NCBI RefSeq assembly: GCF_963678975.1
Contig: NC_089277.1
Span: 23,820,672 to 23,884,671, forward strand
Reading direction: 5' to 3'
Origin: Dysidea avara
Taxonomy: Eukaryota > Porifera > Demospongiae > Dictyoceratida > Dysideidae
Length of the DNA stretch: 64,000 bases
The first letter of the stretch is position 1, and each line of letters begins with the position of its first letter. Position numbers and translations under genes: made by a program. Positions 1 to 64,000 of the stretch are shown piece by piece. The notes beneath the pieces were generated by a model. That model was not told the origin of the DNA, did no database searches, and saw nothing but the letters and a program-made list of their open reading frames with translations.

Positions 1-782
1 TGGTAACTGATTAATATGTTTAATTGCAGGTGGTTGTAGCTACAAGTATTAACAGGGGCCTCAGTAAAATCATAAACACCAGTAAAAAGGATGGAGAAGA
101 CATTATGGTTTTTTGGTTGCTGTGATAATACTACCCACAGCAGACAGGGTAAAACTATTTGGATTACATGATTCAATGAAACATGCTAGCTGTGTTCTTA
201 GTACCTGCTGCAGTGGTGGGTAGAATCCACTCATGGTGCAAGTAGATAATTCCCTGCCTGCATTCCAGGAATGTTTATGCTAATACAATGAAAACTAAAA
301 TGCAGCATCAACACATTAGTTGGCCCAAGGAGAATCTAGTCAATGGAATGGAATCATCCTGAAATGTAAAGGAGGCTTAGAGAGGTGAGTTTTAGTACTG
401 TTGGGGAATATCACCAAGCTGCTACAAGTTAGCACAGAACTATGACACTGCAGCACTACTAATGTATAGCCCAGCAAAAAAAGCCAAACTAAACTTGTGC
501 AGCTTCTGTCATAAATGGTCAAACCAGACTTGTAGAGCTTTCCTTAAAGTAACACAAGGAAGGCTACTTATGTCTACCCAGAGTACTATATGTGAATAGG
601 TGAATAGAATCACTAAACATGTGGATTTTATTACTGTATGAAATCATTGTACCCAGTAACTGAGCAAGGATAGACTACACTGAAGACTTGACAGAAGACA
701 CACTTTGCTATATTATATACAAGTAATGACAAAGGCTGCTGCTGCTGCCTTCCTTCCACTGAAGTATAGTACTGTGTTTCAA
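1..782. other. Non-coding stretch, no gene recognised
   Basis: AT-rich sequence with no open frame showing codon bias, domain or splice structure. The only open frames here are short, or run into the adjacent microsatellite. I see no recognisable repeat ends. Confidence 0.6.
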
Positions 783-1020
<238 letters not shown>

Positions 1021-1727
1021 GAAAGCCCAGGTGCACACAATGTATAGTGCTCAAATAGCCACAGTCTCTCATTTAACCATATGTATAAAATTACAATTAT
1101 ATATACTAGCAGTAGGTACATGCATAACTTTGGCATTAAAATCTTTCAAGAAATTGCTTTTTAGATCATGTCAGCACTCTGTGATGCCGGTGGTCACATT
1201 GTTGTGTATGTGAGTTTGTCCCCATTGTTGTACTATAGTATTTCACTTTCAAATGTCAAGTTATTACTTTGTTGTTGACATGTTGCAATTGTCTGCTTTG
1301 TGTACTCATTGAACAGTACCTTGTATAGGCCTGCTACACTTAATTATTGATAGTTAAACTAAAAGCAAAAGTGCCAGTCACATACACTGTCCTGGTAAAT
1401 GCACCATATAGTAGGTGGTACTGGATATTTGGCTTAGGATTAATGATATCAATGCAATGCATAGCTGATGCATTTTTTTTCATATCATATATTATTTGGA
1501 TATAGCTACATATATGCTATATAAACTCTGTTATATAGGCACATCAGTTACTTGTGTTGTTCTAATAATATACTGTCAACTATCTGACTACTCTATTAGA
1601 ACTATTGAGTGTTTTATTAGAGTATATAGCTACGCTGTTTGACATGTGTATACCTTTAGTTTTCTCTTATGAAATATCACAGGTAAATGATTTTTAGTAT
1701 AGCTAGAGTGTTAATTGCTCTTCCCAT
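1021..1727. other. Intergenic; contains one arm of a dispersed duplication (1236-1404)
   Basis: No gene is seen. Positions 1236-1404 match 10184-10348 in the same orientation, with shared stretches around TTGTTGTTGACATGTT and GCTTTGTGTACTCA. A copy of the recurrent YTCTATTAGA motif lies at 1585-1600. Confidence 0.6.
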
Positions 1728-2106
1728 ATATTTCCCACTTGTATGCCATATAGTAGCATTTCTATTGGAGCAAATGTTTCTGGTGATAGAAAAGACAATG
1801 GAAACACAGCCTGGATGACTTTAAACTGTACTGTGCTGAACAGATGGGAGTGATCACATAAAGAATGAATCCTGTGTAAAGCATGGGTCAATAATTTTTA
1901 ATTTCTTCACCTACAAAGATGACACTATTTCCAAATCATACTATTGTAAGATCGAAATAATAATGATTTTCTTTTCTGAAAATATACAGTTTAAAATTAC
2001 TGTTTATAATGATATTGCTTTGCCCCAGATATTACATCATCACTCATCATCATGACGTAGCTCATGTGAGAACTACAACTCAACAAATGGAGTCAGACTG
2101 TATTAC
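1728..2106 (-). pseudogene. Decayed fragment of the glycosyltransferase-like paralogue family
   Basis: On the minus strand this aligns with the middle of the four intact paralogues in this window. The part corresponding to the DHSKLF..FEV and ISPE.F segment is legible at about 1730-1870. The region coding NVGTGG lies near 1905-1975. The part that encodes the HELLH and ELKF segment (plus-strand GTAGCTCATGTGAGAAC) is at about 2025-2100. Frames are broken by stops and small indels. The interval between the last two parts is shortened, losing most of the DYIDIDYWN-to-STKKI region. Both ends of the gene are missing. It is a relic of a fifth copy on the same strand as the live genes. Assignment to the family is firm by nucleotide similarity; it is not functional. 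Confidence 0.85.
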
Positions 2107-2168
2107 AGTAAGCCTGGCCCATTTTAGTAACCAAGACATAGTATATGCAAATTAATGAGAATAACTAG

Positions 2169-2507
2169 CACTGTGAAAAAAGAGGGATATAAGATGGTAT
2201 TTCCAGTGGCTTATTGAATACAAAAAAGCTTGGTATAACCTGTAGTATACTAACAATCCCACATAAGGCTTTAGTTAATGTGTTAGACATACTGAAACCA
2301 TATATGTGATGGTATAGTGTGTAGGCATTATATCAGATATAAGCTATTTCAAGTATTGTGGTAATTAAACTGAAACCATACATGCAATAGTATAGTATGC
2401 ATTATACCAAAGTATAAGATGAGTATAATACAGGATTTATATTAAAGCTTATTTGTATTCAATAAGCCACTGGAAATACCATCTTATATCCCACCTTTTT
2501 CACAGTG
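2169..2507. mobile_element. CACTG-ended MITE (CACTA/EnSpm-like), 339 bp
   Basis: Inverted arms of about 60 bp begin CACTGTGAAAAA and end with the complement. Flanking TAG at 2166-2168 and 2508-2510 is a 3-bp target duplication. CACTR termini with 2-3 bp duplications are the mark of the CACTA/EnSpm superfamily. The interior contains a diverged duplicated segment around ACTGAAACCATA. There is no coding capacity. Confidence 0.85.
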
Positions 2508-2510
2508 TAG

Positions 2511-5500
2511 TGCCATATAGTTAGCTAATAGTTGTTGCTACACATGGTGTATATATAGAATCATAAACCATGGTAGTGGTTCATCTAGTAATCATGAAGT
2601 CAAAAGGAACCAATAAGGGTACTTTTTAAGAGCTGAAACGTGCCATTTTGTTTATGAACCATGCAGCAGTGATTCAAAATAGAGGAATCGCCTATGCTTT
2701 CAACATTTTAGCTCTGTATATAAATGTATGGGCTTTGTTTATCCAAACTGTTCCATTATCCAGACAGACCTATAGGGCCCAATGAGTTCGCATAATAGAG
2801 TTAGCTCTTTATATAGTATATTGTGGTTAGTGATGTGCGTATTGTAGTTCTGGTAGCACACATGCAACTCTCAGGCTGACTATAATCCGCGAATCTTAGT
2901 AGCAATGCCAGACTCATGGCAATAGAGCCCATAAGAATATAATTTGTGTTAATAAGTGTTAATATTATTCTATCCTATTCAATCACAGCGTATTAAGTTC
3001 ATAACTCCTTTTGACTTCATATTTTGTAGACCTATAAGGATTCTTTTAGTTTTCTAAGGTGGCGTAAAAGCATAGCTACTGTCAGTTGGCATATTATTTA
3101 TGGTTGAGGTGTGAGTGTTCTGTTAGCATACATTTTAGGCAAAATACTCTAATAGAACAGTCACTTCCACAGTTCGGATAGTCAATGGCCAGATAAAGGA
3201 GGTACCACTGTACACTTCTTATAGTCAGATAGATCAAAGTTGTATAGTGCAAAGTAGTTCTACTGCAAAGACACATACACACAAGCTAGTGGTAACTTTG
3301 GCTTGCTTGAATAATTATTAATGCTGCAGATATAGTTAAAAGCTGATTACTGAATAGTTACATGCAACTTGATGTTACCATCAAACACCACAGGCACCGT
3401 TGTTTAGGTTTGTTTCATTTTGTATACTAATGCATTAATACATTATGTACTGTATGCGTCTCATGGTCACGCTTAACCTGCAGCTGTATTGGTCTGTCTT
3501 TTTACCTGCAGATGCAATGTTGGAATCTTTATATAAATAGCATTAATTCAAAACACTCAGCATCCCACTTCCAGTTCTTGCCTTCTTGACAGCTTTTTGT
3601 AAACTAGGGAGTCAAGTTTATATATTAGACACATGCAACCTATAGTAATCCACTTAGTAATCCACTTAGTAATCCACTTATTCTTATCATTTGCAGTATT
3701 GTCATTTTAACAGTTCCTGAATAAGTAAGAAATACTAGCTCCTATTATGTGGAAGTGCTAGTTTGTTTCATGATCACAAGCACTATCATAATAACTGAAA
3801 AGGTGGTTAGTAGCTATTGTATACTTTAATTTAGGTACAGGTGTATATTTAATCAATTTAGCAGTTTCTTGATATTATAAAAAAACACTTGTGGCCTTAT
3901 ATAACCAATGTTTGTAAAAGGTACATTTTACACTCACTTTTCATGTCACTGAACAAAAATAATGATATAATTAACAGCTGATTCCTTGTACCAATTCTCT
4001 TTATCTGAAGCATATCCAAACATTGTTACTTCAATTTCAGACAATAAAATATTTTAAATTTTACTATTGCTGCTATATATCAATCATGTGCACTAACTAT
4101 GTGTGCTGCTGAGAAGATAGTCCAGCACAGAGAAATGTCATTTGCTGTTCAACAATGGTGGAACTAAGAAAGTACGATATATTAATCTTTAGCTTTATAT
4201 ATATATATGCTGCAATGATTTGAAGCATCTCAATATTGACAAACAACTTCCTGGCTGCATGAAAGTCTAAATTTTGTGAATGAGGAAATAATAAGTAATC
4301 ACATTTGCAATGTCTAACAAGGCCTACTTGCTTCTGTTATTAAAATGCTCTTTGAACCTATTCAAAATACAACATTTATCAGTTGGGCAGATCTAGACAT
4401 CTGAAAAAGAATTCCACTTTATAGTATAGAAACATGGCCATGCTGAAGTGGTTATAGGCATGCATGCCCCTACAGATTTCCTCTCTACTTATTCATTCAC
4501 TCCTAATAGTCATGTGACCGCACTGACATAGCTACATGGCTGTATAAAGATATATCAAGGCTGTTATATCAAGATATATCAAGTTCATACTTTTCTAATT
4601 ATATTCATAGATAGAGAGAGAATTTGGGAAGAGTATATCTATAGTTTATAAGGATGGCGGCTATATTGTATAGTACATCATACGTGTAGTTGTATGCAAG
4701 TTGGAATTATAACATGCTAACATGCAATAATTCTGTTCAGTAAGATGCAGCTACATTTTTTTTGGAATCAAGTTCATCAAGAAATTGAATCTATTTTCAT
4801 GCAGTCTATAAACATCCTTTTGTTGTATGTAGGTGATAGATGTGTTGTGCTTATCCTTACTTGTTCTTTTGTTGTACATGTGATTTCAGTCCTTTTGTTG
4901 TTGACATGAATGCTTTAATACTGTTTTAAGCAGTTGTCACAACATCTTTTGCCAATTTTTTTTTTCAGTATCAGCCATCAACGGCTGTTCTTGAGTTGTC
5001 ACAACATCTTTTGCCAATTTCTTTATTCAGTATCAGCTATCAATGGGTGTTCTTCAGCATTTCCCTGGTATAAAGTTAATGTCAGTATGCAATTACTGTA
5101 GTTGGCTGAAGTAAAGTTTCAGTAACCACTGCAGTAATCACCTGGGCATTGAACCTATTGCCTTACAGTTACCAAGCCAATATCCTATACCACATGGGCT
5201 TATATTTATCTCTTCTGCTCAGGCTGCATTATTCTAATGGAATTTTATTTGTGTAGTATATTTCAAAGACTTCTTTATTTAGGAATACACATCGCCATGA
5301 TAATATCTGCATATTTGTGTATCTACTAAAGGATGATGAGTGTTTTATTTTCGTAAATTCAAAATAATTACAAACATGCGTACATAAGTAATAGTTATAC
5401 TGCAATATAATCTTCTGAAGAGTCTAATGATTCTATCCACTATTTACAGTTGTTATGAAATACATACATACTGTACTGTATCCCATGGATTAGTTCAGTG

Positions 5501-6010
5501 ACTCATTGTTTACTGTACATTCCTGCATACTATAGTTCATGATATTCATATTTACCATTCAAAATTCAAAAGAAACAAGTATATTAAATGGTTTTATTAC
5601 CATATATGTATGTATGTATGTCTATTTATGTATGTATTAATTTTAATACAGCGAAGTTTACCTGGTAAACAACACTGAGGGTATTCACATGTCTGGATTA
5701 CCACAGTACATAATAATTGTAGTAAAACAGCTCATTTCATTCTGCTCACCTATAGCAATAACAATGGATATACAAGGTATTGTACTGTATATATCTTATA
5801 CTGTATGCATGAACAATTTCGGTGCAACATAATGTTGTACACTGCATGTTTATGCAACTCCATATAAATATTTTGATCAATGTTTATATATAATAGCTAT
5901 GTAGCTATGTTTGTGTATTCTTAAAGTGCCGACATACATATGTGCAGTTATGCCATTAAAATGCATGTGATTGGTTTAGCATTTAATTTACAACTTCAAT
6001 CTTGTTATAG
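2511..6010. other. Intergenic, simple tandem repeats only
   Basis: No gene is recognised. Visible structures are three copies of a 14-bp unit TAATCCACTTAGTA (3645-3682), a diverged 60-bp tandem duplication (4935-4993 and 4996-5054) that begins TTGTCACAACATC, and a TATG microsatellite near 5603-5638. A reversed copy of the YTCTATTAGA motif is at 3146-3163. Positions 5985-6010 look like a polypyrimidine tract and AG acceptor for the gene that follows. Confidence 0.55.
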
Positions 6011-9000
6011 TAATCATCTTGAGTTATTTCTCACTTTCTGGACTACTAACCATCGTATTTGCTGCTCATAATCAATATCATGTTCATCCTGATGATACCC
6101 CATGTTTACAACCACCTTGTCATACACTAGAATACTTCACTAACAACTCTGATAAGTACTTTGTGTCCGATACAACAATATTCTTTAATATAGGGTTATA
6201 TTACCTCAAACAAAATCATTTGGCAATTCAAAATGTCACTAATGTTTCCCTCATTGGTACACCAAATACCAGTGACCCTACCTCACCTGTAAGTGTCATC
6301 AGATGTTTACCAAAACATCACATATTTTTCTACAATGTCACTAATTTGCTGATAAATGTGTTAAGGTTTGAAGAATGTGGGTGCTCAGTGTCAAATGCTG
6401 GATACGATTATCATTATTTGGCAGCAACATGGTTTCAATACTGTACTAATACGACGATAAGCAATACACATATTTACAACCCAGTGGGATATGGTATAGT
6501 AGCCTTTAATGTGATGGGAAACAGTAACATTGTGAATGTTACTGTAGTAATGGAAAAGTTTCATGGTATCAGTCATGGAACATATTTGAAGTATAGAAAT
6601 GTACACAGAAGTGCTGCAAAAGGTGACGATATCATTTTTAGTATCGACAACATTGTATTTAAAAATGATGATTCTTGTAATTATGATGAAAGCACCCTTA
6701 AAATAGACCTCGCATCCTCTGCTGTGTTCATTAGTATTAAAAATTTCATCTGGAAAGGCAGTAAAAACATAAAGATTACAATAAAGCATCCTTTATCACC
6801 TTTCATGATCTACTTTTACAAATGCAGTTTTGTGCAAAATAGAGTTACGAATGACCTCATTTACTTCTGGGCATCTTGCTTTCTTGAACCCTATGGAAAG
6901 GTAAATGTTATATTTGATGAAGTCACATTCTTACAAGCAAATGCAAAACATCAAGAAAAAAAATGAAGAATCAGGTCCTGCACTGATAAGGTTCAATATG
7001 TTTTCAAATTGCTTTATTCATATTAAATTCAGCAATGTAAAATTTTATTATAATCAGTTAGCTATATTGAAAGTGACATTGGAGAATCAACTATCACAAA
7101 ATCAATCATCTATTATGATTTCAATGGAAGGTTACTTTGTTGCAAAACTAAATATTGCTAGATATACACTAATGTCATTAACAAATGCGCAAGTATATTT
7201 CAATGGAGTTACCAAATTCATTATCAATTCCGCAAGTAAAATTATTTATTTATCTTCTTCCACAATAAGATTATCAAATACTACAACATTTCATGAAAAT
7301 GTTTGTGACAAATTAATTTCTCTGAATTGCAAATGGTGTTATTTGGTGATGTCAGGAAATGCAAATGTAACTATATCCAAAAATGAAGTACGTAAGCAAA
7401 TAATTGGAGTTCCCACCAGAATCAATCATCCTTATCCTTACTGTCTGTTTCAGTACTTTCCATCTATTAGCAGCACGTATAAAGAGTTTCAAATTAATAT
7501 GTTATATAATTTACCCAGCAGAACCAATAGATTACCTACCATAGCGGAATTAAAATTAATTCATGATTCCATCTATCAATTAACATCACATTGTAAATGG
7601 GCTACTGGTGCAGCATTTCAAAATATCACTCCAAAAATTGTAAATGATAACATCATCACCTTAAAAAATGTATATGATATAGTCCAACATCACATAGGTG
7701 ACCACACCACAGTCTGTTATTGTCCACCATCATCACATTACAATTGTAGTGTTGATCAATTAGGTCCTGTATATCCTGGTGAAAATTTGACTGTGGATTT
7801 GTGTCTGCCTTATAACAATGAGGAAATTGGTGTCCTGTACACTGAAACTTACAACAATAATTTACCAAAATCATCTTGTAAAATTTATGAATATAACAAC
7901 ATGCGACATATATTCCACAAAAATCATAGCAAAGTCGTGGATTTTCCTATTACTTCAGCACAATCAAAATTTTGTGAGTTATTCCTAACAGCTCAACCAA
8001 ACTTGTTCATTTCTTATGATGCCTTTTATGTCCACCTTCTTCCATGTCCATTAGGATTTACATTACAACATGGAATTTGTGACTGTGATCCTGATCTTAG
8101 AAAATATATTGATGAGTGTATGATAAGTAGTCAAACAGTGAGACGGCTCTCCAATGTGTACAATGAGCCAGATATCTCAACCTATCAATACAAGGTATCT
8201 ACTGATTGTCCTGTTGACTACTGCCTTCAGAGTACAATAAGGATTAACTTAAGCGATCCAGATTCCCAATGTCAGCCTCACAGAACTGGTCTACTTTGTT
8301 CACAATGTGTAGAAGGGTACAGTATAGTGCTTGGTTCTAATCGGTGTAGAAAGTGTTCTAATCTTTATTTGCTGTTTATAATATATTATGTGTTTTATGG
8401 TTTGTGTCTAACCTTGCTCCTTTTCATCCTTAAGTTGACAGTGACTTCAGGAATTATCTGTGGTTTTATCTTGCATGTTAACATGGTTTGGATCATTAGT
8501 CCTTTATTACATTTACGGGATAGGTTAGTGACAGTTTTAAATTCGTATATTTATACTGCAAATCTTGGACCACCTTTTGAAATGTGCTTTTACAATGGCA
8601 TGAACATGTATGCCAAAATGTGGATGCAGCTTACATTCCCACTTTATTTGATACTGATTGCTGTCTCACACTGCTTGAAGGTTCTTAGTTTACTAATTTG
8701 TTAAGATGCCTTACTGTAGTTATACTGATAGTAAAGTGTCAGTAAACTTAAGTATATGGAACATAATTATTTTACTAAGTTTTAAACTCTCAGTAAAACA
8801 TCAGTGAATGCGGGTTTACTGAAAAACTACTAAAATAACAAACAATTAACTGTTCCATATACTGGGGATATACCACTGTAGTAAACTAAGATACTTCAAG
8901 CAGTGTCATTTATTATAGGTAGTCGTTACTCTAGCAAACTATATCGGTTAACATTTAATAGAGCACTACCAGTACTAGCAACCTTGTTTATGCTTACTTA

Positions 9001-9760
9001 CACTAGTATACTACAAGCCATATCTAGTGCACCTTTGTACACTACCATCATCACTATACCAAGTCACAGTTCCAAGAATCTTTGGTTACTTGATCCAACT
9101 ATATTCCACTATTTGGATGGAAGTTTTCACTTTTGATTAGTGTATGCTTGTTGTTGTTTCTGTTTCTGTTAATGTTCAATGTCATATTGTTGTTTACCAA
9201 ACCACTGATGAGATTCAAGTGCATTCATCGATTTAAGCCATTAATAGATGCTTTTCAAGGACCATTCAAAAGTCAATATTATTACTGGGCTGGTATACAG
9301 CTGTTGATCAGAAATGTAATATTAATACTTTCTGCTATGAGAAGCTACTTATTAATGTTGCTATTAGTTGCATTATGGTTATGACGCTGACAATCATTCA
9401 AGGTTATATCCAACCATACAAAAACAAGTTAATAAATATTCAGGAATTGTTACTGTTATACAACTTTGCCATAATGTGTGTATTGCTCATATTCAATGGA
9501 AATGAAACAATGAACACAATCACAGTAAATGTGATGGTTGGTCTGTCATTTTAGTTTATCATCTGTATGCTTTTGTGATCACTGTCCATTGTACCAGATT
9601 AACTAAAACTGTATCAAGTGTATGGGGTTGTGTATTTAAAAAATGCTTCAACCAGAAGCAGAGAATAATTCACAATGAAAGATTTGCCATGGAAATTCCA
9701 GAGGCTCAGTATAACTTTGCTAACTTTCAAGAACCACTCATAGGTGAAGATTATAACTAA
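6011..9760 (+). pseudogene. Multi-pass membrane protein with beta-helix-like ectodomain and Cys-rich module, broken copy
   Basis: Reading through the breaks gives a hydrophobic leader (around 6013-6066), then about 700 residues of Asn/Ile/Ser-rich repetitive ectodomain with a parallel beta-helix flavour. Next come a Cys-rich EGF-like module near 8270-8350 (HRTGLLCSQC..GYS), several membrane segments, and a cytoplasmic tail ending EPLIGEDYN at 9760. The architecture matches a family I recall as expanded in demosponges; its function is unknown to me. Lesions: one extra A in an A8 run at 6955-6963; a MITE at 8669-8905; a 2-bp TA insertion near 9101-9105; a frame change near 9375; and a stop with frame change near 9552. 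No in-frame ATG precedes the leader, but an AG acceptor at 6009-6010 suggests a lost or distant first exon. It is clearly homologous to a gene and clearly not translatable as it stands. Confidence 0.85.
8669..8905. mobile_element. CACTG-ended MITE inserted in coding sequence, 237 bp
   Basis: Terminal inverted repeats start CACTGCTTGAAG and end CTTCAAGCAGTG. The near-palindrome continues inward through a GTATATGGAAC block. It is flanked by TCA at 8666-8668 and 8906-8908. Element plus one duplication is 240 bp, exactly 80 codons, so the host gene is in the same frame on both sides (IAVS before, FIIGSRY after). This dates the insertion after the gene existed and makes the empty site unambiguous. 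Confidence 0.9.
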
Positions 9761-10359
9761 TAATTTTCTGGAGTCATCACATATGTAATGTTTGGTGCAT
9801 TTATTCATCACCTATACAATCACTGTATACGGTAGTTTCATTTCCAGTTTCAGTCAAATAAAAGGCAGTTTTCAGCTCAAATACAATAAAAAAATATAAC
9901 AAAATTACCAATCTACAAACACGCATGAACAATTACAGAACACGTTTTGTGCAAAATGATTTCATTATGTTTTGTGTGTGCCTGTTTGTAGATAGCTATA
10001 ATTAATTTAATGTATTAACATTAAATAGTAATAATGTATTGAGTAATGCAGTTTGCATGACATCAAAATTTAATTTTGTTACTAATTGGTGTCACATTAT
10101 TCCAGATATCATAGATTTACCACAAATCCATTGATACATTATAATGAGTGAACGTCACATCAATACCTGAATGACATTGCACAGTATTTCACTTTCAATT
10201 AAGTCATTGTCTTGTTGTTGACATGTTATAATTGACTGCTTTGTGTACTCAATGAATGGTACCTATAGCTTGTTAGTTAGGCCTGCTAGCCTATTAGAAA
10301 AGTCACTAGCACTGTCCAAGTGAATGCACTGTCCAAGTGAATGCACTGTACATTATAAT
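9761..10359. other. Intergenic; second copy of dispersed duplication (10184-10348)
   Basis: Possible polyadenylation hexamers (AATAAA) at about 9857 and 9885 follow the membrane-protein pseudogene. Positions 10184-10348 duplicate 1236-1404. A 17-bp tandem duplication (GTCCAAGTGAATGCACT) lies at its end. No gene is seen. Confidence 0.6.
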
Positions 10360-11389
10360 CAGGGGTGGATCTAGGATGTTTAGAAGGGGTTTCCAGTGGT
10401 AGTAGGACTCAGATTTGGGTGTCTGGGCCAGACGTTGACAAGGTTTTAACTTGAAATTTAATATTGTTTATACTATTTTACAGAGTTTCTGATATATTGG
10501 TGTGTACTAGCATTTAATATGTCATGTTTTCACCGATAGTTATGTAGTTAGCTGTGATAGATTGTGGTCTACTGAATTTTTATGATTAGCTTCAGTCAAG
10601 AATTTAGCTAGTTTTATAGTTAGTCATGATTCTGTTTATCATTCTTCATAGCTACTTGGTATTTCTCCTTCATTATCACTATTACCACCACCTTTCTGTT
10701 TGTTCTGTATAGTCTTGGAAGATTTACTGCTATGTCAATAACAAATGGGGCAGAGAACAGTACTCTAACAGAACAGTACTCCACGTTGGAAGGGAGGGAG
10801 GGGGGACAAAGTCATATGAGATGGTTAACATTCAGGAAGTATCTAAGAATCATAAATGGCACCTTAGTGTGCAAATCACAATGTTAGGGAATATAATGCC
10901 CCAAACACAGGAAAATTTTGAAGGTTGAATACTTTGAGATTGAATTTGAGAACAATTTCAGTGATGCATGCGTGCATGAACAAGGTATTCCTCAATGACT
11001 CTCATTAAGTACTGTACAAGTAATGAAATACACAAATAAAATAAGATACATATCATCTCTAATTGCAGACAGGTTTGGATAAATTGCATCCTAAAAATAG
11101 ATTGCGGATTAATGTATCAACTGAACGTTCTAATAGAGTAGATGACTGTTCTATTAGAGTATCTCGATCTTGTACTCTCAAAAATACTCGTGATCGCTCC
11201 TTGGGTTGTATTAGTTAGCAGATAAGAATTGGTGAGTATGATTAGTTTGTTATAACATGTCCTGTGGGGTTATAGTTGCATAATTAAGGAAGAATCAGTA
11301 TAATACTAGTTGCCTAAGGGCTCTGGACAGCTGTTCTGAAGTAAGCCCAACTCCTAAGGGGTTCTGGAAACCCCCTAAAACCGCGCCTG
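10360..11389. mobile_element. hAT-like non-autonomous element (degenerate)
   Basis: The left end reads CAGGGGTGGATCTAGG. The right end is CCTAAAACCGCGCCTG, whose complement is a similar CAGGCGCGGTTTTAGG. Such CAGG..CCTG termini are typical of hAT elements. I see no clean 8-bp target duplication, so the limits may belong to two related elements. A full copy of the recurrent motif followed by ATCTCGATCT is at 11141-11170. Confidence 0.5.
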
Positions 11390-12649
11390 AATTATACTAC
11401 ATTTTAAAAAATTCATCTAAACATTATATATTACGATTGTAAAGAAAAATAATTCTTGTCTGTAGAAAATCACTAATATTTTTGGGATAATTATGTTACT
11501 CTGTTAGGAGACTGAATTGTCACTCAAATAGTAGCCACTAGACTATTATTCTTTTTTAAACCTTGCAATATTAGGTTTTATTAGTAATATTATGCTGCTT
11601 TCTTGTTTAATTTGCTATAATAAACTTCAGTGCCTATTGTTAGACTATAATAATTTACCTACGATGTTTTAAATGTTTATTAATGATCATTGAACTTTTA
11701 CATTTTCACATGCACTTTGCCGGGTAGTTACCTAATTTAGTTTGGGCAGGAGCAAATGCCGGTTTATAGCTATCACATTAGAAGACACACAGTCACACAC
11801 ACAGCTTGGATGTCATGGATGACTATAAACTAGCTGTGACTGGGTACCACCAGCTGCCTACTATGCTTTTAATTTACCTGCATGTGCTGCAGTGCCTAAA
11901 TGCTCAAACATTTGCATCATGATCACCCTCTAAGTTGTGCTGACAAATTTGCATCTCCTGACTAGATAATATTATTAGTTTTGGTTTGTGAACAATTGTT
12001 TAAAGTTACCCACTGAAAAACAACTTGGCAGCTAAATTATTATAACATCAAAAGTTTATCTGACTGCTCTATTAGAATTGCTGATCTAGCATATCCTGAT
12101 CACTATGTTTATATTGTGTGGGCAGAAAAGCAATTATCTGGCTATGTGAGACTATAAATTAATGTGACCTCGAGCTCATTTTGGAAAGCCATCCTTTTCT
12201 GCACATGTATGCATTGGTCAAGTATGCATTGGTCAACTTGCTCTTTTTCTTTAAAATGAATCACTGGGTGTTTATCTATGTGTTAAACTTTTGGCTTGAT
12301 ATCTTTAAGCATTCTAGAGATATGGTCAATTTACCTCCTTATACATTACATTGAGTTTGGCTAAAACTATTTTTATATACAACACTGCGGGTTTCAAATC
12401 ATATAATTTTTTGAGTATAAAATTGGATATAAAGATCTCCAAAGGTCAAACAAATCTGACGTGGCTCCTATTGAAATACAATCATTATGATAGACACACA
12501 CCTATCTGCTAAGTATCTTGCTTTTATCCAAAAGTGCATAAAAACATCTATAAAAGGCTTAGAACTAGAGTTGTACTAATAATCAGATCAGTAATTGGTA
12601 GAAGCTGATAATTAGGTGTTTTTACAAATCGGTTGTAGTGGGCTGTGGC
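11390..12649. other. Intergenic, no gene recognised
   Basis: AT-rich, with no convincing open frame. One TGACTGCTCTATTAGAAT motif copy lies at 12061-12078. Nothing else is supported. Confidence 0.5.
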
Positions 12650-13210
12650 TAGCAGATTATTAGCCTATTCAGCTTTAACAGCTGCAGAACTACTGGAGGG
12701 CTGGTGTCAAATAGTAATGTGTGATATTAGATCGGTACGATATCAATAATTTTATGATAATTGGTAAAATATTGAAATTTTAATTTTTTCGGTATTTTTT
12801 TCTTTTGATTAATTGCGTGGGGCAAATGTTTATAATTAGCAGCTATGCTTTATAGAATTTGTGATGAGGGTAATAACAATTAGCAAGCCTTGGAAACTGG
12901 TAGATGCTTTTTAAAATGGCTAAATTTCTACCGTGATTGCACATGCAATCACACACCAAAACTTGTAAATTACCAAAATATTACTCAATACATTGAAAAT
13001 TGTAGCACAATATTGACTATATGATAAATATTGATATCAGTTATAAAAATATTGAGATTTGATACAATATTGGTATTGAAAAAATATTGCAATGTCAATA
13101 ATTTTTCGGTATATTGCACATTACTTAGTGTCAAAGGCTCTGGCATGTACTTAGGTTGTTTATGTTTTGTGGTAACCACAATAATAAACAATGACAGTTG
13201 GAGTCCTAAC
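12650..13210. repeat. Dispersed repeat, copy carrying a hAT MITE
   Basis: The outer sequence (GGAGGGCTGGTGTCAAA before the inserted element, GGCATGTACTTAGG and GTGGTAACCAC after it) matches the reverse complement of 18325-18445. That copy lacks the inserted element. Class of the outer repeat is unknown. Confidence 0.7.
12712..13127. mobile_element. hAT-type MITE, 416 bp, with 8-bp target duplication
   Basis: Ends are TAGTAATGTG and CACATTACTTA. GTGTCAAA flanks both sides exactly (12704-12711 and 13128-13135). The related copy near 18400 has the single uninterrupted GTGTCAAA, which confirms the boundaries. The interior is AT-rich with ATATTG-type repeats and no coding capacity. Confidence 0.85.
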
Positions 13211-13721
13211 CCACTAGTCTGATTAGCAGCTTTGACTTGTATTTTGTGTACAACTTCGTAGCATTGGTTTTACAAGCAGCACTTTTAGTGCATTATACAC
13301 CAGTGTAGCTTGTAGAGACCTACAATCGGATATTGGTTAACTATCAGTAAAATAGGACAAAAAAATATTGGGTATCAGTTTAGCCTAAAAAGTGGGAATC
13401 GGTACAACATACTTACAACCCTGACTAACACACATTTCTGTAGTAGCTTTATTACGGTTATAAAATGGAGTTTGTTTTACTTTTTTTTAAATCCATTGGT
13501 TTTAGTCAGGAGTCATGGCAAAGTAGTTACAGAAAATTTCAGGTTGTAATGTTAGATTGAAACAAAGTTGCAGTCTTTCAAGTTAACAGAATCAGATGTA
13601 CACAAGATGCTGCTTTTTATTACATAATCATTTAGCTATGACAATTTGATGTAGCAAAATAGTAATAAAATACATCCAAAATACATTGTCTATATACAAT
13701 CAATAAGACTGTAGTGTTTTC
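13136..13721. other. 3' flank of paralogue 1
   Basis: Remainder of the dispersed repeat, then the 3' untranslated region of the minus-strand gene. A minus-strand AATAAA is at 13616-13621. No further gene is seen. Confidence 0.6.
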
Positions 13722-15392
13722 TCAGTTTCTATAGCACATATACTTGATAGAACTACGGTGGTTTCGTTTTTTAAAATTACTCACTATTGTTTTCTGGAAA
13801 GAAGAATGTCCACCAATAATCACAAGACTTCTAGCATTTATGGCAATAGTTCTTTGTACTGCTCCTACATATCCACTGTCCACTACTCCATTAGTAGCTT
13901 GTATGAAGTCATTCTCATAAGACTCAATGGATTTGTTGCCATACACAATGTTTAGCACTTTTTGAAATAGTTTAGTTCCTTTTCCAGTATAACTTCCATG
14001 TTTATCATAGTCAAATTTATCAGCTCGCACCATGTCCCCAAATCTGCCCAAGTCAATAGATAAGAAGCCACTTTGACTATTGTTAATACGAAAAGATGTT
14101 AAATAGCGATTTAGTTTACTTGCACATTTATGAAAAAAATTTATTCCGTCTTGATTACGGTCTTCTCTTGGTTTGGCTCTGAAAACTACTGCAATGTACT
14201 GATCAAAATCACAGCCAATGATTTGCTTGACATATTGTCTACTGTCTGATATAAGTCTCTGACTGGGATGAATCATACTCAAAAGCCTACCAGCTCCACC
14301 ATCAACATTAAGGCGTCCAAATTCATTGTCCCCTAATCCAGTAAATGCTACTCGTCCATTTTCAACACCTTGCCATTCACTAAGCCATAATGTAACATCT
14401 TGTTGTTCGTTGTCTATTTCAAAAGAATCAGTAAAATTTTCTGGTGATATTATATAATAATCACTAAACGATACACACACAATGCGGATGACTTCAAACT
14501 GCAGTTTATTAAACAACTTGGAGTGATCACTAAAAAATAATGTCTTTTGCTTTAGGCAGGGAGGATGATAGTTGATTTCTTCACCCACAAAAGTGCCACC
14601 AGTTCCAACATTGTAAGAGATTATTGCTACAATAATTTTCTTTGTTGAAAACTGCGTAAAATTCTTCCAGCTTTCTAATGGTGGCACATCTGATTTCTTT
14701 GCTCGTTTATTCCAGTAGTCAATATCAATGTAGTCATGTAGTCTCAGTGCACCAGACATTGTACCATCACCGTGAAGTAGCTCATGTGAGAACTTCAACT
14801 CTGACATATGGACAAATGGCTCCACTACTGTGAGACCAACAGAGCTGGCCCATCTTTGAAAACAAAACATGTTAAGAATTGCATTGGTCTGTTGCTCCCA
14901 GTAGCTGCTGCACAAAGCATACCTACAGAACCGACGACCCATTGTAGAAGTTGGTTTTAATGATGGAGTCACTTGTTGGGGACTGGCTGAAGTTGATTTA
15001 ACAGTGTGGACACGTGGTATCACTATCTGACGATTGGTTGCAGTTGGAGTTGCATGCTGGTGCTGAGTTGAAGTTGACTGAATGCTTTGTACAGAAAATA
15101 GCATAGCCTGGCTATCGGATATGGTGAAAGGTGAATTGTCATCATTGTATAGGGGTTGCTGAGAAAGAGGGATTATCTTATGATCAATTAAATTTAAATG
15201 ACTAATGTTGGTGATATCTTTAGAATCACTGAATTTTATTTCTGTGTCTTCAGATGCTGAAGGTAGCAATGGTATCATGTTCCTTTTTTTCGTTAACACA
15301 ACTTTGTTCACTTCATCATTATAATAAAATATCAGCAGCGTCAACATGGTACATACCAAAAAAAGAAACAATACACGCAGTCGCAGCTTCAT
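13722..15392 (-). CDS. Type II membrane glycosyltransferase-like protein, paralogue 1
   Basis: A single coding exon of 556 residues. ATG at 15390-15392 is chosen because the six codons upstream begin at TTG. The N-terminus MKLRLRV is followed by a signal anchor (about residues 7-24), then a Ser/Thr/Gln-rich stem to about 150, then the family core. Core landmarks in order: YWEQQTNA, VVEPF, DYIDIDYWN, PCLKQKT, LSEWQGVENGRV, IHPSQR, VVFR, DLGRFGD, YGNKSIESYENDF, DSGYVGAVQRTIA, IIGGHSSFQ. This layout suggests a Golgi luminal enzyme, and the order of elements recalls O-fucosyltransferase-like GT-B proteins. No catalytic motif can be assigned, so the activity is inference. It has the longest stem of the four. 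A splice acceptor (TTTTAG) lies about 25 bp upstream, implying a non-coding 5' exon. AATAAA lies about 100 bp past the stop. Confidence 0.85.
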   Translation of the reverse strand: MKLRLRVLFLFLVCTMLTLLIFYYNDEVNKVVLTKKRNMIPLLPSASEDTEIKFSDSKDITNISHLNLIDHKIIPLSQQPLYNDDNSPFTISDSQAMLFSVQSIQSTSTQHQHATPTATNRQIVIPRVHTVKSTSASPQQVTPSLKPTSTMGRRFCRYALCSSYWEQQTNAILNMFCFQRWASSVGLTVVEPFVHMSELKFSHELLHGDGTMSGALRLHDYIDIDYWNKRAKKSDVPPLESWKNFTQFSTKKIIVAIISYNVGTGGTFVGEEINYHPPCLKQKTLFFSDHSKLFNKLQFEVIRIVCVSFSDYYIISPENFTDSFEIDNEQQDVTLWLSEWQGVENGRVAFTGLGDNEFGRLNVDGGAGRLLSMIHPSQRLISDSRQYVKQIIGCDFDQYIAVVFRAKPREDRNQDGINFFHKCASKLNRYLTSFRINNSQSGFLSIDLGRFGDMVRADKFDYDKHGSYTGKGTKLFQKVLNIVYGNKSIESYENDFIQATNGVVDSGYVGAVQRTIAINARSLVIIGGHSSFQKTIVSNFKKRNHRSSIKYMCYRN

Positions 15393-17597
15393 TGTTAAAG
15401 TTGGTAGCAAGTAACAACTAAAATGGAAAATTCTATATAAATTTATAAGAGGTTAAAACAAAAGTTATTTACTACTGGTTACAACAACAGTATGTAAATG
15501 TCAGGTAACTACCAATTATCATACATGGTATGTACTTGTCAAACATATGGTACCCAAAATAAAACCATGCAAAACCACACAAACACAACAATTTGGCAGT
15601 AGCCATTGGATGAATGGACTAAAAAGAAACTTCCTACCAAACAAGGTGGATTCCAAAAAAGGTGAATGTAGGTACATACTGTTGTTACTTATTACTCAGA
15701 GATGATTCCTTTAAAAACTGAAGAAGGATCTTTACCCTTGCCTGGAATAGGATAACCTGTTTAAATAATTTATTTCATCAAAAATATTTGGTTATGAGAT
15801 CAGTATTTTGTAGTGTGAATAAACTTAGAGAATTATGGGCGTTATCTAATGCTACAGTGATTTTAATAACAGACCATGATAAAATTTCAAAAGCATCTGT
15901 TGTTTCTAGTCCTTAATGGGAAAGCAAAATGTGAGAAATTTGTTTTAAGATGTTTATAGGAAAGATTTATGAATTATACTTATTGGAGTGAGAGCTTAAA
16001 ATTTTCTTAGTTGTACATTCTCAATGACTGTACCATCATGGGAGAATGCTACTTTGAAACGATTAACAGATTTCAACACCAAATGTTGATTGGGAAATTT
16101 GACAATATTACAGAACAATTTTTCCATCCTTAATCAGCGATCTCCCATTTCTTGTGTCAGCTGTCATCCATTATCAGGCCTAGCTACTTCTGCTATCTTG
16201 AGCTGTCTTGACATCTGATTCCATGTGAACATAAATTAGACAATACATGATATTAAAAGTTACTGTTCAAGCTTGAAATTTGCAAGGCAATTTTCTGTCG
16301 TGACTCTTCCTTCCCCCAAGAATCTGAGAGAAGATGGAGTAAATGAAGAAAAATGAGGTAAAGCTTTGAAATGTAATCAATTGCAACAACAATAGGTGTA
16401 TATACAACTAGTACCTGATAGCAGGTTATTGAAAGGGCTAATTTTTCACTGTATGAAAGAAATTAGCTATATATGTAACTAGCAATCATAATAATTTTTT
16501 TTGTGTAAAACGGAATGTCAAATATAAAAATTGAGAAAAAATTTCTCTTTGAAAATAACCTGCTATATAGTACATGACATCATAACATGTTATTATAATA
16601 AGAAACTGATATTTGTACATTATTAAACACTTAATGATAAACCATATGTTGACTTGATTTCATCTTCACTCTTCACAATAAAACTTGTACATAGTTTGCA
16701 AAACAAGCAAAAATATCTAACGGTACGGTTGTACGGTTTAAGTAGGGATCACCCTGAAAATATCACGTGCTACTAAAATTTCTGCCTTTGCAAATCATCC
16801 TAGGAACATCTCATGCAACGAAAATCACCTTACGGAATAGTACTAGTCCATATAATATTAATACACATTAAATATAACAAAACACTTACAGGTGGCCGGG
16901 TATAGAATTTTTTTGAAAAATTGCCAAAAGTTGAATTTTAGTCTCACTACCTGACTGACCACAGTCACAAGGCTGGGGGCCAAATGAAGCAGTGCACAGC
17001 CACCATTTTATGTCACAATAACAAACTCACCAATGGGAAGTGTATTTTGGGGTTCCGACAAGTGTAGGGCCTCTTTGCCTTGTCTTTTCTTTTTTATCTT
17101 CAATCAGGCTGTTTGCCAATGAAACCATACCAAGACTTTACTTTTCTTCAACATATTTATATGCCACAGAATTATTTCAGAGCTGGATTTCAGAAGTGCT
17201 TCAGTCCTGACACTACTACAAGAGGTATACTAGCTAGATATCTGCAAATTCGCAATTGGAATCCCATTCGTAATTAGTCTGGCGGCGCCATGCAAAAGGG
17301 CAGGTACTACCAGACTAGTTTGCGATAAGTTTGAGACCACACCCATCAAATAAAGATCTAGTAAGATTGACTAGAGTACGGAGGCCACACCTCTTCACAA
17401 TCTAGCTCTTTACAGAAAACAAGACCTTTTTGGTCTAGTTATAGCTGTACACCCCTTGCCTGACTCAAGATACTCCAATACAACAGTCACTCTAATACAA
17501 CAGTCATGTATGTATGATGTTCTAATAGAACAGTCACAAGTCTATAGCTGTGCTACAACAAAAAACTAAACAAACTAGAAATTGTTAATTTAAAAGA
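15393..17597. other. Intergenic, no gene recognised
   Basis: Upstream of paralogue 1; it may hold its 5' exon and promoter, but I cannot place them. Copies of the YTCTATTAGA motif, in reverse orientation and partly degenerate, lie at 17471-17507 and 17519-17536. The short open frame at 17080-17277 has no family resemblance. Confidence 0.5.
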
Positions 17598-17789
17598 TGA
17601 AGTAGGGATCTATGTAATAAAAAGTAATGAAACAAGAGATGAATGATGGTATTACAGCATAGCTGGGTGGGAAAGTCCCTACTTTGGCATCAATTGTTAT
17701 AGCTAATGTGCCAAAGTAGGGACTTTCCCACCGAGCTATGCTATAATACCATCATTCATCTATTGTTTCATTACTTTTATTGCACTTCA
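17598..17789. mobile_element. Palindromic MITE, 192 bp (AGTAGGGA family)
   Basis: Nearly complete inverted repeat with arms of about 85 bp around a short loop. Key blocks are AGTAGGGATC, AAAAGTAATGAAACAA, GATGAATGATGGTATTA and GGGAAAGTCCCTACTTT. It shares AGTAGGGA and AAAAGTA.TGAAACAAG with the element at 25762-26353, so the two are related. No clear target duplication. Confidence 0.8.
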
Positions 17790-20267
17790 TTTATTAAAAT
17801 ACTAGTAAAAGTAAGGTAGTTACATACCAACTAGAGTTTTTCTCTATCTACAGTAGTGTATGACAGCAAGTCTGCCCTTGGTCACACCTATTATTGAATT
17901 CATTAACCCATACAGTGCACATAATGAATGTTTTTGGCACAAATGTACAAATACATCCTCCGAAGCTTCTTTTGAAAGTGTCACCGAAGCTTAGTCTAGT
18001 ACTGTTTATAACAATTATCGCCTACCTGTTGACAGTTGAAGTGATTACATGTCTCCAAGTGTGGTTTTCAGACTTTTGAGCAAATGCACATGCACACACG
18101 TCATTGTTTCAAGACATACAAAAGTATCAACATGCCTTATGACCTATATAATCACCTTTCCTTACTGTTTCTCTTCCTTAGCAGTGCTGTTATTACTTTG
18201 AAGAATCATATACAATGCTTGTCATCAGCCATCAAAAAGTATGCGATGACATCATTTTACCCACAATAGTGTGCAAGGAATGGTTATCCCTGCTCCCGTT
18301 CACTTATGTGGATGACCACTACCGCTACAATACTACTGTTTAATACTAGTGGTCACCACAAACCATCAACACATGTAAGTAACATGCCGAAACCTTTGAC
18401 ACCAGCCCTCCAGCAGTATTGCAGCTGAATAGGGTAATTCGTTTTACGTATAGCAATCTATCATTTACTAATTTTCAGCAATGTAACTACAGGGCATACG
18501 ATGATCAATACCCACATACATGACATGATTGAGGCTAAGAATTCCCCAATGATAGAATTGGAAATGATGTAACTTGGTGATGCAGGTTTATTTATTTTAT
18601 CAAATTTTCCACTGTGTTTCTATAGAGACACATAAAAGGCCTAACCTGGTACCTAAAGCCTCACTAGTGGCTGCGACTAGAGTTACAAACATGAAAAATG
18701 AAGTTGTGAAGAAACAATTCCCCTACTATTACAGAACATGCAGTACAATGCATTGCCCTTAATGTGCCTCATCACTAATACTACCCTTGATTTAGAACTG
18801 CGTTTCTCTGCTAGAGATAAAGCGTATCCTAATATTTCATGTGATTGGTTACAATTTTCTGACATTTATTTTATGAGGTCTAAAGAAAGCCAAGAGCTCT
18901 TAAATTATGAGCGTGAATTCTAGTGCTACTAACCTATACTCAAATGATGCACAAAAAGTTTGCTAAAATACCCACACCAAAGGCTTTTTCTCCAGATGGA
19001 TAATGAAGTACCACACTAGAGAAGCTAATGCTGTCACAAGTAAAAGTATTCCATATACCAACTGAAAGAGATATAACCTGTTTGACACCAATTTTTCCAG
19101 TAGCTTTATAGCACACCATCTCTACAGTATGATGTTTGTAACCATATTAGTGTTCTGCGATACAGTGCATTTAGTGTATCACGTATCACCATCAATAAAC
19201 TGTTCGATACGATACTGTATCACGATACTATAATGAAGTGGTCATGGCTAGTAATGACTGGCATATTAGCTAATGGTTGTAATAATATCCAATTTATCTG
19301 TACCTTAAAGAGCCAACACTAAATCTACATTCACTGTGTATACAAATTTCTTTATTCAGTGAATGCTGATAAACTACTGATGTGACATGTGTGTATGGAA
19401 AACAGAGTTGCTGTTAAAAAGTACATTTCTATGGATACCTGCCTCTATTACACCACCCAGACAATTAGCTACCACAAACATTTTAATGCATGCTCCCACA
19501 AAGGTTTGTCTGGATTACTCCGCACTTTGATGAGTTGTCAGATGGCTAGTATATACAGCAGATTGTTTACTACTTAATGGTGCAGCCCTTTATACTTAAA
19601 GTGTAACAGCCACTGTTTCTAGAAGACTTGGGTAAGAATGTTTAGCTGTAACAGCAGCACTTATACACACGTATTTTATGACTTCTCGTATCGATTTTAT
19701 AGCACAGGTAAATGGAGAGGCTTTCCATTTAAGTATCTAGGTCACTGTTAGCTACAGTAATAGAGCAATCACTGATTGTTCTACTAAAAAACTTCGATAT
19801 TTTCTAAGTACAGTATCGTATTGTGATAAGTATTTGCTGTATCGATGCCGTATCAATATGTAGTGCGGATCCCTAAGCCACATGCACTAAGTATATCAGG
19901 TCTGTGGACAACTCTTTGCATTGGTATTAACAGTAGAGGAGCTCCTCCTTCTATGGAGGAGCTGGAAATTAGAACAGCTCCTGTGCTACAATATAGCTAC
20001 TGCTTAGTTTTTGTGGCGACAAATAATGATGTTAATGATAATAAATTTTATTAATACACAGAGTCATTATTAAAATTTCTTAGCATTAACAGCATTGCAG
20101 CCATTTCATGGCCACCACCTTGATTTCACAACTTTTTTCACCCAGGCTTTTTAAGGCTGCACTCTTTTTTACAGCTTGGCTGTTTTTGAGTGGATATTAG
20201 TTACAACTACTAGTACCTGTTGATTTGGTCTCAGATGTGGCTGCTTACTTGGAAAGCCAAATTAATA
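17790..20267. other. Intergenic with a dispersed repeat copy (18325-18445)
   Basis: No gene is recognised. Positions 18325-18445 are an unoccupied, inverted copy of the repeat at 12650-13210. From 19155 to 19860 there are GATACGATACTGTATC-type repeats that may belong to a decayed element, but I cannot define its ends. Confidence 0.5.
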
Positions 20268-20410
20268 TAGTGAAACCTCTGTATTAAGGACACCTTGGGA
20301 CTAACCAAAGTGTCTTGATTTTCTAGGTCAGTGTACAGGGATACTTTTGGACCATTACCATGTGATCAGATTAGGCAGCTGTCCTGTGTCCTGATTACCA
20401 GGTTGCACTG
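20268..20410. mobile_element. TA-flanked MITE (Tc1/mariner-pogo-like), about 143 bp
   Basis: The left end TAGTGAAACCTCTG and right end GGTTGCACTG are imperfect complements, flanked by TA at 20266-20267 and 20411-20412. The AAGGACACC block next to the end resembles the element at 38359-38536. Too short to encode anything. Confidence 0.6.
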
Positions 20411-22394
20411 TATCCATGTGACAGGAAATTTGACGGACTAAAAAAGCTGACAAATCCACAGCTTTGATGAATAAATGTTGACAAAAAGATATAAACAGTT
20501 ACTACTGTGAAAGCACTTGTGGATGTTTAACTAATTCATCAAAATCGTCAACTTTGTCAAAATTTTCTGCCATACGGTAGTATCAAGAGTAAATCATGGA
20601 GAAGATACTCAAACATTTCAACATTATTCAAGATATCATAATTGGGCCAGGACTGTGGGCCACTTCAAATTAGAACAAGGGTAACACAAAGTATTCTTGA
20701 GGGGCTTTTAATTAAGTGCCACCATCTGGCTTCTTAACACAATAGAAAAATCCACCTCCTTGTTGAAACCTTGACAATACAAGAGGGTGACACACAGGCA
20801 CTCACTGTAGGTAGATCTGTGACCGCAGTCAAATGCCACCAAATCCACGCTGAGTCAACGGTCAAGGATAAAAATTTCCAACCCACAATCAAAAAGTAAC
20901 AAAATATTGTTCCTTAGTCACATTAAAAATGGCTCTTAGTCAAAGATCACAACAAAGTTTTGGCGGGTCAATGCTATGACTGTGTTGCAGACCTACCTGG
21001 TACAGTTATTTAAGTGGGGGTAAATTACCATCAAGTAAACTATAATTGATCTGATGAGCTTCACACTTACTAAGAGACATGTATACAACACATGGCACCC
21101 CCATGAAACTACCAGAGCCAGTTTGACACATTGAGTTTGGTAGACAAACTGCACTGCATGTATAGCGCACGAAATAAAAGAATTGACTAATGTGATACAA
21201 TGACTTTGCTTTCTACTTAAACAGTGAAAAGCAGTTCCAACTAAGGGTGACAGGTAGTCGGTGTTATATTACATACCGTGACAGTCGGGGATTTGTTTCT
21301 CGCTACTTTTATTTTCCAACATGATATCCTAGCCGCGCACGGTCTCGTTTGACTTTTGGTATCGGAGTGCCATCAAATATTTGATATCTCCCATATTCTA
21401 CGAGGATGGGGGGTCCAGGTTTAGATATACCATGGATTAAGCTACACGTATTACCTTAATTAACTTACCAACTTAAAAATGCGAACACGCACAGTAGGCC
21501 ACCTCAGTGGTTGACTTCTTACTGTAGGAGACCCTGCTCTACCCAGCTAGCATACGATCAAGACACATCTACTTCTGACGATCCCCGCAGTCACGGTGAC
21601 TGCGGTCATGTAATCACCTTTTTGACAGTTTCGAGTCTCAGAAGAAAGTAATTAAGCATATAGTAATTATCATTGTTGTGGTTTCTGGTAACTAAAGGCG
21701 CCCGCCCATCATACATAATAATGATTCCAATAATACTTTTAGTACATGATGTAAACCTTGATAGGGACCCGCCGATTATGCCGGCATAATAATGAGCATA
21801 ATAGGTGCCTGCACTTGTGCATTTTTGTGTGACATGCATTTTGACAAGCAAGGATTTAGAGTCTGTGCTTTAGCAACTTACTGTTTTCCCATAAAGTGCA
21901 AATTTACTGGGAAAACATGGGAACTGAGGTATAAATATCAAGCATAAATTGAGCATAATAGGTAAATATTGAGTATTAATTTAAGCATAATAGGTAAAAT
22001 TTTGAGCAGTGCAGCATAGCATAATAGGTAATATAATAAGCATAATCGGCAGGTCACTACACCTTGATTTAAGTTACATGCCACCATATGCCTACCCAGT
22101 TGACTGGGCCAGCCACTTGTATATAGTGCTGCCAAATTGTAGGGGGGTATTGTATAGCTATAGGAGTATAGCTACCTTGCAGGGGCCAAAGTTCCGTGGC
22201 CACCTGAGTCTTGCCTTTTGGGCAGTTGGCATTTGCTTCCCCAATTAACACCATGCAGATATCCAGGTCTGGCCCATTTCATGTACAACTGGGTAGCTAG
22301 ACTGAAAAATTGCGTAAAGCTAAATCAAAAATTGCTGTGAATAATGTCTACAAATGTCACATACGTCTGTACAATATAATAGCTAATAATTTAA
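20411..22394. other. Intergenic; inverted CCGTGAC ends (21276-21596) and degenerate GCATAATAGG repeats
   Basis: Positions 21276-21294 (CCGTGACAGTCGGGGAT) and 21579-21596 (ATCCCCGCAGTCACGG) are inverted, as in a small transposon. The right end extends into a perfect 21-base palindrome with centre near 21595. A GGTAAGT splice-donor-like site on the minus strand near 21470 could instead mark a first exon. A degenerate GAGCATAATAGGTAA tandem lies at 21780-22050. No coding gene is seen. Confidence 0.45.
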
Positions 22395-23693
22395 TTATTC
22401 ATAGCAGATATACTTGATTGCATTACTATGTCGCTGCTTCATGTGTAACACTACCGTTTTCTGGAAAGAAGAATGTCCACCAATAATGACAAGATTTCTA
22501 GCATTTATGGCAATAGTTCTTTGTACTCCTCCCACATATCCACTGTCCACTACTCCATTAGCAGCTTGTATGAAGTCATTCTCATAAGACTCAATGGATT
22601 TGTTTCCATACACAATGTTTAAAATTTTTTGAAACAATTCCTTTCCCTTTCCAGTATATTTTCCTTGATCATCAAAGTCAAGTTGATCAGCCTTAGTTTT
22701 GTCCCCAAATCTGCCCATGTCAATAGCCAAGAAAGTAGAAGAATTAGGTAAAGATTTTAAATATTGATCCAGCTGATCTGCACACCCATTGAAATATGCA
22801 ATATCACCTTCCTTAGTGCGAAATACTATGGCAACATACTGATCAAAATCACGGCCTATGATTTGATTGACATATCGCTTGCTGTCAGATATAAGTCTCT
22901 GGCTGGGATGAATCATGCTAACAAGACTATTAATTCCACCTTTAACGTGAAGTCTTCCGAAAATGTTCTTCCCTAATCCAGTAAAGGCTACCCGTCCGTT
23001 TTCAACACCTTGCCATTCACTAAGCCATATTGTAACATTTTCTTTCTGATTACCTATTTTTAAAGGAGCAGCAAATGTTTTTGGTGATATTATATAATGA
23101 CCACTAAATGAGATACACACAACCCTGGCGATTTCAAATTTAAGTGCATTAAACAACTTGAGGTGATCATTAAAAAATAATGTCTTCTGTTTAAGGCAAG
23201 GAGGATGATTATTAATTCCTTCACCCACAAAAGTGCCGCCAGTTCCAACATTATAAGAGATTATTACTACAATAATTTTCTTTGTTGAAAATTGAGTGAA
23301 ATCTTCCCAACTTTTCAATGATGGTATACCTGACTTCTTTGCTCGTTCATTCCAGTAGTCAATATCAATGTAGTCACGAAGTATTAGTGTACCAAACATT
23401 GTACCATTATCGTGAAGCAGCTCATGTGAGAACTGCAACTCTGACATATGGACAAATGGCTCCACTACTGTGAGACCAACAGAGCTGGCCCATCTTTGAA
23501 AACAAAACATGTTAAGAATTGCATTGGTCTGTTGCTCCCAGTAGCTACTGCTTAGTGCATATCTGTAGACTTTTGGTGCATGATGTTTGTTTTTTGCTGT
23601 AACTTCAGTTGAATAACCACTGTAACAAAACAACACTATCAGTATCAAAATACATCCACAAACCCCAAATAGTATATGCTTTGGTTGCTTCAT
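22395..23693 (-). CDS. Type II membrane glycosyltransferase-like protein, paralogue 2
   Basis: A single coding exon of 432 residues with ATG at 23691-23693 (MKQPKHILFG). A hydrophobic anchor spans about residues 8-26, and the stem is only some 15 residues before the core starts at RYALSSSYWEQQTNA. All core landmarks of the family are present: VVEPF, DYIDIDYWN, LSEWQGVENGRV, VVFR, DMGRFGD, YGNKSIESYENDF, DSGYVGGVQRTIA, IIGGHSSFQ. The much shorter stem is the main difference from paralogue 1, to which it is otherwise very close. The upstream sequence is immediately the large inverted-repeat structure at 23779, so promoter and 5' exon must lie inside or beyond it. Candidate AG acceptors lie within 60 bp of the ATG. 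Activity is unassigned; a Golgi enzyme is inferred from topology. Confidence 0.85.
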   Translation of the reverse strand: MKQPKHILFGVCGCILILIVLFCYSGYSTEVTAKNKHHAPKVYRYALSSSYWEQQTNAILNMFCFQRWASSVGLTVVEPFVHMSELQFSHELLHDNGTMFGTLILRDYIDIDYWNERAKKSGIPSLKSWEDFTQFSTKKIIVVIISYNVGTGGTFVGEGINNHPPCLKQKTLFFNDHLKLFNALKFEIARVVCISFSGHYIISPKTFAAPLKIGNQKENVTIWLSEWQGVENGRVAFTGLGKNIFGRLHVKGGINSLVSMIHPSQRLISDSKRYVNQIIGRDFDQYVAIVFRTKEGDIAYFNGCADQLDQYLKSLPNSSTFLAIDMGRFGDKTKADQLDFDDQGKYTGKGKELFQKILNIVYGNKSIESYENDFIQAANGVVDSGYVGGVQRTIAINARNLVIIGGHSSFQKTVVLHMKQRHSNAIKYICYE

Positions 23694-24278
23694 TGATTAG
23701 AAAGTTGATCTACAGCAGCTATGTTGTAATCTGTCAGTCAAGATAATCTGTAATCGAAAGAAACAAAAGTATACAATATATCATACAGTATGGTAGTACT
23801 GTATAGCTATTAGGGATCATGGAGATTTGGGTTTTCTGGCCAAAAATAACCCAAAAACCAGTTTAACAAGACCGTCCAGTATTGGTTAGGTATAAAAAGC
23901 CCTAAAGTGCCTTCTAAATGCTTCCAATACATAGCTACAAAATTTTAAAAGAATTTTATTCAATGGAATTTTCTACTGACTGACTACTGCTTGCCTGCCT
24001 GCCTGCCTGCCTGATGCCTTCAGACAAGTGTAACTCGATAACAGTCGAGGTACGGGCTCACTGTTTGATGTCGCTTTATCCAAAGATGTGCCTTTTGACA
24101 TACCACAACACGTAAAATGCACACATCATGGACTTACCTTTGTCCTTCTTTGTGTCCCATTTCATTTTGCTGACATGTCAATTCGCAGTAGCATGGTGCA
24201 TGGCTTCCCTAATGTTTATTTTAAATGGAAATTGTGCGACTGGATTGATTGCAGAGGCGCTTCTAATACTATTCTTTG

Positions 24279-24910
24279 CAGTGTTGGGAAAGTTACTTTG
24301 TCAATGTAATATATTACATATTACTCTTTACTTTTGGGTAATGTAATAAGTTACAGTTACATATTACTCCAAATGAAAAGTAACTTAATATATTACATTA
24401 AGTTACGTCTGCCCTGACCATACACCTTTCCTTTAAACCTTGCATGTTAGGTACTGAGCTAGCATATAGTAAACACTCCTGTAAATATAGCTACTGGCTT
24501 CGTGCACCTGTGTAGAGATGCCCTCTTCAGCCATACCTAAACATTGCTGGAAAATCACGTGACCAGTTGTCTGAGGTGTGAACTAATATGGATAATTCTA
24601 TTATTGGGGATCAGGGCAGTAGATTATTGCAGCCATTAAGCTATTAGGTAACACTAATTGGTTAGTAATGGACCTGGTAATGTGTTATGAATATCGTTAC
24701 ACATCACTAACAAACTGTAATAGTAACACGTTACGTAATAAACACATTACTTTCATTACTAATATAACGAACTGTGGGTTCCTTGAAAGTAACTTAAGTT
24801 ATATTACTAGACCATGAATAGTAATGCGTTATATTACTTGAAATCACAAAATGTAATAACTAGTACAGTATGTAATGCATTACTTTAGTAACGCATTATT
24901 CCCAACACTG
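24279..24910. mobile_element. hAT-type non-autonomous element, 632 bp
   Basis: Ends CAGTGTTGGGAA and TTCCCAACACTG are perfect inverts. Flanks ATTCTTTG (24271-24278) and GTTCTTTG (24911-24918) form an 8-bp target duplication with one mismatch. The interior is full of GTAACGTTAC/AGTTAC-type palindromic repeats, with no coding capacity. It interrupts the left arm of the larger inverted structure. Confidence 0.85.
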
Positions 24911-25344
24911 GTTCTTTGTTTGTAACGCTGTGTAACGGACTGAACATAACTGCAAGCAAAGTGGAATGGCTACTTCACCTTCAAGACTGAAATTGATACA
25001 GTACTGCCCAGAGGTAACGTTACAATCCCTCACAAGTGCTCAAATCCAGACCACGGCTTGACACGACGCACAACTGGAATACATCACGTGCAAAGGCACA
25101 CGGTTACTGGAGCAGCCACCTGAGGGAGCTCACGTGTCATGGCTACATGTGGTGAGTTAGTTAGCACACGCATGCCAAAGAAATCGTGGGTTGAAACTTG
25201 GCTACACGAGTGTCAGTGTAATGTTACCTCTGGGCGGTACTGTAGCTGGGGTGCACGTTCAGATGAAAACATTAACTCTGGTACCATCTTCTCTTTTGAT
25301 ACGGTATGTGTGGGTTCACCAGTCATAATGTTGAACAAAACTTA

Positions 25345-25552
25345 GGAATTTTAAGTTCAATTTGGGATCATAGAAAAAAGTAGAGAAACAAGGGAAGTTG
25401 CCTACACCTGCAGATATAATAGTGGACATTTAATCCCTAATTGGGTAAATACTGAAATAGGGAATAAATGTTCAGTATATCTGCAGGTGTAGGCAACCTC
25501 CCTTGTTTCCCTACTCTTTTTTCCTATGATTCCTAATTGAACTTAAAATTCC
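25345..25552. mobile_element. TA-flanked palindromic MITE, 208 bp
   Basis: Terminal inverted repeats GGAATTTTAAGTTCAATT span about 90 bp per arm with few mismatches. TA dinucleotides flank both ends (25343-25344, 25553-25554), as in Tc1/mariner-type insertions. Both arms carry GTTGCCTACACCTGCAGATATA or its complement. Confidence 0.85.
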
Positions 25553-25761
25553 TAAATAAATTTTTACCTCATACTTGTAGCCATTAGAAACAAAAAGTAT
25601 ACAATACATAATCATTAATCCTCAACCAAAAGTGACTATTAATATAGGATTACGGATTAAAATATAATAGGCTCCTAGCAGACCTTCAGTATATCCTCAA
25701 TCTATGTCTTTGTAATCCTACCCCTGTTCGTATCATACATACACTGTAAAGCATAATAATA

Positions 25762-26353
25762 ACAAGTACACAAAAATTTTGGAATTTTCAACTAGAGTAG
25801 GGACCACATAGCACATCAATAAAAGTACTGAAACAAGCTGGAGTAGTGCACGATATTAAATCACAGTAAAACAATAAGAAGTGTTATATATCTACTGTGC
25901 TCAAGATACTATAATGGAAATTCATAGTAGGGATATAACAATTCTTATTGTTTTACTGTGATTTAATATTGTGCACTACTCCAGCTTGTTTCAGTACTTT
26001 TATTGATGTGTTATGGTCCCTACTAATAATAAATACTTTAGGTTTAAGGAAGAAAATCCATCCCTCCTGGAGGAAGACTGAGTGTGGCCCCGACTAGACA
26101 TTGGGTGACCTGCAGTTCGAATCCTGGGGCTGGAGGGATTTTTTTCCTTACTTTGGCCCCTTTTCTGTTACACCTTTTCAGCCAGTCTGTAAGTCAAGTC
26201 ATTAGGTCTAAGTCCCTGAAATTAGGTTAGGTAATCCTAAGGCTGCAGCACATGTTGCTGTCAGACCTTCAGTGCTGGTCACTGTAAAGTGCTAATAATA
26301 AAAAAAATAATAAATACTCTAGTTGAAAATTCCATTTTTTTTGTGTACTTCTT
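25762..26353. mobile_element. Palindromic MITE (AGTAGGGA family) split by a SINE
   Basis: The inner palindrome (25796-26024) ends AGTAGGGACC..GGTCCCTACT. The outer terminal sequence AAGTACACAAAAA..GGAATTTTCAACTAGAG at 25767-25797 finds its complement only at 26313-26350, beyond a SINE. The right arm was therefore opened by the SINE after the MITE was in place. It is related to 17598-17789. Confidence 0.75.
26025..26312 (+). mobile_element. tRNA-derived SINE, copy 1
   Basis: A pol III B-box-like CAGTTCGAATCC is at 26113-26124, with TGGCCCCGACTAGAC upstream at an A-box-like distance. A non-tRNA body follows with CAGACCTTCAGTGCTGG, then an AATAATAAAAAAAATAATAAA tail. The tail block recurs in the second SINE and in fragments near 25674, 30719 and 49370. 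It is not a functional tRNA: no cloverleaf acceptor stem can be drawn. Confidence 0.75.
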
Positions 26354-27338
26354 TGTTAACTTTTTGTGACTGGTGAACCCAAGCATACCGCATCTGAAAT
26401 GGCACCGCACGACCCAGCTATATCATTTATCATCGGAAAAGTGAAGTATCCATTACGCTTTGTTGTCAGCTATGTTCAACCCGTTACACAGCATTTCGAA
26501 TTAACAACTGTTCGAAAAGCACCTCTGCTATCCACGCATACCGAAAGAAAGGGGGCCGCGTGTCCCAGTTATATCAAATATCATCTGAAAAAGTGAAGTA
26601 TCCATTATGCTTCGTTGTCGGCTATGTTAACCCATTACACAGCAGTATGAATCAAGAACTGTTCGAAAAGCACCTCTGCAATCAAAGTAGCCACTATGAA
26701 AATACAGACGATTTCTGCTATGAAGGGAAGGCATCACGTGATACCGCCAAATCGACACTTTTTGCTGCCAGCAAAGATGAATGGGACACAAAGGAGGACA
26801 CTGGTAAGTCCATGAAGAATGCATTGTACCAGGAGCTTATAACCACCGAAGGGGACCTCAATAGTGAAATACTGCCTTATTTGGAACACTACAAATCCAC
26901 AGGCTACCTGTTAGTGGTTTCGTTACATAAGAAATTAGTAAGAAGCATTTGCAATGCAGCAGTTCTTGTATCGATAACTATAGCGATGGGAGACAGCGAT
27001 GGGAGACAGCGATGGAATTATAGCATGTGAGACAACAACAAGAGGAGAAGTGTTGCTAACCAACCTACGTAGCAAATGGGCTAAAACTGTTAATCCAAGA
27101 CTGGTACTGCTCATCTCGTGCAGCACAGCTACTAGTACAGCTACTTGCACCTTCGGCGCTTATGAGCTCCTGATTGTACGTACTGCAGTATGCCAAAAGG
27201 CACCTCTCGGGCCGAAGCAACATCGAACAATGAAAAAACCAAGCCCGTAGCCTGAGCCGTTATCAAGTTATGTTTGTCTGAAGGAATCAGTCAGTCAGGC
27301 AGTCAGTCATTCAGTAGAAAATTCAGTTAAATATATAT

Positions 27339-27575
27339 GTGACTGGATTTGCGAAAAGGGGTCTTCCACACACATCCAATTCTATGAACTTAGAAGACCA
27401 CAACTCAGTATTCAAGAAACATATTAACCTAAAACTTTCTCCATCCCCTAAGCTATGTTGGTTCTCAATACTGACCAAAGTTTAGATCAATAGCCATTTC
27501 CAATCTGAAGTTATGAATTGTCAAAGTTGGTAAATTAGATGTGTGTGAAAGACCCCTTTTCGCAAACCTGGTCAC
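27339..27575. mobile_element. GTGAC-ended MITE, 237 bp
   Basis: Ends GTGACTGGATTTGCGAAAAG and CTTTTCGCAAACCTGGTCAC are inverted, continuing through GGGTCTTCCACACACATC. It is flanked by ATATAT on both sides. It splits the right arm of the 4-kb structure: the sequence on each side joins to match the left arm. Same family as 28995-29620. Confidence 0.8.
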
Positions 27576-27773
27576 ATATATCTTAAATTTTGTAGCAACT
27601 TGTTGAAAGCGTTTTGGGTCGATCTGATAGCTTTTTAGGGCTTAGTTTTGCCTAACAAGTACTGCCTCATCGTCGTCTAGGAAATTGAGGCTGGTTTTTG
27701 GGTGATGTCATTTCATGGGCCACGTCTACTCCTTTGTGGTCCCTACTATACAGTACTATCGTACTGTATGATA

Positions 27774-28198
27774 AAAGTGACTGCTGCATTGAGTGGCTGT
27801 TCTTCTATTAGAATATCTCAATCTGTGTATTGCTTCTCAATTTTTGGCAGGTCCCACATAAACACTTGGTCTCATTTAGTCACTGAGGTAAAAAGCCTTA
27901 CAACAGAAAAAAAAACCAGTCTCAAATGAATGCCAAGTACAGACATTGCTGCACAGTGTCACAAATGAGTGTACTGTATGCTGAGGAATACATCAAGGAG
28001 TCAGAGTACAACTTTGAAGTATGAAATTGCAAGTGATATTCCTTCCAAGGAAAACACGATTGCTAGTATTGTATTTAGACTACAACAAGTTTGATACTGA
28101 AATTTGATTGGCTGAAAACGTGGTCTCTAAATCTCGTAGAGCCACGGTCATGTCCAATAGAGACCACTCTCTGAGGCGATACGAAACACGATAATTAC
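27774..28198. other. Intergenic, no gene recognised
   Basis: Contains a degenerate motif copy (27798-27826). It is slightly CpG-richer near 28080-28198, which could be promoter-like, but nothing decisive is seen. Confidence 0.4.
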
Positions 28199-28554
28199 GC
28201 GCCTGTAACATTGGCAACGCATGGGCGTTTAAATGGCTAGTAACAGCCCTATTGAATTAGAGGGAGGTATAATGGGCTTGTTTGTACTAATCAACACTAC
28301 ATTACTTGCTTACAAGTAGCTGTCGGGGCACAACAACAGCAACAATGAGTTGTAGTCCAGTCGCTGAGTCCAGTACTTCGATACATAGCATGCGCCTGTA
28401 ACATTGGCAACGCATGGACGTTTAAACGGGTAGCAACAGCCACGCTGAGGTCCCGCCATGTAGGGAGGTGTAGAGGGCTTGTTTCTAGTAATTAGCCATA
28501 CATTTCCCATTTACAAGCAGCTGTCAACTCAAGGTACAATAACGAGTTGTAGTC
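28199..28554 (+). repeat. Tandem duplication of about 160 bp
   Basis: Copy A (28199-28357) and copy B (28392-28554) both start GCGCCTGTAACATTGGCAAC and end GAGTTGTAGTC. They share AGGGAGGT.TA and TTACAAG.AGCTGTC internally, with clear divergence between copies. Function unknown. Confidence 0.85.
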
Positions 28555-28560
28555 TAAATA

Positions 28561-28703
28561 AGTTAGACGTCAAGAACCACTGGGTTCTACGGGATTTAGA
28601 AAACCCTCAGGCCCTTAGTAGCGCCCTCGCTTTGCTCGGGCGCTACAGCCCAGGGTCTTCGAGTTTTCTAAATCCCGTAGAACCCTGGTTCTTGACGTCT
28701 AAC
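28561..28703. mobile_element. Perfect hairpin/foldback element, 143 bp
   Basis: Arms begin AGTTAGACGTCAAGAACCA and end with its near-complement. They pair over about 65 bp through GGGTTCTACGGGATTTAGAA and TAGCGCCC around a TCGCTTTGCTC loop. It directly follows copy B of the tandem duplication. The GC-rich stem is far less decayed than neighbouring repeats. Confidence 0.8.
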
Positions 28704-28994
28704 TATTATTTAAATATCTAATCAATACGAATATACGGTATATCTAGTCAATACAGAGTACATCTAGTCTTGTATACAGATACTTGTGTTACAACAAATT
28801 TGAACACGATTGGTCAATATCTTGTGCATGTAACATCATTTGTTATTGTTGTTGTGCAACAACTACAGTATTAGAACCTTTGTAGGTAAAATGTTGAGCT
28901 TGAGAAAGAAATAAAAGCACAGGTAATTATTTGGAGGCAATACAGTATTTATTAAATAATAAATAAATATGCAAGGAGGCAATCTTAGACAAAT

Positions 28995-29620
28995 GTGACC
29001 GGATCTGCAAAAACAGGACATAATCGCATATTTTTCTTATTAAATGTTTATAATCTACTTAGCCAAGTGTACCCACTGGCAAAGTTTCAGCTTCATATGC
29101 CAATAAAATTGGGAGTTACAGCCCTACAAAGTAGCAACAACAGAAAAATCGATATATACAGCAAGCATAGAGAAAATATATTACAGGTGCTTACAAACAC
29201 GGTTGTAACTTACCAACGGAGCTAAAATTTCACCTAAAATTTCACCATCGTGTTCGCCATGAACAGGGTGAATCAATTACTGGGTAAGTTGTTCCTTTAC
29301 TCGCCCTTCTTCACTGCATACAAAGACAAAATTCGTGAAGAAAAATCGATCGCATACAATCGCTTCAACATGACGTAAACAAATGCTCATAACTTACGTA
29401 TCTTTGTGTCTACCGCAACGAAATAAAGATTTTCCAACTCTTCTCGAGCAGGCGAATAAGATGATATCCCGATTTTTATTGTTAGTCCCTTCCTTCACTA
29501 AGAAAGAGGGGTTAAATAAATTTACGGAATTTTTGCATGTATTTCACCCAATGCATTCAATGCTTTATACCGTAAATTTAGGCTTGTGCGATTATGTTCC
29601 TTTTTCGTAAATCTGGTCAC
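28995..29620. mobile_element. GTGACC-ended non-autonomous element, 626 bp
   Basis: Ends GTGACCGGATCTGCAAAAA and TTTTTCGTAAATCTGGTCAC are inverted, with GACATAATCGCA against TGCGATTATGTTCC further in. AAAT flanks both sides (28991-28994, 29621-29624). Short frames inside (such as 29383-29610) show no family similarity. Confidence 0.75.
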
Positions 29621-29624
29621 AAAT

Positions 29625-32408
29625 ACAGAAAACTTTTAATGTCTAGTGATGTAACTAAATTCATCAACTGACAAGTGCCTTCTTATTATACCATACATAG
29701 CTGCCAAGTAAAAGTACTTATCACTTGCAAACAAACTCTGCAACATGATACATGTAACAAATAAGACTAAAGACTAAACCCACATATATACTATACCAAA
29801 TACCCTAATATAATAGTCAAGAAATGATGTATAGCATTAACAGTGTAGCAGCACTGTGTACATTAAGTTAAGCCTAAGCCTACATTAAGACTAAACCCAC
29901 ATAAAAATTATAGCCTAAGCCTACATTCAACAACATTTCCTGACTGCTGTATTAGAGTCAGTGACCACTCTATTAGAGTGTCTCAATCTTACATCCACAA
30001 ATCACTTGCTAAACATATTTGAGTAGGGATTATAGTGATGAAACAAAAGAGGTTGCCTACATACAGCTGCAGCTATACTAGTGGACACTTCAGTCATATA
30101 CAGCCTGCACAGCAGTGGAAATAGAAATGGAACACAAAGGAGGACAAAGATACATAAGTCCACAATGCACGCTTTGTAACTACTGCTGTTGGTAAAAAGG
30201 CATGTCTTAGGCCTAAGAGATGTTGAATTGTGTAGAAATCAAGCCTGTTGCCTTAACCACTATCAACTTATGTTTGGCTGAATGTAGGCATCAATTAGTT
30301 AGTCAGTCAGTCAGTTAGAAGAAAGTTCTGTTCAATTAAGAAAGAAATTCCATAGAAACTTGTTGGAAGTGTTTGAAGTTTTGATTATACAATGATAACA
30401 ATGAGATCCTAGCTATTTGTGGTGGGGTTTAACTATAACATAATCTCATTGTCTAATTGCAAAATAATGCAGAATATCTTTTGGAGCCCACTACACTGAG
30501 TATGTACTATAACAAAGCGGTTATTTAGCCGGTCACTGCAGATAAACATCTAATGAGTATATGAACCTGCCAAGTTTGCTTTTCTTCTTTGGCAGTCATA
30601 CGTGGGAGGGCATGCAATGTGATTAAGCATCCTATTCACACACTTCATCTTATTAGTTCAATGTGCTAAATATTGTCAAAGTCTTTAATTCTTGTTACTA
30701 CGTAGGTTTAGTAACTCAAAGACTGTAGCACAAGTTTCTGTCAGACCTTGACACTATAAACAGTAATTATACAACCAAATACTAAGAATAATACGAAATG
30801 CGGTTAAAATTACGTCATTAATAATGAATGAATAAATAAATATAAATAATAATAAATAATGTTTGAGAAAACTACGAGGCCTAGAGACATGAACTAAGCG
30901 GGGATAGATTCGCCTGTGAATGAAGGCACAACCGTATAATAAGTACGCCTGTTCGTGCTGATGACTTTACCATACTTGTAATTCTATATAACACCCAGCA
31001 CCACACCCTTGTTTAATTACAGATTTCTCAAAGGAGAAGATTAATAAATGTCTGTGGAGTGACTACAGCAGAGCCAGAGGCCACCTTACACGTAAACAAC
31101 AACATTACAAGTATGTTTAAATGTTTGTAACTATGCATTTTGTATGCAGGATATGCGCTCCAGGTGTCATGCAGTGAACAACCAGCTGGTGACCAGTTGG
31201 GATACCAGCTGATGTGCTGGTAAGCTGGAACAACAAGGTAATGAGTAATGTAATACTTGTACCAGTATTATACATCTTCATCCTTCATCTGGCTTGCTAG
31301 CGGCTAGAATTATTTTCCACTCGGCTTAACTATTACTCTACTGTGAGTCTGTAATAGCTAAACAAGAAGCCGATTCAGTGCTGCATATACAACAATGTGT
31401 AACTATCTCCTGTATGTTGTGCACAGCTGTATTCATAATATTATAGACTGTGATCACTGTGCCAATGCCACACCGCTGATATACTGGCACATCACCAGTG
31501 GCCTCTAGTTATAACAGAGTCTGTTGCGCCATATTGGCTTGATTGGGATCAATTGCTAATTGTGCCTTCAGCATGTCCCTTGTTCTGCATAACCTCACTT
31601 CACTGCTGAGTCATCTTCAGAGACACGTCACACCTAAAATATATAGTTACTTTCAATATAGCTAACTTAACTTGGTTTTTGTGTAGGTTGTGTTTTAGTA
31701 TTGTGGTTTTCTGATGCCAGTTAAACTCCCTTGCCTGTGTACGTATGCATATGTATCATTTCCACCGGTACACACACACTGCTCTGAGTGCTGCCTATGG
31801 CACTGTTTATACTTGTCCAATGGGTAGGTTGCAACGTTGGTGTATGTACTTGGTTGTATGTGATGCGGTCCTAGTTATACAACCAAGTACTAAAGATAAT
31901 AATAATAAAACACCCTGGTGGTTGGAAGAAGAGGCTGTGGATAAGATGAATGCTGTACAGTGTAGCTTACGCAATATGCTGGTTAAGGCACTGAAGAATG
32001 TACCATGGAAAGTCCACTGGAAGATAGTGCCATTGATCTAATTTGGTACATGCATGGATATGAAGAGGATACTTGCTAATGGAGGAGATACTTTTCCTGT
32101 TACAAGGAGCAGTCTTTTCCTGGAGGACTAGCTGATAGTGACCTCAGTTTCTGCATGGTCATTGGTATCCACTCAGAGTGTATAGTTGTATAGAACATTC
32201 ATGCAGCCACCATTATATTGTTCAGCCCAAAGATGATCTCCATGATAATGCGCCCCAACGATGAGCCCAAAAGTAACACCAAGGATGTGTCTGTATATAT
32301 TGAGATCCAGGAAAGTTCCAGAACCCTCTCCAAAGATGCACCAGCTGAATGTATAAAAAGGTGATACACTATCTAATGGTTACAGATCATGAATACAATA
32401 ACAGACAT
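29625..32408. other. Intergenic; dispersed repeat fragments, no gene recognised
   Basis: Motif copies occur at 29806-29826 (weak) and 29942-29990 (doublet). A half-MITE (GAGTAGGGAT.ATAGTGATGAAACAA) starts near 30022. Positions 30120-30420 are a copy of the 4-kb structure's unit (GGAGGACAAAG, GTCAGTCAGTCAG). SINE tail fragments are near 30719 and 31860. A frame at 31745-32041 uses ATG at 31747 or later, but has no recognisable domain and runs through a SINE-tail sequence. I do not call it a gene. Confidence 0.5.
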
Positions 32409-32416
32409 GCTGATAC

Positions 32417-32753
32417 TAGGGCTGGGGGATAGTATGTGCATATCGAAATATCGGGATAGTATCACTATCGGTATCGCCTATATCACTTGAAAATTTACTA
32501 TCGGACAGTAATTAACAAGTAAAATACGGAGAAATATATGCAAAATACTTTACTTTTTGGAACAAGAATCAGCCTGAAAGGCTGTTTAATATCTTATGCA
32601 AAATACATGCAGGGATACATCCCTTCTTACAACTCTCTTTGAAGGCAACTAATAGGAAATAGGTGAATTATCACTATCATTTTACTATCGTCTATCGTGA
32701 ACAGTGTCTTGATATCGTTCAGACAGTGAAAATTTCACTATCGCTCAGCCCTA
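32417..32753. mobile_element. hAT-type MITE, 337 bp, perfect 8-bp target duplication
   Basis: Ends TAGGGCTGGGGGATAGT and ACTATCGCTCAGCCCTA are inverted. GCTGATAC flanks both sides exactly (32409-32416, 32754-32761). The interior carries ATATCG/CACTATCG subterminal repeats. Confidence 0.9.
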
Positions 32754-32848
32754 GCTGATACTATCAGTGGACATGAGTCATGCCAGCAGTTAGAGTCACT
32801 TCCAGGGCTGTCTGGTTCTATTTGGACAGTGATGTTTTCTATGGTGGG

Positions 32849-33191
32849 CAGGGCCGCCCAGAGAAATTAAGGGGCCCAGGGCAAAGAGTTAAAGTGGGGC
32901 CCTTGACCCAAGTTGTAAGGTGATGACAAAAAAAAAAAAAAGGTCACAACCTGCTGGCAATGACAATAACTACCCATCACCAACCATATCTCCTTATCTA
33001 TAAGCTTGCTATACTGCTCCTCTGAAGAATACTGTGACTGCTCTATTAGAGTATTTAGATCTGACTGCTCCATTAGAGTATATCGATCTTTTAAAGAGGT
33101 ATTCGGGGGGCCCTTCATGGGGCCTCCTGGGGCCCGGGGCAAAATGCCCCAGTTGCCCCCCCCCCCCCCCCCCCCCCTGTGGGCAGCCCTG
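32849..33191. mobile_element. hAT-type MITE, 343 bp, perfect 8-bp target duplication
   Basis: Ends CAGGGCCGCCCAGAG and CTGTGGGCAGCCCTG are inverted. ATGGTGGG flanks both sides (32841-32848, 33192-33199). It has a long C-run near the right end and an internal doublet of the recurrent motif at 33033-33091. Confidence 0.9.
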
Positions 33192-33199
33192 ATGGTGGG

Positions 33200-35132
33200 A
33201 TTCCCAATGATGACACCTGAAGGAATCTGAACTATACCACAACCACAAGTATTTCCTGCTGTCATGTGATGTTGTAATTATTATTATATTATTTGCCATA
33301 TTTGTGTTAATAAATTCATGATCTGCTGTTAGCGTACAGACTAATGCTGGACCCTATATTATCAGCACTGGGCATTGTCTTATGGACTGATCTAGTGGTG
33401 ATGAACCAACATGAAGACGGAAATTTTTGAAGAATCGCTAAACAATTTTTGAAGGTTTTATTACAAGTCATGTCTCCAGCTGCCCACACATTGCATGTCA
33501 CATGTGATGATTACGTAATCAAATTCATAAGCACTCATCAAAGCTGGTAGCTATAAATAAACATCTGAAAACATGGCAACAAGTTCAATAACATGCTCAA
33601 TCAAAGTTAAAAAGGTTACCACGTATATGTTCTGCTGCGTTTGGTGAAATACTGATTTGCAGACATGAAAATGGACAATTATGATCGTTTAGCTGTAGCC
33701 ATTTTGAAGGGCACTGTTATTTTTGGCCACGTGCCAAAGAAAATATCATCAATTTGCTTACTTTCACGGCACAATGTTGTGTGAAGTCATTGGGAGCAGA
33801 CAGTACTCTGTTGATCTAGACAAAGGTGGATAGAAGACCTTGTAAACTTTCATTCTCTTGTAATGACGAAGACCATTTGGCTACAACTTGAAAGTTGCTG
33901 GATCTAGCTTTGAAGAAGGATGATTGATATCAGATGCTGAGATGTCACAGAAGAAAATAGAACTTAACCTGTAATACCAGTTGATGAGCACAATGAAAAT
34001 AATACCGAAGACCAAGGATGCAGCAGTAATCTGGGTTGTTGCACACTTGTGGAAGGCCACAAATTTGAAGTGCAACGAGAGGGGATTGAGAGTGGATAAA
34101 GGCTGGTAGTTCTTATCCAAGAGCTGATGATGTCATAAGAGCTGATGGTGTTATTATAATCTTTGCAACAACAAAAAACTTAAGAAGCAATTTCCAGCCA
34201 TCAGTGGTTTACAGAGAAGCAGAGCAATGTAAGTGGACAGCAACGGTTACAAATAATAATTCATATGTTGCTTCCAACATTCATCAAGAAGGATCAGACA
34301 AGGTGATGGTGTATGGCTCCCTTTTTGACAACATTGATGACAGAAGACAGGTGATCAAACGTGAATTCTTTGGAGTCTCCACTAAACATGACATTGCCAA
34401 GGTTCATGAGCAACAGGGTGTTTGAGAGACTGTGGATTCTTTGCCATTACATTTACGATAGCCATTTGTTTAAAGCAGGATCTCCACAAACCATTCCACC
34501 AGAAAGATGTGGCTGCATTAATTTTTAGTGCAATGTTTTGAAAGAGGTATTGCTTACCATTGTGCAAAACATTTATAATAAATTAGGTGATCACTGTTGT
34601 AATACTGTTGTAGTGCTATAAAAGTAGCTAGAGTAACTATAGTCTGTTCACGCATTCATCTGAGCTCTCCTTTCTTCTTGTTACATGGGCCAGCTGTCCA
34701 AACATTTAGAACTGTTTATCAAAAAAGCGCTTTGATATGGGCAAGAACAAGCCCAGTGAGTTATGATACTTTTAAAATGTCCCATACATCTAGTATTATA
34801 ATAGATGAATCAAGGACACAAACATGTTTACAACATGAAAATATGCTTGTTCCAGTACAAAACCATTAGGAGTGAACACATGTTCACCTCTTTGATTTGG
34901 CAGGCTCAGGTGAAGTGTAATAACTGCATAATAGACAAGGAGTTATTACAATACAAATTCCATCACAGTTAACCTCCCTCCTACGCTATATTATGGTATC
35001 TGAGTCAGGTTCTTTGTGCCCAACAAATAGTACTAATCTTAAGCACACATTAAATCATGTGAGAATAGCTGTAATGGCTTCACATTGCTTGCTTGATTGC
35101 TTGAATATACCTTATAAAGGCTTCCTTATAAG
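33200..35132. other. Intergenic, no gene recognised
   Basis: Short open frames (33881-34120 minus, 34204-34425 plus) have no domain I recognise and no convincing splice context. No repeat ends are seen before 35133. Confidence 0.45.
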
Positions 35133-35432
35133 CATAGGCGATTCTAAGGGGGGCCAGGGGGGGGCCATGGCCCCCCCTGTTAAAAAATAACTTCTTAAAA
35201 ATCTTGGGGTAAAGTTGCTGTATAGATTGGCATTGTTATTTTTAGCATTTTTCATGTTTTTAGAACAAATTTTAGGCTGTTTTCAAGCTTTTAAATTGCA
35301 AAAATCCTGCAGCTTCTGGGGGTTGCACCCCCAGACCCCCTGAAAATTCTACTTTATACTATAGCCAAACAACAATAGTTATGCTGTTCCCTACTTGGCC
35401 CCCCCTGTAGGTCAGGTCTAGAATCGCCACTG
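35133..35432. mobile_element. hAT-type MITE, 300 bp, perfect 8-bp target duplication
   Basis: Ends CATAGGCGATTCTA and TAGAATCGCCACTG are inverted apart from two mismatches. CTTATAAG flanks both sides (35125-35132, 35433-35440). An internal GCACCCCCAGACCCC block also occurs near 42120 and 42365, pointing to relatives there. Confidence 0.9.
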
Positions 35433-35787
35433 CTTATAAGGGATAAAAGCTATCAACATGTAGACCAAACATTACATCACCAAGTACAGTAGTTAAATTA
35501 TAATTATATGCATCACAACTACTAAGCCATCCAAGTGCTAACCATACAAACCATGTAAACCTGCACTCTGATGGTATCAAAGCCATTCAACCACTCATTA
35601 TTTCCCATCCTGTGAAATAATTACATAACTTAATTATGCACACTTTTATGGCAAGTGGACTAAAGATTGCAGCTCAGGCTAGCATGGTTGGTATGCCACA
35701 GTTTTGAGAGATGTACAACACAGTTGAAACGCTGGTAAAGAACTGGGACTCAGGTTCAAAATGTGTTGTTGTAAGCTGTGATGATGA
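35433..35787. other. Upstream region of the CXXC-protease gene
   Basis: Positions 35566-35613 (CTCTGATGGTATCAAAGCC) are an inverted copy of a segment near 40670-40700, so part of this region is a dispersed repeat. A Cys-rich open stretch just before the start codon (from 35761) ends in TGA codons. A GTAAG donor-like site at 35770 leaves room for alternative upstream splicing. Confidence 0.5.
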
Positions 35788-38700
35788 ATGTGTGAAAAAT
35801 GCACAAGCGATCATGAGGAATCAACACTAGATGGGCAGGTTGCCAGTGATGAAGCTGTTAAGGAGTGTTCATGGGAAACCATAGAATATGAAGTCGAGTG
35901 TGATATTGATGATGAAACCACACAGTACAGTGATACCACATGGCATGTTGATTTCACACAGCACAGTGATGTCACACAACACGGTGATATCCCAAGCCAC
36001 GATGATGTCACACAGAACGGTGATACCACAAGCCACGATGATGTCACACAGCACGATGATACCACAAGGCACAGTGATGTCACACAGCACGGTGATGTCA
36101 CACAGCACGGTGATGTCACACAGCACGGTGATGTCACACAGCACGGTGATACCACAGGGCATGGTGATACTACAAGGCATAGCGATGTCACACAGCATGG
36201 TGATACCACAAGGCATGGTGATGTCACACAGCACGGTGATACCACAAGGCACGGTGATGTCACACAGCACGGTGATACCACAGGGCATGGTGATACTACA
36301 AGGCATTGTGATGTCACACAGCATGGTGATACCACAAGGCATGGTGATGTCACACAGCACAGTGATACCACAAGGCACGGTGATGTCACACAACACAGTG
36401 ATACCACAAGGCACGGTGATGTCACACAGTACGGTGATACCACAGGGCACGGTGATGTCACACAGCACAGTGATACTACAAGGCATGGTGAGGTCACACA
36501 GCACAGTGATACCACAAGGCATGGTGATGTCACGCAACAGAGTGATACCACAAGGCATGATGATACTGCACAGCTTGAAAAACAGATTATGAAACCAGCC
36601 AAGAGGGCTACCATGCAACAAAATACCATTCTACACAGCAGTATCGAGGAGATTATTGACGGTAATGGAGCTGGTCAGCAAACACAACTGAAAAACTTAG
36701 CAGTCACATCCATTAAAAAAAGCTCAATACACCTGAAGCCTAGTATAAAAGCTCGAGGTCATCCAAAATACTCTTCCAAACTGTGGCCATCAAAATCAAA
36801 GAAAAGACAACACAGTGAAGACAGGTGTAAAGAGAATATTCAGCCAAGTGTGCAAGTTGGCAAAACAAGTAAGTGATTTAGTGTAAAGCAAAATAACGTA
36901 TGTTAAAAACTTTTTAAAGGTAATAATACACAAAGAAAGAGATCCCGTCGATGTGGAGAGTGTATTGGATACACATCCGTGGATTGTCAGAAGTGCTCAG
37001 CATGCCAGGATATGGTCAAGTATGGTGGCCCAGGAAAGAAGAAGCAGTGCTGTGTAAATAGGCGATGTGTTGTTACAGGTTAGTAAGCTAAGCAATGGAT
37101 ATATATGCATTGTATAAATATAAGTATAATTTCTTTTCTACACAGAGCAACATAAATGTAGCTACAATTCAGGTACCAGCCATACTTGGGTTGACCTTTG
37201 TAAACCTGAATGGTGGACACTTAAGCCAGAAGTTAGCAAAGTGGTATGTTGTTTCTATGTCATTCATGACTTACTGTATTTAATGTGCACACATACAAGT
37301 ACTTGATATTTGGCAGGAAGCAAGTCAAGGTATATTTGGGAAAATGGGATCATCTGATATGATGGACATCGATGTATATGCTTTGTTCCCTGGCAACTGG
37401 CTAACAGATAAGGTACTTATTGGTAAACAATACATAATGTACAATCTTGTTATACGCTAGGGAATCACTACGTTTCTAAAGGTTGCTGCAAAACGCTGCC
37501 TACAAATGGTATGAAATTAACTTTTAGCACTGTACATTAACAAAATAACATTACAGAAGGGACTGAATACATTTGTTGCATCCACTTTTCTATACAACAG
37601 TATGTGCCGTAATATGAATTTAGCAAAAAGATGGTACCGAGATGTAAGTAATAAGTAAACTTTTAATTATATCTTAATTTGTAATGTCACTTGATTAAGG
37701 TCAACATTTGTGACTATGAGCTGTGGGTAATTCCTGTCAACATCAACGAGTCACACTGGATACTTGCGGTAAAATATCTTCTGATTGACTGTTATACATA
37801 ACAGCCATGTTTCCAGGTGTTACAGACCACAAAGAAAGAACTGTGGCTATTTGACTCAACTGCAAATGTGTATGTCAGTTGCATCAGTGTCTTTAAGGAA
37901 TGGTTGGTTTCGAAGACAGAGACAACCTGGAGAGATATGAATGCAGCATCAGTGGTGTGCATAATTAGAATTATAGTAAACTAAACGTATAATTATACCT
38001 AATTTAGATCTCAAATATGCCACTACAGTCAAATAGCAGTGATTGCGGTGTCTTTGTTTGTTTGGTAAGTAATACGGTATGTACAACCAGACATGTGTGA
38101 TATCAATTTATTTACTAGTATGCATTACATGAAATGATGGGAGAGCGATCATACCAATTTTCACAGGTACTGTAGTTTTCATTACTTAATATGCAGTGCT
38201 TGAAATAGTGGTTAGACGTGTGACATTTTCGGACTAAAATTCATGCTTGTCTGCTATGATGTGCTCACTATTGATTAAACACTTTCACCAGATAAAATGC
38301 ACGGTACAGCTTAGATGCAACTTAATGCTAGCAAGCATATAACTCTCGGGTGCTAGTACAATGGAACCCCTCTAAAAGGACACCCCTGAACTGAGGACAA
38401 CCTCTTTATAAAGGACATCTGTGAAGGTCCCAAATTAATGAAAGCAGTACTTTATACACCCCTTAACAAAGGACGCCTCTTTACAAGGGACAAAAAATAA
38501 TTCCCCAATGGTGTCCTTCTTAGAGAGGTTCCACTGTAGTTTACTCCCAAGTGTGAGTAACCTACCCGAGAGTATGAGTAGTCTACCTGCAGGTGCGAGT
38601 AAACTAGGTGCAAGCATTAAAACTTTCTATGGAGTTCTGAGAGCTTACCCTTGAGTTCCAGTAATATATGCTCCGTTCATACTTTCCAGACTGAGAACAA

Positions 38701-39389
38701 TCAAATTTACGTGGCTACAGTATTTGTGTACCTACTCAGATTAACGACTGATCCCTCGATTCATTCCATTTTCCAAGTCAATATTCAGAATCAAGCGCAT
38801 CAGCCATGAAAATATTGGCCAAAATATTAAAAGTACTGAATAGTCCTTGAGGCTCGAATCATGAATAGCTCTATGAATAGTCTACTGTAGCTTCACAACC
38901 AGGCCAGGTACATATACGTAGCTAGTACGTACATTTAACATTCGATGAGTTTATCAGTGAGCTCAAATGTTTTACTCGAGCCTCCAGTGGTCCTGTAGGT
39001 ACTCACGAGTGCAAGTAAACCACTCTAGAGTGTGAGTAAATTCCTCGCAAGTAAATGCTAAGTTGCATCTAATCTGTACTGTATGATCAGACTTGACAGT
39101 GTTCCAAGGAAAAATATTTCCAAGCACAAGCTTGTACAAGTATTCATTCAGACATGCTCAAATAAATTCATTTCAAACACCGAGTATGTGCCATACAGTC
39201 TTAGGTATTTGCAGCGATATTAAAAAACTATCTTTACTCAACCTCAGAATTTCCGTTTAAATTAATAGTATATTTAGGATACATGTATCATTCATTAGTT
39301 ACAATACATTCACACAGGGAAAGACACATCGGATAAGAGAGTGGATAACATGGAAGATCACAGAAACTTGTTTGAAGGAAAATCTCTAA
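35788..39389 (+). CDS. CXXC zinc-finger / Ulp1-SENP-type cysteine protease fusion (11 exons)
   Basis: Exons: 35788-36868, 36920-37078, 37146-37243, 37317-37412, 37461-37508, 37557-37643, 37700-37768, 37817-37954, 38008-38064, 38119-38166, 39318-39389. All introns are GT..AG and phases agree, giving 650 residues. Residues about 55-260 are D[VT]T[QR]H[GS] hexapeptides. Residues 366-410 are a CXXC domain (RRCGECIGY..DCQKCSACQDM..KYGGPGKKKQ..C..RRC) that would bind CpG DNA, but the third ligand Cys is Tyr378. Residues 447-650 are a full Ulp1/C48 fold: WLTDK at 474, catalytic H542 (ESHW), D559 (LFDST), oxyanion Q599 and nucleophile C605 (SSDCGVF), ending in the helix RIREWITWKI. A nuclear SUMO- or ubiquitin-like protease tethered to chromatin is inferred. 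Alternatively it is transposon-derived: some eukaryotic DNA transposons carry Ulp1 or CXXC domains, but no transposase is seen here. AATAAA is at 39456-39461. Confidence 0.85.
35953..36565 (+). repeat. Coding minisatellite, 18/36-bp unit
   Basis: Tandem 18-bp units alternate between GATGTCACACAGCACGGT and GATACCACAAGGCACGGT, with point changes, inside exon 1 of the CXXC-protease gene. Unit length is a multiple of three, so copy-number change keeps the frame. The same periodicity leaves long open frames on both strands (for example minus 35811-36629), which are by-products. Confidence 0.95.
38359..38536. mobile_element. TA-flanked MITE in intron 10 (pogo/Tc1-like), 178 bp
   Basis: Ends CAATGGAACCCCTCTAAAAG and CTTAGAGAGGTTCCACTG are imperfect inverts flanked by TA (38357-38358, 38537-38538), with AGGACACC/GGTGTCCT next to the ends. 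It lies inside the only long intron (38167-39317) of the CXXC-protease gene and does not affect coding. Confidence 0.8.
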
Positions 39390-39430
39390 ACTGAATTTAA
39401 TACTCCATGTGCATTATTTAGAACAATACA

Positions 39431-39670
39431 TTAATTTATATGCTTCATACAATCTAATAAACTACTATCTTCATCGTTCCGTTCTTTGGAATGGATTGTT
39501 TTCCATCTCCAGCGAAGGGGCGGCCGCACTTGACCGATGACTCGGAATAGCAGCCTCCTCAATTTCTTCATAAGTCTCGAATCCTCTACGCTAGTAATAC
39601 CATGGCCACGGGCGTTGTGTTCAATATCTCTGTAAACTTTCTGCATCACATCGTGCCACAAAGCAGACAC
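39431..39670 (-). CDS. Possible small or terminal-exon gene, unrecognised
   Basis: The minus-strand frame reads about 84 basic residues (VSALWHDVMQKVYRDIEHN to CMKHIN) and stops at 39431. That is 42 bp from the end of the convergent CXXC-protease gene. The first codon of the listed span is GTG, so an initiator would be the internal ATG of MQKVY (39644-39646). Otherwise this is a last exon after the CAG acceptor near 39688. Codon use looks real (varied, with Arg/Lys/Glu-rich helix-like segments and few repeats), and CpG content is higher than around it. I recognise no family. Confidence 0.35.
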   Translation of the reverse strand: MSALWHDVMQKVYRDIEHNARGHGITSVEDSRLMKKLRRLLFRVIGQVRPPLRWRWKTIHSKERNDEDSSLLDCMKHIN

Positions 39671-42600
39671 AATATCGATACCATCTGATCAGGTCACGTG
39701 ACTCGATTGGTGTCAATAGCATATTGGTGGCCCTTAACGTCACCAACCAATTGGTGTCAATAGCAAAAGCCTTATAGGCTTCCACATCGTCTTACTAACA
39801 ATTTCGTTTCTCACGTGATACAATCCGGGTCAGACATGGATAATTTCAACCGGGTCGGACCCGGATGACCCAGAGAAAATGTGACCCGGTTGACCCGACC
39901 CGGTTTCAACGCTGGTGCATATTATATTGGCTTTCCATTATGTTGCAAACTCTTTGCAGCTAAAAATATGTATGTACACTGCAGAATGTCTATAAACTGT
40001 CGGTACTGAATAAGTCATCACTATCCTTACAAGTAAACATGCAATAAGACCAGATTGCTATAAACTAAGTGTGCTCTCCTAAATCTTAACACAGGACTCC
40101 TTGCTGTAGTGCTCAATCGCTGCCTTATTTCCATTGTCAATAGAGCATATTTGCCATCTGGATTTGTTGTACTCCTGTGAATATCATTGTACTTTTCTCT
40201 ACATCATTTACCACAGGTGGGGGGATCTATTATGGTAATTAAAGATAGTAATTTCAAAGAATTTATGGCAGCAGTTCATAGGGTTCACCACAAACATTAT
40301 TCATAGCCTCATATGCAAAAATTCCATTGTAAATAAAACGAGGGACTTTTACATTGTGAAGATGTTTAAGTTTACTTTGCAATACTACTTATTGTGATTA
40401 CATATACTACTGCTGTAACTACTACTGTTGTGAAAGGATAGCAAGATACAGCTGTATGTATGTACAGCTTGGTTATCCAAGCTCTTCTAGGACACATTGC
40501 TTAATCATCTACCACACTAAGGCAAGTGGACATGAAATGGCAGGATTTGGGCTTATACACCCTGTACATGATAGTTAGGCAGGTCAAATTAACCCTAACA
40601 TGTTTTCCGGCCCAGCTGCACAATAGTTATTCTTATATAGGTTATGATTTAGTTTCACACGAAATAATGTGTGGTTGAATGGCTTTGATACCAACAGAGT
40701 GTCCCTTTATTATCATTGTGAATAATTGTAAACCTCGTATGCATGAGGGTAGTGTCTAATCACTGGACTGGACTACTGGACTGGAATACTGGAATGGACT
40801 ACTGGACTGATAGTTTATTTGGTTTTACACATTTTTAAGGGTGGGGTTACTGTACATTTGGATGACTTGTCACGTGACAACATTTCAGCACTGAGTGTTG
40901 AATATGGTCCTAAAAAGTAGCTGTGATAAGCCAAATGGGTTTGTATTCTATTCACTGCTTAACTCTACTATATAGCAGATACTGACTTGTAGGTATACCC
41001 AAAAATGTTTCTCTCACTCTTAGGCACACATGATTATTGTGATACAACTGCAGACCAATCAAGGTGTAGAGTTTTAGCCTTGAAGTCACTTGTGCATACC
41101 TGCATGACTGTATTTCAAATGAAGAAATGACTACGATCTTGTTAATGTCTACCGCAACGTAACACGACATGCATTGAGAAATGAAATAATGATATGAACT
41201 CTCCATGAGCAGGCGAATAAGATGGTGTATAGGCTTAATTGATTTGAGACTTGCTTCTTGATATATTTCACAGATTTTTAAAAATTTCGCTTTCTCAAGA
41301 TGTATGTCTGTGCAGAGATAGTTACATATGGCAGTGTAACTGTTTCAAGAAGGATACCATCTATCAACAAGATATTCTCATTTTGACGAGCAAGTCATAG
41401 TAAGGGTGTACCAACAACAGACTCAAATCACAGTCAACTCAATGCCAACAAAGCATCTTATGCTACTTTGTGAGTGGAATATATGTAACTGTGTGTAATG
41501 GGGGCACATTAAATTAACCTACTTTTAAACTTGTACACACTGTATGCCGTTGTGCTATGACCATGCACTTTTCTACTCCTACTAACAGCTAATGGCATTG
41601 TAATACAATTAACATAATGCAGACATTTCATTCCAGTAATGAAATATAACCAGTTATGCGATGGGATTAGTTTGTGTGTAGGCGCCTCATTCCATGGCAG
41701 GAAGCTGTACACCCATACATTACATGGCAGCTCTCTGGATGAGATTTTGAGTAGAAATCACTCCTCTTCAACTACCCACTCATCCTGTCGAGATACTGAG
41801 CAAACTCAGACCCCTCCCCGCCCCACATCGCACCATATTTTTTTCTTCGAACAGTGCAGGATTGGTCTCGTGACTGTCCACCAGTATATTTACGTGATGA
41901 TCCGTTCACTTCATTGCATTTGTGTAGCTGTGTAGTCTTTTTTATTGTAGCTGTGTGAATTCATTCTGTAAGGTGGCCTTGCTGCATGGGTTCCCTGTGA
42001 AATCTGGAGGAAAATTTTGCAAGTTGCTAGCTGGTTTTACTTTAAAATTAGCATCAATTTAAAGGCATTTTCAAGCCCGTTTAACTGAATTACAAAAATT
42101 CTGCAGCTCCTGGGGATTGCACCCCCAGACCCCTTGAAAGTCTAATTGCTATAACTAACTGTACACTAGCTGAGCCATATAGCAAGTTTCATGCTATGTC
42201 CCCTGTATGTCAAGTGTACAATTACCTACTTATTAATATTATACATAGCCTAGAAAGTCTGAAGAACAACAGATAGGCTTGAGCATATTTACATAGCTAG
42301 CTAGCAGTGAAATATCACTAAAATTGCATATCTAAGTGTCTAATTTTCAAAAATTTCCTGTGGGGGCATGCCCCCAGACCCCCCCCCCCCCCCCCTAGAA
42401 TGCTCGTGCTTTGCAATTCATAGAGTATGCTTCACACACTGCAGCAGCAAACTCCTCTCTCATTGGCAGCACCATGTATATAGTAGCAATTTCAACATAT
42501 ACAATGGCCTGACCAACTCAATTTTCCCTCCTCCGGCCCTGTTTTGATTATTAGCCCATTTTCAATAAGGCTAAAGTATGCAGTGCACTTTTGGGCTCCT

Positions 42601-43299
42601 TGTATGGCTTTACTGGAGTACTGAAAGTTAACTGCGAAAGGCTGTTTTAGTTTTCCATAGGCTCCAATGTATTTTGACATCACTTTTGATTAGCTATTAA
42701 TTCCGTATATTTTGGTGTGGCAATTAGTGATACGGTTTTTCAGAAGCTTCTGGAACCCACTCTACTAATTGACCCTTGTTGAATAGTGCTGGGAACACAA
42801 ATGAAGATAATATACAGCAATACTGGTGACTTGTTAATTATGACATCATTTGTGCACGATTTTCTTTAGCAGTTAAAACAGGCGAGAGGAGAGCTCTTTT
42901 GTGAGGTAGGCACTTAGTGGTGAAGAGTTTGAATGATTTTTGGCATTGTAGCTATTAACAAGTGATGTATCGCTTCGCCAACTGAGTAAACCTAGTTTTC
43001 ATGTGTGATAGCATTGATAGTGGTGTTTGCCTTTATCTAACCACAAAGTCTTACAGTTTAGAGATTGTAATTGATGTTTTCTTTGTACTATTGTTTCTGG
43101 TAACCTTCCTTACTGGTCTAGACTTTGTCTTCCCTGCTTTCTAGATTGTGTGCACAAATGATGTCATATGTGAGCGATAATTTATACTGCTGCATATTAA
43201 TGTCACGCTTCATGGTATGAACCACCAACATGGACTGGCTTAAAGAGTACTCCTTAAAGTTTATGAAGTTTCGATTTGTAGCAGCATACACATGCAGAA
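39671..43299. other. Intergenic; repeat fragments, no gene recognised
   Basis: Fragments include an ACCCGG-rich hAT-like piece at about 39825-39915 (ends CAACGCTGG) and an imperfect ACTGGACTGG tandem at 40761-40812. There is also an inverted partner of 35566-35613 near 40656-40703, and GCACCCCCAGACCCC blocks near 42120 and 42365 related to the hAT element at 35133. Open frames here (for example 41639-41935) show no domain. Confidence 0.5.
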
Positions 43300-44070
43300 G
43301 CTACTATGTAGCTATATCATGTGGTAAATTATTCCATAGCTGAATAACATTAGGGATAAAATCTGAATATATATATATGTATCTATTCTAGTTGATGGCT
43401 GGCCGGGTGAACTTATAAGTAACTGCCCCTTGTGGTTCTTGTAGAATGTTGGATATAAATAAAATTGGAAGTGACAAAATAAATATAAGTTCTTTATTGA
43501 GTTTCAATATATCAGCGATGCTACTTGTTTGAAAATAATTAGATGCTATGAATCATCTCCACAGTCTGCACACTCTCTAACTTGTTAATTACACATCTGG
43601 TATGGGGTGCCCACACTGACATATTCAAGAGGTTTAATACATAAGTATAGTAATTTTTCTCTGACATGATCTAAAGTTCCTACAGAGAAATGCCAGTGTT
43701 GAGTTTACAGGTAGAATCTATGCATTCATTGAACAGTTTAGAAACAACCGTAACTCTGAGATACTTAACTGAGGAAAGTTTGTAGTTAATTACACAAAAT
43801 GTAATATACTATGTTGCTATCAGGTTACGAGTATTACTTTTAAAACCACACATTTGTCAATGTTCAGTTCAGTATGTTTTCTCTCCCACTCTTCAAAGGT
43901 ATACACAAACCCTTTTGAAGTCAGCTTGTGATTCAGTTCGTCTATTATGTTGTTTGACTAGGAATATCATTGATATAAATTAAAAATAGAAGGAGGCCCT
44001 AGTACTGTAGCTACCTTGTGGGACACCACTCAATACTTCGGCAGAACTTGAATATAGCATCTATCATATA
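43300..44070 (-). mobile_element. LINE remnant (L2/CR1-like), 3' part
   Basis: Minus-strand translation in broken frames shows the reverse-transcriptase motif SGVPQG at 44013-44030 followed by LGPP and a NLYQ..IP-like stretch. Further on there is LEYVSVG.PYQ, and finally PNVIQLWNNLP near 43340, which is the usual C-terminal signature of L2/CR1-type LINEs. Stops and indels occur throughout. The 5' part is absent. Confidence 0.7.
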
Positions 44071-44424
44071 ATATAACTTTAACCTTACCCACACAACAAA
44101 GTGGTTTTGGTACAAACCACGTAGCTGGCTATTACGTCTACAGTCTCAGTATTGTAAATGCTATCTACAAATTCAGAAATTGTATAAGCTTAAACAACCT
44201 AGATAGCCTTAGCTAGCTATACAGATGATCTTGCTCTACCTATACTTTTGGCTAGAAAGTGAATATGGTTCACACAGTCATGAGACATGAAACTGAACCT
44301 CAGTGAAATCCAACTCCGGCGATCAGTTATAGCCTGGAACTGAATCACTGTGTTCAGTGAAACTAGGGACCCCTAAGCAATCATTGATAGCAGTGACAAC
44401 GCCAAGAAAACAGATTGAACAAAA

Positions 44425-44715
44425 AGTCATTTAGAGTCAGCACGGAATAGAAAGCAATCGAAAGTTGAATATTTACAATTATTGGCAGAATTTGACAGAT
44501 TAAATATCTCCAGTTATTATGAAACTATCGCAATTTCAACACTTGGCCATTACCAACCAGCCTCCATTGGAAACTACCTCAAATTTTCCAACCCTACCAT
44601 AACTATCTCCAAATCTACTGTAAGGAAATGTTTAGATGATGCTGCCTACCAAAGTATTCTAGCCGATATTTTTGGCTAGGAATAATAAAGAGTGGCTGGA
44701 TGTGATATAGTTTCT
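44425..44715 (+). mobile_element. LINE 3'-end fragment (endonuclease-tail type)
   Basis: An open stretch reads ESARNRKQSKVEYLQLLAEF, then STLGHY, KFSNP and VRKCLDDAAYQSILA, ending at 44679, with residues for a further ARNN.EW end in another frame. The same C-terminal block can be read on the minus strand at 54340-54700, so both derive from one LINE type. No start codon or RT domain is present here. Confidence 0.55.
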
Positions 44716-44719
44716 TTTA

Positions 44720-47101
44720 TTTTATTTTTATATTCACACCCTTGCCATGCCCACGCAGGTTTTCCTTAGGACCATACACGTGGTCGCATGTGACCGAGGA
44801 CTATCATACTTTCTGTTATTTATATACTTTCATCATTTCATAATTGATGGTTTTCTCTCTATACTAGCACATTTAAACAACAATATAAATATACTCACAT
44901 TGACTAATCGAGGTGACTATCATCAGTGATGGGTTGAGTCAGTTCGAGTCAGTCCGGCAGTAGTCTCAACGCCGGCTGGACAAGCTGAGCTCGCTGGACA
45001 CACAGAGCACTCAGTCGCTGAACACTTTAACCTTTAGACCTCTAGTGCCTAACTGGTAAAGCAGCTAGATGACGACGACCACCGGATTTGTCTCGCGATT
45101 TGTAGACACGAATTCGGACACGAACACGCGTAATAATAAGTGGTCACGTGACCAAAAAGTCCTGAGATGTTTGTTTCTGGTGATTTTCACATATACTGAT
45201 AAAACAAACAAGTGCTTCTGAAAGATAGTTCAGCTTAGGTGATCCAATAGCTACATCCCAATCTCTTGATTAAAAATTCTGTATGAGCATGCTGGAGACA
45301 GTAATATATATGATTGAGCAGCTCAAACAGTAATCTTTGCCTTACCATGAAGGTACTACATAAATCCTTTGCTTTAACTCCTAATTTCTTACCAACTTAC
45401 AAATAAATAACTAAATTCCCTCTGGGCTACAAACACTATCATAGCTGTTGATCATTTTACAAATTCTCTTTTTTGTTAATAGAATAAGTGTGCTGTATTG
45501 GAATTGTATACTGTAGTGTTCTGTTCTCTCTGTATCTGACCGCAAGGTGTTCATTAAGTACAATTCTTAAGGTTATCAGTATTTAAGGCTTTTTTTTGCA
45601 AGTATTTACGGTAACTGTTTTGTGTGTGTAATAATATTATCTGTTTTTTAATTTATTTTTTTGTATTGCTGCATTCTGTAGGTGTTACTTCCATAGGCCT
45701 AGCCTTTTGTAATCGCTTTGTCATTGTTGTGACTAAATAATAACCTAGACTAAAGTAAAACATCTATCCTGCGTGGAATAATCACTACAATAATAATGAT
45801 CTACTTCACGGCATATAGGCATATTAATCACTTTGCACTAGTGAGATGAATATTTGGCAAATGAAGGCCTTAAGTATAGAAATTGTCCGTTCCCAACTCA
45901 CTTGTTCACAATTATGGAATCTACACCTAATAATGTAAAGACATCATTAACTAGCTATACACTTGAGAGAGTATGATTATGTAGAGACATACCAAGCACT
46001 ATGTATATTATTTCAATGATTATTAGCTACACATCTTGTTACGTATAAATATGTTTTAATAACTTCCCTTCCATTGATGTATGTACTCTTGATTATCAAT
46101 CTTTAAAGCAGAGTGATCACTTTAATGCTTTGAATTACTGATGTAATTTTTTTTGCAATAGTAGAGCAAGATCAGCTACAACTCGCAAACTGCTCACAAT
46201 TATTCTCCAAACAACAAAATTCGTAGCTTTGTTTCAGTTGACTCCCTAGGCTGTGGAATACATTAACCCTATCAACATTGATTTACACTTCAACACAATG
46301 AAGTTATAGTGATTTACCACTGAACGTATACATTTGGAATCATTTTACAGAGCACTTTAACCCAAAACAATTCATCATTGTAAACTATAATTTTATTCAC
46401 ACTGCTCAGTACTGGCGACATGTCCGACACATTTGACTTCTAAAACATGATTCATTATTCTGTATAGCTATACATTGTGCCAAGAGAGTTTCTGCATTAA
46501 AACATTCTTGAAATGCTCTGTATAATATATTATATTAATATTATAGTAACAAAATCCATGACGATTATTTTCACTGACTCATTCACCAAATTCATAAAAC
46601 TGTTTGTATGGATTGTTTGTAGCTAGTATTCAATATTTTCAACACACATAAATACTCAAAAGTGGTCACGTGACTGAAAATTCCATAATGGCTACATTGG
46701 CCCTGTGAAATAGGAATTGTTTGGAAGGTGCCTTCTTTCATTGTTTCTGATGATTTCTGACCTAAAGCAAACATGTGCTAATTATATACTCTGCCGATTG
46801 CACAGCAAAAAATAGCCGGTGTTCCAATATTATCTATACTAACTCCGTCTTTAGTCAGTATTGAAACAACTGATTAAACAAGTTGATGTTGTGCTACTTC
46901 CAACCTGTATACGACTTTCTATGTTCTTGTTATTGTTGCTCTAGGGAACCAAACCCACCAACTTCAACTGTAATTATAGTATGTACAAGTTGAGCTGGAT
47001 CCTGAAAAACAGCTAAAAATTAGAATTGGATGTTTCTCAAGTGAATTAACATTTCAACCAGATGATTAGTGGTAACAGAAAAGGTGTCAACAACAGACAA
47101 C
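44720..47101. other. Intergenic; a CpG-richer patch at 44940-45130
   Basis: The patch is the most CpG-rich of this area and holds an ATG at 45069 in a 50-codon frame (MTTTTGFVSRF). It could be a promoter and first exon, but I find no downstream partner. A segment at 45470-45600 resembles 48630-48760. No gene is called. Confidence 0.4.
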
Positions 47102-47655
47102 AGTCAAACTATAAACAGTTTAGAAGATACTGCTATGTATAATCCCTAATTACAATAAATGTTATGTATCTGTAAAACCAATTGGCTAAAATAGTGTACA
47201 TAGCTGGTTAATTTTGCTAACTATTAATTTTACAACAGTTTTTTTTGCAAAGGGCAGGAAAGGGCTGTAATAATGGACAATGCACTTTTATGTCTTTACC
47301 ATAGGAAATGTATGGTGAAAATTTTGATTGGCCATAAATATTGTGTCAGACATTTGAACGAAAAGATTTTGAAATATTTTTAGCTGATCAAGCAGTGCTG
47401 CAAATGAGTCAAATTTCAAGATCATGTGTAATTGCATCCATGAGTTTTACTAAATGATCCAGCTCAATACACACATACCATAGCTGTAATAGTATAAGTA
47501 TGTATATTGAATTAAAATAATAAAATATTAAGTAATAAACAGCTAGCAAAATTAACCAACTATGTACACTATTTTAGCCAATTGGTTTTACAGATACATA
47601 ATATTTATTGTGATTATACATAGCAGTATCTTCTAAACTGTTTTATAGTTTGACT
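47102..47655. mobile_element. Long-TIR MITE, about 554 bp
   Basis: Ends AGTCAAACTATAAACAG and CTGTTTTATAGTTTGACT begin inverted arms of about 130 bp, including GATACTGCTATGTATAATC and CCAATTGGCTAAAATAGTG. The loop of roughly 300 bp has no coding capacity. I could not find a clear target duplication. Confidence 0.8.
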
Positions 47656-50600
47656 ATCACGTTTTCTCCACAAATTCTTTCGACAAAGCCTCAAAGCTGC
47701 TTTTCATTTTTGTTTGTGTACATGAAGAGACACAATCAGCCTGTGAAAACCTCCAGAAACATGCAACAACAAAAAATTCTTTCTTTTAGTGGAAACCCTA
47801 TAAGTGAGGTACCATACACTGATTACCACATGGAGAGTGGTCAGTACAGGAGCCCTTACACTAATTAAAATAACAACACAAAAATTTTAACATGCAGTAT
47901 AATAAAGGTGATCCAGTCCATGAAAGCTCTGTGATCTGCTTTGCTTATCATGCCAATACTGCATAAATTTATGCTGGCTGTTTTCAAGGCTAGTGCTGAT
48001 TAGTCAATTATTGTTAATGTCAAAAAGAGACAGCAGTGAGTCACCATATAATAAGTCATTATAATAACTTAACATACAACTCTCAAGTACAACAATAACA
48101 AACCAGCACTATAATTATAATATATAGGTTGCACACACAACATTATTATTGGGTTAGCTCTAGAACTTTCACTGTTTATTGTTTCTGTAAAGGTAAGTGC
48201 TGAATAATCACTGTTTGTAATTTCACATTCAGCTGCCATAAATAATCTGTTCAATGGTCTCCATCATAAATTGTGACCAGTGGGCACATAAAATTTGCCT
48301 ACGTACTTTCTTGCATCACCCATAACTTTATGTCACTTTGCTATGGACATGCAATTTTTAAACATTAATAAAAGTTACAGAATACAAATATTAATATTCT
48401 ATTCCAGCAATGAGATGTGACTATAATAATCTATGATGGGACGTAGTTTGTACCCATGCACGTGTTGTTGCAGGCCCGGTCACAATTAATAGCTTACGAT
48501 TCCCTTCGCAATCATCTCAATGATCATGACCACTTTATGATATATTAAACCTGTACCAGATCTCATTCTATTGTTCTCTCTCTTTGTAGTAAACAGGCCT
48601 CAGTGAATTTTTATATATAGCTAAGTAGATAATTTTTTTGTTAATAGTGTATTGTATTGGAATTGTATTCTGTTCTCTCTCATCTGTATCTGAATGCAAT
48701 GTGTTAAAATCTCAGTCGTATTCATATTATGATATTCTTAAGGTTATATATACTGTATTGTTAAAATTGAGGTGGTACCACAACACCTATTTCACAACAC
48801 CTTCTTACATTCCAGGGGGGTGTCAATATACAGCACTTCTGACACCTTAAGAGGTGTCATAGTCACACCGGTGCATCTGTAACATCTTCATGAATGTAAT
48901 CCCACAATTACATTTTTTTGTAGCTCTTATAAGTACATTTTGCAACTTACATAGAATGTAGCAAGACAAGGAAGTAAGTGTATTTTAATACTGTATGTAT
49001 TTGTAATCCTGTTGAATTGTAAAAGTCAATTGTGTTCCTAAATAACTATCAATGTAAGTGAAGGAATCAAAGTGGCTCCACTCCCATCAAAGCATCGGAA
49101 AATTAAATGAATGCCTATATAGTGTGTCATTATAACACCGCACTATAACAACAACCACCTATTGTAACACCTTGTGAGTGTCATCACAGCATCTTAACAG
49201 CTATTCTTAGGGTGCTGAATTTAAACATTAACATGGACACCCGTAAAGTGTTCTGATTACCTGTCATTTCCTATGCCCTTCTATAATTGCTGTAACATTG
49301 CTCCTGCTCCAAATTGTATTATTTAAAGTATAAGTTAGCTGCTATAGTAGCACAGGTTGCTAGCAGGCCTTCAGTGTAGTATCATCTTTTTGTCTATTCA
49401 TGTTGCACTAGTACTGTTACAGTAAACCTTTTAATATACTATTGCTTTTATCCTGAAGCTGCAGATACAACTTTTACATCTATATGCAGGCAATGCATTT
49501 CAGTTAACTAGTAAGCATCTTTATGTTTAATGGTTAAATCTTTCAAAGGAGTAGTCAGCTTTCAGCATTCATGAATCAGATAATCTATATACCTAACTCT
49601 TTGCTGCCAGCTATATTAATACTCTATCTAATTCACACGCTATCAATGCAGTAGGCTAGTTAATGTTTCATTCTCGATTGCTCTATTTAATCCAAGTGAC
49701 TGCTCTATTAGAATGTTTAACGTGATGACCTCAGTTTTCCTTAATTTTGGCTTGTAGGGGTACAAATGTTGGGAGTTATGATTAATAACATCAGTGTTAG
49801 TGATCATGTATAGCTATTATGACAGTCCATTCACTCATGACCAGTAACATGCATGCATCTCTTCACATGCATGGGTTGGTGAGTGTATCATATAGAACCA
49901 TTGATTTATACCACTATTGTAATGTGTCTTCACACTCTGTACTGTGATTATGTGTTCTTTGTCCTGTAGCTATACATACTGTTCGATCACCTTCACCACT
50001 CTTGACAGATACAGTTTGACAATTTTTTAAAGTTCTATAGTTATAGTTTGGAGTCCTAAAGATAGTTGAGCACATCAAACTGGTACTCAGCATCACTTCA
50101 TTTCAATCATTTGAGCAGCTCTTCTCATATATAGTCATTTTCCATATACGTACCTATGGCTATAGAGTACTGTAAAGTTTGCACACTCTATTCAGAGTAT
50201 TACCTTACATATACACAAATAAAATAACTGAGATTGTAAAGTTAAATTGGTTAGTAAGATGGAAGTAACAGACCTTGTGACCCTATTCATTGTAACAAAA
50301 CTTAATCCATCAAGTTTTGTTGAACTGTAAGATAATCTGCATTAAATATTTAGAATATATATCCAGTCAGTAATACAGCTGCACACTAGAGCATTGCACC
50401 TTCATAAAGATGTTTTAAACCCAATCACAGTTTAATATCAAAAACTCTTCTGTATGTCCTGAAATCTACATATTGATGTAATGCTTGATAGTCTGTTTGT
50501 TTGTTTGTTCACTCACTGAGCCACCTTTAGCGTGATCACTCTAACTAAGGATAATAAAATTGTATATATATCAATTTATGACCTGAACATTTATTTACAT

Positions 50601-50682
50601 TTGTTCACAAGTAATAATATTATTGCAGACACAGATAGTATTCAAAATTACCTATAAATGTAACTGAAATGCACAATCATGA
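47656..50682. other. Intergenic, no gene recognised
   Basis: Segments near 48340-48480 resemble 41580-41700 and 52830-52870 (ATTCCAG.AATGA), pointing to a dispersed repeat. There is an ACACC-rich stretch at 48770-49240. A motif copy is at 49697-49720. A minus-strand AATAAA at 50590-50595 probably serves paralogue 3. Confidence 0.45.
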
Positions 50683-52161
50683 CTATGAAGAGCATAGATA
50701 CTTTACAGAGTCACGGTGTCGCTGTTTCATATTATACACTATTGTCATTTGAAATTTTGAGTGTCCACCGATAACTACAAGACTCCTAGCATTGATGGCT
50801 ATAGTTCTTTGTAATGCTCCTACATATCCACTGTCCAGTACTCCATTAGTAGCTTGTATGAAGTCATTCTCATAAGACTCAATGGATTTATTGCCATACA
50901 CAATGTGTAAAACTTTTTGAAACAACTTCTTCCCTTCTCCAGTATAACTTCCATGATTGTCAAAGTCAAATTTATTGGCCAGCACCGTGTCCCCAAATCT
51001 ACCCATGTCAATAGCTAAGAAAGCTGTATGGCCAGAACTATTAGGTATAGACTTTAAATGCTTATCCAACTCATCTGCGCACTTATTGAAATAAACATTG
51101 TTACCTTGTATAGTTCGCGTACCCGAAGGTTTTACTCTAAACACTACAGCATTATAGTGACCAAAATCACTGCCAATAACTTGTCTGACATATTGTTTAC
51201 TGTCCATTAGCACTTTCTTGCTGGGGTGAATCATGCTTAGGAGAATATCAAGTCCACCTTGTGTGCGTCCAAATATGTTATCTACTAATCCAGTAAATGC
51301 TACCCGTCCACTTTCAACACCTCTCCATTCACTAAACCATATTGTAATATCTTGTTTCTTATTTTCTATTTGTAGAGAAGCAGAAAATGTCTCTGGTGAT
51401 GTTATGTAATCACTAAATGAGATACACACAACCCTGGTGACTTCAAAGTTTAATTTATTAAACAACTTGGAGTGATCATCAAAAAACAATGTCTTCTGTT
51501 TAAGACAAGGAGGGTGAGTATTAATTTCTTCATCCAAAAAAGTGCCACCAGTTCCAACATTATAAGAGATTATCACTACAATAATTTTCTTTGTTGAATG
51601 TGAACCAAAATTTTTCCAACTTTCTAATGTTGGTACACCTGACTTCTTTGCCCGTTCATTCCAGTAGTCAATATCAATGTAGTCACGAAGTCTTAGTGCA
51701 CCAGATATTGTGCCATCATCGTGAAGTAGCTCATGTGAGAACTTCAACTCTGACATATGGACAAATGGCTCAACCACTGTGAGACCAACAGAATTGGCCC
51801 ATCTTTGAAAACAAAACAAGTTAAGAATACCATTAATTTGTTGTTCCCAGTAACTGCTGCACAGTGTATATCTACGTATCTTATCAATTGGTTTATCAGT
51901 TGGTGTGGATAGAGTCAGTTTTTGGACACTTGTTGTGGATGGTGAAGATGAAGTGACTTGCTTACTATTAGCTGAAATTAATTGATTATTAATGTTGCTT
52001 CTCTGCTCTACAGGAACATGGGTTTGTGCCACTGTGTCTAAACGAAATGATGGCAATTTACTGCTGCTGGTGTTTCTTGGCTTAGTACTGTAATTAATTA
52101 GCAAAACTACTAACACAAAGCTTCCCAAGAATGTAGGTAGAATATATTTTTGGTGCTTCAT
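50683..52161 (-). CDS. Type II membrane glycosyltransferase-like protein, paralogue 3
   Basis: A single coding exon of 492 residues. ATG at 52159-52161 (MKHQKYILP) is used because the four codons upstream begin with TTG. An anchor lies at about residues 8-25, then a Ser/Thr/Gln-rich stem to about 100, then the core from RYTLCSSYWEQQING. The core keeps VVEPF, DYIDIDYWN, FSEWRGVESGRV, VVFR, DMGRFGD, YGNKSIESYENDF, DSGYVGALQRTIA and VIGGHSKFQ. It has small differences from paralogues 1 and 2: ING for TNA, one residue fewer near ITSPETF, and a shorter IFGRTQGG segment that it shares with paralogue 4. An AG acceptor (AAATTAG) lies about 20 bp upstream of the ATG. AATAAA lies some 90 bp past the stop. 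Activity unassigned. Confidence 0.85.
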   Translation of the reverse strand: MKHQKYILPTFLGSFVLVVLLINYSTKPRNTSSSKLPSFRLDTVAQTHVPVEQRSNINNQLISANSKQVTSSSPSTTSVQKLTLSTPTDKPIDKIRRYTLCSSYWEQQINGILNLFCFQRWANSVGLTVVEPFVHMSELKFSHELLHDDGTISGALRLRDYIDIDYWNERAKKSGVPTLESWKNFGSHSTKKIIVVIISYNVGTGGTFLDEEINTHPPCLKQKTLFFDDHSKLFNKLNFEVTRVVCISFSDYITSPETFSASLQIENKKQDITIWFSEWRGVESGRVAFTGLVDNIFGRTQGGLDILLSMIHPSKKVLMDSKQYVRQVIGSDFGHYNAVVFRVKPSGTRTIQGNNVYFNKCADELDKHLKSIPNSSGHTAFLAIDMGRFGDTVLANKFDFDNHGSYTGEGKKLFQKVLHIVYGNKSIESYENDFIQATNGVLDSGYVGALQRTIAINARSLVVIGGHSKFQMTIVYNMKQRHRDSVKYLCSS

Positions 52162-53714
52162 TAATGAAGACAATTGATGCTAATTTAAAGAAAAAATGGA
52201 AAGTTGATTAGGGTATTAACCTGAAAGAAACAGTAACAACATTAATTAGTTTTAACACATGACCCTATCTTTAATGAGAATGTATCCCATACATGAAGTG
52301 GTACTGTTATTAATAAAGGATGTCTACAATGAATCTATCTCTGCAAAACAACGCAGCAGTGTATAAGCCCACACTTAGTTTTCAATAGTCTAAACCCTGG
52401 CCACCACAACACAAAACTCGATCCACAGGCAACTAGTACTCTCTCCCCTAATGAAATGGAAACCTTAAAACCCAAACCACTGCATTATTTCCTACAATTA
52501 TAGAGCTTAATCTGTAATGAATTCTCTATTAGAGCATGATACTTTTTTTTTTCATGATGGTTGAATTTTAAAAACTTTCATGTTACCATTCATCTCTAGA
52601 CCCGCCCTGAACAGTGGTGGATCTAGATATTTTAAAAAGGGATTTTTTGTGGTGGATAAGTAATAAACTGTGACTGGGCCTGCAAAAGTACATGTAGGGT
52701 ATGCATGTGCATGGGGTCTAATGAGGAGCATAAAATTTGAATACTTTTTGAAATTTTCATGATGCATGATCTTTTATATTGTAATGATAATGCTATGTAA
52801 GTTTTAGTTGTTATGCAAATTACAGAATGCACAGTTTTATTCCAGTACTGAGATATCATCTGTACATGTACATGTGGTATAGGTGCTAAAACGCAGGCAT
52901 GGTTTCGAATAATAACACGTCAGAGGACATGGCTACAGAAAATTTGGAATATTGATTAAGGCTATCCAATGCTTTGACTGTGAAACAGTCTAACTGCAGC
53001 AAGGTGAAATTTGTAAATCTGACACTGCTGAATTCCTGAGAAATGAATGTATGCAATAATAATTATTATTATTTTCTAAGTATATACAGGGGCGGATCCA
53101 GAGTTTGGCAAAGGGGTAGGTACATGTGTGGAGCTGGGGGCAGCTCCCCCAGAAGCTAAAGGCATTTTATATCTTTCAGGACTGAAAATTTTGATGTAGA
53201 ACAGTTAAATGTGATAATATCTGAATGGACTGCACATGTATTGATCAGAGTTTTAGGGATAATTAAGTGACAGTCATGAACCTAAAGAATGCGAATGAGA
53301 TACAAAGGATCGCATTTCATTCGCAAAATATTCCTAACAGGCTAAGTGTGCCCATGGGATAGTGCAGCAGATACAAGTGTTCATACCCAGCAACTGTCGA
53401 GGATTTTCAATAGCATTGTGTGTGATGACTGTTCTATTAGAATGTTTGACTGACTGCTGCATTAGAGTATCCTGATTAGGTTTTTCTTGGAGCATGTGCC
53501 CCCTTCCTGACTGATGTAGTACATACCTGTAGTATAATATTCAAGGTGTCACTGTTGTACTGCTGGAGTTTTTCAACAGAACAGTTTAACAACACACAGT
53601 TAATGTGACAAGGTCTGTTTGTTACTTGTACGTGCTACCAACAGGCCATAACCTACTGTACAGTACAGTACTACTTATAGTTACTTACATACATTGTGAG
53701 TGCTTCAAGTTTTT
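52162..53714. other. Intergenic; hAT-like fragments
   Basis: GTGGATCTAGAT-type sequence near 52610 and CAGGGGCGGATCCAGAG at 53088 look like single hAT ends related to 10360. A motif doublet is at 53424-53478, and a partial copy at 52521-52540. No gene is seen. Confidence 0.5.
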
Positions 53715-53965
53715 TTAATTTTTTTTAAAAATTTATTTATTTATTAATGCTTTACAGCACAAGTGCTGAAGGTCTGTAGGACACCTGGTCCTACAGCCTG
53801 TTCTAGCTACTAGACTTTGGCTACTTAAGGTGTGTTTGAAAAGTTGGAGAAAGGAGAAAAACCCATGACTGGACCTAGGTGGCCTCGAACCTGCAGCCAT
53901 CCGATTTACGCTCGAACGCTTACAGGAGTCTACCAGGTGGTCAGGATGTTTTCTCCTTGATATTT
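53715..53965 (-). mobile_element. tRNA-derived SINE, copy 2
   Basis: On the minus strand a perfect B-box-like GGTTCGAGGCC (53881-53891) lies downstream of a GTAGACTCCTGTAAGCG region. The body ends with ACAGACCTTCAGCAC..GCTGTAAAGCATTAAT and an A-rich tail, matching the tail of the SINE at 26025-26312. Confidence 0.7.
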
Positions 53966-54329
53966 GAGATGGGAGGCCTGGACGCCTGGTTTACCTTGGT
54001 AACATCTTGAAATAGATTATAATTATTGTAATGTTGCCTTAGCTACCTATAGTGATCGTCAAGAATATAATGCACAACCTGTTTTGCTTGTTGAAATCAA
54101 ATCATACCTGCATGTGGGATCATATCCTGCATATCCTGAGGAATGACTATGTTGTTGAGCACATAGCAAGAGTATCCCCCCACAGAGACAGAAACCATCG
54201 ATACCGATGAATATATAACAAAGTTATGTTACAAAAAGTAACAAAATTAAATAAATAGCTAACTAGTGAGTGAGTCCTCAGACACACAAGACCACGGAAA
54301 GGCAATAAAATGCCCCACAAGTGGGTGTG

Positions 54330-55950
54330 GCAAGAGAAAAAACACAAAAACTAAGTATAAAAAAGAACTAAAGTGGTCAGCATTTAAGGTCTGACCATTC
54401 TGGGCAATCTCTTGTCCAAAATATTCATCTTGAAGAAGAGATTGAAGCAGTGGCAGCCAAGTCAAAAATGTGTCTGCAGGAAGATTTAGCAATCTTCATC
54501 TCACTTTGAACAAGTTAACACAGTTCTGAAACGATGACAAAGATGATGGCAAGTAGTGACTTAAACGCTTAGTTCAATTGTATCATAAAAACAACTAGAC
54601 GGTCGAATGCTTCTGGTACTCTCTCTTCCCTTGTTTTCTATCCCTAGCAGAGTTGAGATTGCTCTACTGAGTCTAAGAGGCATGTTAATTCTAACAAGGC
54701 TATTAAGTTGTTTCCTTCATTGTAAAGAACAGTATCATAATGGAGTAGTGAGTAGAGAATGAGGGATTGTTGCTTGTGGAGAGTCACTTGCATGTATACC
54801 AGGTAACTCAGCATAAACTGAAACTGCACTTAGTTTTGAAAAGAAATTAGTATAATAAGTTCAGTAGACAAGCAGTGTAGAACTTTGTTATGGCGATATG
54901 TGAAGCGGCCCTGTCAGGGACATCCACCCAAACCATGAGCAGTGGTAGGCTGAGTGCATCCACATAGTGTGCACTTTGTCCCATGCCAATGTTTTAAATT
55001 GACTGCTGTGGGAAGGGTGTCTGAGTCAGCATGGAGAATAAATGAGAATTGACCTGGGTTGCATCCAAGCAACAATCTGTTCCAGGTAACCAGGTTCCAC
55101 AGCAAGATTCAAGAGTCACAGAAATTTTTAATTTACCTTGGACAGATAGTGTATTCAAACAGTTATCATAATAATGAGCATTCATCAACTGCTGTTAATT
55201 TCTTTGCCTGCAAAATTAATAAAGGTGACGAGCCATTGGAAGGGATATTAATTGTGAACGTGCTTTAGACAAATGGAATAGTTAGCTCTGTTTGCAAATA
55301 AGCATTCCCCAAACATAATTGCAAACCCAGTTCCTGAAGTTAGTGATCACTGGAGGCACTACAGGATAGGAGGCTTATTGCCTGTCTTGATTCATGGGAA
55401 ATGCTAGGGCAGCCCACACCATGATAGTAAAGGATGGCATGGGTAGCACTTCTTGGAAGTTTCAACCATTTCTTAAGATGACGAACAATTATGTTTTCCT
55501 TTTTAGTAATGGCCCCTTTAGTGACAGCATCAACTGACAGATGGAAGCGAAGGAGAGAAACAATGTAATTGCGGTAGAGCCAGAGCTTGTACTCACCAGA
55601 GATAGGGTAACACATCAGTAGCAGATAATAGTTGAGATAGTAAGTTACACATTTTCTTATTAGCAGCAGATTTGGTGGCACTTAAAAGAGACTTTCCTAA
55701 AAACTTGGTACCACTCTCAGTCATAGACATAGAATTGTGATCCCCCCAGATAGCTGGATCCCTCTTTCACTCTGGTGATTACCATCACAAAAATATAACA
55801 TACAGTATGATACACACTTTGAGGGCTTGAAATAAAGATCTAATTCAATAGCCTTTTGATCCACTTGCTGCAGTACCCTAATGTGTGTCTCTTAAGTAGT
55901 CAGAAATTAATGCCGCATCATCAGCATAAGCCTTGATTAAGTGTTCTGAG
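54330..55950 (-). mobile_element. LINE remnant with YADD reverse transcriptase motif and C-terminal zinc knuckle
   Basis: Read on the minus strand in broken frames: AYADDAALISDYL with the catalytic YADD at 55917-55928, then DGNHHQSERGIQLSGG, TKFLGKSL, the thumb-like EYKLWLYRNYI and LKKWLKLPRSATHAILYY. A Cys/His knuckle WHGTKCTLCG..PTTAHGLGGC follows at 54915-55000. Next are YNEGNNLIALLELTC and SVEQSQL, and finally a LPSSLSSFQNCVN segment. The order RT, knuckle, then an ELT-containing tail recalls LINEs with a C-terminal restriction-like endonuclease, but the diagnostic RPD is eroded. Many stops; not functional. Confidence 0.75.
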
Positions 55951-55955
55951 GATTG

Positions 55956-55957
<2 letters not shown>

Positions 55958-55982
<25 letters not shown>
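55958..55982. repeat. (TA)n microsatellite
   Basis: About 25 bp of alternating TA lie between two LINE remnants, at the 5' break of the YADD-containing one. Confidence 0.9.
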
Positions 55983-55986
<4 letters not shown>

Positions 55987-56039
55987 AATGTACAAACTCA
56001 ATCATGAGTATATTCGTACATATGTAGTTAGTTACTTAT

Positions 56040-56470
56040 TTACAAATTTATATAATTGTTAAATAAATCAAGAGATGGAGCTTGGATAATATGATAATCT
56101 AGTTGGTTCCATAATTTTATTGTAAAAGGAAAGAAGGAGTTCATATAAGCATCTACCCTTGTTGGCAACTGCAGAAATCTTTGATGGTGACCTCTAGTTG
56201 TGGTGTTGCTTGGTCTAAACCGTTGGTGCACATTAATATCTACCATGTCATTAATTATTTTATATATACATTAGTGAGGCTCTCAAATTATTTCTTCGCT
56301 TCTCCAATGTGTGCCATTGTAAACTGTTCAACATTTCTGTCACACTAGCTGTTCTATTATAGTTATTCATCACAAACCTTGCTGATAATACTTGGGCAAA
56401 GGATTCTTTTTAGATTTAGTGGTATTTGGGTTGATAGGTACAAAACGGTTTGCTCTATAAGAGCATAGGA
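56040..56470 (-). mobile_element. LINE remnant (L2/CR1-like), 3' end
   Basis: The minus strand reads NRTASVTEMLNSLQWHTLEK, then RRNNLRASLMYI, NTTTRGHHQRF, and SFFPFTIKLWNQLDYHI, ending at 56040. That is the typical C-terminus of L2/CR1-type LINEs and the same kind as 43300-44070. The last 68 codons are open; upstream is broken. Confidence 0.75.
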
Positions 56471-57559
56471 GCCATTCAACCGAGTGTAAATTGATGGTTT
56501 CAGAAGTGGTAATCTCTGAAGAATCATCATAACTGTACATCAAGAGTATCCACGGCCCCAGTAGCTAATTGCAGAGATGCCACCCTTCTCAACAATTTTA
56601 GGAGTGAGACCTTAAACACTACCAGCAATGTGGACTAGACTCACTCCAGAATTTTTGGTAGCGAAGACCAAAAAAAAAAAAAAAAAAAAAAGTCGCTGCG
56701 TGCTCAAAGTACATAAAACAAGCACAGAGCTGTCCAATTTTAAGCACAGAGCTAATCATGGAGCAGATCAGGCCTAGTGAGGCGTGAGAACTAAGCTGAA
56801 AGAGTGAGAAACAGAGGGTTAGGCGTGAGAGCGTGAGATTACTAGCCAAAGCGTGAGACTTACGCCTATAATGCGTGAGAGTTGGCATGTCTGTAATTGG
56901 GGGATATCCTTACTAATGTGCAGTTATTGTTCTCATCAAAGAATAGCTCGGGATATGATCCCACAGGTATGACTTAATTTCAGCAACCGTGCACTGAAAA
57001 TTAAACGAGAGGTTGCATGTGCATGATTAGTATATTGACACTTACAGTACTGATTATAATTACCAGCCGCTCACAACAATCACGTGTTGCAGACACAATC
57101 ACCTGGCTTATCGGTCTAATTCTCATTCTCCTCCCACAAATAAGGCGATTCTTGGTAGTTAAACCATGTTCATGATCGGAGCAAAAGCCACACCCTCGTC
57201 TACACAGAAATGCCCTCAATAGATTAAATAATGCGCCGTGCGCAAGCAATGATACACGTCTGGTTCAACGCCCATGTCTGATAAGAAGCCAGGCACAACA
57301 GAATAATGTGTTTTACAGTAATAGTACATATACTCGCTCATAACTACAGAGTAGCAGAGTTAAATAGCTTCAGGTTTGATAATGAAAATTAGATATGTCT
57401 TTAAAAACAAAATTGTGTGGTCTTTCAAGGTCATAAAATTGATGTTTCACAAATCCAGTCATAAATGCTGTAAAAGGAAGAAGACAATCATATTTAAAAT
57501 ACCAGTGCAATAATGATATGGTTATAAATATAGACAATAAAAATGGGCAAGTTACACTA
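56471..57559. other. Intergenic; poly(A) tract at 56670-56690
   Basis: A run of about 21 A follows GCGAAGACC. On its right GCGTGAGA-type short repeats recur between 56780 and 56880. No gene is recognised, and the 3' flank of paralogue 4 must start near 57559. Confidence 0.45.
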
Positions 57560-59014
57560 TTAAGTGTAAGATCCATAGCATATTAACTTGACAGAGTCCC
57601 TGTGTCGTTTCGACAAATTCTGAATAATGATCTTCTGAAAATTTGAGTGCCCACCAACAACTACAAGACTTCTGGCATTCATGGCTATTGTCTTTTGTAC
57701 GGCTCCAATGTACCCACTATCCATTACTCCATCTGTGGCCCGCACAAAATCATCATCATAACTGCTAATAGATTTGTTTCCATACACCAAATTTAAAAAT
57801 CGTTGAAATAATTTAATTCCATTTCCAGTGTATGCACCTTGTGAATTGTAGTCAAAAGTATCAGCTCGTACCATGTCTCCAAATTTACCCATGTCAATAG
57901 CTAGGAATGATTTACGATGACTAGTAGAATTTTGAGCCACAGTTTTCAAATGGTTTTCTAGTAGCCCTGCACAGGTGCTATAGTACTCAACATTTTGTTC
58001 TACAGTGTAGTCATAATCAGGTTTTACTCTTATAACCACTGCATCATACTGATCAAATTCTACACCGAGGACTTGGTGTACGTATCTTTTACTATCAGAT
58101 AAAAGTCTTTTACTGGAGCGTATCATGGTTAGTAAGTTATCTTGCCCACCCTGGGTACGTCCAAATTTGTTTTGTCCTAATCCGACAAAAGATATCCTAC
58201 CATTTTCAACACCACGCCACTCTGTAAACCACACTGTAACATCTTCTTTACCGTCAATCTGGAGGCCGGCATTAAAAGTTTCTGGAGTCATTATGTGCTC
58301 AAAAAATGAAAAGCAGACAACCCGAACGGCTTCAAAATGAAGTATACGAAAAAGTTTGGCATGCTTTTCAAAAAACCATGTCTTCCATTTTAAGCAGTTG
58401 GGATGGCTCAGAATTTCATCATTTACATAAGTGCCACCAGCACCAAAGTGTGACATTATTACAACAATAATTTTCTTTGTTGAATGTAGAATAAAATTTT
58501 CCCAAGTTTCTAAAGGTGGGACATCCCACTCACTGGCCCTTTCATTCCAATAATCTATATCAACATAATCATGGAGTTTTAATGTGTTAGACATAGAGTT
58601 GTTATACAACACTTCCTCTGGGAACTTCAACTCTGACTGACATGCAAATGGTTCGACAACAGTTAGCCCCACAGAGTGTGCCCACCTTTGCATACAGAGC
58701 ATGTTAATAACTGCATTAGTCTGTTGTTCCCAATAACTGCTACTGATTGCATATCGGCGAGGCTTTCGTACGATATCTTGTGGAGGAGAATTCAAGTTCA
58801 CATCACCATTTGCATTTCTGCGAAGTATGCCATTATCATTATTATCATCTGACAGCTCTGCAACACCTTGTGATAACAGTGATGTTGACCACAACAATTC
58901 AGCACTTTCATTCTTTTCTGAAGGTTTACAGCAATTGTAGGTGCTGGTGTATACAAAAGATAATAGCAACAAACTTATCACCACAGCAAGGATGACACGA
59001 GTTGTCTGTTTCAT
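57560..59014 (-). CDS. Type II membrane glycosyltransferase-like protein, paralogue 4 (most diverged)
   Basis: A single coding exon of 484 residues. ATG at 59012-59014 (MKQTTRVILAVV) is chosen over the GTG codons upstream. An anchor lies at about residues 7-24, with an acidic and Asn/Asp-rich stem to about 85. The core starts at RYAISSSYWEQQTNA and keeps VVEPF, DYVDIDYWNERA, FTEWRGVENGRI, VVIRVKP, DMGKFGD, YGNKSI, DSGYIGAVQKTIA and VVGGHSNFQ. It differs from the other three at many sites: FACQSELKF for FVHMSELKF, HFGAGGTYV for NVGTGGTFV, and SYDDDFVRATDGV for SYENDFIQATNGV. It is therefore the outgroup of the cluster. A CTGCAG acceptor lies about 25 bp upstream of the ATG. Activity unassigned. 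Confidence 0.85.
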   Translation of the reverse strand: MKQTTRVILAVVISLLLLSFVYTSTYNCCKPSEKNESAELLWSTSLLSQGVAELSDDNNDNGILRRNANGDVNLNSPPQDIVRKPRRYAISSSYWEQQTNAVINMLCMQRWAHSVGLTVVEPFACQSELKFPEEVLYNNSMSNTLKLHDYVDIDYWNERASEWDVPPLETWENFILHSTKKIIVVIMSHFGAGGTYVNDEILSHPNCLKWKTWFFEKHAKLFRILHFEAVRVVCFSFFEHIMTPETFNAGLQIDGKEDVTVWFTEWRGVENGRISFVGLGQNKFGRTQGGQDNLLTMIRSSKRLLSDSKRYVHQVLGVEFDQYDAVVIRVKPDYDYTVEQNVEYYSTCAGLLENHLKTVAQNSTSHRKSFLAIDMGKFGDMVRADTFDYNSQGAYTGNGIKLFQRFLNLVYGNKSISSYDDDFVRATDGVMDSGYIGAVQKTIAMNARSLVVVGGHSNFQKIIIQNLSKRHRDSVKLICYGSYT

Positions 59015-59153
59015 TGATGAAATCACCACAAGTCAGCCTGCAGAAATATGAAGCAAATTAACTGTGAAATTAATCCTTATGTCTGTTACTGTATGCTACA
59101 AAGGTTTATGGCTGGAATTTTTACCTATTTGCCTCCAAAATTAATTCCTGCTG

Positions 59154-59475
59154 CAGGCCCGTAGCCAGGGATTTTGAAAGGGGGGTTCTTTTTGACCAAA
59201 AGTGGACCTTTAGTAAAGGTCCAAATATTGTGACTGTTCTATTAGAGTGGTTGACTGCTCTATTAGAGTATCTCGATCTTGCATTGCATTTAATCCATGC
59301 AATGAATGAGTTACTCGAAGCGCTTAATTTAGTTTCTTATTAGTGGTATCTAGTAAACTGTAGCTAATGGACTTTTGCTCCTGAAAATTTGGACTTGTAT
59401 ACCAAAAATTGTGGACCTTTTTTCCAAGAGGGCGGTTCTTCCGAACCCCCCGAACCCCCCCTGGCTACGGGCCTG
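59154..59475. mobile_element. hAT-like non-autonomous element, 322 bp
   Basis: Ends CAGGCCCGTAGCCAGGG and CCCTGGCTACGGGCCTG are perfect inverts, with GGGGGGTTC/GAACCCCCC next to them. I do not see a clean 8-bp duplication. A doublet of the recurrent motif plus ATCTCGATCTT is at 59231-59280. It lies 140 bp upstream of paralogue 4's ATG. Confidence 0.75.
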
Positions 59476-59878
59476 TGCTGTACATACATATATACCTTCA
59501 CATGATACAGGCTGAATATGACTGATTTATTACAGTCAGCGGCCACTCTAGAGCTGGGGGCACGAGTATTAACAGTGTGGGTTTGCTGTAGTGTAAAATG
59601 GATTTCAAGAGGAACAGGTGTGCCCCCCCAGGATTTATACAACATAAAAACTGTTGAAATCAACAATACTGACGCATGAGTCTTAAAACTGGCTTTCACT
59701 CATAGGGGGACCCTTATGATTAGAGTACCTTACTGGTCTACATGTATGTCATTGTATGCATAAGAGGTGACCACATTCATAAAATCTGTTCATTTTTATC
59801 TAAACATTCCAATAATCAGACAAAATGAAAATAAATAAATAAAATGCAAAAGAGAAGTAGTTGACCATTCAATTAGAA

Positions 59879-60097
59879 CAGTAGACCCTCAGTTATCTGA
59901 CCCTTGTTTATCCGTACCCTCGTTTATATGAAATTGGTAAATGACTGTTCTATTAGAGCATTTGAGTCCAAGTATACATTCTATTGGAGTAACAGAGCTC
60001 TCAATGTATGGGCTTCATTATCCAAACAATGCACTTATCCGAACACTTTTACCATTGCCTGAGACATGCTGGGGTTTGGATAACTGAGGGTCTACTG
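59879..60097. mobile_element. pogo/Tigger-like MITE, 219 bp
   Basis: Ends CAGTAGACCCTCAGTTATC and GATAACTGAGGGTCTACTG are near-perfect inverts with TTATCCG..AC subterminal blocks, typical of pogo-type elements. TA follows the right end; the left flank is AA. A motif doublet (59942-59993) sits in the middle. Confidence 0.75.
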
Positions 60098-60433
60098 TAA
60101 TTGAACATGGCTTTGCATCATAATATGGTGGTACTGCGTAGTACGGAACTTCATAAGCAAAATACTGTGTGAAATGCTGTACTCTAGTTTAAAATTCCTA
60201 ATTTCTTCTTATACCATATCTAGAGAGAAATTTTGGTGGGGGAAAACTTAGGTGATTTGATACAAATTTGCCAAAGTTTAACCCACCAATTACTCGTAGC
60301 ACATGAAAATAGCATCCTTATAGTTCAAGATTGAGCTTCAATTTGCTAGTGTTTGTTTCTTCTAATGCAAGTTCGCTGGCTATTTGCCAAAGTTTCCCTC
60401 TATACGGAACTTGTTTGTTAATTTTTTTTGTCA

Positions 60434-60649
60434 ATAGACGATATGCACACTCTATTACCCGAACGAAAAATGATCAATTAAGCGTAGACAGCGCAAAACT
60501 CGACAGTAACTTAAAAGCGGAAGTCCCATACAAAAGTATGGGAAGCAAATGCGGCTCGAGCAATAACTCACCACTCGAGCTAAGGACAGGCGATCTCGCT
60601 TGCCATACACTTCTTTTCGTTCGAGTAATAGAGTGTGCATATCGTCTAT
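60434..60649. mobile_element. MITE with 3-bp TCA duplication, 216 bp
   Basis: Inverted ends of nearly 40 bp begin ATAGACGATATGCACACTCT and continue through ATTACCCGAACGAAAA. They are flanked by TCA at 60431-60433 and 60650-60652. The interior has a TCCCATAC..GTATGGGA palindrome and CTCGAG repeats. Superfamily uncertain. Confidence 0.8.
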
Positions 60650-61140
60650 TCATGACCACTATTAAAGCTAGCTACCATCACATATGTAATACAATAATAC
60701 AATTCTAGTTTTAATCATATTCATGAGTGATATCATGGTCTACAGCAATCATGAATCTAATAATTATATTCATAAAAGCACAAGAGCTGTCCACTTACAT
60801 TCCAGCTACACCTATACTACTGATGTGCACCAACGGCACCAACATCTGACATAGACATGAGACTAACTCACTTACAACAGCAGTATACTTCATACATACG
60901 CTTTGTGCCTATCATTCCACAAGCAGTCCATTTCCTGGTGGTAGGCAACATCTCACTAACTACCTGCATGTGTATTCCAATATGTTGGTGCAATAACATT
61001 GTGAAACATGCATACCCAGATATCAAAGCCGTACTGTGCTGTGGCCTCTATAGTATATGGAAGGATAAGTAAGACAATATTGTATGGCTATCCATATGTA
61101 GCTGTAGCCACTTTTCTGCTACACTTGACTAAACACTATA

Positions 61141-61915
61141 TAGGGTGCACCGATACATTAATCAGAATATTGGTTAATACTTTATCGGCCACTATTTGCT
61201 TATATCGGTATTGGATGAATGACTACCAATATAACTGCTATTGATTATGTGATAATAATACTGTAGTATTGTTTACCTTTCACCCGTGTATATTCTCTCA
61301 ACAGGCAGCTAGCTACATCAAGAAGAAATCCACCAGAGATTCCACAACAGCCTGGGCATGGCTTATAAATACACACGCATCAATTATATTTTTATATAAT
61401 AACAAACTTGTGTCGACAAACTATAAGTTCACTATCTGTATTCATTACTAGTATACTCAAAATTCCAAGGTAAGTTTACTAATAAAACGTCTGCCAGTCA
61501 TCCTACCAATCAATGTCTAGTTCTATTTAAAGCCATACACTGCTCACATGAACTGGCAATTGTGTTTCCACGCCAGACGGTTAGCCACCCCCTTCATATT
61601 ATTGGCAGTCTCAGGGGTGTTTGTGATGAGAAGAGGGGGAGGCTAACCCCAAAGAATGCAGCAACACTACTATTTGTTAAGAACTAATAATTTTGATGTA
61701 CATCACCATTAGCAACATATTAGCTTATTTCATACTCCAAATATCTTGTGCTAATGAAGCAATATATTTGTTGATTTGATATTTAACACAATGATGTGTA
61801 GATATATATGCAATATAAATAGTTGAGTATCAGTATCGACTATTGGTATAGGCCCTTATCTGCTACATTTTAACGACTATTGGTATATCGGCAAAATCCT
61901 GTATTGCTGCACACA
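61141..61915. mobile_element. Decayed hAT-like element
   Basis: The left end TAGGGTGCACCGATA is typical of hAT elements. The right side has ACTATTGGTATATCGGC and TATTGCTGCACACA, a degenerate complement. The ends are not clean enough to define a target duplication. Short open frames inside are unrecognised. Confidence 0.45.
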
Positions 61916-62116
61916 TCAGGCAGGTGGTAGAAAATTATGTTGAATAAATTTTTTAATTCTGTAGCAACTTGACAAAATGTTTTGAAGGCACTTTTGGGCT
62001 AGATTTTACCCAACCAACACTGTCATGTCGTCATGAGGGGAAAATGAGGCAAGTTTTTGGGTGACATTTTATCACGGGCCATGCCTACTCCTTCGTAATG
62101 ATCAGTTTCATTATAG
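61916..62116 (+). repeat. Fragment of the 4-kb inverted-structure family
   Basis: TTCTGTAGCAACTTG, GTCGTCATGAGG, TTTTTGGGTGA and GGGCCATGCCTACTCC match the right arm near 27590-27740 in the same orientation. Confidence 0.75.
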
Positions 62117-63284
62117 AGGACTTGCACGTGTGACGACATGGGTTAGCAAGTTGTCAAGCGGTCATGTTTTGGGACAACTTTCTATGGCGCACATTGGGTC
62201 AGAGCGAAGGTAATAACATACATTTACTAAGGGCTAGATATAGTGACACTGGAAAGCAGGGCTAGGTTCGAAATAGAATTCCTCAACATTGGCTACGTGA
62301 AACAGGTGGCCAATTAGTTTTTGATGAATTGCTCACCAATTCTAGCTTCTTCACTGTTTCTAATGAGCTGGATGCTATTTACTCAACAGAACTATACACA
62401 TCCGCTTCACTATAGACGATTACAAACAGTAAGAAGGCGATTTTCAGTCATCACGTTGTCCCAAAACATGACCAACAGCTGCGGTTGCTTAGCAATTACG
62501 ATGAATTATGCAGACATGGGGTCAAGTACATTTAAAAGTACTTAAGTAAAGTACTTTTGAATTTTCCAAGTACAAGTACAAGTACTCCTGCAGCAATCAA
62601 GATAGTACTTAAGTAAAGTACAAGTACATGCTGGAAGACTTAAGTAAAGTACTTTTGAATTTTCCAAGTACAAGTACAAGTACTCCTGCAGCAATCAAGA
62701 TAGTACTTAAGTAAAGTACAAGTACATGCTGGAAGTACTTAAGTAAAGTACAAGTACATTTTGCTGTAGTAAAATATACACTGTATTCAGTGTATCGTAG
62801 TATGTAAGTGTGCCTAGAGGGGTTGATACTTTCAGGTTTTTGTCAACCATTCTCTCTCTTAAACTCTTAAAATGCACTGCCTTGAACAGCAGCATTGTTT
62901 TTGTTTGCTAGAAAGCTATGACATCATTAATCGTGGCAACATGATACATAGTATGGTTGGGAAGGTAGTAGAAGAATCGCAAGTAGTTGTAAATTGCACA
63001 TTCATACAATTTTGTCATTCTCATTGTACACCCACTGTGTACAAACTACGTACAGTGTTTGCAGTACTTACAAGTACTTAAAAGTACTTTAAGTACTCAA
63101 GTACATACAAGTACTTAGTACTTAGTAAAGTACTTGAGTATAAGTACAAGTACATTGGGAAAATTAAGAAAGTATTTAAGTAAAGTACAAGTACTTTCAA
63201 ATTTGTACTTAAGTGTACTTAAGTATAAGTACTCATGTACTTGGCCCCATGTCTGGAATTATGTCACCCTGCAAGTCCTCTATA
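62116..63284. mobile_element. Outer inverted element hosting a hAT insertion
   Basis: TAGAGGACTTGCACGTGTGA near 62115 is inverted at 63264-63284 (TCACCCTGCAAGTCCTCTA). Inside, GGTCATGTTTTGGGACAAC (62160) is inverted at 62456. The hAT element at 62511-63255 splits its right part. Class unknown. Confidence 0.65.
62511..63255. mobile_element. hAT-type element rich in AAGTACTT repeats, 745 bp, perfect 8-bp target duplication
   Basis: Ends CAGACATGGGGTCAAGTAC and GTACTTGGCCCCATGTCTG are inverted. GAATTATG flanks both sides exactly (62503-62510, 63256-63263). Dozens of AAGTACTT/CAAGTACAAGTA units fill both subterminal regions, including a 100-bp direct duplication at 62554-62733. No transposase is present. 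Confidence 0.92.
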
Positions 63285-64000
63285 GCACTGTAACCTTGTT
63301 CAGTAGTAGTCTATCAAGTACAAGAGACTCACTTGAGATTAGCAATGAAATACCCTAATAAAGCAGTCGCCATAATACCATGTACCATATTCTAATAGAA
63401 CAGTCATGGCCATACTATAGCTATTCATATACAACAAGTATAAGGAAAAATTAGGATCATACGAGAAAAAGTAAAGAAAAGTGTGAGAAGCACCAATCCA
63501 GACACTATGAAAACTTCCATTACAAATGTAGGGAAGCCATCATGCAGTGCTGTCATGAACTGAAACCTTGCGCTGTCAGAGAAGAGATTGGGACACAAAG
63601 TAGACCATAGGTAAGTCCATGATGCATGCACTGTATGCACTGTGGCATGCCAAAAGGCACCTGTCAAGCTGAAGAACTTGAAAAACTGTAGCCTTAGCTG
63701 CTTTAAATTGTTGGGGTGAGCCTGAGCGAGCCCCACAAATGGCAGTAGTCACTCATACGTCCGACCATTCCTGAGAGTTCACGTAATGAACACGGACAGC
63801 CCCACACTGGTAATGCTCAACTCTACGTACGACTGTACATCTGACCATTCCCAAGAGTTTACGTAAGGAACATGGAAAAATGCGCCACATGGCTTAGAAT
63901 TTGTCACTTCGCTCACAACTTATTCTACAAAGAAGACCGACTTGGAAGAAAGCTGGGAAAGAACAAGACAGGGCGAGGAGGGAACACCGGCTGGTGAATG
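63285..64000. other. Intergenic; repeat fragment at 63580-63710
   Basis: Two reverse-oriented motif copies lie at 63349-63370 and 63388-63407. Positions 63580-63710 (GGGACACAAAGTAGACCA, CCAAAAGGCACCTGTC) match the unit of the 4-kb structure. The minus-strand frame at 63425-63736 runs antisense through this repeat and is not called. No gene is seen to the end. Confidence 0.5.

Follow-up and report, generated by a model that had tools for sequence, protein, structure and literature searches.

Does this locus encode a host SUMO protease fused to a CXXC finger, as the sequence-only reading had proposed, or something else? We rebuilt the predicted gene from the sequence of the window (the whole 64-kb stretch of Dysidea avara DNA analysed here). 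The eleven exons described earlier were reproduced, with GT..AG boundaries at all ten introns and a single frame of 650 amino acids whose only stop is terminal; support for the splice junctions comes solely from the sequence and from their conservation among sister copies. The hexapeptide repeats were likewise recovered, as a tandem array, and the suggested searches with the zf-CXXC and Peptidase_C48 profiles placed both domains above their Pfam cut-offs. The claim of a full C48 domain holds: the match covers residues 474-627 (8.1e-14, 52.4 bits; cut-off, 20.7), and the catalytic residues His542, Asp559, Gln599, and Cys605 are intact and in order. The zinc finger stands as a profile match (residues 365-410; 2.5e-9, 37.4 bits; cut-off, 26.5), but has only seven of the eight zinc ligands of a CXXC domain. 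The top matches of known structure, by sequence, are SENP1 (1.4e-15) and the CXXC domains of KMT2B (2.4e-8) and DNMT1 (4.4e-8). By homology, the CXXC finger would read unmethylated CpG and the C48 domain would remove SUMO. The features of the locus, including those recognised by comparison with sister copies elsewhere in the genome, are as follows.

35662..39771, + strand: family-A MULE transposon copy, 5'-truncated (sister homology, terminal repeat)
35662..35787, + strand: what is left of the C-terminal region of the transposase, including a premature stop (sister comparison)
35788..36868, + strand: exon 1 of the sequence-only reading; in the sisters, this is the 3' portion of the exon for MULE, SWIM, and repeats (model, sister comparison)
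35919..36564, + strand: 36-bp tandem repeats encoding the hexapeptides (17.9-copy array)
36920..37078, + strand: exon 2, CXXC finger with Tyr as third ligand; domain match 36931-37068 (model, Pfam, sister comparison)
37146..37243, + strand: exon 3, linker (model)
37317..38166, + strand: exons 4-10, C48 domain (model, Pfam, sister comparison)
37317-37412, 37461-37508, 37557-37643, + strand: exons 4-6
37700-37768, 37817-37954, 38008-38064, 38119-38166, + strand: exons 7-10
39318..39389, + strand: exon 11, C-terminus and stop (model, sister comparison)
39621..39771 (C6:23860292-23860442), - strand: 3' terminal inverted repeat, 94% identical to the 5' repeat of sister copy C9a

Near-identical copies of one MULE transposon (family A) are found at eight places in the genome, the window locus included. 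Their non-repeat DNA is 96.6-99.1% identical to the window, and the introns are retained. Copy C9a contains an 883-aa open exon that runs from a MULE core, across a SWIM region and the repeat array, up to the splice site that precedes the CXXC exon; its transposase matches MULE (PF10551, 2.1e-15) and ZSWIM1-3_RNaseH-like (PF21056, 3.8e-38). The SWIM score in family A is 17.3 bits, under the Pfam cut-off of 19.6; three related elements (L067, L002, L064) exceed the cut-off. All eight zinc-ligand cysteines of the CXXC finger are present in six sisters, and the C15 copy is damaged. Exons 2-11 are open in C10 and C9b, and exons 2-9 in C9a, where homology breaks past exon 9. The transposase exon of C10 is divided over two frames, and no single family-A copy was seen intact from end to end. 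Judged from these copies, the sister transposase is almost certainly one protein comprising a MULE DDE domain, a SWIM-like finger, a repeat linker, a CXXC finger, and a Ulp1/C48 protease.

C10 carries a terminal repeat of ~140-150 bp at each end, as does C9a at both of its ends, and the repeat was located at 17 places in the genome. Target duplications were examined in the five copies with both ends read. The 9-bp duplication is exact in C9a (TAATAAGTT) and C9b (TTTTTATTT); C10 shows an A-run and C2 a near-match, and C3 is ambiguous. For the Mutator superfamily, the available part of a published survey gives 8-11 bp (PMC6446971). The predicted MULE DDE domain, the long terminal inverted repeats, and target duplications of fitting length assign family A to this superfamily.

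The window copy itself is truncated and decayed. Its homology to five of the seven sisters begins at 35662, a stretch unmatched in C3 and C12, and its 3' end at 39771 is fixed by the sister copies and the terminal repeat. Transposase domain, SWIM-like finger, and 5' terminal repeat are all lost, leaving only the 3' repeat, and the copy therefore cannot move itself. We did not find the missing 5' part, including the MULE domain, elsewhere in the 64-kb window. The sole other match in the window (55969-56380) was considered as the displaced 5' part and rejected as an unrelated insert, because its stretch occurs in C9a and not in C10. A 41-bp inverted repeat on either side of the gene (35564-35604 and 40661-40701) was rejected as the transposon ends, given that the boundaries of the copy lie at 35662 and 39771. 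Ten further ORFs of the window, searched against Pfam, gave no transposon protein. A premature stop and a 2-bp, frameshifting insertion lie just before or at the apparent start codon. The sisters read through that point from upstream, so the earlier assignment of the start of the 650-residue frame does not stand. The third zinc-ligand cysteine is tyrosine in the window copy and cysteine in all seven sisters; the CpG-contact dipeptide KQ is present in the window copy as in family A. Very probably, the locus holds a copy of a Mutator-superfamily DNA transposon that dispersed recently and has since decayed, and this copy is probably inert.

We consider it improbable that the window copy is a domesticated fragment whose CXXC-C48 protein is expressed and retained by the host. 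Its exons 2-11 are open and its catalytic residues intact, and vertebrate ZSWIM1/3 probably derive from such transposases, consistent with the PF21056 match in the sister. However, an identity of ~98% to mobile sisters leaves little time for domestication, and the zinc ligand is lost. The window copy differs from C9b by seven nonsynonymous and two synonymous changes, a dN/dS ratio of about 0.9 from only nine differences; the ratio for the four sisters compared is 0.26-0.52. It is very improbable that CXXC and C48 are separate genes, joined as chance neighbours or by a splice artefact: the sisters and a diverged family, B, have the module with the same order and splice junctions, dN/dS between the families is low, and the order SWIM-CXXC-C48 is seen again in a remote element. 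These occurrences support the view that the CXXC-C48 fusion is genuine. The domains, the splicing, and the fusion of the original proposal thus survive, but a lineage-specific host SENP that couples CpG reading to deSUMOylation has next to no probability left and was rejected: both domains score above cut-off in one open frame in the window, yet there are eight dispersed copies with terminal repeats and target duplications, the first exon is part of a transposase in the sisters, and the window copy has lost a zinc ligand and acquired a stop and a frameshift.

Between families A and B, dN/dS is 0.06 for the MULE exon (428 codons), 0.16-0.18 for the CXXC finger (48 codons), and 0.07-0.11 for pieces of the C48 domain (64-117 codons). 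The low values in all three modules point to selection while the elements were active. Genome-wide, a MULE-type domain lies upstream of 47 of the 150 scored CXXC matches. An OTU protease lies downstream of 65 and a C48 protease downstream of 14, and the two were never found together behind one CXXC in these 150. By the criteria used, 51 matches are without a partner and at least 99 stand beside transposon-type partners; CXXC-SENP and CXXC-OTU gene models in this genome are therefore suspect as transposons. Among the 60 best-scoring of 91 partnered fingers outside family A, 57 have the full eight cysteines, and the CpG-contact dipeptide is KQ or RQ in 34 and KK or KR in 26. As predicted from these domain matches, the CXXC finger on MULE-type elements, often followed by a SUMO- or ubiquitin-cutting enzyme, is a real and recurrent feature of a large clan in this genome. 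A sequence-pattern search gave no match in viral contigs, and the five stretches matched in prokaryote genome contigs included no relatives.

Ulp1 and OTU domains in transposons are already known. MULEs with Ulp1 have been described from hydra, lancelet, Arabidopsis, maize, rice, and melon, including the KIU/VANDAL elements (PMC2836005, PMC13317346). These are likewise Mutator-type transposons with a Ulp1/C48 protease, but CXXC is unmentioned in the accessible parts of these reports, and in Arabidopsis the non-TIR elements encode Ulp1 in a gene of its own. According to the available sections of PMC2836005, Ginger1 transposases carry a C-terminal OTU or Ulp1 that varies by family, as in the sponge elements, and Ginger1-9_HM combines Ulp1 with a PHD finger; the transposase, however, is Gypsy-integrase-like rather than MULE, and the finger is PHD rather than CXXC. 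The animal MULEs of Dupeyron et al. 2019 (MuDR-6_HM, Phantom, Rehavkus) resemble the present elements in the MULE domain and SWIM fingers (the latter below cut-off in family A), in an ovarian-tumour gene noted for MuDR-6_HM, and in a minisatellite in or after the C-terminus of some elements, as far as the sections seen describe them (PMC6446971). The terms 'cxxc', 'ulp1', and 'sponge' do not occur in the main text of that paper. The C48 domain has the catalytic His, Asp, Gln, and Cys of SENP1, SENP2, and yeast Ulp1 in the same order, but is part of a transposase, and SUMO would be its substrate by homology. Intact sisters share the eight cysteines and KQ of the DNMT1, KMT2B, and KDM2B CXXC domains (as defined in the accessible part of PMC3685328); the carrier differs in being a transposase, with seven of eight ligands in the window copy. 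No report of CXXC in a transposase was found in searches confined to an open-access library.

How might an intact sister use this module? Through its CXXC finger, the transposase, or the complex it forms with DNA, would be tethered to CpG that lacks methylation, either in active CpG-rich chromatin of an otherwise CpG-depleted genome or at the unmethylated termini of the element itself. Silencing or repair factors in the vicinity would then lose their SUMO (in the OTU families, their ubiquitin) to the protease, which would keep the new copy expressed or allow the break to be repaired. This whole mechanism of CpG tethering and local deconjugation is possible, and we propose it tentatively. Its extension to an animal Mutator clan with transposase-borne epigenetic guidance and clearing, in which a methylation-reading CXXC is followed by either of the unrelated deconjugases Ulp1 and OTU, which disarms SUMO/ubiquitin silencing at the landing site, is a doubtful proposal. 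If the finger works, a DNA transposon would read the methylation map of its host with a domain of the DNMT1/KMT2/KDM2 type while bringing its own SUMO/ubiquitin remover. If true, a eukaryotic cut-and-paste transposon would be actively directing itself to unmethylated CpG regions, and it would become testable how transposons locate active chromatin when an animal genome is methylated and why unrelated transposons repeatedly carry Ulp1 and OTU.

Two other functions have to be weighed, each a minority prospect. Rather than choosing targets, the module may counteract the silencing of copies of its own element, in the manner of VANC/KIU in VANDAL MULEs. This is somewhat unlikely: KIU-carrying VANDALs of Arabidopsis pair Ulp1 with induced hypomethylation, but Ulp1 there is reported in a separate gene, and CXXC is unmentioned in the part of the source available (PMC13317346). 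Similarly uncertain is a role of the proteases in excision, repair, or transposase stabilisation, as proposed for Ulp1/OTU of Ginger1 (available text of PMC2836005), with CXXC as a mere general DNA-binding finger. The 26 of 60 best-scoring partnered fingers that lack KQ/RQ favour such a general finger, whereas the complete zinc frame in 57 and KQ/RQ in 34 argue against it.

The flanks of the insertions bear on the proposed CpG tethering. Mean CpG observed/expected is 0.66 in the 1-kb flanks of 12 family-A element ends (7 insertions; 12 of the 17 terminal-repeat places), compared with 0.35 in 20 arbitrary 1-kb stretches (p=0.0004 per insertion). The usable flanks of a MULE family without detected CXXC (five of seven, too small a control) gave 0.49, 0.23, 0.25, 0.47, and 0.77, values that differ significantly neither from family A (p=0.20) nor from background (p=0.40). 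Given this overlap, and that insertion within or close to genes is reported for Mutator elements (available part of PMC6446971), the signal is confounded and CpG targeting of insertions is suggestive only. The target duplications are AT-rich, and CXXC therefore does not set the exact cut site. The host genome is CpG-depleted and probably methylated. It contains five DNA methylase matches, four of them forming two tandem sets on contig C9, which by inference are DNMT1-like; the first set is 12 kb downstream of a CXXC match.

Rebuilding the gene model at 35788..39389 bore out the splice of the sequence-only reading, which had claimed a host gene fusing a CXXC finger to a Ulp1/SENP-type (C48) protease: we obtained 11 exons with GT..AG at 10 of 10 introns and 650 residues, and recovered all four catalytic residues that it had named. 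The profile check it proposed placed both domains above the curated Pfam cut-offs, and among solved structures a sequence search gave SENP1 as the best match for the protease, and the KMT2B and DNMT1 fingers for CXXC. The finger stands as a domain, but the reading had missed that its third zinc-ligand Cys is lost to Tyr; Cys is present in seven of seven near-identical sister copies. By this ligand test, the window copy is predicted not to be a working type-1 CXXC protein.

The genome holding the window (550.8 Mb, 108 contigs) yielded 145 matches to a 290-residue CXXC-C48 query (135 of 282 candidates scored). Among the matches listed, the same exons occur with high identity at eight places: C6 (the window), C2, C3, C9 (two copies, C9a and C9b), C10, C12 and C15. 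The sisters retain the introns and are 96.6-99.1% identical to the window over non-repeat DNA, which marks them as DNA-level duplications and rules out an origin as retrocopies. Homology to the window starts at 35662 in five of the seven sisters (this stretch is unmatched in C3 and C12) and ends at about 39771 in the sisters extended so far.

Sister sequence runs on upstream of the point matching 35662. In C9a, a single 883-residue open exon leads from a MULE transposase core through the first exon of the 11-exon model and the hexapeptide repeats to the shared splice donor. Its residues 1-538 match ZSWIM1-3_RNaseH-like (3.8e-38) and MULE (2.1e-15) in Pfam, and also SWIM, under the cut-off; a further exon, close to the 5' end, is similar to ZSWIM3_N (5.2e-5; 24.2 bits, under the cut-off of 27.8). 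The terminal repeats of these elements (family A) are about 140-150 bp long, start with GGCTTTTGCTATTGACACCA and were located at 17 places in a genome search. Among five copies read at both ends, target duplications are an exact 9 bp in two, an A-run in one, a near-match in one and unclear in one; the Mutator superfamily makes duplications of 8-11 bp (PMC6446971). Transposase core, terminal repeats and target duplications are marks of this superfamily, and we class the locus as a Mutator element.

In the window copy, the 5' terminal repeat and the coding part for MULE and SWIM are missing. Searched directly against the whole window, the 5' part of C9a matched just the 3' terminal repeat and one insert, and at the protein level nothing in the window matched the MULE-SWIM part. 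At the proposed start codon, or immediately upstream of it, there is a premature stop as well as a 2-bp insertion. Exons 2-11 differ from C9b by seven nonsynonymous and two synonymous changes, a ratio of 0.9 that, though the counts are small, looks like neutral decay; the ratio is 0.26-0.52 in the four sisters compared. This single locus is a fossil.

Three other repeats were noted in the window. The insert match (55969-56380, 412 bp, 98% identical to a C9a insert absent from C10) is an unrelated interspersed repeat. A 41-bp inverted repeat (35564-35604 and 40661-40701, 95%) flanks the copy outside its ends and is perhaps another mobile element. A direct repeat of about 70 bp (35280-35345 and 42068-42139, 83% identical) lies just up- and downstream of the element.

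Diverged relatives (family B) have the MULE, SWIM, CXXC and C48 pieces in the same order as family A, and a more remote element, L002, repeats the order SWIM, CXXC, C48:

C13:315700-319700, family B member
C2:33031300-33034700, family B member
C14:9772000 onward, family B member
C2:14452426-14455563, L002, with SWIM (7.2e-7), CXXC (8.5e-16) and C48 (3.2e-8)

Comparison of families A and B gives dN/dS of 0.06 for the MULE-SWIM exon (428 codons), 0.16-0.18 for CXXC (48 codons) and 0.07-0.11 for C48 (64-117 codons); these ratios are rough because synonymous sites of MULE and C48 are close to saturation (dS 1.9-2.7). CXXC and C48 were nonetheless maintained as transposon parts, and the architecture was under selection.

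CXXC fingers beside transposon-type domains recur in this genome. We compared 150 CXXC matches (of 193 candidates; every one scored above the cut-off) with 150 PF21056 matches (of 264 candidates), 148 OTU matches and a C48 set of 76 rows from the genome search plus 32 hand-picked from the CXXC-C48 search. PF21056 lies upstream of CXXC on the same strand in at least 47 of 150 cases within 10 kb and at least 36 within 5 kb; among the matches listed, reversed order and opposite strand occur once each, and random shifts gave a mean of 0.19 (maximum 2 in 200). OTU follows CXXC within 5 kb in at least 65 of 150 cases, with none upstream among the matches listed (random shifts: mean 0.115, maximum 2). 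C48 follows in at least 14, again with none upstream among those listed; eight of the 14 are family A, including the window, and three are family B. No CXXC among the 150 listed has both OTU and C48. At least 17 CXXC have MULE together with OTU, and at least 10 MULE together with C48. At least 99 of 150 have one or more partners, leaving 51 without among the matches listed; L008, which is among these 51, has what looks by eye like a piece of OTU, and the listings are incomplete, so the numbers of partners are minima. The complete order was read in one OTU element:

C9:9206000-9215999, L067, with ZSWIM1-3_RNaseH-like (6.8e-14), SWIM (9e-5), CXXC (3.1e-14) and OTU (1.4e-14)

We read 60 fingers, the best-scoring of the 91 CXXC that have partners and lie outside family A; this choice is biased towards intact ones. 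All eight zinc ligands are complete in 57. Of the 60, 42 are distinct; one of the 60 contains an internal stop, and in several a stop directly precedes the finger. The CpG-contact dipeptide is KQ or RQ in 34 and KK or KR in 26; because the CpG-contact motif of CXXC is KQ/RQ (PMC3685328), CpG binding by the KK and KR families is less certain.

Mutator transposons with Ulp1 have been reported from hydra, lancelet and plants, and Ginger1 transposases carry a C-terminal OTU or Ulp1, once with a PHD finger (PMC2836005). In Arabidopsis, the VANC genes of VANDALs that bear Ulp1 (KIU) have been associated with lower methylation of related elements (PMC13317346). Accessory domains are numerous in a published MULE survey, which notes an ovarian-tumour gene for MuDR-6_HM; CXXC, Ulp1 and sponge have no occurrence in its main text (PMC6446971). 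Among the open-access papers searched, we found no report of CXXC in a transposase; Repbase and most subscription journals fall outside this scope. Transposases that combine a CpG-reading finger with one or the other of two deconjugases would be unexpected to those who study CXXC proteins and to those who study transposons, and this clan makes specific tests possible.

CpG observed/expected is 0.39 in the window and averages 0.35 over 20 arbitrary 1-kb stretches, a depletion that would fit a methylated genome. For DNA methylase, C4 has a match in a single whole open frame. The matches on C9 form two tandem exon sets (C9:17726500-17752737, about 23 kb apart) that suggest a duplicated DNMT1-like gene; a CXXC match lies 12 kb upstream of the first set. 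Around family-A ends, CpG observed/expected in the 1-kb flanks averages 0.66 (12 ends, taken from 12 of the 17 terminal-repeat places and counted as seven insertions; one insertion, C15x, is a terminal repeat some 36 kb away from the coding copy on C15). This is higher than in the arbitrary stretches (p=0.0004, seven insertions against 20 stretches). A control MULE family without detected CXXC averages 0.44 in its flanks (five usable of seven fetched ends), with no significant difference from either background (p=0.40) or family A (p=0.20). For this reason a family-A preference for CpG-rich surroundings is suggested, and it is not tied to CXXC.

Domains, order, linkage, selection and recurrence are observations; every biochemical activity and the role of the module we infer. 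We propose, tentatively and at somewhat less than even odds for the two steps jointly, that CXXC tethers the complex at unmethylated CpG and that silencing or repair factors nearby lose SUMO or ubiquitin to the protease.

Several other loci were noted. A MULE family without detected CXXC (L089, L090) ends in long tandem arrays of about 79 bp, which resemble the C-terminal minisatellites described for Rehavkus and Phantom (PMC6446971). About 18 near-identical C48 matches in 165-residue frames (C1:63779406 and others), with no MULE or CXXC nearby among the matches listed, are probably a different dispersed Ulp1-carrying repeat. At C3:17368803-17375181, adjoining frames of 394 and 372 residues on opposite strands (L001 and L006) have PHD-like and CXXC motifs, one carrying two CXXC; by motif, they are putative CFP1-like host genes. 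The window itself contains two further sets of ORFs:

13722-15452, 22395-23696, 50683-52179 and 57560-59032, minus strand, four related ORFs of 433-576 residues in one orientation
5980-8704, an overlapping pair of ORFs, one of which matches DUF7630 (2.7e-6, just above the cut-off)

The four related ORFs, which have no Pfam match above the cut-off, look like a local tandem family. The overlapping pair may be a single gene interrupted by an intron or a break in frame.
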